Positions 1 through 64,000 of a stretch of DNA of 64,000 nt are shown piece by piece. Position 1 is the first letter of the stretch. Every line of letters starts with the position of its first letter. The notes beneath the pieces were generated by a model. That model saw only the letters and a program-made list of their open reading frames with translations. It made no database searches and was not told where the DNA came from. The position numbers and the translations under genes were made by a program. Origin of the DNA: Undaria pinnatifida (taxonomy: Eukaryota > Sar > Phaeophyceae > Laminariales > Alariaceae); assembly GCA_012845835.1 (NCBI GenBank), contig JABAKD010000023.1, positions 17,910,751 to 17,974,750 of the forward strand, written 5' to 3'.

Positions 1-561
1 GCGGTGGCGAAGCCACCACCGGATGCACACATTCATTCCAATTCGTCAGTAAAATCGCTCCAGCATGCGCAACGTGCGCGTGGTGCCAAGATGACAAGGG
101 GCCGTCGAGCGATAAGCTTGCATGATCCAAGGGCGCATGAGCAGGGAAACGTAGATGCGAACTGGCTCGTCGTTTAGCAAGCAAGCAGCTCGCCTCACAG
201 AGTTGGGTTTGTCAGACCTTGTTGGTGGCAGTGTCGGGTTACGGACGAGTAGGACGATGTCGTCGTCGGTTGTATGTAGACGACCTTTACCCACCAGCTC
301 CTTGAGGTCTGAGAGGGATGGACGCTTGTGCGAGAGGTAGCACGCCAAAATGTCGGGCGGCAGGAGGCCGGTAGAAACGTAACGCATCTGGGCGTGGCAC
401 GTCGGCTCAGCGTGCTGCTCTCGCTTCCAATCGTCATGTGAATAACGCGCGACGGAATCAGCGAACAGTAATTCAGCAGCGTTGCCGCGGGTGCCCGACC
501 TTGTATATGCAGGCAGCGTGTCGCCAGGAGAAGGCGTGAGCCGTAAGAGAGGAGTTCCCAT
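1..561 (-). pseudogene. integrase zinc-binding (H2C2) region, copy A
   Basis: The 46-561 reading frame contains the conserved run ending CHLGTTRTLRMLERFY, which in copies B and C leads into the H2C2 zinc-binding domain of Ty3 integrase. Here a stop follows the FY pair, where B and C read FYWW. The rest of the integrase lies left of the window. Upstream in the frame is the proline- and arginine-rich linker that separates RNase H from integrase in this family. Non-functional. Confidence 0.75.
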
Positions 562-1450
562 ATAGGCTGTGCGTTGTGGCGGTCGGACGGTAGTGGCACC
601 GTGCGGACCGGAGAGTCGGCAAGAGCAGGAGTTACGGCGCGGGGGGAGCCGGCCGCGACCGTGGGACTCGCGGCGGGGTTGTACCTCGTCTGGAAGATGG
701 CCGAGGGGCCCCGCCGGGCCCGAATCGATAATCTACAGCGGGGGTGCATTACCCGTTGCTGTCGCTGTTCCTCGGCGCGTCGTCGACGACGGAGGGGCTG
801 GAGCGCCAAGCAAGGCGGAGACGGACACAGTGGAACCGGTGGTCGGGGCGGGGGCCGTCTCCTGTGTAGAACTCCGGGATAAAGGAGCCGGCTGTGCGAT
901 GGGCGTCGCTGCAGCCAGGGCTTTTGCGGTGCCCGTGCCGCCCTCGATGGGTATGGCAAAAACCGAAGCGAAAACGGTGTCAGCGGCAGGCGAAATCGAC
1001 CCGCGGCCGGTACAGCCTTCGGTAGTGGCGACCGAGGCAGAAACACGATCGACGAATCTCCCCGGGGAAGCAGAAACGCCGTCAATCCTTATACGTGGTT
1101 CATGTGTGCGAAAATCGTGAAACGCGGTAGAGGTGAGAGGGAGCCCACCCAAGGCAGCATGTTCAGTGCGGGGCACGAGCCCACCCAAGACAGTGCTTTC
1201 GGCGAGGGGTTCGAGTCCACCCAAAGCTGTGGTTTCGGTGTGGGGCACGAGCCCACCCAAGACAGTGCTTTCGGCGAGGGCGCGAGTCCACCCAAACCGA
1301 CACCTGGGATCGGCGAAGAGGGAGCGTGCAGCCCGCGGGTCCGTCGGAGGTAGATACCGCTTTCTCCAACGGGGTTGGGGCTTGTCAACGCCAAGGGGTT
1401 GAAGTTTGTCAAGCCGCTGCGGTCGTAATCCGTAGCAGGCTCTGGACAAC
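562..1450 (-). pseudogene. RNase H-integrase linker, copy A
   Basis: Low-complexity Pro/Ser/Thr/Ala-rich coding region between RNase H and integrase. In copy C this linker is a single open frame of about 400 residues. In copy A it is broken by frameshifts, so pieces are read in two or three minus-strand frames. It holds an expanded 12-residue tandem repeat (1141-1300). I recognise no domain in it. Confidence 0.6.
1141..1300 (-). repeat. 36-bp coding minisatellite in RNase H-integrase linker, copy A
   Basis: Four 35-36-bp units starting at 1141, 1177, 1213 and 1249, plus a partial fifth at 1284. Each begins GAGYCCACCCAA. On the minus strand each unit codes for 12 residues of the type LGGLVPHTETTA. 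Copy C has only about two LGGL units at this place, so the array expanded in the A/B lineage. Confidence 0.85.
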
Positions 1451-1559
1451 GGGTCGGAAAAATCGGCGATGCCGTTGGCGCTGTCTTTGCGGTACTCGAG
1501 TGTGCAAACGCGGTGACGAACTCAAGCTACCGCTGGACTCATGCATTGAGGGTCCCCAC

Positions 1560-1770
1560 TTTGCCAGTGCTCTCCTGTGCCTTGTGGCCGGAGGGTATGC
1601 GAAGCTTTGTTCTCTATGGTACCCTCGGAGGCGTTTGGGAGCCCAAACAATGCTGCCGGTCCCCAAATCTAGAGGAGTCCAGTGCCTCTCCGAGTCGAGC
1701 GTTGCTCGACTGATGTACGCGGTTTTCATAGTGAACGAAACGTCGTCCAGCGTCACAGTACCCTCAACGA
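1560..1770 (-). pseudogene. RNase H remnant fused to the protease-side sequence (deletion junction), copy A
   Basis: The minus-strand frame reads GGTVTLDD-like sequence that lies just before protease in copy C, then jumps at about 1713-1730 straight into AYISRATLDSERHW, the C-terminal half of RNase H. Protease, reverse transcriptase and the first part of RNase H, about 2.1 kb in copy C (roughly 60244-62331), are missing. The junction sits at a short TA(C/T)GC(G/A)AT-like microhomology. Copy B has the same junction. Confidence 0.85.
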
Positions 1771-2019
1771 AACAGGGGCCGTGTTCTGGCAGCGTAAAGT
1801 CAGGGGCAATGCCAGAAGCTATTTTCAAACCTCCACGGATTTTAATTGACAACGCGCCCGAGAAATCGGTCGGAAACGCCGAAAGGGAAGTTTTGCGAGC
1901 GCTAGCCGCTGTTAACGGCCCGGTTGCGGCGCGGACGAGATTTCTTGGTTCTTGCATTCGCAGTGCAGGTGCGGAACCGACTAGGGGAGGCCGGGTGCGC
2001 CGACCCGGTCTCATTGTCG

Positions 2020-2475
2020 CGAATAGCTTCGCGAACGGCAGAAAGTGCCTCACCGAGCAAGTTTTTCCTCTCCCTTGGCATGGGTTGTTGGCCCTGGGAC
2101 CATCCACCCGGAGACCAATGCCCCACACTGGGTCCAGAGGACTGGATTCAACCAGAATCTTGTTGTCAGAGCCCAAAAGGGGATTGTTCATGGCTGGGTT
2201 CTGCGTGAATTTGACGTAGGTGCCAGATAACACGGCGTCTCGCTTCTCCCTGCCCCCGACACTGGAGTCAAAGTTGCGCACGCCTCGACCGATGCGTTTG
2301 CGTGTGCTTGGACTAGGCGACGACATGATGAGCCCCACTGCTGGATGGTCTTGGAAAAGCTTGGTCTTTTCGTCCATCATGTACTGCTCCGCACAAAAAT
2401 ATGGCCCGTCGTCCACGGCAAACGACGGAGGGGGCCACGGTGGAAAATAGGATGGGGGCTGCTAGAATAAGATCA
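2020..2475 (-). pseudogene. NADAR (YbiA-like) domain in the polyprotein, copy A
   Basis: Recognisable NADAR signatures in order: CAEQYMMDEK near the N-terminus, GRGVRNFD, KFTQNPAM, a run ending SSPLDPVWGIGL, then, in another frame, NLLGEALSAVREAI. The family hydrolyses N-glycosidic bonds of ADP-ribose-type or riboflavin-pathway substrates. Breaks: the Trp of the initial LFWQPP is a TAG stop, the Trp after NFD is Gly, and a frameshift falls just before NLLGEAL. It lies between the Gag-side 230-bp repeats and the protease-side junction. Inactive here. Confidence 0.85.
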
Positions 2476-2531
2476 CTTTGTCTGTGGAGTATTCGAGACA
2501 AGGGTCAAAAGCCGTGTTGGGATTTGGACCT

Positions 2532-3075
2532 GCAATGTCCCCGTCCAGGAACAGCAGGCCTTGGGAGCACAACGCGAATCCGAACCCGTGGTATCTCGCC
2601 TGGGGTCTTTCTTCGCTCGTTGGCGGAAAAGCGCGAAAATACGCTCTAACTGCGCCCGAAAAATGGCAAAAACCGACGGTGCCAACCCGTCGGTAGCCTC
2701 GTTGGACATTTGTGGGTCTGCAATGTCCCCCTTCTGGGAACACCAGTCCTCGGCTCTTTGGGCCTGTAATGTCCCCTTGCGGGGGCACCAGGCCTCGGAA
2801 GCAAGATGCGAGTCCGAACCTGGGTTTTTTCGCCTCGGGTCCTCCTCACTCGCTGGCGGAAACTTGTAAGAAGCCGCCCTCGCTGCACCCATAAAAGAGT
2901 CCAACACCGACGGTGCCAACCCGTCGGTAGTCTCGTTGGGCACTTGGGTCTGCAATGTCCCCCTCTGGGAACACCAATCCTCGGCTCTTTGGGCCTGTAG
3001 TGTCCCCCTCAGGAACACCAGGCCTCGGGAGCACGACGCGAGTCCGAACCCACGGTTTCTCGCGTCGTGGCCTCT
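2532..3075 (-). repeat. ~230-bp tandem repeats in Gag-NADAR linker, copy A
   Basis: Degenerate tandem units with a period of about 232 bp (the same TCTGCAATGTCCCC box recurs at 2717 and 2949), preceded by a shorter unit. They code on the minus strand for repeats with GTLQAQ, EDWCSQ and NEATDGLAPSV motifs. Copy C has one unit at this point (TASDGLAPLTF), so this is another A/B expansion. Frameshifts within units make it non-coding as it stands. Confidence 0.8.
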
Positions 3076-3099
3076 TCGCTTTTTGTCGTATAATCACTA

Positions 3100-6000
3100 A
3101 AAAACTGCTCTAACTGCGCCCGAAGGGGCAGGGGCTCTGAGCTGTTTCTGCTTGACGAGAGGCGCGATTCTTCCGTAAAATAACGGGAAAAGCGTCCAGC
3201 TGATCAGGCTGGAGGCCGTGGCGTCACCACTGGCCCGTCGCGCAGTGTCGGATCTTCTTCCTGTGCCACTGGGGCAGACGTAGCCTGGAACACGTGGGTT
3301 AGCGTATCAAAAGACGAAGCAGGGTCCGTAGACCCTGTGGGCGTCTTCTGGAGCGGGGCTCGGGCACGGCAATAATATTTTTACCCGAGGAGGCTCATTT
3401 CCGTTATGTCTCTTGGAGAAGGGAGACGAGGTAGCTCATCTTGTCGACTCCTCCTTGATGGAACAAAGGACAGAGCGCCCACTGTTATCGCGAGCAAACA
3501 CCGGATCGAGCCTCGCGAAAGATCTCGGTGTTTTAGTGTTGGCCTTCCCACACCTCAAATCGACCGCCACCTCGTGGTCAGAAAAACGTGTTTCGAGGGT
3601 CGATCGTCCCACACCTCAAACCGACCGCCACCGCCTAGTCAGGGAGAGGAGGGGATGAACACATACGCGTAAAACGGCGACGCGCCGTCACCTCAGATAT
3701 ATTGTTGTGCGACGCGTGCCTGGGGGGGGAGGGCGCAAAACGCAGGCTCCCGTGCCATGGTTGATGGGCGCGGCGTTTGGAGCGCGTACCTCCATTGCTG
3801 AGTTTATGCCGCGGCTGGAGGGAACGGTGCTGGAAGCGTGGTTCCCGTCGCTGAACTCAGACCATGATCGAGAGTAACGCCGCTGGAAGCGCGCGTTTCT
3901 CGCCGCCGAAAAAAAAAGAAAGAAAAAAATTACCTGGCTGGGGGAAACCACGTTTGAAGAGCTAGTTCCCCATGCCGGCACTACGCCTTGAGAATCGTCT
4001 GCAGACGGCGTAGGAGCCCGTGGGCTCTTGACAGAGGCAATCTGTGCTGCGTTACTGGACAGGCTAGCAACAGGATACGAGCATCTTCTGAAACCAAAAT
4101 AGGTACCCCCCGACAGTGTTGTCGACGGTGCCGTATCGCCGTCGAGCTGTCGATTGCCGTTACGGAATGTGCCAGGTTGGTGCGCGAGTGTATTTTCGCC
4201 CAGATTGTGGGCGGCTCCAAAGCGCATTCGACGAGCAGGAGCGGGGGCAGAAGAGTCGGGCGAGCGCAGGATACCACGCTGGTGATCCGACGTGTATGTG
4301 GTATCGTTGTGACAGTTTACCTGGCCCTGATCCTGGTGGCACCCTCGCGATTGACCTGAAAAATGGCGACGATTTTTCTTGTGGTTGTTCGGGCGAGAAG
4401 ATTTGTCGTCTCGCCGGTAGCAGACCATGCGTGTTTGTCAACGTCGGTGTGCGTCGTCGTCGCCAAGTTGGCCAAGTTCAGGGTTCAAGCAGCCCCTCGC
4501 AGTAATGAAAGGATGCCTACAATGTTTTGAAGGAATGGTTGTCTTCGTGGCAGTTGAGGCAAAGACCCCGGTTTTCTCGTAGGGCATCAGCGCGAGGTGA
4601 AAGGAGGCCGCTCCAAAGGGGAGGGTCGTCTGTCTTGAACGAGGCCTTAACGGCGAAAACTACATAATGATGCTCTTCTAGTGGCCAGCAGTTCGATATG
4701 TGGTCAAGCCAAGGGTCAGATGAATCATCGATGGGCATAACAGTTGAATGATGGCTCGATCTCGTCTGCCACGAAGCGACTGGAACGGCACTCGGCCCTG
4801 GCCGCGCCCATGATCGGCGGGCCGGGGCCCCGACGGGGCGGATGACCGCGCTCCCGCCGAAGAAACAGGGAGAGAAAAAGACTGTTTCGCCGTTGACGGC
4901 AGGTGTCTTATTAGTCACTAAAAGCCCGCCACATAGCATCCAACGAGGCGCATGGCCGCGGGTTTGTTGCCTTCGAACCAGGGTACAATGCAGGCAGGAT
5001 TACCGGAAATTGCTCATTCGCCGCCACCCGAACCACCTCCAACATCACATCCGTTCCCGGAGACAAAACACGCTCACTCCCCGTAGCGGTCGGCACAAGT
5101 ACGCGAAACTCCCCACTGAAATCAGAAAAAAGGCATGCCGTTACACATTCCAAAAGTATGCAACTTGGTGTAGCCCTCGACCGTGTCAACCCCGTCAAAA
5201 TGCGTCATCAGCAGACGCAACAGGAGGGTAAAAGCCTCAGGCCCAGATGCTCCTCCTGCCATGGCTCTTGACATCTCTTGCCTGCTACCACGGCCGCCTC
5301 GCTGTGGTCGTCCGTGCTCGAGAACGAAGACGAGCGGGAAGAGGTTGACGAGCCGTCCCAAGCTGAACGTTCCTCTCGCGCCATTCCTCCGCCAGAGCTG
5401 CGGCCATTGCCCTGGTTGTTGGACCAAAGTTGCCCCCTCGGCGGCGTCCTCAGGCACACCAGCACCCAATGCGCTGTAACCCCCGCGGTGGTGGTGGTGG
5501 TCGCCACCCCCACCATTTTCGCCCCCACCCCCACGGTTGGGGTCCCCGCGATCGTGATTGTCGCTGCGTCGCTGTTTCCCCCGGTTTCATTCTGCCAACT
5601 CTTTCTCCGGGAGTCGGCCAAACGACAGGGTCGGGGTCCTCTTCGTGGGCTATCAGCAGGGCCTTAGCGAGGGCAAGGGTCGGGGCGGCTCTCGTCTGTC
5701 TAGCATAGGGCGTACAATCCACGCAAGTCCAGGCCGCTTCCACTGAAAGGACGTCAGCTTGCCGCGACGCCGGTCTCTCTGACGAGAGGAGGGTGCAGGC
5801 CGTTTCCACCACCGCGGTCGCCAACGCTGAGGAGAAGTCTACCCTCGGTGCAGACGCCATGTACGCGACGATGCCCTTGAATAAGGCGTCGTTCCCGGGT
5901 CATGGTCGCTGGGATGCGACACCCTGCGGGCGCGACGAAGGCGACAGAGCCGCAGTAGCTCCCGTCGCAGCCGACGCAACTGATTGGGTGAGGGCTTGTT

Positions 6001-6551
6001 GCGCCCTCTTCGTTACCAAAGCCGCCTCCCGCGCAGCGGTCTTCCCCTGCTTGATATCTTCGTCAAACCGACGTCGGCGTGCTATCGTCTGGTTGGCGTC
6101 GTCGAGCGCCCGCTGGGCCCGCGCCGCCGCGTATGCCAAGTCCAAGGGGGCGACATGGGCGCTCCGGTCCCGGGAGCTCTGGGGGTGGCGCTCGGTCGAG
6201 CGCAGAGCGCCCAAGTGGTGGCGGTGGTGCCCTGTCGAGCGCGGGGGGGGCAGCTGGTGGCGCTTCCCCGGGGCTGGTGAGAGCTGGCGTCGAGACGCCC
6301 CCGAGTCCGGTGGGGGTTGGTCCGTCTTCTTCTCAGTGCGAACCGGGGAGTCGACCCTCTTGGTTGGTGGGTCCGGGTGGAGGTATGGTGCTCCGTCTTC
6401 TGTCTCGTCACCGGAACCCGCCTCCGGGGGTTCCCCCCGTCTCGAGTCGCGGGATCTCGAGCGAGCTCTCCCTGTCTCGTGGGCATCCAGGTTGGGGTGT
6501 GCGGAAGACCCCAGCCTGCCCCGAGTAACCCGCTTCCTCACTGGTAGACAT
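3100..6551 (-). pseudogene. Gag polyprotein, copy A
   Basis: Start chosen at the ATG at 6549-6551, giving MSTSEEAGYSG, matched by MSTSDDGGYSG in copy B. The N-terminal part is Arg/Ser/Pro-rich, followed by an alanine-rich, probably helical stretch (LDLAYAAARAQRALDDANQT), a Gly/His-rich stretch, and a single zinc knuckle beginning CLNCHEDNHSFK at about 4519-4561. One extra T near 4525 breaks the knuckle before its last Cys; copy B keeps it. Further frameshifts split the ORF into at least five pieces. Gag would form the particle and bind RNA. Confidence 0.75.
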
Positions 6552-6967
6552 GTTGCTTATTGTCGCCTGTTTCTTCCCAGGTAGAATCACAAGGAAGGAG
6601 CCCCGACATGAGCTCCTAGAGCACGGTGCCCGTAGTCCAAGGGGGTCCCGCGAAGGGCGATCTGGCTCCGGCAGCAAAGGTGTATGCTAGTCGATGGGCT
6701 TTCTCAGCAAACGAAGTCTCCGTCGAAGGTCATTCGAAGGGTTAATTCCAGTATGCTTGTCCGTGGCGTGTCGTGCATATGCCTCAGAGCCCCAAAGCGC
6801 GAAAAAAATACAAGTCGATGGCCGATCTTGGGGCTTGTGCTTGCAACTCGCGGAGATGTGCTGTGCAACATGCTGGCAAAGCGCGTAGCAAACAAGTCTG
6901 ATGGGTGGGGCTTGGGCAGTTCCGCTGCGGAGTGGCTTATATTGCCATCTGGCGGGGAACTGATGCG

Positions 6968-7172
6968 ACCAAAAGCCGGGACGAGGGGTGTGCTCCGAAG
7001 AGCAGTGCCGTCCGCACGTACTCGGAAGGTGTTATCTGTGTGGTGCGTGCCCAGAGACCAACAGGAGGGACCAAAAGCCGACACGAGGAGTGTGCTCCGA
7101 AGAGCAGTGTCGTCCGCACGTAGTTTGAAGGTGTCGTCCGTGCAGTACGTGCTCGGCGACCAACAGGAGGGG
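6968..7172. repeat. 102-bp tandem duplication in gypsy leader
   Basis: Two imperfect copies start at 6968 and 7070 with ACCAAAAGCCG, continue through GTGTGCTCCGAAGAGCAGTG and end at ACCAACAGGAGGG. The position in the 5' leader suggests enhancer-like or packaging-related sequence, but nothing proves this. Confidence 0.85.
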
Positions 7173-7341
7173 CCCCTGCCATCTCACTACTGTTGTGGTC
7201 ACCGTTGTAGGAGGAAGGGCGCTCCCTCCATTGAGAAGCCACCCGAGAAGGAACAGGGGTTGTGGGCTCGATGGGAAGCAAAAGAAAAATCGCTACGAAA
7301 AAAGATCGGAGAGATTGGAGGAACGCTGCTACAATAGCATG

Positions 7342-7359
7342 TCAAGCTCGTCGACGCCA
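7342..7359 (-). promoter_or_regulatory. candidate tRNA primer-binding site, copy A
   Basis: Two bases inside the 5' LTR the minus strand reads TGGCGTCGACGAGC. It starts with TGG, the complement of the tRNA CCA end, at the expected distance from the LTR. The priming tRNA is not identified. Confidence 0.4.
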
Positions 7360-7361
7360 CA

Positions 7362-7573
7362 TGTGATGTTAAAGGTTGGGGACACAGAGTGCCCCCTGCA
7401 GATCTGCCAATTGAGCAGGTCCTCGGAGAGTACTCACTTTTATTTCTTTCGTAGAGATGTAGCTTTATTCGTTTCCACCAGAGCCCGGGATAGCTTCTGA
7501 GATTGGAGGCACGTGCCTCCGATCTGTTTCCTAACTTTCCCGAATATAGAACGCCAACCTTATCATACGAAAC
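7362..7573 (-). repeat. 5' LTR of gypsy copy A, left piece
   Basis: Matches the LTRs at 22233 and 55693 from TGTGATGTTAAAGG through TTATCATACGAAAC. It is cut at 7573 by the copia element and resumes at 14477/14482. Confidence 0.9.
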
Positions 7574-8016
7574 TATTATGGATATGGTGGTATACCCCAG
7601 CACGGTGGCAGAGAGGCTGTGTCCCCGACGCTAGTCGGGTTGGTGACACTGTGCAGTGGATAGCCTGGAAGCCTCGAGTGCTTCCGTGTTGACGAGAAGA
7701 TGCAAAGATGTTGTAAACACTGGCGCTTATGTGACCAACACACAGATAAACCGCAGACTATGCAGGAGTCCAGAAGTTGGCTGGGTACTGGAGATCACCA
7801 GGATGGCTACGATGGTAGACAATCCGGAAGGATCCACACGAGAGAGTGAGCTACTCGTCAAGGCAGCAGAGATCCTACAGAAGTAATTCCTCCGCATATT
7901 CATACGCACGTTACATACCAACCGATATATAAAAGATCTACGATGATCTACGACGTACAAGTGCAGTGCTACTGAACATTGACTCATACTGGCTATGTGC
8001 TAACATTTCCATTACA
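7574..8016 (-). repeat. 3' LTR of the copia element
   Basis: 443 bp, about 97% identical by eye to 14031-14476. It ends CCATTACA and abuts the polypurine tract. Confidence 0.93.
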
Positions 8017-8025
8017 CTCCTCCTC
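8017..8025 (-). promoter_or_regulatory. polypurine tract of the copia element
   Basis: The minus strand reads GAGGAGGAG immediately before the 3' LTR, the expected place and composition for the plus-strand primer. Confidence 0.6.
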
Positions 8026-8216
8026 AATGAAAGTTGCTATGAAATGTACCAAAACTAACGATGATAAATTCAAGCAAACAAATGCGTGTCATGCGTGTTT
8101 CAACCAAGTGATGATATTCATTGTTTCCTACACAACCAACTACAATCTTCTATCCTGCTAAAGAAATCAAAAGTGTAAGCTAGTTCCAAACAGACAGAGT
8201 CAAACAAACAAATTAC

Positions 8217-8951
8217 TCATTTTCCTTTAAATTCGACGGTGGTGAACTTGTTGACGTCGATCTTGTTGATGAGGTCCATAAGGTGCTTGAAGCCGTGCTT
8301 GTTGAAGTGCTTTGTACCGATGTCGACGAGGTTGTCCTCCGTCGGGACGTAATGGATGGAGATCCTCCCCTCCGTTACCAGTTCTCGGATAAAGAAGAAG
8401 CGCAATGCGATGTGCTTGGTCCTCGAGCTGAAGGACCGGTTCCCCAATGCATGTAGGGTAGCCGTGTTGTCGCAGTACACAGGCATTTGTGCAAACACCT
8501 TCCCGAATCCAAGCTCCGTCAGCATGTTTGAGCAAAACACTGCTTCTTTCATCGCCAGGGCGGACGCGACCAGCTCCGCCTCCATGGTGGACGTCGCAGT
8601 CAGACCTTGCAGCCCCGATCTGAAGCTCATCGGAGCGTTTGCCAGCATCGTCACGTAGCTTGAGGTCGACTTCCCGTTGTCAGAGTAGTTTGCCCAGTTC
8701 GAGTCCGAGAAGGTCGCGAGCTTAAAACCGCCTTTCTTGTAGGTGATGCTGAAGTTGGGCGTTCCTGCTAGATAGCAAAGAGTATGCTTTGCCGCCACCA
8801 TGTGCATCTTGCTGGGTTTCGCCATCGGGCAAGCCAGTTGGCCTGTCGCGTACATGATGTCATACCTCAGCACTTGCGAAATGTACATGAGCGATCCGAC
8901 GATCCCTTGGTAGTTGCGCGTCTCCTCCTCGTTGAGACGTGTGTCCTCGGG
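8217..8951 (-). pseudogene. copia RNase H
   Basis: RNase H domain: FSDSNWANYSDNGKSTSS, then STMEAELVA, YCDNTATLHALGN and TKHIALRFFFIRELV, giving the usual Asp, Glu and Asp positions. It is in the same frame as RT; a single TAG at about 8952 separates it from the RT frame, at a site where Gln before PEDT would fit. The C-terminus is intact to the stop at 8217. It degrades the RNA strand during cDNA synthesis. Confidence 0.88.
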
Positions 8952-10472
8952 CTAATTGTTCGAGATTTCGAAGCCGTACCCAGGTGTACTAGTCGGCTTG
9001 CAGTCCGACATCCCGAATCGTTCAAGGACCAATTTGCAGTATGCCTCTTGGGAAATAGTCAAGGTACCTGCCTCGCGATCCCTCTTGATTTCCATTCCGA
9101 GTACGAGGGATGCTTCCCCCATGTCGGTCATTTTGAAACGCTTTTGCAACTTCCCTTTCACCATCGAAATGGCGCTAGAGTCGTTGCCGGCCAGGAGAAG
9201 GTCATCGACGTAGAGAGTCAGGTAGATCTTGGCCCCATTTTGATCGTAGAAATTTACGCACGGGTCTGACTTGAGTGCGACGAAGCCAATCTCGACAAGC
9301 ACGGAATCGATGGTGTTGAACCAGTTGCCTGGGCTTTGAGCAAGTCCGTAGAGGCTCTTCTTCGGCTGCATTATCATGTCACCTCCATCCTTATCCTTGA
9401 CCTCGAAACCGGGTGGTTATTCAACGAACACTTGTTCTTGGATGTCCGCGTAGAGGAAAGCGGTAGAAACATCCATCTGGTCGGAGATGAGGTTGAACTT
9501 CACGGTGATGCACGCCACCATTCGCACGCTCTGGATCCTGCACACCGGAGCGTAGGTGCTGCCTCAGTCGAGTCCGGGAACTTGGTTCCAGCCCTGGGCC
9601 ACGACACGTCCCTTGAAGGAGCCGTCGGCCTTGCGTTTGAACACGCACTTGGACTTGATGCACTTCCTTCCCGGAGGGACGGCTGAGCGCGGGACGAGTT
9701 TGTAGACCTCGCGGTCGTTGAGGCTTTTCATCTCGCGTTCGGCAGCTTCGTTCCACTTCGCTGCGTCCGGTGAGGCCCGTGCTTCCTGGATGGTGCGAGG
9801 AACGTCTGGTTGCACTGCCCCTACGGCGTATGCGTATTCCGTGAATCCCAATGTGGCGTCCCTGTGCGCGACGTCAGGAAACTCCCCCATCGCGGGAAAC
9901 GCGTACGAAAGCTCGCTGAGGGTCTTCTGGTTGGGCACGGGCGATATTGCCCAGATAATCCTGGTGTCAGGAGGGGCTGACATGGAGCCGCGACCACCAC
10001 GAGAACCACGCCCACTCACCGAACTACGTCCACCACGCGTCGCGATCCCTCCCCGCGCAGATGCACCACGCAAAGAGCCACCGCGAGTGTCACGGCCACC
10101 ACGAGATGAACCACGCCCACACGCGGAACGAACCCGCGATGCCGCACCAACTGGAGCAGAATCAGTACCCGACGTACCAGGCGGCGACGCAGGACCAAAT
10201 GATGAACCGGCCGGAGCAGGACCGGAAGGTGATGCGGCAGGTGAAGGTGCACCGTTATCCGACTCAGGAGGGCTGACGCCTCCAGGCGAGGCAAGGCTGT
10301 CGTCCGCAGGCGCATCCTCGGCGGCAGGAGAAGGGTCAGGGAGCTGAGCCAAGGTCACGGTTGTTGACGGTGGAGATGTCCTGGAGAAGCTCGAGAACAG
10401 ACGGGTCCCCGACGGCATGATTGGGAGAAAGCGCATCGACGGAGTGGTTGGTGGTGTAGTTACGCACATCAC
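8952..10472 (-). pseudogene. copia reverse transcriptase
   Basis: RT_2-type domain. The N-terminal motif runs from EMKSLNDREVYKLVP to FKGRVVAQGWNQ (before 9564), then STYAPVCRIQSVRM, QMDVSTAFLYADI, KKSLYGLAQSPGNW and the catalytic LTLYVDDLLLAGND. All are in one frame, interrupted by a TGA after GLD (about 9564) and a TAA before PPGFEV (about 9418), where copia elements normally read Gln. The upstream part (9830-10340) is a Pro/Ala/Gly/Arg-rich linker. Confidence 0.88.
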
Positions 10473-11601
10473 GGATCATGTCGTTCTGGTCGGCGTAGGT
10501 GAACTCTCCGTCGTCAAAACCACTCTCGTCCAACGAAGGCGGCGCGGGAGTCGTTTCAATGAAGATAACGTGACGACTCTCCCGCATCCGTCTCGTCTGA
10601 GCGTTGTAGAGACGGTAGAATTTGCTGTCCAGGCTGTAGCCCACCAACCGTCCTTCCCACGCACGGCTTTCCAACGTTTTGGTGTGCGTCTCTTCATGCA
10701 CAAACGCCCGTGCCCCGACCACCCGAAGGTGTCCAAGGTGCGCGTCCTTGCTGTAGAGCGCCTTGTACGGCGTCCCGTTGTGCAAGGCTGCATGAGGAGT
10801 CCGGTTGCTCAGGTAGATCGCCGTGTGCATCAGTTCTCCCCAAAGAAGTCTCGGCAGCGTAGAATCAGCGAGCATGCAACGCACGATGTTCATGATCGTC
10901 CTGCCTGCACGCTCATTCGCTCCGATCTGCTGGGGGGTGTTCGGCGATGCAAATTGTAGCTGGATGCCGATGTCCAGGCAGTCCTGTCGGTAGGCCGCGC
11001 TCGTAAACTCGATTCCCTTATCCGCACGAAGCACGTGGATGCGCTCGCTGCTTGGGATGACGGTCCCCTTGTTGAACAGCTCGAGGGCGTCAGTCGAGCA
11101 AGTCTTATCCTTCATGAGGACGACCTCCTTCCACTTGGTGTGTTGGTCGACAAACTTGGTGGCGTATTTGAAGCCGCCCAACGCGGTAGGCGTGAAGGGA
11201 CGAAGGGTATCGACGAATACGATCTGAAAGGCGCGTGAAACGCCGTAAACGGCGTGCTTTGGATGCGGCTGTTGAGAGCTCTTACCAAGAGGGCACGCAC
11301 TGCAGTCCTGCACGTCGCCGGTGTAATCGATGCCGTTGGCCGCCTCCTTCCTCAACACATCCAAGCTCTTGCTGTTGATATGCCCCATGCGCCGGTTCCA
11401 GAGACTAGCAGTCTCCACCCGCAAGGCAAGTCCTTCAAAAGCTTCCCCGAGGGTCTGCCGACCGCCATCCCCAGCGCTGAGCTTCACGGTGATGGAGCAA
11501 GTGATCTTGCCGGTGTAATTCACTCCCCGGATTTTCATCGGGATGACTACGTCCCCCGACTCCAGCCTGGAGTTGTCCGGATAGAAGAGGGAGCACTCCA
11601 T
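10336..11601 (-). pseudogene. copia integrase
   Basis: GAG-pre-integrase region (LWNRRMGHINSKSLDVLRK, CSACPLGK), then the rve core with first Asp in VFVDTLRPF, second Asp in LRADKGIEFTS and Glu in GANERAGRTIMN, followed by LWGELMHTAIYLSNRTPH and WEGRLVGYSLDSKFYRLYN. The triad is present. It shares a frame with protease upstream (11650-12174) but not with RT, so a frameshift lies at about 10340-10470. Confidence 0.9.
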
Positions 11602-12174
11602 TCGACAGCGCAGCGGTGACGGAGAAGAGGTTGGTCCCCAGCTCCGGTACTAAGACGACGCGGAAGGAAACTTGCCTGTCGGGGCCGCTGTCATCGGCGA
11701 CCGTGCTGAAGAGAACCCCGTCGTAACGCCGTGAAGAACGTGCTGCCGAGCGGCAATGATCGGGAGCGGGATCCGAAGGCCTTCAATGTCACGCATGTGA
11801 GCCCGCACGCCAGGCGTAAGCGCAGGATCTAGGTAATTGTCCGTCGCTCCGCTATCCACCAACATCAGGATGGACGATCCACCGGCGCAAAAAGGAGCGA
11901 GCGACGACTCCGCCTCAGAAGAAGCCATGAAAGCACCGAAGTACTCGGAAGGCAAGTGGTGGTCCCGTGCAGACGACGCGGATGAGGCAGACGCGGAAGC
12001 CGCCGGCGAGGCGGCGGGAGCTGCAGAGGTGCTGAGAGTGTTGAAGGAGAACCCGCACGTGGTTGGTTCCGAAGGGGCCTGAGACGCCTGGGGCGCCGCC
12101 GCCTGAAACGGCTGCGCCAAGTGGGAGAAATTGGTCGGACCGGCTGCCCTAAGCAGTGCCAGGTTCGCAGCCAA
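11602..12174 (-). pseudogene. copia protease
   Basis: Retropepsin motif LMLVDSGATDNYLDPAL at about 11825-11875, followed by a core ending PLPIIAARQ. This is the standard copia DSGA active site. A stop lies at 11650 before the integrase frame. Upstream is a Ser/Ala-rich linker from Gag. Confidence 0.85.
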
Positions 12175-13098
12175 CCCTCGAAGCTCCTCTTGCTTCTTTT
12201 GTTTCGGTTGTCCTGCTGCGCCTTGTACTCAGCATCGCTGTGCGTCTTCGTGCGGTGAAAGGAGCACCACTTGGACTGCCCACTCCCCCCACTTCCGCGC
12301 TTCTTGCCTGGCTTCTTCCCTTTCGTCGGTCGGGACGACTGCGCAGACTTCGGACAGTCTCGGTGGAAGTGTCCAAACTCCTTGCAGCGGTGGCACTGGT
12401 CGCTGCTGGACGCGGACATCGCGGCTCCGCAGCTCGAGACCGCGGGCCCCGCCGCCTTGCGCGACTGCCGGCCTACAAAGAAGCGGTTGGCAGTGTCCTG
12501 AAGACAGTCGACCGATGTAAATTCGTTTCGGTAGTGCATCTGCCGGATAAAGTGGAATTCCGGGGCAGACGTCAGGCCCGAGAGCATGATATCCAGGTAG
12601 ACTTTGTCTGATACTTTCTCCCCCAGAGTTTTCGAGGCGGAGCTTGAGCTCGCATCCCTTGGAGAAGAAGTCAACAGGATCACCACCCGTAACGTGCGTG
12701 AGGGCAAAGAGCTCCTTGTGGCACGCACGCCGAGCTTCCTGGGTGTGGGCGTCGAACCGCGCGTTCAGAGCCGCCGAAGACAACTGTCCATTGCCTTCGG
12801 CGCTAGTGCCCGCTTTTCGGTGAGCCTGAACGGTGATCCGCGCCGAGCCGGTAGTCGGGAAGAACAGGAGGGAGTAGAGGCGGCTGTCGGCCTTGTCCCA
12901 AGCGGTAACTTCGGCCAGAGTAGCAGCCAGAGAGTCTGGCCGGGCCGATCCGCGTAAGATCGTGAGGAGCTCCGGCGCATGGATGTTGATGGCGTACTCG
13001 AAGCTCTCCTTCCACGCGCGAAAGGTAGACCCAGAGCATTTTCCAATGGAATCTAGTAAACGGTGGAGCCCAGAACTAGAGCTTGATGAGTTCGTCAT
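11865..13098 (-). pseudogene. copia Gag with CCHC zinc knuckle
   Basis: Start at the ATG 13096-13098 (MTNSSSSSSGLHRLLD). The N-terminal half resembles the UBN2-type copia Gag (FRAWKESFEYAIN). A frameshift near 12620 moves the rest to another frame, which carries VYLDIMLSGLTS, HYRNEFTSVDCLQDTANRFF and the knuckle CHRCKEFGHFHRDC at about 12360-12400, then a Lys/Gly-rich tail and a degenerate link to protease. Confidence 0.85.
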
Positions 13099-14030
13099 AG
13101 CTTAGAGACAGGGACACGCGATGGGTGTGATTGAAAAGCGCTGCACCCGCAAGATGCCCCGATCACCTGAGACGAGCCGGCGCGCCTGAAATGTGTGGAG
13201 CAGCTCTACACAGAGGTAGGGTGAAAGGTAGGTCGCAGAGCCGTAGTTGGCAACCCGAGTCCACCGGAAGCTCGCAAGCCCCCCGCTCGGACGACTGCGC
13301 TCCCGTGAGCACAGCTGTGACCAACCGCAGTTTACGAGGCTGCAGTGATGTGGCGAGTAGTCAGCTCCGGCCACTTAACTGGTCCTGCAGGTACACAGAG
13401 TGGTGCACTGCGTAGTGTTGCGCGTCTTTCAGCGCAAACTTTTCGTGAGCTAGCACGTGTGAGTATCTGTAGCAGCGGCCGGCTACCAGCTAGCAGTCGT
13501 ATCCTCAACCTACACACGCGACCAAGCCGGCAACAAGGCATGTGGAAGGTGTCTTAGACAGACTACGCCTCGCGAAAAATCTAAGCGCAGGCGATTTGGT
13601 ATTCGGAAGTCAGTTGCAAACACGCGGAACCGAGTATAAGAAATAACGGCACTCCGCGCGCAGAACCAACAACCTGCACAACTCTATTCACCGACCGGAG
13701 TCAGCGCCTAGGAATTGCGCCCCCGAATGCTTTACACAGACAGTTGCGTACCGAATGTGCAGCTGAGAGCCCAGGTGATCAGTCCGGCCCCAATAAGCAA
13801 GCGGGTTGACTCAGTGTGGCCTCCAGCAGAAATCTGATTCCAGCAGTAGCTCCCCGCGGAAAAAAATACAAAAATATCCAAATCCTGCAGAATCCAAAAA
13901 TATCCAAATCCTGAAGGATCCAAATGTTGCGAATCCTGGAGGTCGGGTGTGCTCTCCACAGCTCTCGGCGACAGCAGTAGACGCGCAGTCGCCGCAGGCC
14001 CCCACTCGCACACACGAGGCTATAATAACC
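13099..14030 (-). other. 5' leader of the copia element
   Basis: 932 bp between the Gag ATG and the 5' LTR, long for copia. No ORF of note. A short tandem repeat of AATATCCAAATCCTG-type units lies at 13868-13925. The first bases after the LTR (GGTTATTATAGCC on the minus strand) do not resemble an initiator-Met primer site, so the primer is unknown. Confidence 0.6.
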
Positions 14031-14476
14031 TATAATGGATATGGTGGTATCCCCCAGCACGGTGGCAGAGAGGCTGTGTCCCCGACGCTAGTCGGGTTGG
14101 TGACACTGTGCAGTGGATAGCCTGGAAGCCTCGAGTGCTTCCGTGTTGACGAGAAGATGCAAAGATGTTGTAAACACTGGTGCTTATGTGACCAACACAC
14201 ACAGATAAACCGCAGACTATGCAGGAGTCCAGAAGTTGGCTGGGTACTGGAGATCACCAGGATGGCTACGATGGTAGACAATCCGGAAGGATCCACAAGA
14301 GAGAGTGAGCTACCCGTCAAGGCAACAGAGAATCCTACAGAAGTAATTCCTCCGCATATTCATACGCACGTTACATACCAACCGACACATAAAAGATGTA
14401 CGATGATCTACGACGTACAAGTGCAGTGCTACTGAACATTGACTAATGCTGCCTATGTGCTAACATTTCCATAACA
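14031..14476 (-). repeat. 5' LTR of the copia element
   Basis: 446 bp partner of 7574-8016, running from TATAATGG to CCATAACA. Directly followed by the GAAAC target duplication. Confidence 0.93.
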
Positions 14477-14541
14477 GAAACCCATCCAAATGATCTCAAA
14501 TTCGGATAATTACAGGCCTTTCGAGGCCGTATCTTGATAAT
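14477..14541 (-). repeat. 5' LTR of gypsy copy A, right piece, with copia target duplication
   Basis: Begins with GAAAC, the second copy of the 5-bp target duplication, then CCATCCAAATGATCTC through GGCCTTTCGAGGCCGTATCTT, as in the intact LTRs. The outer end is degenerate: TTGATA where the others have TTAACA. Confidence 0.88.
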
Positions 14542-15118
14542 ACTTTAAACGGTTACCGGGACTGCGTTTTTTGCCGGTACCGCCTTCGGCGGTATCCGGG
14601 ACCACCTAAATATGCCGGGATATGTCGGTATCCCGGATCCCGCCTACTAGGGTGGGATGTTGACGTCGAGATTTATCCCGACCTGAACCCTGGAATTTTT
14701 GAACGGAATCTCCTTGTAACTTCCAGGGCTCCAGCTGGATTTTCCGTTGAAAAAAAGTGAGCTGTATTGAAGTGATTCGGAAGCAGGGCTCCACAGTGGG
14801 ACAAATCGAGGGCCGTGGCATAGACTGTCTGGTCCCGCACGTGGGAATGTGTAATCAAAATGTTGCGCATGCGTTTCAGGGTCGTCTTTGAAGAAGAGTG
14901 TTGCAATATATTTGCCTGTTGGAGGTGGGGCTAACCGAATCGTGTGTTTGCCTAGTAACTTGTGCAAATTCGATGCCAACGTTATCATTGGATTCGTCGC
15001 TGTTGTTCAGATCTAGTAAAATGGATTTGTATTGCCTTACCCATAAATTGTGCGTTGCGAGTGCAGCCGACAAAGTTGCGACCGTGGCCATATTTAAGAC
15101 TCTCCGCAATACATACAA
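14542..15118 (-). other. intergenic DNA with a possible broken ORF
   Basis: 14545-14650 has palindromic GC-rich sequence (TTGCCGGTACCGCC and its inverse). On the minus strand two overlapping frames, 14876-15118 and 14647-14988, could be one reading frame split by a frameshift near 14988: the first contains ATLSAALATHNLWVRQ, the second KLLGKHTIRLAPPPTGK. I do not recognise a family. It could be a decayed exon or chance. Confidence 0.25.
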
Positions 15119-15299
15119 TGCTTGTTGTTCTAGTGAGGCAAAACGGTAGATGAAAAGACTTGCGTAGATGGTAAAGAATCTGTGAAATCCCCGAACGGAA
15201 GCACGCCAAAGCGTTGAGCCCCATTAGCCATGGAAGGATATTGTTTTGTTGAATTAGAAGGAAGTCAATCGAAATGTGGGAGATTTAACTCTCGCGCAA

Positions 15300-15590
15300 G
15301 TTTCTAAGGCACACGCCAAAGAGTGTACGTTAATCTTTGCACACGCAAAGAATCAACTTACGGTGCAGCTAACCGCGAAGCTAGCTAACCGCGAAGCTAG
15401 CTAACCGCAAAGCTAGCTAATCGCAAAGCTACCAGCACACGCCGATGACCAAAAAATACGTTGCCGTCTCACGACAACAACCAGAAAGCAAGTCTCTTAA
15501 GGCACAGGCTAAAAAGAGTCAACTTTCGGTGCAGCTAACTGCGAAAAGCTATCAGCACACGTCGAAAACCAAGGAGAAGCTAGCCGACTT
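15300..15590. repeat. 16-bp tandem repeat and its imperfect duplicate
   Basis: 15368-15431 holds four units of GCTAACCGCGAAGCTA-type sequence. The block around it (AAGGCACACGCC, ACTTACGGTGCAGCTAAC) recurs degenerately at 15496-15575. No coding potential. Confidence 0.8.
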
Positions 15591-15598
15591 ATCGTGCA

Positions 15599-15995
15599 TT
15601 AGTTGGAGTCAGAGTCGAACAGAACGCTGACGTCCACCGGCTTGCGCGTGTAGTTGAGTTTTTCCTGCGCGGTCTTTGCCAGTGCCGAAACCGCCTTGAA
15701 AATCCTGTCTTGGTTTTCGTGCACGATCTCGATGTGCTGCTTGCGCCCGTGAACGGAGCACTTGAAGTGGTAGGCGGCGGAGTTGCTGTTGATGATAATG
15801 TCGTTTTCAGCGATGACGTTGTGGGGTTCCGTGCTGATGCAGTGACAGCACTCTTTGCCGATCTGCACGTGTATGGCGTAGAATGGGTACGGGTTGAGGG
15901 CAACATCAGCAAGTGAAAAGCACGGTACTCGGCGGACGCTGGATTGGAGGTTTTTCTTTTTGTATGGAAGGTGTGCCACAACCGGGCTTATTCTT
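15599..15995 (-). CDS. hypothetical protein or exon
   Basis: Open minus-strand frame of about 126 residues ending at a stop at 15599. The frame stays open upstream without an ATG, so it may be an exon or a frameshifted fragment. Composition is protein-like: CFSLADVALNPYPFYA, VQIGKECCHC, then a region ending VSVLFDSDSN. It has no repeat character, unlike its surroundings. Another frame directly upstream reads WYYVVPKFKNKPGCG, which may belong to the same protein. I recognise no domain. Confidence 0.35.
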
Positions 15996-16110
15996 GAATT
16001 TTGGCACGACGTAATACCAGGTTATTTTTCGTATTACAATTATTGATCGTATACACCTTAGTAGTAGTATAAGAAAATACTGCACACTTCGTTTTTACCA
16101 GGGTTTTTCA

Positions 16111-16505
16111 CGGGTCGGGTCAAACCTCGCGGGTCAGGTCGGGCCGGGTCGGGTCGGGTCAGCTGACCGACCCGACCCGTGAGAAGTTCGAGACGTCTTG
16201 ACCCGACCCGACCCGACCCGCGAGAGTTTCGAGACGTCTTGACCCGACCCGACCCGACCCGCGAGATTTTGAAAACCTCCTGACCCGACCCGACCCGACC
16301 CGACCCGACCCGCGACATTTTGAAAACGTCCTGACCCGACCCGACCCGACCGGCGAGGGTTTGAAATTCTCCTGACCCGACCCGACCCGACCCGACCCGC
16401 CACAATTCGGGTGACCCGCGAGATGCGGGTTTCATGCGGATCAGGTCGACTTGACCCGTGACATTTCTCACGGGTCAAAGTCGAAAAGTCACTCACGGGT
16501 CAAAG
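16111..16505. repeat. (GACCC)n compound minisatellite, array 1
   Basis: About six units, each with three to six GACCC pentamers followed by a ~21-bp spacer of the form GCGAGATTTTGAAAACCTCCT (with variants). The left edge begins in the inverted orientation (GGGTC) and passes through GGGTCAGCTGACC, and the right edge also carries inverted GGGTC copies. The minus strand has GGG runs spaced by 2 nt, a G-quadruplex-type pattern. Confidence 0.93.
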
Positions 16506-16750
16506 CATGTATACCTCGGTCGGTTGGTTGGTCCTTGGTCCCTCGTACGTTTCCCAGTATGTCGTGTTCTCTGGGTTTGTTTACCGGCATCGTTTGCAGC
16601 TGATGATTATGTCATGGGGTGTGCGCGCGAAAAATGAGAAAAAAACCGCAACCCACATGCATGGGCATGTCCGTAACGCTAAACCACCGGGTCGACCCGA
16701 CGAGCGGACCGACGAGCGAGCTAGTTATAAGTTATAAGTGCAATCTCTGG

Positions 16751-16816
16751 CCCCGGTAAGCAGCCTCGCTGAGCCGCCGCCGGCAGCAAGCCCACAACTG
16801 GGGCGATGGATCTGTC
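16751..16816. repeat. 66-bp box, left copy
   Basis: CCCCGGTAAGCAGCCTCGCT through the TCTGTCA end. A second copy lies at 18496-18561 in the same orientation, so the pair brackets the 467-bp direct repeats. Confidence 0.75.
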
Positions 16817-16821
16817 ACGAA

Positions 16822-17288
16822 TCGTGTCCTACGCAGTGAGGTCTGGAGTCAGGGTGAAACAGGCGAGAATATTCACGGCGAAGCAGACGAGGATATCTAG
16901 CCTACTAGCATCGCAAGGATAACATATGGGCTATATCGGTAGCACGCCTCAGGTATTCATAGTGACTGACCTCCGAAGGACCGATACGACCGAGTTCAGA
17001 AGGCGCTTGTGCGTTCCTCGGAGAAAGAGAGCAAGTCCCCTGTGCAGGTGCTCAAGATGGGAAGCCTCCCAAGAAAGTAGTGTGTAAATGGTAACTTGAT
17101 TGCTTATCCGAAGGGTTTATCAACGTGAACCAATAGCATTGTTAGGCTGGTTGATTGGCTGGTTGGTTGAAGTGTCCGGGTGGGGCAGCCACACCCGACT
17201 TAAGGAGGGGACGTAAATATCGCGGCCCCTGCTATCACGAAAACGCCTTGTCATAGTAACTCTTGAAATTGTCACAGAACCGTAACAT
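16822..17288. repeat. 467-bp direct repeat, left copy
   Basis: From TCGTGTCCTACGCAGTGAGG to GAACCGTAACAT. About 93-94% identical to 17821-18287. It could be an LTR-like terminal repeat of a small non-autonomous element (inner segment 17289-17820) or a plain duplication. No target duplication or matching TG/CA inverted ends is evident. Confidence 0.85.
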
Positions 17289-17820
17289 CCCCCCTAGCAT
17301 AATGCGATGACAAGAGCAATATGCTATAGCAATCCTGTGACTGTATAGCCAAGGGTACAGAGCCGCAAAGCTCGTTACAGAAATAGTGACCTCGAGGATA
17401 GGCTAACAAACCGAAAACACAGGGGCCATAAGAGGGAAACCCTCGATGAAACCCTCCCCCCTGCCTTTTCACTGCGTATTTGATCGCCTGACCACCATTC
17501 AATGGCTAAAAGTCCGTATGTGAACGAATTGACGTGCATGAAAGCAGCACGCAACTCCGCGGGACGGACCCGTCTATTCCTTTTTGAGTCTGCCCACATA
17601 CAATATAACCCTCCACCAAAATGCAACGTCGGTAGCTCAATAACATACCGCAAAAAGAAGAAAAGCACGACGGGCAAACAATTCCTAAACCTTTGGCAAA
17701 AGCGTAACTCCGATGCCAGGTATCAAAGCACCAAAAGGAAGCATCTGGCACAATAAACCGCAAACAAAATAAACGGCATACCTGGTACAATATAATCCTC
17801 CACCAAAATGCAGCCTCGCG
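17289..17820. other. spacer between the 467-bp direct repeats
   Basis: 532 bp without a credible gene. The motif AATATAAYCCTCCACCAAAA occurs at about 17602 and again at about 17788, next to the right repeat. Confidence 0.6.
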
Positions 17821-18287
17821 TCGTGTCCAAGGCAGTGAGGTCTGGAGTCAGGGTGAAACAGGCGAGGATATTCACGGCGAAGCAGACGAGGATATCTAGC
17901 CTACTAGCATCGCAAGGTTCACATATGGGCTATATCGGTAGCACGCCTCAGGTATTCATAATGACTGACCTCCGAAGGACCGATACGACCGAGTTCAGAA
18001 GGCGCTTGTGCGTTCCTCGGAGAAAGAGAGCAAGCCCCCCGTGCAGGTGCTCAAGATGGGAAGCCTTCCAAGAAAGTAGTGTGTAAATTGTAACTTGATT
18101 GCTTATCCGAAGGGTTTATCAACGTGAACCAAAGGAATTGTTAGACCGGTTGATTGGCTGGTTGGTTGACGTGTCCAGGTGGGGTAGCCACACCCGACTT
18201 AGGGAGGAGATGCAAATATCGCGGCCCCTACTATCACGAAAACTCCTTGTCATAGGAACTCTTGAAATAGTCACGGAACCGTAACAT
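17821..18287. repeat. 467-bp direct repeat, right copy
   Basis: Same length as the left copy with about 30 substitutions. Ends at CCGTAACAT. Confidence 0.85.
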
Positions 18288-18294
18288 TGCTCTC

Positions 18295-18714
18295 AGCAGG
18301 GGCTGCAATCCGCGAGGATGCGTTGTCTGCTGCTGGTGCTTGCTGCTGTCAGGGTGCTGCTGCTGCTGTGCTGCTGCTGCTTCGACGACGACTGCTCTTC
18401 TTGCTTTTTTACGTTTGGTCACATTTCGTACTGGTATGATAATTCTCGAGCTAGCTACTACTGCTGTATCTATCTTCTATCTGTGCAGTCTTCAGCCCCG
18501 GCAAGCAACCTAGCTGAGCCGCCTCCGGCAGCAAGCCCACAACTTGGGTGGTGAGTCTGTCAGCAGGGGTTGCGATCCGCGATAATCCGGGGTCTGCTGC
18601 TGCTGCTTGATGCTGCCAGTGCTTGCTGCTGCCAGTGCTGCTGCTGCTGCTTCGACGACGACTGCGCTTCTTTGACTTTCTACGTTTGGTCACATTTCGT
18701 ACTGGTGTGACCGT
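18295..18714. repeat. 165-bp CTG-rich duplication
   Basis: 18295-18447 and 18558-18714 are copies: CAGCAGGGGYTGCRATCCGCG, CTG-triplet runs, CTTCGACGACGACTGC, and TACGTTTGGTCACATTTCG. They flank the right copy of the 66-bp box (18496-18561). The CTG runs are short (up to five in a row). Confidence 0.85.
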
Positions 18715-18893
18715 AATATTACTACTGTTGTTACAGCTTCAGCAGGTACGGGATTTGCGTCACACTGCTGTATGCCTTGGTACGAGTAGCTAGGGGCACT
18801 GCCTGGTGATTGTTCTGCATGCTGTGATGACATTGTATAATCGGAGCATCGGCACGAGGGAGGCAGGAAGCGGAAATGTTTGTATTTTATTTT

Positions 18894-19332
18894 CGGACCC
18901 GCGGGCCCGACCCGCGGGGCGCCTGCACGGCATCAATGGCTCTTAGCTGTAAGTTTGAAAAGGGCGGATCCGCGGGCCAGATCCACGGGTTTGACCCGCG
19001 GGTCAGTCCAGAACACCTCGCGGGTCATTATGGATTGACCCGCGAAGTGACCCGTATCTAGCGGGTCATGAACCGACCCGACCCGCGAGATTTGAAAACC
19101 TTTTGACCTGACCCGACCCGACCCGACCCGACCCGCGAGATTTTGAAACCTCTTGACTCGACCCGACCCGACCTGCGAGATTTAGAAGCCTCTTGACCCG
19201 ACCCGACCCGACCCGCAAGAGTTTGAAAACCTTTTGACCCGACCCGACCCGACCCGTGATATTTTGAAAACCTCCTGACCCGACCCGACCCGACCCGCGA
19301 GATTTCGAAACGGGTCGGGTCATGACCCATGA
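18894..19332. repeat. (GACCC)n compound minisatellite, array 2
   Basis: Same architecture and strand as array 1: about six blocks of GACCC pentamers with GCGAGATTTTGAAA-type spacers, ending in inverted GGGTCGGGTCATGACCC. It lies 2.4 kb from array 1, on the other side of the nested direct repeats. Confidence 0.93.
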
Positions 19333-19348
19333 AAAGCCCTGGCTTTTA

Positions 19349-19383
19349 CGGCGCCGGGGAATCTGCCAACATTGGCAGGAAGG
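19349..19383. repeat. 35-bp palindromic motif, copy 1
   Basis: GGGGAATCTGCCAACATTGG followed by CAGGAAGG. The arms TGCCAA/TTGGCA are inverted. The same motif occurs at 46444-46478. Confidence 0.7.
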
Positions 19384-19883
19384 TTGCCAACTTTGGACTT
19401 CTGAATGACAACTACGGTTGTTTGACTTGGGGTGCGCGGTCGAGGCGCCCCACACGGAAATCGCAAAAAAATACAGCTGAGGAAATAATTTTTACGCTTT
19501 AAAAATATACACCAGAGGCAGCCCAGGACGAGATAGGAAGGAGTTATTTTATCACTAATTTTCAAGGGCGTCAGCCGTGAGTTCGACGAATTTCAGGTCA
19601 ATACTCATCTTTGCAAGCTGCGTTGTTGGTACTCGTAATGTGTATATGTAGTCTATAATTGTGATTTATTTTTTTCCTTTCGATTATATATCTCTTCGTA
19701 CACGCACTTTTAGCCCGCGTGCGCAGAGGTGTCGACACATATCAGCAGCGCGGTCACTTTGCGCGAGGTTTGAGCGCGATCCGTGCAGTGTGTCGCGCGT
19801 GGCAAGCGTTTGAAGTTTCGATTTTGTTTTTTTTCGGCGGTGGCGGATAAGAAAGATCCCCGGGGTTTCGCATATTTTCGTTT

Positions 19884-19884
<1 letters not shown>

Positions 19885-19923
<39 letters not shown>
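19885..19923. repeat. (GGTTCT)n microsatellite
   Basis: Six and a half units. On the minus strand it would code for a Glu-Pro run within a 99-residue open frame (19710-20009), on the plus strand for Gly-Ser. I see no other evidence that either is a gene. Confidence 0.9.
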
Positions 19924-20052
19924 GACGAATCCCCGGAAGTGGCAAACTCGGCTTTTCTGCTCTCGTAGAGGGTACACGTTTCTTTCCCTCTTTTTGCACA
20001 GAGCACCACGCTAATCCTGCCGCCCAGCAGCAGTGTAGCCCCCTAGCAGCAG

Positions 20053-21143
20053 CCTGCAACTGTATGCGCGTGTGGCTGCTGTTGTAGTAGCTGATTCTTT
20101 GATCGGAGCGTGGCATTTGTCACCCCACCATACCCCATATTTCTGGTGTGCCGCCGCTTTGGATGCATCTCAATTGCATGTCCATAGATCGCGCCAATTT
20201 CGTCGGTAATATAGAAACCTTTTGAATGGTAATTGATTTACAAACCCATCCTTACACTTACGTTCAAAGAGGCAGAATTTTTCCGTACTACATACTAAAG
20301 GGGTATTGTTTTGTGTCGGAGATTTTGCTCACGTCACAGATGACAGGTACCAAACATGAGGACGGCACAACGCTACGTGTACAACGCTACCGCACAGCAG
20401 CAGTAGTGGGATACATTATGTACATGCGCGTGGCGAGTCCTCGCTATGCTGAGGCGAGATGCTTTCGTCTCCACGAGGGGACGATTTTGAATCGGACGAC
20501 GATCAAAACAATCCAGCGTAATTTTTCTCGAGTATAAAAAGCAAACAGCAGTGGATATAGACTAGGCGCTGATGGCACCACGCTACGATCCTGCAGCCCA
20601 GCAGCGGTCCAGCACCCAAGCATCAAAAGCCTGCAACTCTATGCGCGTGTGGCTGCTGTTGTATAAGCTGATTATTTGATCGGAGCGTGACATTTTTCCC
20701 CCCACCATACCCCATATTTCCGCCGTGCTGCCACTTCGTGCGCATCTCCATTGCATGTCCATAGATCGCGCTAATTTCGGCGGTAATATAAGAAAAATTC
20801 TGATGGTAATTCATCGACCAACCCATCCTTACATTTAAGTCCAAGTAGACAGAGTGTTTTTACGTACCAGGTACATAACAGAGGGGGTCGGAGATTTTGC
20901 TCACACCACAGATGACAGGGGCCAGACAACATGAGGACAGCACAACGCTACGTATACAACCTTGCCCCACAGCAGCAGTAGTAGGACACATCATGTATGT
21001 ACGCGTGGCGAGTCCTCGCTATGCTGAGGCGAGTTGCTTTCGTCTCCACGCGGGGACGATTTTGAATCGGACGACGATCAAAACAATCCAGCGTATTTTT
21101 TCTTGAATCTAAAAAGCAAACAGCGGTGGATATAGGCGCTGAT
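20053..21143. repeat. ~520-bp tandem duplication
   Basis: 20053-20573 and 20640-21143 align from CCTGCAACTSTATGCGCG through TCCTCGCTATGCTGAGGCGA to GCGCTGATGG, with many substitutions and a few indels. The first copy has a TATAAAAAGC box at about 20534, changed to TCTAAAAAGC in the second. No gene recognised. Confidence 0.88.
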
Positions 21144-22232
21144 GGTCCATGAGAAAGGGCTTCTCTGCCTCAGCGACAATAGAAGCCCTACAGCAGTTCC
21201 TCATTTCGCGCACTCTCTGCGACGAACTGGCGGTGAAGGGGGATGAGTGCCCATCCTGGCGTGTATCACTCGTCGTTAAGTTCAATATCTGGCTCAACAA
21301 GACACGAAGAGTACCTACTCTGAAATTGCTGATTTCCATACGAAACAACAGGAAAAAAAGAAAAAACATCAAAACCACGACAAAAAAGACGGCGCACGGA
21401 ACAACTGCTGATTGTTTTTTTTGCCGGTTGAAAATCTTCCTATTCGTCCTTTTATTTTTAACCACGCAAATTTTACTACATAAGAGTTGCCAGTATAAAA
21501 AGTCCTCATCGTACGAGTACTGGCGCTGCACACGTACGTACTGATGGGATTACCACTTATTTACGGCTCTCCACCACGACGGCGAGGGAGCGAACCGTAC
21601 CCGGAAGGGCGCCTCCCCGCACTCCGCTTCTCGAGCTGCGGACAAGAACATAGTTTTTGCTACCACCAGGTACATCTTATTTGCCCACAGACAGTCAGAT
21701 GTTGGATGTTTGGGTTTCGTTCTTGCGCCACTCCCTTAGGCACTTCCCGGAGGGGAACCTTGTGTGAGTTTGTATTGGGAAGTGTCCTATTATTTGTCCG
21801 CTACAATGGCAAGTGTTGGTATTTATACTTTAGGGAGGGAATTTTGAGCTAGGTAAAACATCAAATCTATTTCATAAATTTATTACTGTAGTTTCCACTA
21901 CCCTGTATAGTCTACTGCTCCATCATTATGTATGGTAGGCGGTTTATTTTGTTTTTCCTCCCCCCGGCTTTAATATCGGGAAGAATACGAATACAGAATA
22001 TTATTCGCTATCTACATGTTGCTCTTAATGCAGCATTCGAGAATTAAAGTCAGCTACTCCCACCCCAAAAAGAATGGAAACTCTGTGGGACACGAACCCA
22101 CGGTTCCAATTTTTTTCGATATTGCACTCAACGGGACGCAAAAATGATACGTGACGGGATTGCGGACGCGAAAACCATGGTGCTCCGTGGAACGGGATTG
22201 CAACAGCACTCACGTCCGATTTCGGGGCCACG
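21144..22232. other. intergenic DNA, no gene recognised
   Basis: AT-rich with A and T runs (about 21340-21480). The longest frame (minus, 21109-21531) codes for a Phe/Leu-rich hydrophobic stretch produced by the homopolymers, and I do not treat it as a gene. Confidence 0.5.
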
Positions 22233-22501
22233 TGTTAAATTAAAGGTGGGGAGCACAGAGTGCCCCCTCCAGGTCTGCCAATTGAGCAGGTCCTCGGAGA
22301 GTACTCACTTTCGTTCCTTCGTAGAGATGTAGCTTTATTCGTTTCCACCAGAGCCCGGGATAGCTTCTGAGATCGGAGGCGCGTGCCTCCGATCTAAATC
22401 CTAACTTCCCCGAATATAAACCGCTAACCTTATCATACGAAACCCATCCAAATGATTTCAAATTCGGATACTCTCAGGCCTTTCGAGGCCGTATCTTAAC
22501 A
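22233..22501 (-). repeat. 3' LTR of gypsy copy B
   Basis: 269 bp from TGTTAAATTAAAGG to CGTATCTTAACA, with inverted ends TGTTAA/TTAACA. The purine-rich AGGGTGGGCTAG (minus strand) lies just inside and is a candidate polypurine tract. Confidence 0.92.
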
Positions 22502-23358
22502 CTAGCCCACCCTGATGAGTCGCTTATGCAGAAATATGGGAGATTCGGGGAAACTCCGGTTCTACGAACTAGACCATGAGTCGAAGATGCGGCTCCTCAA
22601 AACCCACTCCCACACCTCTAACCGTCTGGCTATGGAGCCAGGAACACGCGAAGAAAAGCAGCAGGAAGAAAAGCAGACCCTACAGCAAGGCAATAGTCAC
22701 CCATCAAAAACCTGCCGCATGCCGCCGGCGTGGCGGGGGGGCAGAAAAGGCTCTAGAACCTGCCGCATGCCGCCGGTGTGGCGGGGGGGGGCAGGAAAGG
22801 CTCTACGGTAAACCAACCACAGAAACGGTACTATGGCGAGGCGAGCCCTCGTCGATATGGAGGGGGACACAGGCGCTAATACAAGGGAGAAGTCATGCAA
22901 AAAACCTCCCGCGGGCCATCGGCAAGGCGGGGGGTTAGACGAGGAAACGACGAATACCCGGGATGGAAGGTGTCAACACCTACAGCCCCGCTAGGGGAGG
23001 AAGTGTTTAGACAAAAAAAAAACAAATCAGAACAAATACAACGCACAAGACATAAACGATGACACACAGACCCGTACACTGGTCGACCCCCCGGCTCTGG
23101 GCTGAGGAGGGCGTCGGCAGGGCGAAATTGAACAACGACAAAACGGCGACAGCCCTGCGCCTCAGATAGCGGCGTTTTACCCGAACCCTGACCCGTCACT
23201 GAGCAGGGGGTTCGGCAGGACAGAGAAAAAAATGGAAATAACCGCCCCAAAACTCGACAAAGACCCTAAGGACACTACGAACAACCCAAAGACGAAGACG
23301 AAAAACTCATAACTAAAAAAAAATGAAGAGCTATCGAGGAGCGGTGGTGGCGTGGAAG
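22502..23358 (-). other. 3' untranslated region of gypsy copy B
   Basis: 857 bp between the pol stop and the LTR. It contains a two-unit ~48-bp tandem repeat (22709-22806) with CCTGCCGCATGCCGCCGGYG and GGCGGGG. Copy C has the same repeat at about 56224-56320. Confidence 0.75.
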
Positions 23359-24199
23359 TCAACTGGCCACGGCCGCGCCTCGAGATTCGTCTACGTTACG
23401 TTGGATTCCCCGAGAAAACGCACTGGCGATGTGAACTTGCAAGCACCAAGAACCTCGTACGGCTCCCGTTGAAGTCGTGTAGCGCGCCGGGGGAAGAGGG
23501 AGTTTAATCGGTCCCGGGTCGTCCAGAAAGCGGACCAGGTATACCTTGTCCTCGGTAGTGCTCGCGCTGATTTTTCCAAGCCACCATAAACCATCGTCTC
23601 CCTTGTACCAAAAGTGGGCTCCCTTAGGGAGTACTGTGTCGTGGTAGCGACGGATCCAATCGGCGCGGGGAACACAGGCGTAGCTTAGCGCTAGGAAACG
23701 TTCCCCGTTGTTGCGGGAGAGCTCACGCTGTGCCGCTCCGATCCGCATTCGGCAGTAAAGGCGGTTGGTTTGGCGGTGCTGGTCCGGGGTTCCGGTCCAA
23801 TAACGCAAGATGTGGGAGCGGGAGAGGTGGAGGTCCATTGCCCGCTCCCAGGACGGTTCGGAGAGTCCCACCCAATGCGTCTTGTATAGCACCGCGATGA
23901 CGCCACCTCGCCCCCGTACCGACTGATGACCAGTGATCTGCTCCACTCCCAGCCGTTGGAGGGGAGTCGAAACGTCGTCTTGAGTGACGTGGTACGGCGG
24001 GGACTTCTTGGAAAATTTGTTGAGCACACACTGTGTCAGCCCCGCCGGTAGGTATTTGGGCATGTCCCCGCTGTCGTGGGGGTTGGCACAAGGTTTGCAG
24101 CGCTCGATGGCCTCACGCCGACGACCGTCCGAACCAGGCAGGTCGGAAGGGAGATCCAAATAAAGGAGGTTGCTCCCGAGCGGCGAGCCGTCCGGGGTC
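23359..24199 (-). pseudogene. integrase C-terminus: chromodomain plus Tudor-like domain, copy B
   Basis: Open frame of 266 residues ending at 23359, continuous with integrase except for a frameshift near 24200. Residues 71-121 are a chromodomain (GVEQITGHQS, VLYKTHWVGL, EPSWERAMDLH, ILRYW). Residues 176-242 look like a Tudor/SH3-like fold: FWYKGDDGLWWLGKI, VYLVRFLDDPGPIKL, then SWCLQV. Chromodomains steer Ty3 integration to methylated histone H3; the second domain may read another mark (inference from sequence style). This segment has no internal break. Confidence 0.82.
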
Positions 24200-25064
24200 C
24201 GGCGGCGGAGCAGGGACCGACGGCCAGGACCTTGTATGGGCCCGTCCAGTTAAGCGCGAGTTTGGCCTTGAGTACCTTGGCGTCGGTATTCGCCTTCACA
24301 CCCTGGCGGATGGTAGAGGCAGGATTGTATGCCCATGCCCAACCACCCACAGTGAAGTTAGGTGCTGGACGCAGCGCGTCGGCGAGGGCGGAGTTTCTTC
24401 GGTTAACACGGGAAACGGTGAGGGCGTGGTGTGCGCGGACAATGTCGTTCGCGCGCTTTTGCCGGTCGGTGGCCAAATCGCAATAGGCCAGGTGGTCACG
24501 AGGCAGACTCTGGTGTCCCACGACACCTTTGCGGTCGAAAATCGTCAGGGGGAGCCGTGGGAGACTGCCCATGTGGACCTCGTTGGGCGCCAAACCCGTC
24601 GCCGCGCTGGCAGAGTTGTTGTAAGCGAATTCGACGTGGGGCAGATGCAAGTCCCAGTCGTCTTGTCGCTTGTTGACGACCATAGCCAGCATTTGTGCCA
24701 TAGTGTGGTTCACCCGCTCAACGCCCCCGTTACAGTTGGGATGGTAGGAGCTTGCAGGAAGCTTGTGTACACCCAACAGCTGATATACAGCTTGTGAAAG
24801 CTTGGAGCAGAACTGCAGTCCATTGTCCGAGAGTATGGTGCGCGGGCACCCCCACAAGGGGATGCATTGGTTCACCAGGATATCGGCTGTACCTTCCGCG
24901 GTGAACTCAGCGGCAGTGACGGGGAACATGTCGGCCCGACGACTGAAGCGATCGGTGAACAGCAGGATGTAGGTGTTGCCTCGTGGTGTGGCCGGAAGGG
25001 GGCCGAAGTAGTCAACACTGACGGCGATACCTTGACCTTCCGGCAGAGGCATTGTGATGATGGG
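24200..25064 (-). pseudogene. integrase catalytic core and GPY motif, copy B
   Basis: Core keeps the full catalytic triad: Asp in VSVDYFGPLP (25011-25013), Asp in TILSDNGLQF, Glu in GGVERVNHTM. The GPY motif follows as NWTGPYKVLAV. Broken on both sides: a TGA at about 25064, where copy C has Trp (TVRWPII), separates it from the H2C2 domain, and a frameshift lies near 24200. The core ORF itself is undamaged. Confidence 0.87.
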
Positions 25065-25330
25065 TCAGCGGACAGTCAGCCGTGGGGTTTTCCGCGCTTG
25101 GCACTTCAAGCAGTGGCGAAGCCACCACCGGGTGCACACACTCATGCCAATCCACCAATAAAAACGCTCCAGCATGCGCAACGTGCGCGTGGTGCCAAGG
25201 TGGCAGGAGGCCGTCGAGTGGCAAGCTTGCATGATCCAAGGGCGCATGAGCAGGGGAACGTAGATGTGAACTGACTCATCGTTTAGCAAGCAAGCAGCTC
25301 GTCCCACAGAGTTCGGTTTGTCAGATCTTG
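25065..25330 (-). pseudogene. integrase H2C2 zinc-binding domain, copy B
   Basis: Reads CHLGTTRTLRMLERFYWW and later LRHCLKCQARK, the His/Cys pattern of the Ty3 integrase N-terminal domain. It ends at the TGA before the core. Confidence 0.82.
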
Positions 25331-26540
25331 TTGGCGGAAGTGTCGGGTTACGGACGAATAGGACGATGTCGTCGTCGGTTGTGTGTAGTCGACCCTTACC
25401 CGCCAGTTCCTGGATGTCCGAGAGGGAGGGACGCTTGGGCGAGGGGTAGCATGCTAAGAAGTCGGGTGGCAGGGCCGACGGCCGGCCGATAGAGATGTAA
25501 CGTATCGTGGCGTGGCACGTCGGCTCTGCGTGTTGTTCGCGCTTCCAATCGGCATGTTAATAACGCGCGACGGAATCCGCGAACCGCAACTCAGCAGCGT
25601 CGCCGAGGGCGTCCGACCTTGTATATGCAGTCGGCGTGTCACCAGGAGAAGGCGTGAGCCATAAGAGAGGAGTTCCCGTGTAGGCTCTGCGTGGTCGCGG
25701 TCGGACGGTAGTGGCACCGTGCGGATCGGCGAGTCGGCAAGAGCAGGGGTCGCGGCAGTCGACGGGGTCGGCAGCGGCCGTGGGACTCGCGGCGGGGTTG
25801 TACCTCATCTGGAAGATGGCCGAGGGGCCCCGCCGAGCCCGAATCCATAATCTACAGCGGGGGTGCATTTCCTGTTGTTGTCGCTGTTAGTCGGCACGTC
25901 GTCGACGACGGAGGGGCTGGAGTGACAAGCATGGCGGAGACGGACACAGTCGAACCGGTGGTCGCGGCGGGGGCCGTCTCCTGTAAAGAACTCCGGGATA
26001 GATAAGTCGGCTGTGCGATGGGCGTCGCTGCAGCCAGGTTTTCTGCGGAGCCCGTGCCGCCCTCGATGGGTATGGCAAAAACCGAAGCGAAAACAGTGTC
26101 GGCGGCAGGTGAAATCGACCCGCGGCCGGTACAGCCCTCGGTAGTGGCGACGGAGGCAGAAACACGAGCGACGAATCTCCCCGGGGAAGCAGAAAGGCCG
26201 TCAATCTTTACACGTGGCTCGTGTGTGCGAAAATCGTGAAACACGGTAGAGGTGAGAGAGAGCCCACCCAAGGCAGCATGTTCAGTGCGGGGCACGAGCC
26301 CACCCAAGACAGTGATTTCGGCGAGGGGTTCGAGTCCACCCAAAGCAGTGCTTTCGGTGTGGGGCACGAGCCCATCCAAGACAGCGATTTTGGCGAGGGG
26401 TGCGAGTCCACCCGAACCGACTCCTGGGATCGGCAAGGAGGGAGTGCGCAGCCCGCGGGTCCGTAGGAGGTAGATACCGCTATCTCCAACGGGGTTGGGG
26501 CTTGTCAACCCCACGAGGTTGAAATTTTTTCAAACCACTG
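25331..26540 (-). pseudogene. RNase H-integrase linker, copy B
   Basis: Low-complexity linker like that of copy A, broken into several frames. 26260-26420 carries the same expanded 36-bp repeats (GAGYCCACCCAA units, 12 residues each). Confidence 0.65.
26260..26420 (-). repeat. 36-bp coding minisatellite, copy B
   Basis: About four and a half 36-bp units colinear with the array of copy A at 1141-1300, in the same order of variants. Confidence 0.85.
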
Positions 26541-26970
26541 CGGTCGTACTCCGTAGCGGCTCTGGAAAACGGGTCGGAAAAATCGGCGATGCCCTTGGCG
26601 CTGCCTTTGCGGTACTCGAGTGTGCAATCGAACGCGGTGACGAACTCAAGCTACCGCTGGACTCGTGCATTGAGGGTCCCCACTTTGCCAATGCTCTCCT
26701 ATGTCTTGTGGCCGAAGGATATGCAGAACTTTGTTCCCCTCAGTATCCTCGGAGGCGTTTGGGAACCCAAGCAATGCTGCCGGTCCCCAAATCTAGAGGA
26801 GTCCAGTGCCTCTCCGAGTCGAGCGTTGCTCGACTGATATACGCGATTTTCATAGTGAACAAAACGTCGTCCAGCGTCACAGTACCCTCGACGAAACAGG
26901 GGCAGTGTTCTGACATCGCAAAGTCAGGGCCGACGCTAGAAGCTATTTCCACAACTTCACGGCTTTTCAT
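26541..26970 (-). pseudogene. RNase H remnant and PR-RT deletion junction, copy B
   Basis: Frame reads CFVEGTVTLDDVLF then TMKIAYISRATLDSERHW, then LDLGTGSIAWVPKRLRGY. The junction (about 26839-26860) is at the same place as in copy A. Protease, RT and the RNase H N-terminus are absent. Confidence 0.85.
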
Positions 26971-27144
26971 TGGCCAACGCGCTCGAGAAATAGGTCGGAA
27001 ACGCCGAAGGGGAAGCCTTGCGAGCGCTGGCCGCTGTTAACGGTTCGATTGCGGCGCGGACGAGATTTCTTGGTTCTTGCACTCGCAGTGCAGGTGCGGA
27101 ACCGACTAGGGGAGGCCGGGTGCACCGACCCGGTCTCATTGTCG

Positions 27145-27605
27145 CAAATAGCTGCGCGAACGGCAGAAAGTGCCTCACCGAGCAAGTATTTCCTCTCCCC
27201 TGGCGTGGGTTGTTGGCCCTGGGACCATCCGTCCGGAGGCCAATGCCCCACACTGGGTTCAGAGGGCTGGATTCAGCCAGAATCTTGTTGTCAGAGCTCA
27301 AGAGGTGATTTTTTTATGGCTGGATTCTGCGTGAATTTGGCGTAGGTGCCAGGCGACACGGCGTTTTGCTTCTCTCTGTCCCCAACAGCGGAGTCAAAGT
27401 TGCGCACGCCTCGACCGATGCGTTTGCGTATGCTTGGACGAGGCGACGACATAATGAGCCCCACTGCTCGATGGTCTTGCAAAAACTTGGTCTTTTCGGC
27501 CATCATGTATTGCTCCGCGCAAGAATATGGTACCTCGTCCACGGCAAACGACGAAGGGGACCACGGTGGAAAATAGGATGGGGGCTGCCAGAATAACACC
27601 ACGTT
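27145..27605 (-). pseudogene. NADAR (YbiA-like) domain, copy B
   Basis: Minus-strand frame 27291-27695 holds the N-terminal part: LFWQPPSYFPPWSPSSF, SCAEQYMMAEK, GRGVRNFD, KFTQNPA. After a frameshift near 27290, NKILAESSPLNPVWGIGL continues in a second frame, and after another, NLLGEALSAVRAAI in a third. Gly replaces the Trp after NFD, as in copy A. It is located between the 230-bp repeats and the protease-side junction. Confidence 0.85.
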
Positions 27606-27654
27606 GGCTGTGGAGTATTCGAGAGAAGGGTCAAAATCCGTGTTGAAATTTGGG

Positions 27655-28390
27655 CTGCAATGTCCCCGTCCGGGAACACCAGGCCTCGGGAGCACGACGC
27701 GAATCCGAACCCGTGGTATCTCGCCTCGGGTCTTTCTTCGCTCGTTGGCGGAAAAGCGCGAGAATCTGCTCTAACTGCGCCCGAAAAATGGCAAAAACCG
27801 ACGGTGCCAACCCGTCGGTAGCCTCGTTGGACATTTGTGGGTCTGCAATGTCCCCTTTGGGGAACACCAGTCCTCGGGAGCAACATGCGAGTCCGAACCT
27901 GGGGTTTCTCGCCTCGGGTCCTCCTCACTCGCTGGCGGAAACTCGTAAGAAGCCACCCTCATTGCACCCGAAAACGAGTCCAACACCGACGGTGCCAACC
28001 CGTCGGTAGCCTCGTTCGGCATTTGGGTCTGCAATGTCCCCGTCTGGGAACACCAGTCCTCGGCTCTTTGGCCTGTAATGTCCCCTTGCGGGAGCACCAG
28101 GCCTCGGGAGCAACATGCGAGTCCGAACCTGGGGTTTCTCGCCTCGGGTCCTCCTCACTCGCTGGCGGAAACTCGTAAGAAGCCGCCCTCATAACACCCG
28201 AAAAAGAGTCCAACACCGACGATGCCAACCTGTCGGTAGCCTCGTTGGGCATTTGGGTCTGTAATGTCCCCGTCTGGGAACACCAGTCCTCGGCTCTTTG
28301 GGCCTGTAGTGTCCCCCTCAGGAACACCAGGCCTCGGGAGCACGACGAGAGTCCGAACCCACGGTTTCTCGCGTCGTGGCCTCTTCGCTT
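27655..28390 (-). repeat. ~230-bp tandem repeats in Gag-NADAR linker, copy B
   Basis: Repeat starts at the TCTGYAATGTCCCC box: 27842, 28028 and 28258 (spacings 186 and 230). At least one more unit than copy A. Coding content includes EDWCSQTGTLQTQ and NEATDGLAPSV. Confidence 0.82.
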
Positions 28391-31300
28391 TTTGGCGTAT
28401 ACTCGCAAGAAGACTTCTCTAACTGCGCCCGAAGGGGCAGGGGCTCTGAGCTGTTTCTGCTTGACGAGAGGCGCGATTCTTCCGTAAATTTACGGGAATA
28501 GCGTCCAGCTGATCAGGCTGGAGGCCGTGGAGTCCTCACTGGCCCGTCGCGCAGTGTCGGATCTTCTTCCTGTGCCACTGGGGCAGACGTAGCCTGAAAC
28601 ACGTGGGTTAGCGTGTCAAAAGACGAAGCAGGGTCCGTAAAACCTGTGGGCGTCTTCTGGAGCGGGGCTCGGGCACGGCAGAAATATTTTTACCCGAGGA
28701 GGCTCTCTTCCGTTATGTCTTTTGGAGAAGGGAGACGAGGTAGCTAATCTTGTCGACTCCTCCTTGATGGAAAAAAGGACAGAGCGCCCGCTCTTATCGC
28801 GAGCAAACACCGGATCGAGCCTCGCAAAAGATCTCGGTGTTTTAGTGTTGGCTTTCCCACACCTCAAATCGACCGCCACCTCGTGGTCAGAAAAAGTGTT
28901 TCGAGGGTCGACCGTCCCACACCTCAAACCGACCGCCACCGCCTGGTCAGGGAGAGGGGGGGATGCACACATACGCGTAAAAAGGCGACGCGCCGTCGCT
29001 GCAGCTATATTGTCGCGCGGCGCGTACCTAGAGGGGGAGCGCGCAAAGCGTAGGCTCCCGTGCCATGGTTGATGGGGGCGGCGTTTGGAGCGCGTACCCC
29101 CATTGCTGAGTTTATGCCGCGGCTGAGGGAAACGGCGCTGGAAGCGCGGTTCCCGTTGCCGAACTCAGACCATGACCGAGGGGAACGTCGCTGAAAGCGC
29201 GCGTTCTCGCGGTCGAAAAAGAAAGAAAGAAAAGAAAAAAAAATATCTGGCTGGAGGAAACAACGCTTGAAGCGCTAGTTTCCGCCGCCGGTACTACGGC
29301 GTGAGAATCGTCCGCAGACGGCGTAGGAGCCCGTGGGCTCTTGACAGAGGCAAACTGTGCTGCATTACTGGACAGGATAGCAACAGAACACAAGCATCTT
29401 CTGAAACCAAAATAGGTACCCCCCGACAGTGTTGTCGACGGTGCCGTACCGCCGTCGAGCTGTCGATTGCCGTTACGGAATGTGCCAGGTTGGCGCGCAA
29501 ATTTATTTTCGCCCGGGTTGTGGGCGGCTCCAAAGCGCATTCGAGAAGCGGGAGCGGGGGCAGAAGAGGCGGGCGAGCGCAGGATATCACCATGGTGATC
29601 CGACGTCTATGTGGCATCGTTGTGACAGTCTACCTGGCCCTGATCCTGAAAGATGGCGACGATTCTTCTTGTGGTTGTTCGGGCGAGAAGATTTGTCGTC
29701 TCGGCGGTAGCAGACCATGCGTGTTTGTCAACGTCGGTGTGCGTCATCGTCGCCTAGTTGGTCAAGTTCAGGGTTCAAGCAGCCACTCGCAGTAATTAAA
29801 GGATGCCTACAATGCTTGAAGGAATGGTTGTCTTCGTGGCAGTTGAGGCAAAACCCCCGGTTTTCTCGGAGGGCATTAGCGCGAGGTGAAAGGAGGCCGC
29901 TCCAAAGGGGAGGGTCGTCTGTCTTAAACGAGGCCTTAACGGCGAAACCTTTTGCATAATGATGCTCTTCTAGTGGCCAGCAGTTCGATGTGTGGTCAAG
30001 CCAAGGGTCAGATGAATCATTGATGGGCATGACAGTTGAATGATGGCTCGATCCCGTCTGCCACGAAAGCGACTGGGACGGCACTCGGCCCTGGCCGCGC
30101 CCATGATCTGCGGGCCGGGGCCCCGACAGGGCGCATGACCGCGCTCCCGTCGAAGAAACAGGGAGAGAAAAAAATGTTTCGCCGTTGACGGCAGGTGTCT
30201 TATTAGTCACTAAAAGCCCACCACATAGCATCCAACGAGGCGTATGGCCGCGGGTTTGTTGCCTTCGAACAGGGTACAACGCAGGCAGGAGAGCCGGAAA
30301 TTGCTCATTCGCCGCCACCCGAACCACCTCCAACACCACATCCGTTCCCGGAGACAAAACACGCTCACTCCGCGTAGCGGTCAGCATAAGTACGCGAGAC
30401 TCCACTGAAAAAACAAAAAGGCATGTCGTTACACATTCCAAAAGTATGCCACTTAGTGTAGCCCTCCTCCGTGTCAACCCCGTCGAAGAGCGTGATCAGC
30501 AGACGCAACAGGAGGGTGAAAGCCTCAGGCAGATGCTCCTCCTGCCATGGCTCTTGACACGTTTTGCCTGCTACCACGACCACCTCGCTGTGGTCCGTGC
30601 TCGAGGACGAAGACGAGCGGGAGAAGGTTGACGAGCCGTCCCACGCTGAACGTCTTCTCGCGCCATTCCTCTGCCAGAGCGGCGGCCAACTGCCCCGGTT
30701 GTTGGACGGAAGTTGCCCCCTCGGCGGCGCCCTCAGGCACACCAGCACCCGATGCGCTGTCACCCCCGCGGCGGTGGTGGTGGTCGCCACCCCCACCATT
30801 TTTGCCGCCACCCCCACGGTTGCGGTCCCCGCGGTCGCGACTGTCGCGACATTTCCCTGGTTTCGTTCTGCCAACTCTTCCTCCGGGGTCCGGCCAAAAG
30901 ACAGGGTCGGGGTCCTCGTCGTGGGCTATCAGCAGGGCCTTGACGAGGGCAAGGGTCGGGGCGGCTCTCGTCTGTCTAGCATAGGGCGTACATTCCACGC
31001 AAGTCCAGGCCGCTTCCATTGAGGACGTCCGCTTGCCGCGACGCCGGCCTCTCTGACGGGAGGAGGGGGTAGGCCGTTTCCACCGCCGCGGGTCGCCAAC
31101 GCTGAGGAGAAGTCTACCCGCGGTACAGACGCCATGCACGCGACGATGCCCTTGAAGAAGGCGTCGTTCCCGGGTCGTGGTCGCTGGGATGCGACACCCT
31201 GCGGGCGCGACGAAGGCAAGGAGGCCGCGGTAGCTCCCGCCGCAGCCGACGCAACTGACGACTCCCGCGCAGCGGTCTTCGCCTGCTCGATATCTTCGTC

Positions 31301-31787
31301 AAACCGACGTCGGCGTGCTATCGTCTGGTTGGCGTCGTCGAGCGCCCGCTGGGCCCGCGCCGCCGCGTATGCCAAGTCCAAGGGGGCGGCATGGGCGCCC
31401 CGGTCCCGGGAGCTCTGGGGGTGGCGCTCTGTCGAGCGCGGAGAGCCCAGGTGGCGGCGGTGGTGCCCTGTCGAGCGCGGGGGGGGCAGCTGGTGGCGCT
31501 TCCCCGGGGCTGGCGAGAGCTGGCGTCGAGACGCCCCCGAGTCCGGTGGGGGTTGGTCCGTCTTCTTCTCAGCGCGAACCAGCGAGTCGACCCGCTTGGT
31601 TGGTGGGAACGGGTGGAGGCATGGTGCTCCGTCTTCTGTCTCGTCACCGGAACCCGCCACCGGTGGTTCCCCCCGTCTCGAGTCGCGGGATCTCGAGCGA
31701 GCTCTCCCTGTCTCGTGGGCATCCAGGTTGGGGTGCGTGGAAGACCTCAGCCAGCCCCGAGTAGCCCCCATCGTCACTGGTGGACAT
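28391..31787 (-). pseudogene. Gag polyprotein, copy B
   Basis: Start at the ATG 31785-31787 (MSTSDDGGYSG). Same order as copy A: basic/Pro-rich N-terminus, alanine-rich helical stretch (YAAARAQRALDDANQT), Gly/His-rich part, a capsid-like region in the 29728-30477 frame, and an intact CX2CX4HX4C knuckle (CLNCHEDNHSFKHC, 29809-29850). Frameshifts separate N-terminal pieces, and a stop follows DDDAHRR before the rest of the linker. Confidence 0.78.
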
Positions 31788-31794
31788 GGTGCAT

Positions 31795-34700
31795 AGGTGT
31801 AGTGAAGGGGCGGGGGGGGGGATTGGAACGACGCGTGAAGAAGCTATGGAGGCAGATAAATTGTTGTGGTGTTCCTGCTCCAAGTAGCGGTATATCTGTG
31901 TTTCAGCAAACAGCAACAATATGGGCCTTGACTCCGTCCAGCCTGAGTGATGGTAGCAGCCACGTCAACTAGCCGTATAAGAGGAGTACAGCAGTATCAA
32001 GGTACCTATCATCATAACCGCAACATAAGAGCAGCGCCCAGTCTGACCGTAGGGTATATGGGTAACGCCCGCACGATCCGCAGTACAAGGAGCCAAAACT
32101 AGGCAGCACTGACCCTAACCGCAGTGCAGGGGGTGCAACACAGTAAGGGTACGTCTGAAGCCATCGCACTAAAACAGGCATCATTCAACCTAGGAGGGGG
32201 AAGGTAGCACAGGAAGCGTCGCCCAAAACGCCCACGCTCATCGGACCAAAACAAGCAGCATTTACCCGAGATATAGTGTAGGGGTTATCACAATACAGGT
32301 TCGCCCAACACGCCGACGCTCATCGCACATAAACAGGCAGGGTTTAACCTAGGTGTAGCGTGGGGGGAAACACAGAAGGTTCGCCAAACACGCCGACACT
32401 CACCGCACCAAAACGGGCAGCATTTACCCTAGGTGTAGAGTAGGGGTTATCACAGAAAAGGTTCGCCCAACACGCCGACGCTCATCGCACAAAAACGGGC
32501 AGCATTTACCCTAGGTGTAGTGTTGGGGTGGAAGCACAGTGTAAGATCGCCAAACACGCTGACACTCGTCGCACCAAAACAGGCAGCATTTACCCCAGGT
32601 GTAGTGTAGGGGTGGAAGCACAGTGTAAGATCGCCCAACACGCTGACACTCGTCGCACCAAAACGGGCAGCATTTACCCTAGGTGTAGTGTAGGGGGGGA
32701 GCACAATGAAATGTAGCCCAACACGCTGACACTCGTCGAACCAAAGCAGGCAGCGTTTAACATAGGTGTAGTGTAGGGGTGGAATCACAGTGTAAGGTCG
32801 CCCAACACGATGACACTCATCGCACCAAAACGGGCATCATTTGACCTAGGTGTAGTGTAGGGGGGGAGCACAGTGAATGTCACCCAACACGCTGATACTA
32901 GTCGCACCAAAACAGGCAGCATTTCACTTAGGTGTTGTGTAGGGGTGGAAGCACAGTGAAAGGTAACCCAACACGCTGACACTCGTCGCACATAAACAGG
33001 AAGCATTAAACCTAGGTGTAGTGTAGGGGTGGAATCACAGTGTAAGATCGCCCAACACGCTGACACTCATCGCCATGAAACGGGCAGCATTCACCCTAGG
33101 TGTAGTGTAAGGGGGAAGCACAGTGAGAGGTCGCCCAATACGTTGACACTCGTCGCACCAAAACAGGCAGCATTTACCCTAGGTGTAGTGTAGGGGTGGA
33201 AGCACAGTGCAAGACCGCCCAACACGCTGACACTCGTCGCACCAAAACAGCCAGCATTTACCCTAGGTGTAGTGTGGGGGTGGAAGCACAGTGTAAGATC
33301 GCCCAACACGCTGACACTCGTCGCACCAAAACGGGCGGCATTTACCCTGGGTGTAGTGTAGGGGGGGGGCACAGTGAAAGGTCACCCAACACGCTGACAC
33401 TCGACGCACCAAAGCAGGCAGCATTTACCCTAGGTGTAGTGTAGGGGTGGAAGCACAGTGTAAGATCGCCCAACACGCTGACACTCATCGCAACAAAACG
33501 GGCAGAATTTAACCTAGATGTAGTGTAGGGGGGGAGCACAGTGAATGTCACCTAACACGCTGACACTAGTCGCACCAAAACAGGTAGCATTTAACCTAGG
33601 TGCAGGGTAGGGGGGGGAGCACAGTGAAAGGTCACCCAAACCGCTGACACTCGACGCCCCAAACAGGCAGCATTCACCCTAGGTGTAGTGTAGGGGTGGA
33701 AGCACAGTGTAAAATCGCCCAACACGCTGACACTCCTCGCACCAAAACAGGCAGCATTTACCCTAGGTGTAGTGTAAGGGTGGAAGCACAGTGTAAGATC
33801 GCCCAACACGCCGACACTCGTCGCAATAAAACGGGCAGCATTTACCGTAGGTGAAGTGTAGGGGGGGAGCACAGTGAAAGGTCACCCAACACGTTGACAC
33901 TCGTTGCACCAAAGCAGGCAGCATTTAACCTAGGTGTAGTGTAGGGGTGGAATCACAGTGTTAGATCGCCGAACACGCTGACACTCATCGCACCAAAATG
34001 GGCAGCATTTAACCTACATGTAGTGTGGGGGGGGAGCACAGTGAATGTCACCCAACACGCTGACACCAGTCGCACCAAAACAGGCAGCATTTACCCTACG
34101 TGTAGGGTAGGGGGGGAGCACAGTGAAAGGTCACCCAACACGCTGACGCTCGACGCCCCAAACAGGCAGCATTCGCTCTAGGTGTAGTGTAGGGGTGGGA
34201 GCACAGTGTAAGATCTTCCAACACGTTGACACTCATCGCACCAAAATGGGCAGCATTTAACCTAGGTGTAGTGTAGGGGTGGAAGCACAGTGTAAGATCG
34301 CCCAACACGTTGACACTCGTCGCACCAAAACAGGCAGCATTTACCCTAGGTGTAGTGTAGGGGGGAAGCACAGTGAAAGGTCGCCCAACACGCTGACACT
34401 CGTCGCACCAAAACAGGCAGCATTTAACCTAGGTGTAGTGTAGGGGTGGAAGCACAGTGTAAGATCGCCCAACACGCTGACACTCGTCGCAACAAAACGG
34501 GCAGCATCTACCCTAGGTGTAGTGTAGGGGGGAAGAACAATGAAAGGTCACCCAACACGCTGACACTCGTCGCACCAAAACAGGCAGCATTTAACCTAGG
34601 TGTAGTGTAGAGGTGGAAGCACAGCGTAAGATCGCCCAACACGCCGACATTCATCGCACCAAAACGGGCAGCATTTAACCTAGGTGTAGTGTAGTGGGTG

Positions 34701-37700
34701 AGCACAGTGAATGTCACCCAACACGCTGACACTCGTCGCACCAAAACAGGCAGCATTTACCCTAGGTGTAGTGTGGGGGTGGAAGCACAGTGTAAGATCG
34801 CCCAACACGCTGACACTCGTCGCACCAAAACGGGCAGCATTTACCCTGGGTGTAGTGTAGGGGGGGGGGCACAGTGAAAGGTCACCCAACACGATAACAC
34901 TCGACGCACCAAAGCAGGCAGCATTTACCCTAGGTGTAGTGTAGGGGTGGAAGCACAGTGTAAGATCGCCCAACACGCTGACACTCGTCGCAACAAAACG
35001 GGCAGCATTTACCCTAGGTGTAGTGTAGGGGGGGAGAACAGTTAAAGGTAACCCAACACGCTGACACTCGTCGCACCAAAACAGCCAGCATTTACCCTAG
35101 GTGTAGTGTAGGGGTGGAAGCACAGTGTAAGATCGCCCAACACGATGGCACTCATCGCAACAAAACGGGCAGAATTTAACCTAGATGTAGTGTAAGGGGG
35201 AAGCACAGTGAATGTTGCCCAACACGCTGACACTAGTCGCACCAAAACAGGCAGCATTTAACCTAGGTGTAGGGTAGGGGGGGGAGCACAGTGAAAGGTC
35301 ACCCAACACGCTGACACTCGACGCCCCAAACAGGCAGCATTCACCGTAGGTGTAGTGTAAGAGTGGAAGCACAGTGTAAGATCGCCCAACACGCTGACAC
35401 TCTTCGCACTAAAACGGGCAGCATTTACCCTAGGTGTAGTGTGAGGGTGGAAGCACAGTGTAAGATCGCCCAACACGCCGGCACTCGTCGCACCAAAACG
35501 GGCAGCGTTTACCCGAGGTGTAGTGTAGAGGGGGAGCACAGTGAAAGGTCACCCAACACGTTGACACTCGTTGCACCAAAGCAGGCAGCATTTAACCTAG
35601 GTGTAGTGTAGGGGTGGAATCACAGTGTAGGATCGCCCAACACGCTGACACTCGTCGCACCAAAACAGGCAGCATTTACCCTAAGTGTAGTGTAGGGGTG
35701 GAATCACAGTGTTAGATCGCCGAACACGCTGACACTCATCGCACCAAAATGGGCAGCATTTAACCTACATGTAGTGTGGGGGGGGGCACAGTGAATGTCA
35801 CCCAACACGCTGACACTAGTCGCACCAAAACAGGCAGCATTTACCCTACTTGTAGGGTAGGGGGGGAGCACAGTGAAAAGTCACCCAACACGCTGACGCT
35901 CCACGACCCAAACAGGCAGCATTTATTCTATGTGTAGTAGAGGGGTGGGAGCACAGTGTAAGATCTTTCAACACGTTGACACTCATCGCACCACAACGGG
36001 CAGCATTTAACCTGGGTGTAGTGTAGGGGTGGAAGCACAGTGTAAGATCGCCCAACACGTTGACACTCGTCGCACCAAAACGGGCAGCATTTACCCTAGG
36101 TGTAGTGTAGAGGGGGAGCACAGTGAAAGGTCACCCAACACGCTGACACTCGTCGCACCAAAGCAGGCAGCATTTAACCTAGGTGTAGTGTAGGGGTGGA
36201 ACCACCGTGTAGGATCGCCCAACACGCTGACACTCGTCGCACCAAAACAGGCAGCATTTACCCTAGGTGTAGTGTGGGGGTGGAAGCACAGTGTAAGATC
36301 GCCCAACACGCTGACACTCGTCGCACCCAAACGGGCAGCATTTACCCTAGATTTAGTGTAGGGGGGGGGGCACAGTGAAAGGTCACCCAACACGCTGACA
36401 CTCGACGCACCAAAGCAGGCAGCATTTAACCTAGGTGTAGTGTCGGGTTGGAAGCACAGTGCAAGATCGCCCAACACGCTGACACTCATGGCACCAAAAC
36501 GGGCAGCATTTCACCCATATTTAGTGTAGGGGGGGAGCACAGTGAATGTCACCCAACACGCTGACACTAGTCGCACTAAAACAGGTAGCATTTATCCTAG
36601 GTGTAGTGTAAGTGGGGAGCACAGTGAAAGGTCACCCAACACGTTGACACTCATCGCACCAAAACGGGCAGCATTTAACCTAGGTGTAGTGTAGGGGTGG
36701 AAGCACAGTGTAAGATCGCCCAACACGCCGACAATCGTCGCACCAAAACGGGCAGCATTTACCCGAGGTGTAGTGTAGGGGGGGAGCACAGTGAAAGGTC
36801 ACCCAACACGTTGACACTCGTTGCACCAAAGCAGGCAGCATTTAACCTAGGTGTAGTGTAGGGGTGGAATCACAGTGTAGGATCGCCCAACACGCTGACA
36901 CTCGTCGCACCAAAACGGGCAGCATTTACCCTAAGTGTAGTGTAGGGGTGGAATCACAGTGTTAGATCGCCGAACACGCTGACACTCATCGCACCAAAAT
37001 GGGCAGCATTTAACCTACATGTAGTGTGGGGGGGGAGCACAGTGAATGTCACCCAACACGCTGACACTAGTCGCACCAAAACAGGCAGCATTTACCTCAC
37101 GTGTAGGGTAGGGGGGGAGAACAGTAAAAGGTCACCAAACACGCTGACACTCCACGCCCTAAACAGGCAGCATTCATCCTAGGTGTAGTGTAGGGGTAGG
37201 AGGACAGTGTAAGATCGCCCAACACGTTGACACTCATCGCACCACAACGGGCAGCATTTATCCTGGGTGTAGTGTAGGGGTGGAAGCACAGTGTAAGATC
37301 GCCCAACACGTTGACACTCGTCGCACCAAAACGGGCAGCATTTACCCTAGGTGTAGTGTAGAGGGGGAGCACAGTGAAAGGTCACCCAACACGCTGACAC
37401 TCGTCGCACCAAAGCAGGCAGCATTTGACCTAGGTGTAGTGTAGGGGTGGAACCACCGTGTAGGATCGCCCAACACGCTGACACTCGTCGCACCAAAACA
37501 GGCAGCATTTACCCTAGGTGTAGTGTGGGGGTGGAAGCACAGTGTAAGATCGCCCAACACGCTGACACTCGTCGCACCAAAACAGGCAGCATTTAACCTA
37601 GGTGTAGTGTAGGGGTGGAAGCACAGTGCAAGATCGCCCAACACGCTGACACTTATCGCACCAAAACGGGCAGCATTTAACCTAAGTGTAGTGTAGGGGT

Positions 37701-40276
37701 GGAAGCACAGTGTAAGATCGCCCAACACCTTGACACTCGTCGCACCAAAACGGGCAGCATTTACCCTAGGTGTAGTGTAGGGGGGGAGCACAGTGAAAGG
37801 TCACTAAACACGCTGACACTTGTCGCACTAAAACAGGTAGCATTTAACCTACGTGTAGTGTAGCTGGGGAGCACAGTGAAAGGTCACCCAACACGTTGAC
37901 ACTCATCGCACCAAAACAGGCAGCATTTAACCTAGGTGTAGTGTAGGGGTGGAAGCACAGTGTAAGATCGCCCAACACGTTGACACTCGTCGCACCAAAA
38001 CGGGCAGCATTTACCCTAGGTGAGTGTAGGGGGGGAGCACAGTGAAAGGTCACCCAACACGCTGATGCTCGACGCCCCAAACAGGCAGCATTCACCCGAG
38101 GTGTAGTGTAGGGGTGGAAGCACAGTGTAAGATCGCCCAACACGTTGACACTCATCGCACCAAAACGGGCAGCATTTAACCTAAGTGTAGTGTAGGGGTG
38201 GAAGCACAGTGTAAGATCGCCCAACACGTTGACACTCGTCGCACCAAAACGGGCAGCATTTACCCTAGGTGTAGGGTAGGGGGGGAGCACAGTGAAAGGT
38301 CACTAAACACGCTGACACTTGTCGCACCAAAGCAGGCAGCATTTAACATAGGTGTAGTGTAGGGGGGGGGCACAGTGAAAGGTCACCCAACACGCTGACA
38401 CTCGACGCACCAAAGCAGGCAGCATTTAACCTAGGTGTAGTGTCTGGATGGAAGCACAGTGCAAGATCGCCCAACACGCTGACACTCATCGCACCAAAAC
38501 GGGCAGCATTTCACCCATATTTAGTGTAGGGGGGGAGCACAGTGAATGCCACCCAACACGCTGACACTAGTCGCACCAAAACAGATAGCATTTAACCTGG
38601 GTGTAGTGTAAGTGGGGAGCACAGTGAAAGGTCACCCAACCCGTTGACACTCATCGCACCAAAACAGGCAGCATTTAACCTAGGTGTAGTGTAGGGGTGG
38701 AAGCACAGTGTAAGATCGCCCAACACGCCGACACTCGTCGCACCAAAACGGGCAGCATTTACCCGAGGTGTAGTGTAGGGGGGGAGCACAGTGAAAGGTC
38801 ACCCAACACGTTGACACTCGTTGCACCAAAGCAGGCAGCATTTAACCTAGGTGTAGTGTAGGGGTGGAATCACAGTGTAGGATCGCCCAACACGCTGACA
38901 CTCGTCGCACCAAAACGGGCAGCATTTACCCTAAGTGTAGTGTAGGGGTGGAATCACAGTGTTAGATCGCCGAACACGCTGACACTCATCGCACCAAAAT
39001 GGGCAGCATTTAACCTACATGTAGTGTGGGGGGGGAGCACAGTGAATGTCACCCAACACGCTGACACTAGTCGCACCAAAACAGGCAGCATTTACCTCAC
39101 GTGTAGGGTAGGGGGGGAGCACAGTGAAAGGTCACCAAACACGCTGACACTCCACGCCCTAAACAGGCAGCATTCATCCTAGGTGTAGTGTAGGGGTGGG
39201 AGGACAGTGTAAGATCGCCCAACACGTTGACACTCATCGCACCACAACGGGCAGCATTTATCCTGGGTGTAGTGTAGGGGTGGAAGCACAGTGTAAGATC
39301 GCCCAACACGTTGACACTCGTCGCACCAAAACGGGCAGCATTTACCCTAGGTGTAGTGTAGAGGGGGAGCACAGTGAAAGGTCACCCAACACGCTGACAC
39401 TCGTCGCACCAAAGCAGGCAGCATTTGACCTTGGTGTAGTGTAGGGGTGGAACCACCGTGTAGGATCGCCCAACACGCTGACACTCGTCGCACCAAAACA
39501 GGCAGCATTTACCCTAGGTGTAGTGTGGGGGTGGAAGCACAGTGTAAGATCGCCCAACACGCTGACACTCGTCGCACCAAAACAGGCAGCATTTAACCGA
39601 GGTGTAGTGTAGGGGTGGAAGCACAGTGCAAGATCGCCCAACACGCTGACACTTATCGCACCAAAACGGGCAGCATTTAACCTAAGTGTAGTGTAGGGGT
39701 GGAAGCGCAGTGTAAGATCGCCCAACACGTTGACACTCGTCGCACCAAAACGGGCAGCATTTACCCTAGGTGTAGTGTAGGGGGGGAGCACAGTGAAAGG
39801 TCACTAAACACGCTGACACTTGTCGCACTAAAACAGGTAGCATTTAACCTACGTGTAGTGTAGCTGGGGAGCACAGTGAAAGGTCACCCAACACGTTGAC
39901 ACTCATCGCACCAAAACAGGCAGCATTTAACCTAGGTGTAGTGTAGGGGTGGAAGCACAGTGTAAGATCGCCCAACACGTTGACACTCGTCGCACCAAAA
40001 CGGGCAGCATTTACCCTAGGTGAGTGTAGGGGGGGGAGCACAGTGAAAGGTCACCCAACACGCTGATGCTCGACGCCCCAAACAGGCAGCATTCACCCGA
40101 GGTGTAGTGTAGGGGTGGAAGCACAGTGTAAGATCGCCCAACACGTTGACACTCATCGCACCAAAACGGGCAGCATTTAACCTAAGTGTAGTGTAGGGGT
40201 GGAAGCACAGTGTAAGATCGCCCAACACGTTGACACTCGTCGCACCAAAACGGGCAGCATTTACCCTAGGTGTAGG
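31795..40276. repeat. 84-bp satellite array
   Basis: Around 95-100 head-to-tail units of 84 bp with core GACACTCGTCGCACCAAAAC, GGCAGCATTTACCCTAGGTG and TAGTGTAGGGG. Two subtypes alternate: one with GTGTAAGATCGCCC, one with GTGAAAGGTCACCC. Units are regular from about 32190 and decay leftwards through 32036; a last GGTGTAGTGAAGGGG match lies at about 31797, next to the Gag start of copy B. The right end is hidden by the gap. Since 84 is a multiple of three, long open frames occur by chance of period. Confidence 0.95.
36361..40276. repeat. 2.0-kb higher-order repeat in the satellite
   Basis: 36361-38275 recurs at 38361-40276 with an offset of 2000-2001 bp and about 99% identity. This is a block of about 24 monomers. 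A few substitutions between the two show it is not a simple assembly copy. Looser higher-order spacing (about 1250 and 1750 bp) links the same variant blocks at about 34000, 35750 and 37000. Confidence 0.85.
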
Positions 40277-40776
40277 NNNNNNNNNNNNNNNNNNNNNNNN
40301 NNNNNNNNNNNNNNNNNNNNNNNNNNNNNNNNNNNNNNNNNNNNNNNNNNNNNNNNNNNNNNNNNNNNNNNNNNNNNNNNNNNNNNNNNNNNNNNNNNNN
40401 NNNNNNNNNNNNNNNNNNNNNNNNNNNNNNNNNNNNNNNNNNNNNNNNNNNNNNNNNNNNNNNNNNNNNNNNNNNNNNNNNNNNNNNNNNNNNNNNNNNN
40501 NNNNNNNNNNNNNNNNNNNNNNNNNNNNNNNNNNNNNNNNNNNNNNNNNNNNNNNNNNNNNNNNNNNNNNNNNNNNNNNNNNNNNNNNNNNNNNNNNNNN
40601 NNNNNNNNNNNNNNNNNNNNNNNNNNNNNNNNNNNNNNNNNNNNNNNNNNNNNNNNNNNNNNNNNNNNNNNNNNNNNNNNNNNNNNNNNNNNNNNNNNNN
40701 NNNNNNNNNNNNNNNNNNNNNNNNNNNNNNNNNNNNNNNNNNNNNNNNNNNNNNNNNNNNNNNNNNNNNNNNNNNN
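40277..40776. other. assembly gap (500 N)
   Basis: Exactly 500 undetermined bases, a round number that is probably a placeholder. It begins inside the satellite, so the true array is longer than shown. Confidence 0.98.
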
Positions 40777-41680
40777 TCTGCTTGATAATGTGCACGAACC
40801 CTGACAAAATGGAGCAACAAGCGCGGTGCAGATTACGTCGTCGTCATGTTGACACAAAATTTGCTTTTGCCTTTCAAGTCCTTTGGGTACTAACGTCGCG
40901 CCTGTGTCCCAGCAACGGTGGGGGCGTATGGTCACATCGTTTCACGTCGTTTCACGTCGTATATGAACGTCGTCGGCCAGGTACCAACTGAAAATCGCGA
41001 TCTACAGTAGGGACAAGGAGCCGTTGCTAGGCCTGCTGTGCTCCCAGCGAAACTCAACCTATGGTGCAAACTTGCGCAAGCGGCCTTTCGCGGAGCGTTC
41101 GGAGTCAATGTCGTCATCCGTATCGCCGAGGGTCGACCTGGCAGGGTTAACGACTGAATCAACCACTTTGTCAACAGAGAAGGAAACTACGGAGCAGGCA
41201 TACCGTGGATGCACGAGTTTCTGGTCCCCGCCATGGACCTTCTCCACAAGAAACATTCGTTGCCGTCATCGTCAACGCCTCGTAACGTCGGATCATCTCG
41301 CGCCTCGGGAGAGAAGGAAACGGCGCAGTCCGCCTCCGAATGCCCCCGGGATTTGAACCTTAAATGTTGCGTTTCTTCCGCCAAGGTGCAAGAGACGCAC
41401 GCGTGGCGTAATCTTAGTCGCCGTTTCGTATGTTTTTTTGGAGACGCCGTTAAGTATGGGTATACGTTGCGGCACGTGCTGCCATATATAGAGGTAGCAC
41501 TTTACGTCTGAAATATTTCTGGATGACGGGATCCTTGACGCTAAATCGTCGGAATCAGCCTATGTGTTTGTTGTGGGTTTCGTTGCGTACGTAGACCATG
41601 GTGTTTTCCATCCGGTACCAGTTCCGTATTTCTACAAATATGTTCTCGGGGTAGATCGTAATCTCCCGGATTGAGGTATC
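40777..41680. other. sequence right of the gap, possible 3' part of the transposase remnant
   Basis: No satellite units. Minus-strand frame 41059-41256 (VDKVVDSVVNPARST) and neighbours are open but short, and could belong to the decayed transposase to the right. Nothing firm. Confidence 0.3.
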
Positions 41681-42229
41681 TCAGAAGAAAAACTGGTGCA
41701 CCTCCATGGTAGCACCCGTCTTGCCCGCTGTTGACGTCTTATTCTCGCCAATAGTGGCATGCTCGTATTGAGGACACCAACATATATGTCTACTTCGAGC
41801 CCTTCGATAGTTGAGCACACGTCTAAGCCAACTTAAATCGTCGTTAATGTGGGGTCGAAGCGCAATGTGAACAAGACCTTCGTCGTTTCCACGCACGGAA
41901 CGTCGAACACGTCGGACCCATCCCCATACCTTGCGAAGTAATGATGACCAACGCGCGGCAAGATTTACCGACCACGAAGGGCTTGTCTGAATCGGGATAG
42001 GACCATTTTTTCTGTCCACAAGGTGACGAGGTCCCAGCCAGGAGTCGTCGGGATGATTCAAGAGGTAGCGCCGTAGAGCACAGCCCTTGTCGTAGAAGAT
42101 CAATCCCGGCCGGCTGGCGGGGTCTTTCCAGATGGAGTCCAGGCAACCGGCCACGACCTCCACGACCTCCATCCCCTCGTGTTCCCAACCCGGACCCGAC
42201 CCGGCGATGGTGCCGCAGTTTAGAGTCAC
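41681..42229 (-). pseudogene. decayed transposase, KDZ-like core (tentative)
   Basis: 182-residue minus-strand frame: CGTIAGSGPGWEHEGMEVVE, then CLDSIWKDPASRPGLIFYDK, then GCALRRYLLNHP and HLVDR. The pattern of a GLIFYD run, a Cys-containing helix and a LVDR run resembles the catalytic region of Kyakuja-Dileera-Zisupton transposases. The rest loses similarity after VDRKNG, where another frame takes over. This is by-eye recognition, so an unrelated gene is possible. Confidence 0.35.
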
Positions 42230-43673
42230 TATGAAGTTTCCGTGCCTGTGATGGGTAGAAAAAAACAGCCGGAGTTGTCGCGCTTCGTAGGGCTTGTCTC
42301 TGTGTGGGATGGCGGCATTTCCAGCATCACGGTCGGGTGGGTAAGCGACCAGGACGTCCGTTGCAGCGGCAGCAAGGGCAAGGGAGAGAACGTGTCAGTA
42401 GTGCAAATATTCCATGTAAGAGGTTGGAACGCTTTCATGGTGCGATCACCAACAGGTGACTCCAATGGCATGCGACGTTAACTACATGGCTGAACGCGAA
42501 CGACTTCTTGGGCCGCCTGCTGAACGGCTACTTGGCAATATCCATTCTTCCTGCTAAACCGTAGGTACGAATTACATGATGTCGAACCTTCGCCCGCGCA
42601 GAAAATCTGGAAGAAACAGTGGAATCAACGTGCCATTTCTCCACAACGAGATCGCCACGACGCCTACGTCGCTATGTTTCGGCGCGTGGAGGTCACCACA
42701 CGTTCCTTGCAGATATACAACGTTATGGGTCGTGGGTTGAAGTTGGTAGGCGTGGGGTGCGTGGGTTGTGTTGTTATCGTCGGGCGTGTTTGGCGTGCTA
42801 AGGCCGTGTTGCCTCCGGTGCATCCCCGATCTTGATTTCTCTTCCGGAATGTGGTGCACGTCATGGACAGTTCGACATGACCGCGGGTTGCAGATGTACC
42901 ATACCCGTCAAATGACACGCGCGCCAGTGCCTCTAATCCCAAGGTATAAAGGTGCGGCGCACGAACGTCGGGGTGGGTGGATGGCCGTTGTTATGGCTTC
43001 ATTTGCAAGCATGGCCTTCAGCGTACCAACTAACACGGATCTTGAAACAAGCTCGGGAGAGTAGTTTGTCAGAACCGCGGAAACGTCCCCGAGCCAACTT
43101 GGCTTAGTCGAGGCCTCCCCCGTCATCGTACCTCCGCCACTGTAGTTTTGCGTTTCCTAAACACAGAAGAGGACGTGTCCGAAAAATATTGGCAGAAGGA
43201 AATATGATGTAGCAAGGCGGTACCAGTGCCACGAAATGAGGCGGGCACACCATCAATGACGCACACATGTAGGGCAAACGATTACCACGTAGATTCAGTG
43301 GAAAGCATGGGTCACGCCCGTGATGTGGCTCGTTGCTATCGTCAACAGCGTCAGGAGCGGGAACGGAGGCTGTTTGACGGTTAGGTGGGGCTTTCACGTG
43401 GACAGTCCACAACTACGATAAAAAAACCTCGTCACGTCTTGTAAGGGAAATAACTTGTCTTAGCAACGGTACGAGGAACCGTCGGGGTTGAGGGCGACTT
43501 ATTCTTGGAAGGATCTCCTTCTTATAGAGCGCGTGCCAACATTCACCCGGCGTTGTTTTTATTTTAAATTCTTCGCAAGTACAGTGGGTGCGGCAGGCTT
43601 CAGAGCTTTGGGTGCTGTGATTGAAACCGTCTTCGAAATCGGGTGGAGGTAGGGCTCGCTGCATACCCAGCAC
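42230..43673 (-). pseudogene. possible N-terminal part of the transposase, SWIM-type zinc motif
   Basis: Minus-strand pieces in several frames. At 43533-43583 the frame reads CTCEEFKIKTTPGECWH, a CxC-x11-CxH arrangement like a SWIM zinc finger, a motif found at the N-terminus of some MULE and KDZ transposases. Between here and the core, frames 43104-43412 and 42572-42859 are open but not recognised. I infer one decayed gene from shared strand and order only. Confidence 0.28.
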
Positions 43674-44760
43674 GAAGCACTCACCTTTCGTGACGAGTGA
43701 TTTTGGGCGTTAACCTGAACACTGACTACGGGCCGGATAGTTGGCGGCTACCGACAAATAAATAATTGCGAATTAGCTAGCGGACAGTTCAAGCGGCCGG
43801 TACAGGCTATGTTATGGATAGCACTGCAACAACAATTTACGGTTTAAGCGACGACCTCCGAAGCACGCAAAGAAGCACCGCGAAACGCTTAAAAGAGATG
43901 CCTGACATGTCTCCGCCTAACACGGCCCACGCGCACCAATACGAAGAGTGTCTCAGGCCCATTGGGTCGCCACCACATAGTCTCGTGAGGCTCCTTGTAG
44001 GGCCCGTGGTACATTTTGACGTGTAATTTCCAAAATAACTCAGAGCCTACTTGTTTTTTGAAACCGTCAAATTTCTGTGCCGCGGTCAGTCTTTATTCCG
44101 AAATCCAAAGGGTAGCTGGCGCCCCTTGCTCGGCCCATCATTTTATGCGTAACTGACACTTGTCACTGACAATACGTCGGGCGCCAAACGTGCTCGAGGG
44201 GGATGTCAGCGTCCTAAGTGTGGTCGACCCAAGATATCAGTCGACAAGAAATGAAGTCGGTTGTGACACGGTAAAAGTTATAGGCGTAAAATCGTACATA
44301 TATGTGAGACAATAATAAGGTGGAAAGGAGGTACAGACAGATATATATGCTAAAATTGCGGTAAGCCACACTACCAACTTATTACGTAGGGTATACCGTA
44401 CATCCCGTCTGCATGATCGCCTCCTAACCTATGCCAAGCAAAGTATGACTAACGAAGTAACGTAATTGAGCGCGTGTACACAAAGCGTGCCTTTCAAAAT
44501 ACTAATGATTCACATTTCTCCCTTTCGTTCTCAATGGCGGTTACATTGCATGACCACATCACCTCGCCTGTTGTATTTGGCAATATTATCTCTTTCTTAT
44601 AATTATTAGCGATGTCAGAAAACATTGGTATCTACATGATTGTACCTATGGATTAATATAATCTATATTTCGATCCATGTACAATAACAAATTATGAAGC
44701 TTTTAACACGTTGTTTACTACACTCAAGAACTGGGTTGCATACTACATGTAACATCCAAA
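43674..44760. other. intergenic DNA, nothing recognised
   Basis: AT-rich towards the right. One 70-residue plus-strand ORF (43814-44026) has no support. Confidence 0.5.
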
Positions 44761-46100
44761 CCTTCTATATTAATAAGCATTACCAGGCGGGTGATATGAA
44801 GGGGTGTCTCCTTGGTACAACCGTCAGATTCGTCCTCTTCAAGGTTTTATAGTTTCCGCGCAAATATTGAAATGACCCCCCCCCCCCCCCCCCCCCCCGC
44901 CGACCCCTCTTGTTCAAACGCCCTACTTGAAATAATAATCTACCATACATAGTAGTAGTAAACACTACCACCAGCCAGCTGATATCATCTCAGTATCCTT
45001 CTAGCCATCCATGCCGTAGCTCCAACTCATCTCCGCCCTCCTCCCCCCCCCCAATTTTTTGTTCCCCGCCCAGTTCGTTCAAACGCCCTACTTAAAATTG
45101 AAATCGGCCAGAGTACTAAACACTTCTAAGCAATTGATATTACGTCATTATCTTTCTAGCCATCTATGACGCAGCTTTCATTCATTCTCCCTGCTCCCCC
45201 TCTCCCCCTCCAACGCCCCCTCCTTCCCCACACCCCGCACGATCGCCTAGACCCAGCACCGCGCGTATAGCAAGCCCCTACATATGTAATTAATACGCGC
45301 GATCGAAGGATCACACACAATGTTGCGAAGATCAGTGTCGACCAAATCCTTGATCTCATAGCTGGAGTGTGTTTTGATATTATATGTCGACCTAAACCTC
45401 TTGAAACCCTTTCCGCCCCCCCCCCCCCCCCCCCCCGCCTTTTTTCATTTTTATTTTTTCCTCGCTCTCTCTTGCTTAAACGCCCCACCTAATATCGAGA
45501 TCCGTCACAGTAATAAACACTTCCACGCCCTGGATATCGCCTCATTATCGTTTCAGAGCCGTTCATGCCGCTGCTGCAATTCCCACCCCCCCCGCGCCCC
45601 CAATGCCCCCTCCTTCCCCACCAACCGCACCATAGGCTAGACCTAGCACCACGCGTATAGCAAACCCCTACATCTATGCGACCTAAAGCCCTCCCCCCCC
45701 CCGCCCCCCCCCGCCACATTCCCCCCCCCTCCCCCACAAGAAGGATTTTTAGTTTCCACGCACAAATTGACCTGACCCACCCGTCCCCTCCCCCCCTCCC
45801 GCCCCCCTTTTGATCAAAATCAGGCCCCCACGTCCTTAAAAACTCCGCCCTCCCCTCACCGGTTATTCGACTTACAGGATTCACTTGATAAACTGATGCA
45901 TTTCCTTCCACAGCTGTCAGATTTTGTCCCCCTCAGAAACGGGTTTTAGAGTTTCCGCGCACAGACTGCCTAGCATCACCCTGTTGACCCTGATAGCTAC
46001 AATATAGTTGCAAGGGGAGTCGCCGACCTATATCCTTAATGAGGACACACCACCCGTAATACGCGCGATCGAAGTATCACACACAGCTTGCAAAGATGAG
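44761..46100. repeat. degenerate C-rich tandem repeat block
   Basis: Poly-C runs of 23 (44876-44898) and 21 (45416-45436) plus many shorter ones. Recurrent motifs between them: TTCAAACGCCCTACTT, TAGCCATCYATGCCG, CCCCCTCCTTCCCCAC, and CGCGTATAGCAA. A block starting ATACGCGCGATCGAAG at 45293 recurs at about 46062 (spacing about 770 bp). Looks like an old, decayed tandem family. Homopolymers make all ORFs here unreliable. Confidence 0.65.
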
Positions 46101-46443
46101 TTCCGACAAAATTTTCGATCTCACAGCTGAAGTGTATTTTAATATTTATAAAATATACGCTGCTTCGCATGTATCAAGTACTTCCACGTACCTGGTTAAC
46201 GATGGGAGCCTGGCCCAAAATAGGAGTGTTTCATTAACGCCCTTTACAATCACCCCCGGATTTGTCGAGACAAACGGCTTGAATTTAGTGTTGGATGATT
46301 TTTGCAGTATGAGACGTCGTGTGGCGTCACGGACTTCATCATCGGAGGTTGTTACCCATTGAATGGACTGATCTTTGCATTGAGTGAGGGGTGATGTGCG
46401 TGAGCGACCGGCAGTTTCCAGGCCACCCTCCAGGATCCTGAAC

Positions 46444-46570
46444 CGGCGACGGGGAATCTGCCAACATTGGCAGGAAGGAATAACCTGCCAACACAGAAAA
46501 CGCCTGCAGAAAGCTACTCTGCAGAACCAGATTTCAGTTGATTGCACCGAGCTACGCGCTGTGATCGCGC
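46444..46570. repeat. palindromic motif and inverted-repeat arm, left
   Basis: 46444-46478 repeats the 35-bp motif of 19349. 46481-46570 (AACCTGCCAACACAG, AACCAGATTTCAGTTGATTG, GCGCTGTGATCGCGC) is the reverse complement, with some divergence, of 51836-51937. Confidence 0.75.
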
Positions 46571-46814
46571 CGCGTCTCTCAGGGAGAGAAGAGAAACCGC
46601 AAGCCGGGCCGCGCGCAGCGCAGACGCCAGACAACCGTCACCACAGCCGGCTCCTCAGCACCATGCTGGTGTGGCGGCTATGTACGCTTTGGTATGTCTA
46701 AATGCGGTTCTGCCAGCATACGACCACCAGACTCGTAGGCTATTCCTCCTTCCCATAAGAACGGGGCACACACAACGCTCTTGAGGAAAAATATGAACTT
46801 CGTAAATTGTATAC

Positions 46815-47090
46815 TGAAGTTAGTTTCGGGGCACATCATTTTCAAGAAAATACGAAATTCAGCCTACAAAAAAAACGACTTGATTTCTTATCAGAGAGCC
46901 GGCGGCACAATACTCTTAAAGTAGTAGACTACAGGACGGAAGAATGGCAAGCTGATACTTCTAGGAAGACAATAAATCTGGGAGCTCACGTTAGTGCAGA
47001 TGGCATCCTCTCCCACATAAGAAACCCGCAGCCCCAGCCAGGATTCCAGTTTCTCGCTATCAAATAAGCACCTGATACTTGTACAAGTAG
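46815..47090. repeat. dispersed repeat, left copy
   Basis: TATACTGAAGTTA, then CCTCTCCCACATAAGAAA, then a CAAATAAGCACCT end. A shortened copy lies at about 51634-51725 in the same orientation. Confidence 0.55.
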
Positions 47091-47365
47091 GTGTAGTGCT
47101 AATATATTATTCTAGGCACAATGCTGTTCAAACAGTAGTAGTAGAAATGAAATATTAATAGGAAAAAAAGAAAGAAAGCGGAACAATTCTGGCCGAGGAA
47201 GAATTTCTTACGCGAGAAAGGGTGAGTTCTACACACTATCTCCAGCACAGCGCATCTCAATTGCCTTCCTTTCCCGGTAAGGTACAAGTATCAGCCCTGC
47301 TTTCCTACATCCCTGTTTGCTTTTTTACATTCATGTCGTGCACCACTACAAGTAGTAGTAATTTA

Positions 47366-47719
47366 TCACGTAATATGTACAACGGCAAGCATCACCAACC
47401 AGCCGCAACACAGTGATTTTTCCATGCGTTTGATACAAATGTTGTCGGTGCTGTACAACGTCTCTTTTGCGTTGAACTCCTTGGTGTGTATCGAATGAAT
47501 GAGGTATATAGGTCTTTCGGTGACAATATTCGACTGGGAAACGACGCGGGTGGTTCCGCCAAAATAGACGACACGAACACCACAAATAATAGGATCCATG
47601 TAACTCCAATTCAACGAAATGATTGGCGATGCTTTTGAAAAATCTTCCTTCTTCCAAGTATAGACATTTTTGTGTGGTTTATGTCTTGGCACTGAACCGT
47701 TCTTGCCGCCCGGCAACAT
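47366..47719 (-). CDS. hypothetical ORF, possibly a transposase exon
   Basis: 117-residue minus-strand frame with protein-like composition: NVYTWKKEDFSKASPIISLN, then VVYFGGTTRVVSQSN, then RPIYLIHSIHTKEF. It vaguely recalls DDE transposases of the piggyBac type (a conserved S-x-H run), but I cannot place it. No start or splice sites stand out. Confidence 0.25.
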   Translation of the reverse strand: MLPGGKNGSVPRHKPHKNVYTWKKEDFSKASPIISLNWSYMDPIICGVRVVYFGGTTRVVSQSNIVTERPIYLIHSIHTKEFNAKETLYSTDNICIKRMEKSLCCGWLVMLAVVHIT

Positions 47720-47920
47720 CCAGCACCCCCATCATGCCCGGCGAAGGAGGAGAAATATCAGGGGGGTGGGGAATAGCTACGCGTAGGTACCAGATAACTC
47801 CCGCCCCCCTTCTTCTTTCCCTCTCCCCAGAGATGGAAAAAAAAGGAAAACATGGGAAAGGAAAAACAAAACAAAAAGGGCTCACAATTTTGTCGACAAC
47901 GGTGGTAGTACCGCTGTTGA

Positions 47921-47937
47921 CCCCCCCCCCCCCCCCC
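47921..47937. repeat. poly-C tract (17 nt)
   Basis: Seventeen consecutive C between TTGA and GAGATGG. Confidence 0.95.
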
Positions 47938-48349
47938 GAGATGGAGCAGACAATCAAACCCAGGGCCACACAAAACGAAACGGCCGGCTCGCAAGCGAAG
48001 CAAAAACAAAATAAGCTCGTACGGTCTTTACTCTTTGTGAATTAACGAGAGGCAAATTCGACCCGACACTGCAGACGCTAACCTACGAAACCAAGATGGG
48101 CCGTAGTGCACTTTTCACATTCACAACATGACCACCACCGCTTCCCGTCTGATCTAGTTTTTTGCCCAGTTCTGTAGGCCTCGGGCCGGTGCTTTTCTGG
48201 TGGCACATTGCATTGGGGCCGCCCCTCCCTCCCACGCGGGGCTGGGTGAGCCTCCTGGTACGCGCCTCCTTGTCGAATGTGGCCGCGGTGAAAGAAAATC
48301 TGAGGGCCCCCGAGTGGGCCCTTCTTGGGCGTCGGTTGGCGGCGCCAAA

Positions 48350-48703
48350 CTACCCAGCCTCATCTCCGCCACCGCTAAAATCCAACATCTCTGCAGCTGA
48401 CGCCGACACGCCTGCACCTGTCGCTGCGCCCCCCCTTTCACTGCCGCCACGAACGCCAGCAATGCCTACCCCATACCAACTCCGCGAAACAGCAGGGGAA
48501 ACAGCGCTACCGACAACATCCGCAATCATCGCGCCCCCGTCAGCTTCCTGCAACCTAGCATGCAATGCAGCATGCCGTTGACTAATAGAGATCATCATAC
48601 TCTTAACGTTGGCGTGCCTTTTGATTTCATCATAGTGATTCTGAGGTTGTTGAAGGTCGACAAGATCAACCGGCCCCTTACCCCGAGCATCAGGTCCCCA
48701 CAA
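48350..48703 (-). CDS. hypothetical exon-like ORF
   Basis: Minus-strand frame of 117 residues containing DLVDLQQPQNHYDEIKRHAN and SQRHAALHARLQEADGGAM, then a Gly/Ala-rich tail ending at a stop. Composition is more protein-like than its neighbours. It could be the last exon of a gene reading leftwards from about 51 kb. Function unknown. Confidence 0.25.
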   Translation of the reverse strand: MWGPDARGKGPVDLVDLQQPQNHYDEIKRHANVKSMMISISQRHAALHARLQEADGGAMIADVVGSAVSPAVSRSWYGVGIAGVRGGSERGGAATGAGVSASAAEMLDFSGGGDEAG

Positions 48704-49667
48704 TCTCTGAGAAAGGTCGCTTTTTCACCAGTGTCTGTCACGTCAAGAGCAGAGACCCACCCAGGTAACATCGGGCTATCCGGTGATCAGCTGGCCGTGT
48801 CGTCTTAGATAATCTCAAACTCAAACTGTTCGTAGCATGCTCCAATCTACTTCGGCAGTCCGAGTTTCTTCGCAGCCATCCCAACATTGCAGCGACAATT
48901 TAACTCCAGCAGAGTCGAGTGGGCCAGCGCATGAGAAGCTCAACAGTAGCCTGCGGAGGTAACGATGAAAACCCATTACAAAAGGGCAAACAGTTACAGC
49001 AGGCGGGAACCGTATTGAACAGGTGTATGTCATGTCGATCATAACACGAATTACCTGGTCGACCACCAAGCCGAGGAAAAAAGTGAACATGTTACAAACA
49101 CTGCAACAAACGAAACCGTGCAGTATACTTGACGGCAAATACTATGAGCATAGGAATATGCCGTGAGGCCAATGTTATGGGTGGAAATGGTTGCTGTACC
49201 TGCTAGTGATAGGAAAGTCACGAGAAACACACACACCAAGCCCCTGTACTGCTGTTACCTCTGACAGAGCGACAAGTGGTGATCCACGCTTTACTTTTCC
49301 CTGTTGCGCAGTACAGCGACACGCCGTCAGGCTTTCTTAGACAGCAAGCTTCGATGTGCTTGCGGAGCAGCTTCACGACCTCCAGTGTTTTCGGGCGCAG
49401 GAGAGCTTATCCCGATTTCGCATCGATCACGTCGCAGAACCGATCAATCACTAAATCAAAGCGCGTCAACAATCGTGTCCGCTCGGGCGCTAACCGCCGA
49501 CAATTCCGCAAGAAACACGTCCAGTTCATCTCTATATACTCTCCGACCTATTCCGATGCCATTTTTTGCGCTTAAAGAGCAATTTCTACCTGCAGTCGGA
49601 AGCGAGATCGGCAGGAGCGTAATGATCACGAAACATGACCCAGTACAGGCATTGTTTTCGACGACAG
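48704..49667. other. low-coding DNA with weak exon-like frames
   Basis: Minus-strand frames 48821-49138 and 49456-49707 contain hydrophobic segments (MFTFFLGLVVDQVIRVMID; CFVIITLLPISLP) but no motif. I cannot decide between exons and chance. Confidence 0.25.
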
Positions 49668-49955
49668 CTAAAGTCTCTCCATATCGCTGAATTGAACAAC
49701 GACACAAGTGACGTGAAAACCACTTGCGTCCCTGATGTCTTCCAGATTAACGATATAGCAAGCATCTCTCAACCAAGCCATGGAGGGCTTGAAAGCGCCG
49801 AGAATCTTCTTCACCAGGCGCGAGATACTCGGAAGCGCGTGGAAGATATCCAGGCGACCCTTGAGCATGTTTGGGCCACCCCCCCTGATACAGTTGGCAA
49901 CAATCAACATGAATTCAGAACACTCGAACAGAAAAAAATCGAACACAAAGATCAC
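49668..49955 (-). CDS. hypothetical exon-like ORF
   Basis: 95-residue minus-strand frame with MLKGRLDIFHALPSISRLVK and FKPSMAWLRDACYIVNLEDI. The plus strand over the same interval also has a long frame (49635-50090, Gln/Glu/His-rich). Which, if either, is real is unclear. Confidence 0.22.
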   Translation of the reverse strand: MIFVFDFFLFECSEFMLIVANCIRGGGPNMLKGRLDIFHALPSISRLVKKILGAFKPSMAWLRDACYIVNLEDIRDASGFHVTCVVVQFSDMERL

Positions 49956-50282
49956 ATTGACGCCGAGCAGATTTCAGAAACAAACGAAACATATTTGCCA
50001 CCTCTACAGCACTCACGTCGTCCCGGTCGACATTGCCACCAATCTCGTCTCCGGCTCTTAGGTCGCAAGCGCGGTCGTGACCAACATTAAAGTCATTCCC
50101 GTCGCCACCGTCCTCTTTGCCCTCGTCCGAGTCCGCATCGTCAAAAAAGAAAAACACCAACGAAAACGTTTGGTTTGTTTGGCGAATAATACAAACGTAA
50201 GCAAGAAAATAAGGAACGCCAATGCCGGCAGGGCGTCAGACAACTCAGCTCAATTTTTTCCTAGGACAGGGTAAGGCCTTAC

Positions 50283-50625
50283 CTAGCGAGCCCACCACGT
50301 GGCAAGGTGCTTCGGTGGCGAAGAAGTCGGGGTCATCGTTGTAAGCGGCACTTGCATTCGGGTTCGGCGACGGTGCTGGTGTCGCAGGGGGGGCTGTCCA
50401 ATCGGCCGCAAGGCGAACATGGGTAGCGTCCCACAGAACAAGCCTGTCACTGCCGCCGCAGAGTTCCTTCATCGTCACACGACCTACACCAGCGGAGAAT
50501 GGTGCCTCCTTGTGTGCTGTGTACGCAGCAGGCTTCACCGCATCGCTCACGTTGACTACGACGCCCTTCTGGCCGCCGGATTGACGTGATTGAGGGCGCC
50601 ACCGAGCAAAGATCCAGAGGTAGTC
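50283..50625 (-). CDS. hypothetical exon with canonical splice donor
   Basis: Minus-strand open frame: SRQSGGQKGVVVNVSDAVKP, then GVGRVTMKELCGGSDRLVLW, then a Pro/Ala/Asn-rich stretch and DDPDFFATEAPCHVVGSL. The frame runs into CTAG/GTAAGG at about 50283, a near-ideal splice donor on the minus strand. Upstream it is closed by a TGA. No family recognised. Together with 48350-50060 it may form a multi-exon gene. Confidence 0.3.
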
Positions 50626-50735
50626 TCATGGCCCTGTACGTTCCCAACACTAACGCAACTGGCATGGTTGTTGCTGTGGAGTCGCACTTAGAGTTCCGTC
50701 GTAAAATAGACCAGGTTTGGGGGGTGATACCAGGT

Positions 50736-50960
50736 TTAGTCGCTTGTGATGCGGACGTGCCGTGCATGTCGTTGGTTAAGATGATGCAAGAAAAAAGGTC
50801 TCGATGAATGTGGTACAAACCATCCCAATGCCACCTGTGTTCCCGGCGGCAAAATGGTCGGAACCGGGCTGCGTATGGGATCCTTCAACATGTCGATCTC
50901 CACGTAAACGAGAACGGACGCGCAAGCATCCAGGCAGGCATACCCTACCCGTGATGGCAC
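50736..50960 (-). CDS. hypothetical exon-like ORF
   Basis: 74-residue minus-strand frame with CASVLVYVEIDMLKDPIRSP and TQVALGWFVPH. It lies 5' of the exon-like frame ending at 50283 and might be an earlier exon of the same gene. No family recognised. Confidence 0.22.
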   Translation of the reverse strand: MPSRVGYACLDACASVLVYVEIDMLKDPIRSPVPTILPPGTQVALGWFVPHSSRPFFLHHLNQRHARHVRITSD

Positions 50961-51364
50961 CGTAAGGATTCAAAATGCAGCCATCATTAACATTCCACCT
51001 ACAAGCGGATTCAAAAGCATGGCGCCAGCAATTAAGCTGGCAACAAGAAATGTTCCATAACCCACAACGAGCGTGAATAGGACACGCGCATAGCTAACTA
51101 GAGTAGTATCACCAGTTGGGCGTGGAGGGGAGAACTCCGGCAAGACAAGCGGAAGGTCGGGTCTGTGGGCAACCCTTCCCCAAGCAAACTAGACATTATA
51201 CCCGCCAGCGAAAAAGATGGCGTCGGCACCCAACAAACGTTTGCGTGAGTCAGCGGGTCCACAGTTTTTGCGCCTTTGACCTCATCCAAATACGTCGCGT
51301 CTGACTTGGAGCTAGCGCCAAGTCTACCATGATGTCCTGGTACCAAGTCACGCTGATTTTTCAT

Positions 51365-53240
51365 CTTGTGAAACGCAAGCGAGAATATTCGAATTTAATA
51401 CGCCTTGTGCCAGCTGCGCACTGCCGAACCAAGAAAACACGACTGCCACAATTGTACTATTAATAGGTGCCAGATATCATGTACCAGTCATCATATGCTT
51501 AGAGCTATAGACTACATCACGTGTACGAGTGTACAAGCTGCGACAGCGAACAAGCTTCAGCAGAAGCAGTAGCTTTAAAATAGATATGGTGATTAGCCAC
51601 GCTGTTATTTTTCCACGAAAAAAAGAAACTCGTGATACGTTATACTGAAGTTAACGTACGATAAGGTAGAGTGCACCCTCTCCCAAATAGGAAAGCCAGC
51701 CTAGGTATCTATTTTCAAGCACCTTGAATCTTTTAGGTGTCCTGTACTCTGGTATCTGGCACGCGTTTTATCAGACGTCAAGTACAATATTTACAGTTTC
51801 CGCGCACAGACTGCCTAACATCACCCTGTTGACCCAGCGCGATCACAGCGCGTCCCCCTGTCGCCCTGGTGCAATCAATTGAAATCTGGTTCTGTAGAGT
51901 AGGTTGTGCAGGCGTTTTCGTGTTGGCAGGCTATTACAGCTTTTTTCGTAAGGGTGTAGGTCTAGGGCCGTACCCAATAAGCTAGCATATCTTTTAGCTT
52001 ATATTGGCTTTTTGAGCTTATGGAAAAGCTTATATCCGCCCGAGCATAGCCAACATGCCAAATAGCTTATGTGAGAGCATAACAAGGGAAATCGAGCATA
52101 ATAAAAGGTGGTTATGCCCGCCCCCATTACAGATGTATTGTTGTTGTTGTTGTTCTCACATTAACTCGCATAATCAAGTCCGTGGTCACAGGACAGGCTC
52201 CAGTCACTCTGGAGCTGAGGAATACCCCAGGGAAAAACACACACAACCCAAGGTGGTACACGCATATATCACAGCTGACGCAATTCATGCCTCCACCAGA
52301 AACATCTAAAAGTGAAATCGGGAGTCAGTCTATGTTTGTTGATCCCTACGAATCGTAGAGGGCTCACCCGTTGAGCTGACAATAGTGGGGTAGTGGAGTC
52401 ACCGGTATGAAGACAAGTATAAGACGTACAAGTATAAATTAAGTTGCTCCTAGCCAAGGCGCAGCGTGGAGTGCGCTCGCCAGGAAGAAAGGCGGATAAA
52501 TAGGCGGAGTATTTCCACCATCCCGATATCCCGCTATCATGTGGCCAACTCATCACTGGAAACCCCTTCAATACTCAACCGTCATCATATCCGCATCATA
52601 TCCAAGCATACAATCAACAGCCTCCCTGCTTCGTAAATGATACGGTATGATGCTATATTGTCATATCATCAGGGTAAAACGATTCAATGAAAATTACGGT
52701 CAATCAATATCCTCCCAGTACCTCCGTGACAAGAAAGAAAGATTGCAACACCATAGTCCTTAAAAAGCACTCCATAAATCTAGAGATACAATTCAGGGAC
52801 AGTATTCAACATCAATCTTCACGAACCTAAGATCTAAGTCGTAAAATCCTAAGTCCAAATACAAAAACTCAAATCCGAAATTCATAGACCGAAAACTTAA
52901 ATCCGAAAACTCAAACATCGGCCTTATAATCGGCATTCAGCCTTCCTTATATAACGGTTGTCAGCTCCATAGAACAGGGGTGCCAACAAGTGTGATTGGA
53001 CAGCAGTCTCAAAACTCACTCTCGAATGAGACAACGCCTCCCGGCTGGGTACGCACTAAAAATCCATTGAAATTCCAAACGCTCAAATCCCGAGAAAGAT
53101 TATGCCATACTAGACAACGCAATCGTGAAAACAGTAATATTTCAAAAATAAAGAAATAGTTACTTGCCTCCCTAACTACCATGCATTCTTTAAAAGTACG
53201 AAAATCCAGCTAATACATGCAGAATAATCCGTCAAGAAAC
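51365..53240. other. intergenic DNA, no gene recognised
   Basis: AT-rich. Holds the right arms of the repeats paired with 45.9-47.1 kb (51634-51937) and a run of short AACTCAAATCCGAAA-like repeats at about 52825-52920. Confidence 0.5.
51795..51937. repeat. mosaic repeat: direct piece plus inverted arm
   Basis: 51795-51835 repeats 45950-45990 in direct orientation (AGTTTCCGCGCACAGACTGC, CATCACCCTGTTGACC). 51836-51937 is the inverted partner of 46481-46570. The two pieces are directly joined here but lie about 490 bp apart in the left region. Confidence 0.75.
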
Positions 53241-53267
53241 ATGTCAAATCAGCTCGCAAAAAAGTTA

Positions 53268-53330
53268 GTCGCCCTCGGGTTTAGACGTATCGAACTCGTC
53301 GAGTTTGAGACCTTTTTTCAACTTAACGAG
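53268..53330 (-). pseudogene. small copia RT-RNase H linker fragment
   Basis: About 55 bp match, roughly three quarters identical, the segment at 54297-54350 (minus strand LEEFDATEPEGD type). It is a separate shred of the same copia family. Confidence 0.4.
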
Positions 53331-53629
53331 CCATAATCCTCTCAAGTGGTCAAGCGAATGCTTTCCCGCACAAGCAGTAACAGATGGGTGTGACCCCTCC
53401 TTGCAGGATGAAAACTAAACGGTTTGGCTCAGCTGGGTCTCATTAAGGGGTTTGTTGAGAAAACCATAGACTGATTACGAGGGGATGACCTCGGGTAGTT
53501 TACCAAAAATCGTCGCCGTCCCCAAATCCCCCAAAAAATATAAACTGAACGATTTGGCTCAGCTATCATAATTAAACAGTAGAAAAAACAAACCTAGCGT
53601 ACTAAATCATGACATATTCCACCGTTCTC

Positions 53630-54745
53630 CCAAAATCAAATGTTCATCACAAAATCCCGGTGAAAACGAAAAACTGGACAGGCAAGTGCCTTCGTCAGGA
53701 AGTCTGCGTGTTGCTGCTCAGACTCTACGGCGACAATGTCAAACTCTCCCTTACAAGCTCTCGGAGGAAGTGGTGCCTAATGTCGATGTGTTTCGAATTC
53801 GACGCGCACACCGGGTTATGAGCCAGGTGCCTTGCCCCCTTGCTGTCCTCAAAAACCGTGATGCATGCAGTACCAAGGCCAGGCAAAATAAAACTCCACA
53901 CGTACCGCAAGAAAATCACCTCCTTGATGGTGTCTGCTAGTGCTACGTACTCATCTTCTGTGGTGGAAAGCGTCACGCACTTTTGAGTCCTCGAAAACCA
54001 GCACACGCATGCTCCTGCGCACATGACAGCCCCACCGGAAACCGACCTCTTATCAGTGGCATTGCTGACGTAGTCTGCATCCGCATGCGCAACCAGCTCC
54101 AGTCCATTGCCTCTCTGAAAAGTAATGATAAAATCGCTCGTGAAAAAAACATACTCTAAAATGCCAACCGCTGTCTTCCAGTGTATCGCTCTGGGCGAGT
54201 TGGTGTACCTGGCTACCGCTCTCACTGCGTTCGCAATATCCGGACGTGTCTGATTGGCAAGCCACATTAAGCACCCTACCAGTTCACGGAAAGGCCAGTC
54301 ACCCTCAGGTTCAGTCGCATCGAACTCTTCGAGTATAAGGCCCTTTTCTAACGTGTTTCTTCTGCCCGAGCTAACGCCGAACTTCAAAGCTGTGTTTTCA
54401 GCGAAAGCTTGCTAAGAGATCGTTCAAGTGCCAGCATCCCAATCTCTAGAATACCGGCAGCCAGCATACCACCTTAGCTCGCCAAGGTTGTTAATCGGCA
54501 CTAGGCGGTTCAAGTCTTCGCAGAACTGATCGCATCTAGCCTTCCGTCCTACTGCGAAGATATCGTCCACATAAACTACTGTTACTATGGAGACAGTTCC
54601 AGACTCGACCAAGCGCAAGACACACGCGTCTGCTAGACTCTGCTCAAAACCAAGACTCTTCATGTGCGATAGCAAGTGGTTGTGCCACGATCTCGACGAT
54701 TGTTTCAAGCCGGTATAGCACGACTTCAACTGCGTGTTTATTTCT
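53630..54745 (-). mobile_element. 5'-truncated Ty1/copia fragment (RT and RNase H)
   Basis: A second, distinct copia family. RT part (54424-54745): YTGLKQSSRSWHNHLLSHMK and the catalytic VVYVDDIFAVG. After a TAG at about 54414 (in an IS-stop-QAFAEN context) comes ALKFGVSSGRRN, then RNase H: MWLANQTRPDIANAVRAVAR, AHADADYVSNATDKRSVSGG, LSTTEDEYVALA, EDSKGARHLAHN, SKHIDIRHHFLRELV. A frameshift then leads into HADFLTKAL. Upstream coding sequence stops abruptly near 54745; no LTR was found. Confidence 0.9.
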
Positions 54746-55692
54746 GTTTCAGAGTGCCGATAGATCAGAGCGCAAACGCCTCGCTACACGTGACGAGGTT
54801 GTTATATCGAGGGTCAAGTTATTCCGCACGTTCCTTCCCGGAAGATCGACACGTAGTATCACAGTGCTGCAAGAGTGTTAGTCCATGCTGCTACTTGATA
54901 AGCTACCGCCATAAACAAAAAACGATCCTTGAAAATGTTTGGCAACCTAGATTAAAACGCGTACCTGGTACATAGGATACGGTATCAGGTACGAACTCCA
55001 TAACAAACGCAGGAATATTGACTATCTTCGTCTGTACTCAAAATGTTCGTATACTACGTACATAAAATGTTTGAGCACCTAACTGTGGCCTCATAATCTA
55101 CCCCATTCCCCCTGCTCAATACTTTTGTGGTCCGGCATACAGCGGATACCGCTTATCATAACACTCTGCACACGCGCACGATAAGGGCGGGGGAAGTTGA
55201 GGGGGTGATCAAACCAAAGGAGGCTTAAACATAATCAAAATCCTATCATCAATCATTGTCAAGCAAAGCATGTCAGATTACAATATCATATTTATGATAC
55301 AGTGCGAGGCATAACCGGGACAAGATCAGGGTGGAATCTTCAGTCTAACGAAAAAAACGCATCCCGATATTTCCACCACATATTGCATCATAAAACGTGA
55401 GTAACAGTATATTTCCTCACTACCGGTTTCTTCATTTCGTGTACCGCACTATGCTAGATCGCTGGTGAGGTTGACAACCAGCTATTCTGGAAGTAACCCG
55501 CATTGTGTAAGACAAAACAAATACCACGTATGTTGTCATCGCCTCTCGTGCGTACCCGAAATATAATACTACTGGTACTAACAATACCCATCATCATCTC
55601 CCGGGCGTACCTTGAATATAGTACTACTGGTGCTAACGATACCCCTACAGCCATCAGCCGTCACCAATTTATCTGTAAAACCGGATGACGTA
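54746..55692. other. intergenic DNA between copia fragment and gypsy copy C
   Basis: No gene. A two-unit 55-bp repeat at 55551-55645 (CGTACC, TACTACTGGTRCTAACRATA). Confidence 0.55.
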
Positions 55693-56016
55693 TGTTAAAT
55701 TAAAGGAGGGGGACACAGAGTGCCCCCTGCAGGTCTGCCAATTGAGCAGGTCCTCGGAGAGTACTCACTTTCGTTCCTTCGTAGAGATGTAGCTTTATTC
55801 GTTTCAACCAGAGCCCGGGATAGCTTCTGAGATCGGAGGCACGTGCCTCCGATCTAATTTCTAACTTTCCCGAATATAAAACGCCAACCTTATCATAGTG
55901 CCTCCGATCTAATTTCTAACTTTCCCGAATATAAAACGCCAACCTTATCATACGAAACCCATCCAAATGGTCTCAAATTCGGATACCTACAGGCCTTTCG
56001 AGGCCGTATCTTAACA
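55693..56016 (-). repeat. 3' LTR of gypsy copy C
   Basis: 324 bp from TGTTAAATTAAAGG to CGTATCTTAACA. It is 55 bp longer than the LTR of copy B because of an internal tandem duplication, 55843-55897 and 55898-55952 (GTGCCTCCGATCTAATTTCT to TTATCAT). Confidence 0.93.
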
Positions 56017-56872
56017 CTAGCCTACCCTGATGAGTCGCATATGCAGAAATATGGGAGATTCGGGGAAACTCCGGTTATACGAACTAGACCATGAGTCGAA
56101 GATGCGGCTCCTCAAAACCCACTCCCACACCTCTAACCGTCTGGCTATGGAGCCAGGAACACGCGAAGAAAAGCAGTAGAAAGGAAAGCAGACCCTACAG
56201 CAAGGCAATAGTCACCCATCAAAACCTGCCGCATGCCGCCGGTGTGGCGGGGGGGGCAGAAAAGGCTCTAGGACCTGCCGCATGCCGCCGGTGTGGCGGG
56301 GGGGGCAAGAAAGGCTCTACGGTAAACCAACCACAGAAAAGGTACTATGGCGAGGCGAGCCCTCGTCGATATGGAGGGGAACACAGGCGCTAACACAAGG
56401 GAGAAGTCATGCGAAAAACCTCCCGCGGGCCATCGGCAAGGCGAGGGGTTAGACGAGGAAACGAGGAATACCCGGGATGAAAGGTGTCAACACCTACAGC
56501 CCCGCTACGGGAGGAAGTGTTTAGACGAAAAAAACAAAGCAGAACAAATACAACACACAAAACATAAAAGAAGACACACAGACCCGTACACTGGTCGCCC
56601 CCCGGCTCTGGGTTGAGGGGGGCGTCGGCAGGGCGAAAATGAACAATGACGAACAGGCGACAGCCCTGCGCCTCAGATAGCGGCGTTTTACCCAAACCCT
56701 GAGCCGGAACTGAGCAGGGGGTTCGGCAGGACAGAAAGAAAATCAACGGAAGCACCACCCCAAAATCCGACGAAGACTCTCAGGACACCACGAACAACCC
56801 AAAGACAAAGACGCAAAACTCATAACTCCAAATAAAAGAAGAACTATCGAGGAGCGGTGGTGGCTTGGAAAG
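56017..56872 (-). other. 3' untranslated region of gypsy copy C
   Basis: Closely matches 22502-23358 of copy B, including the ~48-bp duplicated CATGCCGCCGGTGTGGCGGG motif. Confidence 0.75.
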
Positions 56873-57290
56873 TCAACTGGCCACGGCCGCGCCTCGAGAT
56901 TCGTCTACGTTACGTTGGATTCCCCGAGGAAACGCACTGGCGATGTGAACTTGCAAGCACCAAGGACCTCCTACGGCTCCCGTTGAAGTCGTGTAGCGCG
57001 CCGGGGGAAGAGGAAGTTTAATCGGTCCCGGGTGGTCCAGAAAGCGGACCAGGTATACCTTGTCCTCGGTAGGGCTCGCGCTGATTTTTCGAAGCCACCC
57101 AAAACCATCGTTTCCCTTGTACCAAAAGCGGGCTCCCTTAGGGAGTACTGTGTCGTGGTAGCGACGGAGCCAATCGGCGCGGGGAACACAGGCGTAGCCC
57201 GGCGCTAGGAAACGTTCCCCGTTGTTGCGGGAGAGCTCACGCTGTACCGCTCCGATCCGCATTCGGCGGTAAAGGCGGTTGGTTGGCGGT
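56873..57290 (-). pseudogene. Tudor-like C-terminal domain, copy C
   Basis: Frame ending at 56873 with RNNGERFLAPGYACVPRADW, FWYKGNDGFGWLRKI and VYLVRFLDHPGPIKL. Same domain as in copy B. A one-base deletion near 57285 puts it out of frame with the chromodomain. One core Trp is altered (GWL where B has WWL). Confidence 0.72.
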
Positions 57291-60126
57291 GCTGGTCCGG
57301 GGTTCCGGCCCAATAGCGCAAGATGTGGGAGCGGGAGAGGTGAAGGTCCATTTCCCGCTCCCAGGACGGTTCGGGGAGTCCCGCCCAATGCGTCTTGTAT
57401 AGCACCGCGATGACGCCACCTCGCCCCCGTACCGACTGATGACCATTGATCTGCTCCACCTCCAGCCGTTGGAGGGGAGTCGAAACGTCGTCTTGAGTGA
57501 CGTGGTACGGCGGGGACTTCTTGGAAAATATGTTGAGCACATACTGTGTCAGCCCCGTCGGTAGGTATTTGGGCATGTCCCCGCTGTCGTGGGGGTTGGC
57601 ACAGGGTTTGCAGCGCTCGATGGTCACACGCCGACGAGCGTCCGAACCAGGCAGGTCGGAAGGGAGATCCCAATAAAGGAGGTTGCTCCCGAGCGGAGAG
57701 CCGTCCGGTGTCTCGGCGGCGGAGCAGGGACCGACGGCCAGGACCTTGTATGGGCCCGTCCAGTTAAGCGCGAGTTTGGCCTTGAGTACCTTGGCGTCGG
57801 TATTCGCCTTCACACCCTGGCGGATGGTAAAGGCATAATTGTATACCCATGCCCAACCACCCACAGTGAAGTTAGGTGCTGGACGCAGCGCGTCGGCGAG
57901 GGCGGAGTTTCTGCGGTTAACACGGGAAACGGTGAGGGCGTGGTGTGCGCGGACAATGTCGTTCGCGCGCTTTTGCCGGTCGGTGGCCAAATCGCAATAG
58001 GCCAGGTGGTCACGGGCCAGACTCTGGTGTCCCACGACACCTGTGCGGTCGAAAATCGTCAGGGGGAGCCGTGGGAGTCTGCCCATGTGGACCTCGTTGG
58101 GCGTCAAACCCGTCGCCGCGCTGACAGAGTTGTTGTAAGCGAATTCTACGTGGGGCAGATGCAAGTCCCAGTCGTCTTGTCGCTCGTTGACGACCATAGC
58201 CAGCATTTGTGCCATAGTGTGATTTACCCGCTCAACGCACCCGTTACAGTTGGAATAATAGGAGCTTGTAGCAAGCTTGTGTACACCTAACAGCTGATAT
58301 GCAGCTTGTGAAAGCTTGGAGCAGAACTGCAGTCCGTTGTCCGAGAGTGTGGTGCGCGGGCACCCCCACAAGGGGATGTATTGGTTCACCAGGATATTGG
58401 CTGCACCTTCCGCGGTGAACTCAGCGTGAGTGACGGGGAACATGTCGGCCCGACGACTGAAGCGATCGGTGAACAGCAGGGTGTAGGTGTTGCCTCGTGG
58501 TGTGACCGGAAGGGGGCCGAAGTAGCCAACACTGACGGCGATACCTGGACCTTCCGGCAGAGGCATTGTGATGATGGGCCAGCGGACAGTCAGCCGTGGG
58601 GTTTTCCGCGCTTTGCACTTCAAGCAGTGGCGAAGCCACCACCAGGTGCACACACTCATGCCAATCCACCAATAAAAACGCTCCAGCATGCGCAACGTGC
58701 GCGTGGTGCCAAGGTGGCAGGAGGCCGTCGAGTGGCAAGCTTGCATGATCCAAGGGCGCATGAGCAGGGGAACGTAGATGCGAACTGGCTCGTCGTTTAG
58801 CAAGCAAGCAGCTCGCCCCACAGAGTTCGGTTTGTCAGAGCTTGTTGGCGGGAGTGTCGGGTTACGGACGTGTAGGACGAAGTCGTCGTCGGTTGTATGT
58901 AGTCGACCCTTACCCGCCAGTGCCTGGATGCCTGAGAGGGAGGGACGCTTGGGCGAGGGGTAGCATGCCAAGAAGTCGGGTGGCAGGGCCGACGGCCGGC
59001 CGATAGAGATGTAACGTATCGTGGCGTGGCACGTCGGCTCTGCGTGTTGTTCGCGCTTCCAATCGGCATGTGAATAACGCGCGACGGAATCCGCGAATCG
59101 CAACTCAGCAGCGTCGCCGAGGGCATCCGACCTTGTAAGTGCAGCCGGCGTTTCACCAGGAGGAGGCGTAAGCCGTAGGAGCGGAGTTCCCATAGGCTCT
59201 GCGTGGTCGTGGTCGGACGGAAGTGGTACCGTGCGGGCCGGCGGGTCGGCAAGAGTAGGGGTCGCGGCGACTGGCGGAGCCGGCCGCGGCCGTCGGGCTC
59301 GCGGCGGAGTTGTAACTCGTCTGGACGATGGCTGGGGGACCCCGCCGGGCCCGAAGCCATAGTCGACAGCAGGGGGTGCCTTACCAGCTGCTGTTGCTGA
59401 ACGCCGGCGCGTCCGAGTGGAGATGCGGTCCGAAAAAGGCGTCATCGTCTGGGGCGCCGGAGATCCAGGCGAGGTTGGGACGGACGCGGTCGGGCCCATG
59501 GGCTCGACGGGGTTTGTCCCTTGTACCGAACTCCGGGAAGGAGTCGGTTGGGCCACTGATGTCGTGGCAGCCGGGGCTTCGGCGGAGTCCTCGTTGGTCA
59601 CGGTGGGTACAGCAAAAACCGAATCGAAATCGTAGTCGGCTGTACGCGAGCCCCCGCTTCGGCCGGGCGAGCTATCGACGGTGGCGGTGGATGCAGAAAC
59701 ACGAGCGACGAATCTCCTGGAAGGAGTAGGAAGGTCGTCAAGCCTCATACGTGGCCCGTGTGTGCGAAAATCGCAAAAGTTGGCAAGAGTAAGAGGAAGC
59801 CCACCCAAGGCATTACTTTCGGTACGGGGCATTAGCCCACCCAAGCCGACACCCGGTACCGGAAAAGAAGGAGTGTACAGCTCGCAAGCCCGTATGAGGT
59901 AAATGCCACCATCCTCAACAGGGGTAAGGCTCGTCGAACCATTGCGGCCGTGTTCCGTGGCAGTCTCCGGCAAGCAAGACAGGAAGTCAGCGTTGACGTT
60001 TGCGCTTCCTTTTCGGTATTCGAGGGTGTAATCGAATGCGGTGAGGAACTCGAGCCATCTATGGACTCGGCCGTTGTGACTCCCCACTTTGCCTATGTTT
60101 TCCAGAGCCTTGTGGTCTGAGAACAT
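57205..60126 (-). pseudogene. Pol C-terminal ORF: RNase H end, linker, integrase, chromodomain, copy C
   Basis: 973-residue open frame directly following a TGA. Residues 1-50: RNase H C-terminus (FSDHKALENIGKVGS, WLEFLTAFDY, LEYRKGSANVNADFLSCLP). About 51-460: Ser/Pro/Thr-rich linker. About 468-512: H2C2 zinc domain (CHLGTTRTLRM to HCLKCKARK). Core: second Asp 596 (LSDNGLQF) and Glu 632 (VERVNHT), the D35E spacing, but residue 534 is Gly (SVGYFGPLP) where copy B has the first catalytic Asp. GPY motif NWTGPYKVLAV near 790. Chromodomain about 886-939 (VEQINGHQS, LYKTHWAGLPEPSWE, ILRYW). The end is frameshifted. Confidence 0.92.
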
Positions 60127-61047
60127 TCAGAACTTGGTGCTCCAAAGGTAGCCGCGGAGGCGCTTGAGAGCCCAGACGATGCTGCCAGCCTCCAAATCGA
60201 GAGGAGGCCAATGCCTTTCGGAGTCGAGCGTAGCTCGACTGATGTATGCGATGGGTTTTATGGAGCCGTCCGTCTGCTCCCGTTCGAGAGCGGCTCCGAA
60301 CCCGTTGATGCAGGCATCGCAGTACACGTGGAACGGGCGTGTGCCGTCGGCGACGGCGTCCCAATCAGGGAAAACGAGGACCGGCGGGGTCGTGAGCTCC
60401 GCCAAGATTTCTCTCACCAACTTCTCCATAGCAGGCGTGAAGGCAAACTTTACCCCCTTCCGAAGGAGTGGGTTAATAGGACGAAGTCTCTTCGATAAGT
60501 CGAGCAAAAATTTGCGGTAATAGTTGATACCACCCATGAGTGCGCGCACCTGCTTAACGTCAGTGGGCATTGGCATATTGGTCAATGCCGACACTTTTTC
60601 CGAATTTGGGCGTAGGCCTGCTGGAGAAATGGAGTGGCCTAGAAAGCTCGCATCGGTAGCGCCCAAAAGCTCCTTCGAGGGGGAAAGCTTGAGATTGTGC
60701 TTTCGAAGGCGTTCGAAGAGAGAGCGAATCGTCCGAACATGCGTTACCGGGTCGGAGTCGAACACGATGACATCGTCGAGGTAAGCTGCCACCTGTGTCA
60801 AGCCTTTGATCACCTCATTGATAACCTTGACGAACCACCCAGGCAAGCCGCTGCTGCCCTGAGGCATAACGAGCCACTCATAAAGGCCCGTGGGTGTGCA
60901 GAACGCTGTAAGGGGAACTGTGTCCTTGTGTGCCGTTATCTGGTGGAACGAGGAAACCAAGTCGAACAGGGAAAACACCCGACCTGAGCCTAAGGAGTCC
61001 AGGACCTGGTCCACGCGCGGAATCGGCAGTTGGCTGAGCTTGCTAAT
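60127..61047 (-). pseudogene. reverse transcriptase and RNase H N-terminus, copy C
   Basis: Open from 61047 to the TGA at 60127, in frame with both flanking ORFs. RT motifs: VFSLFDLVSSFHQI (first catalytic Asp), AFCTPTGLYEWLVMPQG, AAYLDDVIVFD (catalytic Asp pair), HNLKLSPSKE, ASFLGHSIS, GGINYYRKFL. RNase H starts with FHVYCDACINGFGAALE and AYISRATLDSERHW. The TGA lies after LWSTKF, just before MFSDHKALE of the next ORF. RT residues appear intact. Confidence 0.93.
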
Positions 61048-62330
61048 TTATTTGAGTTTTTTGTAGTTCACCGTGATCCTCACACCGCCAGATTTCTTCG
61101 GGACGACCACCAGCAGGCTCGAGTACGGTGAGGTCGAGTGCTGAATCAGCCCAGCTGCGAGGTACTGGTTAAGGGTCGCGTCCACTTCTCTGGCCAGTAT
61201 AGGGTTTATGCGATGGGGCCGTGAAGTGACCGGAGCGCTGCCCTCCGGAACCGAGATTTCAAAGGGCATTAGAGAGCATGACCCAAAATCCGTCTTCGAG
61301 GTGGAGAACACGTCAGAAAAGTCGCAGAGCACATCCCCCAGTTGCTCAATGGTCGGGGGGTCCCAACCAGGGTCGTGTAAGTCAAACGCAATCTCCCGCA
61401 GGTGCGGTGGGAGTCGGGCCCAGACGCGTAGAAATGCAGAACGTTGGGCTGGGTTCAAACGTTCCATAAGCGTCGGCGAGGGCGGCGGTACGGCGGGAGC
61501 TATCCCCTCCGCGTCCGTCGGGCTCGCGACCGCAGAGACCTGGCTGTCCGAAGTCTGGCCAGAGTGGGGACCCGCAGCCTTGATAGGGTGTTGCAAGGCA
61601 CCCAGCCGAATGCGCAAAAGTGGGGCGTCGGCGACCCCGACAAGGTCGCCTGGCTCGAGGTCCGCGACACCTATGACGGGAAGCCCCTGTCGTCCTGAAG
61701 CAACAAAGTGTTTCTGTCCCGAAAGAATATCCGGCTGCGGCACTATGTCGACAAGATAGTGTCCTGTAAGCGCAGGAGAGCCGTTACTGCGCACCAAGAG
61801 GACCGCGAGCAGTTGGGGCTCGTCCGACAAAGTGACACCTGTAGAGCCATCATAGCGAAGGTGGAAAGCACCGTTCGATGGTGCGGGATCGATGGCATAA
61901 GCCGCTACGCCTGCTGTGGCGTGGTGGGACAACGTCAGCTCGCCCAAAACCCGATTATTGAGAGGACGACGGGGCAGGGCGCGGTACGAACGGGTGTTGA
62001 AGCGCATCCAAATGTCGCGGCCCAGCAAGACAGCGTGCTGCATGACCGATGGAGGGACCACGCATGCCCACACCGCGAAAGAGCATGTCGGTTATTTTTC
62101 GAGGAAGAATTGAACGCTCAGACGGATGTGGGTCGCGGTCCGTAAAGGGGCGGATTCGCCAAAACCACCCCAGGAGCGAGGGCTGGTGGGCCGCTCGCAC
62201 GCCGATGAGGCGGTGCCTACCGATAGCATACGATCCAACACGTCACGTCGGATGAAGGTTTGGGGCGAGCCAGTGTCAAGCAGCGCTGTACATTTGTAGG
62301 GCGCAATGGCGTCTCCTCCGCTATGTACTG
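61048..62330 (-). pseudogene. retropepsin and RT N-terminal segment, copy C
   Basis: Protease active site CTALLDTGSPQTFIRRDVL at about 62241-62290 (DTGS at 62267-62277), later HAVLLGRDIWMRF, the usual second protease motif. Then a ~150-residue spacer, the conserved run to RT (LCDFSDVFSTSKTDFGS, RPHRINPILAREVDATL, GLIQHSTSPYSSLLVVVPKK, GVRITVNYKKLK). Stops: TAA 62092-62094 and TAA 61048-61050. Same frame as RT and integrase, and -1 relative to the NADAR frame. Confidence 0.88.
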
Positions 62331-63090
62331 CAATATCGGTAGTGAAGAATCGTCGTCCAGCGTCACGGTACCCCCGACGAGGCAGGGGCCATGTTCTGGA
62401 AGTGCGCGGTCTGAGGCGCGGCGAGAACCTATCGCCAAAACCTCCGGGCTTTGATCGGCGGGTGTACCCGAAAAATAGGCCGAAAGAGGGCCTTGGTCAG
62501 CGCCGACCGCGGTCCCCAAGCGCGACTGCTGAGCGGACAAAATTTCGTGGATTCCAGCATTCCCCGTGGGCCTGCGAAATCGACGAGGGGAGGCCGGGTG
62601 TGGCGATCCGTCCTCGCTGTCGCGAATTGCTTCGCGAACGGCAGAGAGTGCCTCACCGAGCAAATTTTGTCCTCTCCACTTGTGTGGATCCTTGGCGTGG
62701 GGGTCGTCCGCCCGGAGACCTATACCCCACACTGTGTCTAGAGGACTGGCCTCTGCCAGAAATTTGTTGCCAGTGCTCAAAAGATGATTTTTCATGGCTG
62801 GGTTCTGCGTAAATTTGGCATAGTTGCCAGATAACACGGCATTTTGCTTCTCCCTGTCCTAAACGGCGGTGTCAAAGTTGCGCACGCCTCGACCGACGCG
62901 TTTGTGTGTGCTAGGGTCAGACGATGACATGATGAGCTCCACTGCGCAATGGTCTTTAAAAAGCCGAGCCTTTTCAGCCATCATAAACTGCTCCGCGCAA
63001 GAATATGAGACGTCGTCGACGACAAACGACGAAGGAGACCACTGCGAGAAAAAGGACGGCGGTTGCCAGAACAACACTACTTTGCCTGTA
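62217..63090 (-). pseudogene. NADAR (YbiA-like) domain, copy C
   Basis: The best copy of the domain, all in one frame, 62622-63086. Motifs: VVLFWQPPSFFSQWSPSSF, YSCAEQFMMAEKARLFKD, GRGVRNFD, REKQNAV, YAKFTQNPAMKNHLLSTGNK, EASPLDTVWGIGL, WRGQNLLGEALSAVREAIRD. These are the family's N-terminal Glu/Lys motif, the W-x-G-x-GL motif and the NLLG-x-L-x-x-VR end. One break: TAG at 62859-62861 in place of the Trp expected after NFDTAV. Downstream about 120 residues lead to protease; the frame closes at 62217, overlapping the protease frame. Confidence 0.9.
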
Positions 63091-64000
63091 GAGTATTCGA
63101 GGGAAGGGTCAAAAGTCAACGGTGCCAACCCGTCGGAGGCCGTGTTAGGCATATGAGCTTGTAATGTCCCCGTCTGGGGACACCAGTCTCTGGCACATTG
63201 GGCCTGCAGCGTCCCCGTCTGGGAACGCCCGGCCTCGGGAGCACGGCGCGAGCCCGAACCCACGGGTGGTCGCGTCGTGGCCTTGTCGCTCTTTGGCGTA
63301 AAATCGCAAGGAACTGCTCTCACTGCACCCGAAGGGACAGGGGGCTCGGAGCTGTTACTGCTTGACGAGAGGCGCGATTCTTCCGTATCTTCACGGGAAT
63401 AGCGTCCAGCTGATCGGGCTGGAGGCCGTGGCGTCACCACTGGCCCGTTGCGCAGTGTCGGATCTATATCCTGTGCCACTGGGGCAGACGTAGCCTGGTG
63501 CACGTGGGTTAGCGTGCTTAAAGACGGAGCAGGGCCCGTAGACCCTGTGGGCGTCTTCGAGAGCGGGGCTCGGGCAAGTGGAAATAAATTCTTCGCCCGA
63601 GGGGGCTCCTTCCCGTTAGCCCTCTTGGAGGAGAGAGACGAGGTAGCTAAGCTTGTCGGCTCCTCCTTGATGGGAAAAAGGATAGAGCGCCCGCCACTAT
63701 CGCGAGGAGACACTGGATCAAATCTTGGAAAAGATCTCGGTGCATATGGGTTGGCTTTCCCACACCTCAAACCAACCGCCGCTTTACGGTCAGGAAGAGG
63801 TGGAGACGAACCCGCTCGCATATGGGGGCGACGCGTCGTCGCCGCAGTCTTCTTGCTGCGAGACGCGTGCCGGGGGGGAGCATGCAAGGTGCAGGCTCCT
63901 GAGTCATGGTTGAGGGGGGCAGCATTAGGGGCGCATGCCTCCGTTGTCGAGCTTGAGCCACGGCAGGGGTTAACGGCGTTGGAAGCGCTGGTCCCCATTG
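63090..64000 (-). CDS. Gag C-terminal/linker region, copy C (partial)
   Basis: Open to the window edge and in frame with NADAR. Ser/Pro/Arg-rich low-complexity sequence (SREDTEESRLSSSSNSSEPP, RPPVGSGSRRAPEAGRSQTG) with one unit of the DGLAPLTF repeat that is multiplied in copies A and B. It corresponds to about 2480-3850 in copy A; capsid and zinc knuckle lie right of the window. Confidence 0.78.

Follow-up and report, generated by a model that had tools for sequence, protein, structure and literature searches.

Fusion of a NADAR domain to retrotransposon proteins has been described in one paper among the literature matches listed, that of Dinatale et al. (2025; PMC12477816), according to the available text of which every family of one Ectocarpus Gypsy lineage, out of four, has NADAR. 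In the Ectocarpus lineage (Gypsy-12_Ec32), a YbiA-family NADAR lies at the N-terminus of Pol, together with a putative C-terminal chromodomain. The paper further reports NADAR from Tx1 LINEs of oysters, where it lies in ORF1, and suggests that the domain takes part in processing RNA intermediates. Horizontal transfer was considered possible because blastp searches outside Ectocarpus returned almost only bacteria; the available text contains neither a selection test on NADAR nor a sister among algal genes (PMC12477816).

According to the accessible portions of further studies, NADARs including the Phytophthora nicotianae enzyme reverse guanine ADP-ribosylation of DNA in vitro (PMC11543638), and NADARs also reverse guanosine ADP-ribosylation of RNA in vitro (PMC11833690). 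YbiA-type enzymes likewise reverse guanosine ADP-ribosylation (PMC11125620), and Escherichia coli YbiA acts as an N-glycosidase on riboflavin intermediates (PMC11543638). In the myxobacterium C. crocatus, a YbiA-type NADAR serves as antitoxin to the ART toxin YarT (PMC11125620). Among retroelements, orchid Ty3/Gypsy elements carry an AlkB/ALKBH5-like m6A eraser, for which an escape from host surveillance was proposed (PMC9289625).

The window analysed here, a stretch of 64,000 nucleotides from the brown alga Undaria pinnatifida, contains a decayed Ty3/gypsy element of a lineage in which Pol begins with a YbiA-subfamily NADAR domain; protease, RT, RNase H, integrase and a chromodomain-like tail come after it. 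A prior sequence-only reading of the window had left open whether such a fusion had been described; the NADAR-Pol fusion is already published (PMC12477816), and the window element is another example, not the first. New here are the selection on the domain, its retained residues and its likely algal origin, the last of which would change the published guess of bacterial transfer.

Organisation of the element and its copies

Copy C, which like all features of the three copies given here lies on the minus strand, spans from a 3' LTR-like repeat (55692-55897, ca. 90-92% to 22227-22443 and 7356-7573) to beyond the window end (64000). A Pfam profile search (PF08719) confirmed the NADAR domain that had been recognised by motif, in two parts: the 5' part in ORF 62859-63998 (E = 3e-15, profile 2-83 of 163) and the 3' part in ORF 62220-62858 (E = 1.9e-25, profile 87-163). 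Both parts are in one frame and are separated by a single TAG (62859-62861), located at a conserved Trp position. From the matched residues, the domain occupies 62622-63071. In the interval 62217-63090 that had been assigned to it, 62217-62621 is linker. The DTGS motif of the aspartic protease (62266-62277, in ORF 62092-62496) follows NADAR after ca. 115 codons (proposed spacing, about 120 residues) and is in another frame than NADAR in copy C. Because of this frame difference and the TAG inside NADAR, copy C is a broken version of the fusion. The four NADAR stretches of the window scored 57.3, 90.4, 93.7 and 69.2 bits against a Pfam gathering score of 35.1, and a chance match to NADAR was ruled out by the Pfam E values.

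Downstream of the protease motif, an ORF (61048-62091) situated between the protease and the RT core matched no Pfam family and is followed by the RT core and the start of RNase H (60127-61047; RVT_1, E = 2.2e-20; RT_RNaseH_2, E = 2.8e-21) and by an ORF with the rest of RNase H and integrase (57205-60126; Integrase_H2C2, E = 1.2e-10). The order DTGS, RVT_1, RT_RNaseH, H2C2 and rve is the PR-RT-RNase H-integrase order of Ty3/gypsy, with weak matches, below the cut-off, for the protease (Ty3 peptidase profile, E = 0.018) and rve (E = 3e-5). At the integrase C-terminus, a chromodomain-like stretch (57310-57465) was recognised by eye and had no Pfam match. Behind this tail, a further stretch (57014-57136, minus strand), located in a different ORF, looks Tudor-like by eye and resembles the end of the Ectocarpus sequence P0132; it likewise had no Pfam match. 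A repeat-rich coding stretch lies 5' of the copy C NADAR. Three LTR-like repeats of ca. 205-217 bp were found, and no copy has both ends within the window.

The other two copies also carry the domain. The Pfam stretch of the copy A NADAR (2066-2452, in ORF 1412-2461, E = 1.9e-26) has a same-frame stop just upstream, and the 5' LTR-like repeat of this copy is at 7356-7573. The copy B NADAR (27145-27605) is frameshifted, with a Pfam stretch at 27309-27593 (ORF 27294-27770, E = 6.3e-19), and the 3' LTR-like repeat is at 22227-22443. The sequence-only reading had claimed the same arrangement for copies A and B as for copy C. This holds for the presence of NADAR but not for the remainder, since the protease and most of RT are deleted in both: in a tblastn search with the protease and RT pieces of copy C, the edge of RNase H was all that matched in either copy, and the two copies have a common deletion junction (copy A ca. 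1721/1729, copy B ca. 26847/26853). The shared junction is most simply explained by one deletion predating the split of A and B. The deleted form may be a non-autonomous derivative, perhaps mobilised in trans, or a duplicated segment.

Copy B (22227-32160) is a mosaic, with an A-like 5' half and a 3' half ca. 95% identical to copy C. Its RNase H-integrase residues 1-225 are 92% identical to copy A and 74% to copy C, whereas residues 313-500 are 95% identical to copy C and 88% to copy A, which suggests recombination of deleted and intact lineages. All three copies are decayed. Tandem repeats of ca. 190-230 bp lie just 5' of NADAR in copy A (2523-3124) and copy B (27649-28433), and a satellite array of ca. 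83-84 bp units (ca. 32160-40300; spacings near 167 and 500) abuts the 5' end of copy B.

The proposed position of NADAR between Gag and protease fits by order, but the only sign of Gag in the NADAR copies is a CCHC zinc knuckle of copy B (29809-29850), likely Gag, ca. 2.2 kb 5' of NADAR; eight upstream ORFs of copies A and B matched no Pfam family at E up to 1. Across the six frames of the window, the CCHC motif was matched twice, against 0.2 matches expected from residue frequencies, and the second match (12354-12395) belongs to a copia-like element. This element (ca. 9421-13101, minus strand) has SH3_retrovirus and GAG-pre-integrase in ORF 10336-11649, with rve just below the cut-off.

Related proteins support the view that NADAR is a family feature of the element and not a chance insertion. 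In P0047, P0066 and P0087, a single clean open frame runs through NADAR and DTGS, so the NADAR-DTGS fusion is real; the first third of NADAR is missing in these three because the predicted proteins start at profile position 44-45. In P0068, both are found in one ORF with a frame-disturbed middle. NADAR occurs with RT and/or integrase in at least seven proteins, e.g., P0132 (7/120 among the matches listed, with 142 passed), in a protein search limited in length such that full-length NADAR-protease polyproteins were outside its range. Similar NADAR domains are present on many contigs, many with element-type flanks (among the 80 rows for which flanks were compared). Together with the selection described below, these observations support the family-feature claim. 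The element relatives are brown-algal, namely polyproteins of Ectocarpus sp. CCAP 1310/34 and an Undaria gene model labelled Undpi1 (P0204), whose element tail matches 22% of the integrase query at 93% identity. Bacterial contamination was ruled out, as several predicted proteins have the domain joined to genes of LTR elements.

Active-site residues and selection

The closest solved sequence to the element NADAR is the P. nicotianae NADAR (PDB 8BAU, E = 9e-13), the structure of which contains ADP-ribose (PMC11543638). The contact residues compared here are those of 8BAU as named in the available text of that paper, in which the residue at the E125 position also marks the subfamily (Glu, YbiA; Asp, BC4488 type; His, phage type). 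Copies C and A have Glu at this position, as do 79 of 92 element-type rows (1 gap), which places them in the YbiA subfamily. Copy C retains most of the 8BAU contacts (E43, K50, K75, G78, R79, V81, E125, D130 and W133), while F takes the place of Y84, T that of D86 and K that of R93, and the stop falls at W89. Among the 92 element-type rows, the counts are 79 for K50 (8 gaps), 86 for K75, 87 each for G78 and R79, 72 for W89, 82 for D130 and 84 for W133; E43 is found in 23 rows, with 66 gaps because those predicted proteins begin later. Trp is also present at the position of the copy C stop in 109/109 rows set aside as bacterial or unnamed. The element-type rows are P0001-P0119 with a domain match, minus five algal-gene rows and 22 that were manually classed as bacterial or otherwise unsuitable; as the flanks compared were those of 80 rows, individual assignments may be wrong. 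The comparison left out copy B, and its counts are not a neutral sample because predicted ORFs are biased towards intact copies. Aligned in this way, the element NADAR was shown to hold most residues of the predicted ADP-ribose site. The NCBIfam model TIGR02464, named 'riboflavin biosynthesis intermediates N-glycosidase', was above its cut-off for P0001, P0087 and P0132, whereas the window piece 62220-62858 alone scored 70.9 bits, just below the cut-off of 73.7.

Pairwise Nei-Gojobori dN/dS over the NADAR codons of three decayed sequences from one window was 0.31 (0.20-0.47) for C-A (170 codons) and 0.26 (0.16-0.40) for C-B (173 codons), i.e., purifying rather than neutral in the test that the sequence-only reading had proposed. 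For A-B, it was near neutral at 0.99 (170 codons; 1.02 [0.53-2.44] in a rerun). For C-A and C-B, the remaining two sense frames gave 0.99-1.80, which ruled out a codon-composition artefact. As expected, the antisense frame sharing third positions gave 0.35 and 0.26, while the other antisense frames gave 0.96-1.56; A-B ranged from 0.68 to 1.21 across all six frames. These values show past purifying selection on NADAR.

Over RNase H-integrase, dN/dS was 0.48 for C-A and 0.56 for C-B, and 0.71 (0.39-1.36) for C-B over integrase residues 313-825. In our reading, selection during the active period of the element constrained NADAR no less than the enzymes native to it, and this constraint was relaxed after the protease-RT deletion. 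The A-B value over RNase H-integrase residues 1-500, 0.50 rather than 1, counts against a simple relaxation story. Where copy B is A-like or undecided, A-B was 0.80 (0.45-1.64; residues 1-225) and 0.92 (0.43-2.82; residues 225-312), and it was 0.29 (0.17-0.51) over residues 313-500, where copy B is C-like. This low value would be explained if copy B had recombined with an intact lineage.

Origin of the domain

Among the 120 matches listed of 1173 in the domain search, most were 'ena' contigs, followed by standalone proteins and then by Nannocystis and other NADARs. Standalone NADAR proteins of Pylaiella, Ectocarpus and Scytosiphon are 54-59% identical to the domain (P0082, 61%) and Nannocystis NADARs 57-59%. 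Relative to copy C, the identities are 59% for the algal genes P0079 and P0086, 57% for Nannocystis P0097 and 54-60% for the Ectocarpus CCAP 1310/34 element rows P0132, P0178 and P0238. By plain identity, algal genes, Nannocystis and Ectocarpus elements are equally near copy C, giving no choice among them.

Trees were built without copy B. NADAR loci from viral contigs (n = 52) served as tree rows only, and a further 79 loci were found in prokaryote genomes. In a FastTree of 217 rows, the elements and five algal genes grouped with support of 89; in the first careful tree (75 rows), this group had 91/95, and the elements without P0168 had 99/94. Neither the 89 nor the 91/95 was starred. In the second careful tree (73 rows), for which the long row P0168 was dropped, eight element rows were added, and bacterial and outgroup rows were thinned, support was 98/94 for elements plus algal genes, 98/88 for the elements and 100/99 for the algal genes. 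In this tree, the window NADAR belongs to a clade of 14 element rows (98/99), from which three Ectocarpus CCAP 1310/34 element rows are separate. AU tests, run on the first careful set (75 rows) only, rejected neither a single clade of all 10 elements (p = 0.557) nor the placement of algal genes with bacteria and elements outside (p = 0.264) or of elements with bacteria and algal genes outside (p = 0.218). The trees favour an ancestor shared by the element domains and the algal genes and would be compatible with either direction, from gene to element or the reverse.

The standalone algal NADARs (P0079, P0086, P0105 and P0106 of brown algae, and P0082) are single-domain proteins. Four of the five, P0079, P0086, P0105 and P0106, have at their N-terminus a Cys/His motif, possibly a zinc finger, that is also present in P0301; Pfam searches of P0086 and P0301 matched only NADAR. 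The Branchiostoma protein P0241 has two tandem NADAR-like repeats by eye.

Standalone algal NADAR genes are likely to be the nearest kin of the element NADAR, so that the element probably acquired the domain from an algal gene and not straight from bacteria. A lesser but serious possibility is that the domain passed directly from bacteria to the element, with the algal genes acquired separately or domesticated from element copies. The Nannocystis identities and the AU tests, which keep trees separating elements from algal genes, both leave room for such a history, and an element-derived gene would give a sister pair too. Against it stand the joint clade of elements and algal genes recovered once the long row was dropped and the Cys/His motif, which hints at a greater age of the gene form.

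Possible function and comparison with known systems

Taken as a whole, our preferred reading, to which we give a probability of roughly 0.5, is that of a decayed Ty3/gypsy element with a selected, Pol-fused NADAR, probably captured from an alga, that acted as a guanosine ADP-ribose eraser on element RNA or cDNA. The conserved and selected domain fused to Pol is the observed part; the subsequent steps are inferred. NADAR would travel with Pol into the particle and there, in cis, could strip ADP-ribose from guanine of the element RNA or cDNA. Left in place, such a mark, set by an ADP-ribosyltransferase of the host, would prevent reverse transcription or integration. Removal of host-placed marks from the RNA or cDNA had also been proposed in the sequence-only reading. 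A PARP homologue is reported in the accessible text on Ectocarpus siliculosus (PMC4245714).

Selection on NADAR may also have acted through a non-catalytic role. Within the particle, a structural module or one that binds nucleic acid, ADP-ribose or NAD would suit the location towards Gag, which is the expected place for modules binding nucleic acid, and the variation of some contact residues (D86 and R93); however, catalytic-type K50, E125 and E43 are retained in most rows covering them and dN/dS over NADAR is low, and we consider this role unlikely. Similarly improbable is an action on small molecules, either as a YbiA-like N-glycosidase of riboflavin intermediates or as a sink for immune messengers derived from NAD or ADP-ribose. 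The name of TIGR02464 makes such a substrate possible for the element NADAR, and this model was above its cut-off for three sequences, as noted above. We know of no immune messenger of this kind in brown algae, and riboflavin clean-up is without obvious benefit to a retrotransposon. Although E. coli YbiA has such an activity (PMC11543638), YbiA-type enzymes reverse guanosine ADP-ribosylation too (PMC11125620). The decay of all three copies in the window could also suggest a passive passenger, i.e., a captured fragment without function, but the dN/dS of 0.26-0.31 against about 1 in other sense frames and the presence of NADAR in several element lineages largely refute this reading, which we regard as very improbable.

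If the eraser reading is true, a selected fused eraser would imply a matching ADP-ribose writer on transposon nucleic acid in brown algae. We know of no report of such a writer, and among the literature matches listed on brown-algal ADP-ribosylation, judged by title, none concerned one. More speculatively, and in our view rather doubtfully, brown algae might mark transposon or foreign nucleic acid by guanosine ADP-ribosylation, and this Gypsy lineage might have fused a captured algal eraser to its polyprotein so that the mark is removed inside the particle, as a eukaryotic transposon counterpart of the bacterial DarT-NADAR conflict. The element offers a direct handle on the search for an ADP-ribose substrate on its RNA and cDNA.

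Among the known systems, the P. nicotianae NADAR (8BAU) shares the YbiA subfamily and the conserved Glu with the element domain, but it has fold extensions, D86 and R93 differ in copy C, and the available text does not present it as part of a retroelement (PMC11543638). The C. crocatus YbiA, likened here by description, and the Nannocystis NADARs have the same YbiA-type core but are bacterial and standalone, that of C. crocatus being paired with an ART (PMC11125620). The standalone algal genes form the sister clade of the element domains and differ in being single-domain and, in four of five, in the Cys/His motif. The Gypsy-12_Ec32 lineage, also likened by description, agrees with the window element in NADAR leading Pol, the chromodomain-like tail of the latter having been recognised by eye (PMC12477816). 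The orchid m6A eraser differs in that it removes a methyl group, is encoded by a separate ORF and has an activity shown in vitro, whereas the window NADAR is known from its sequence; it is nevertheless the closest functional analogue, as in both cases a Gypsy lineage gained an eraser of nucleic-acid marks (PMC9289625), and NADAR would be its ADP-ribose counterpart.
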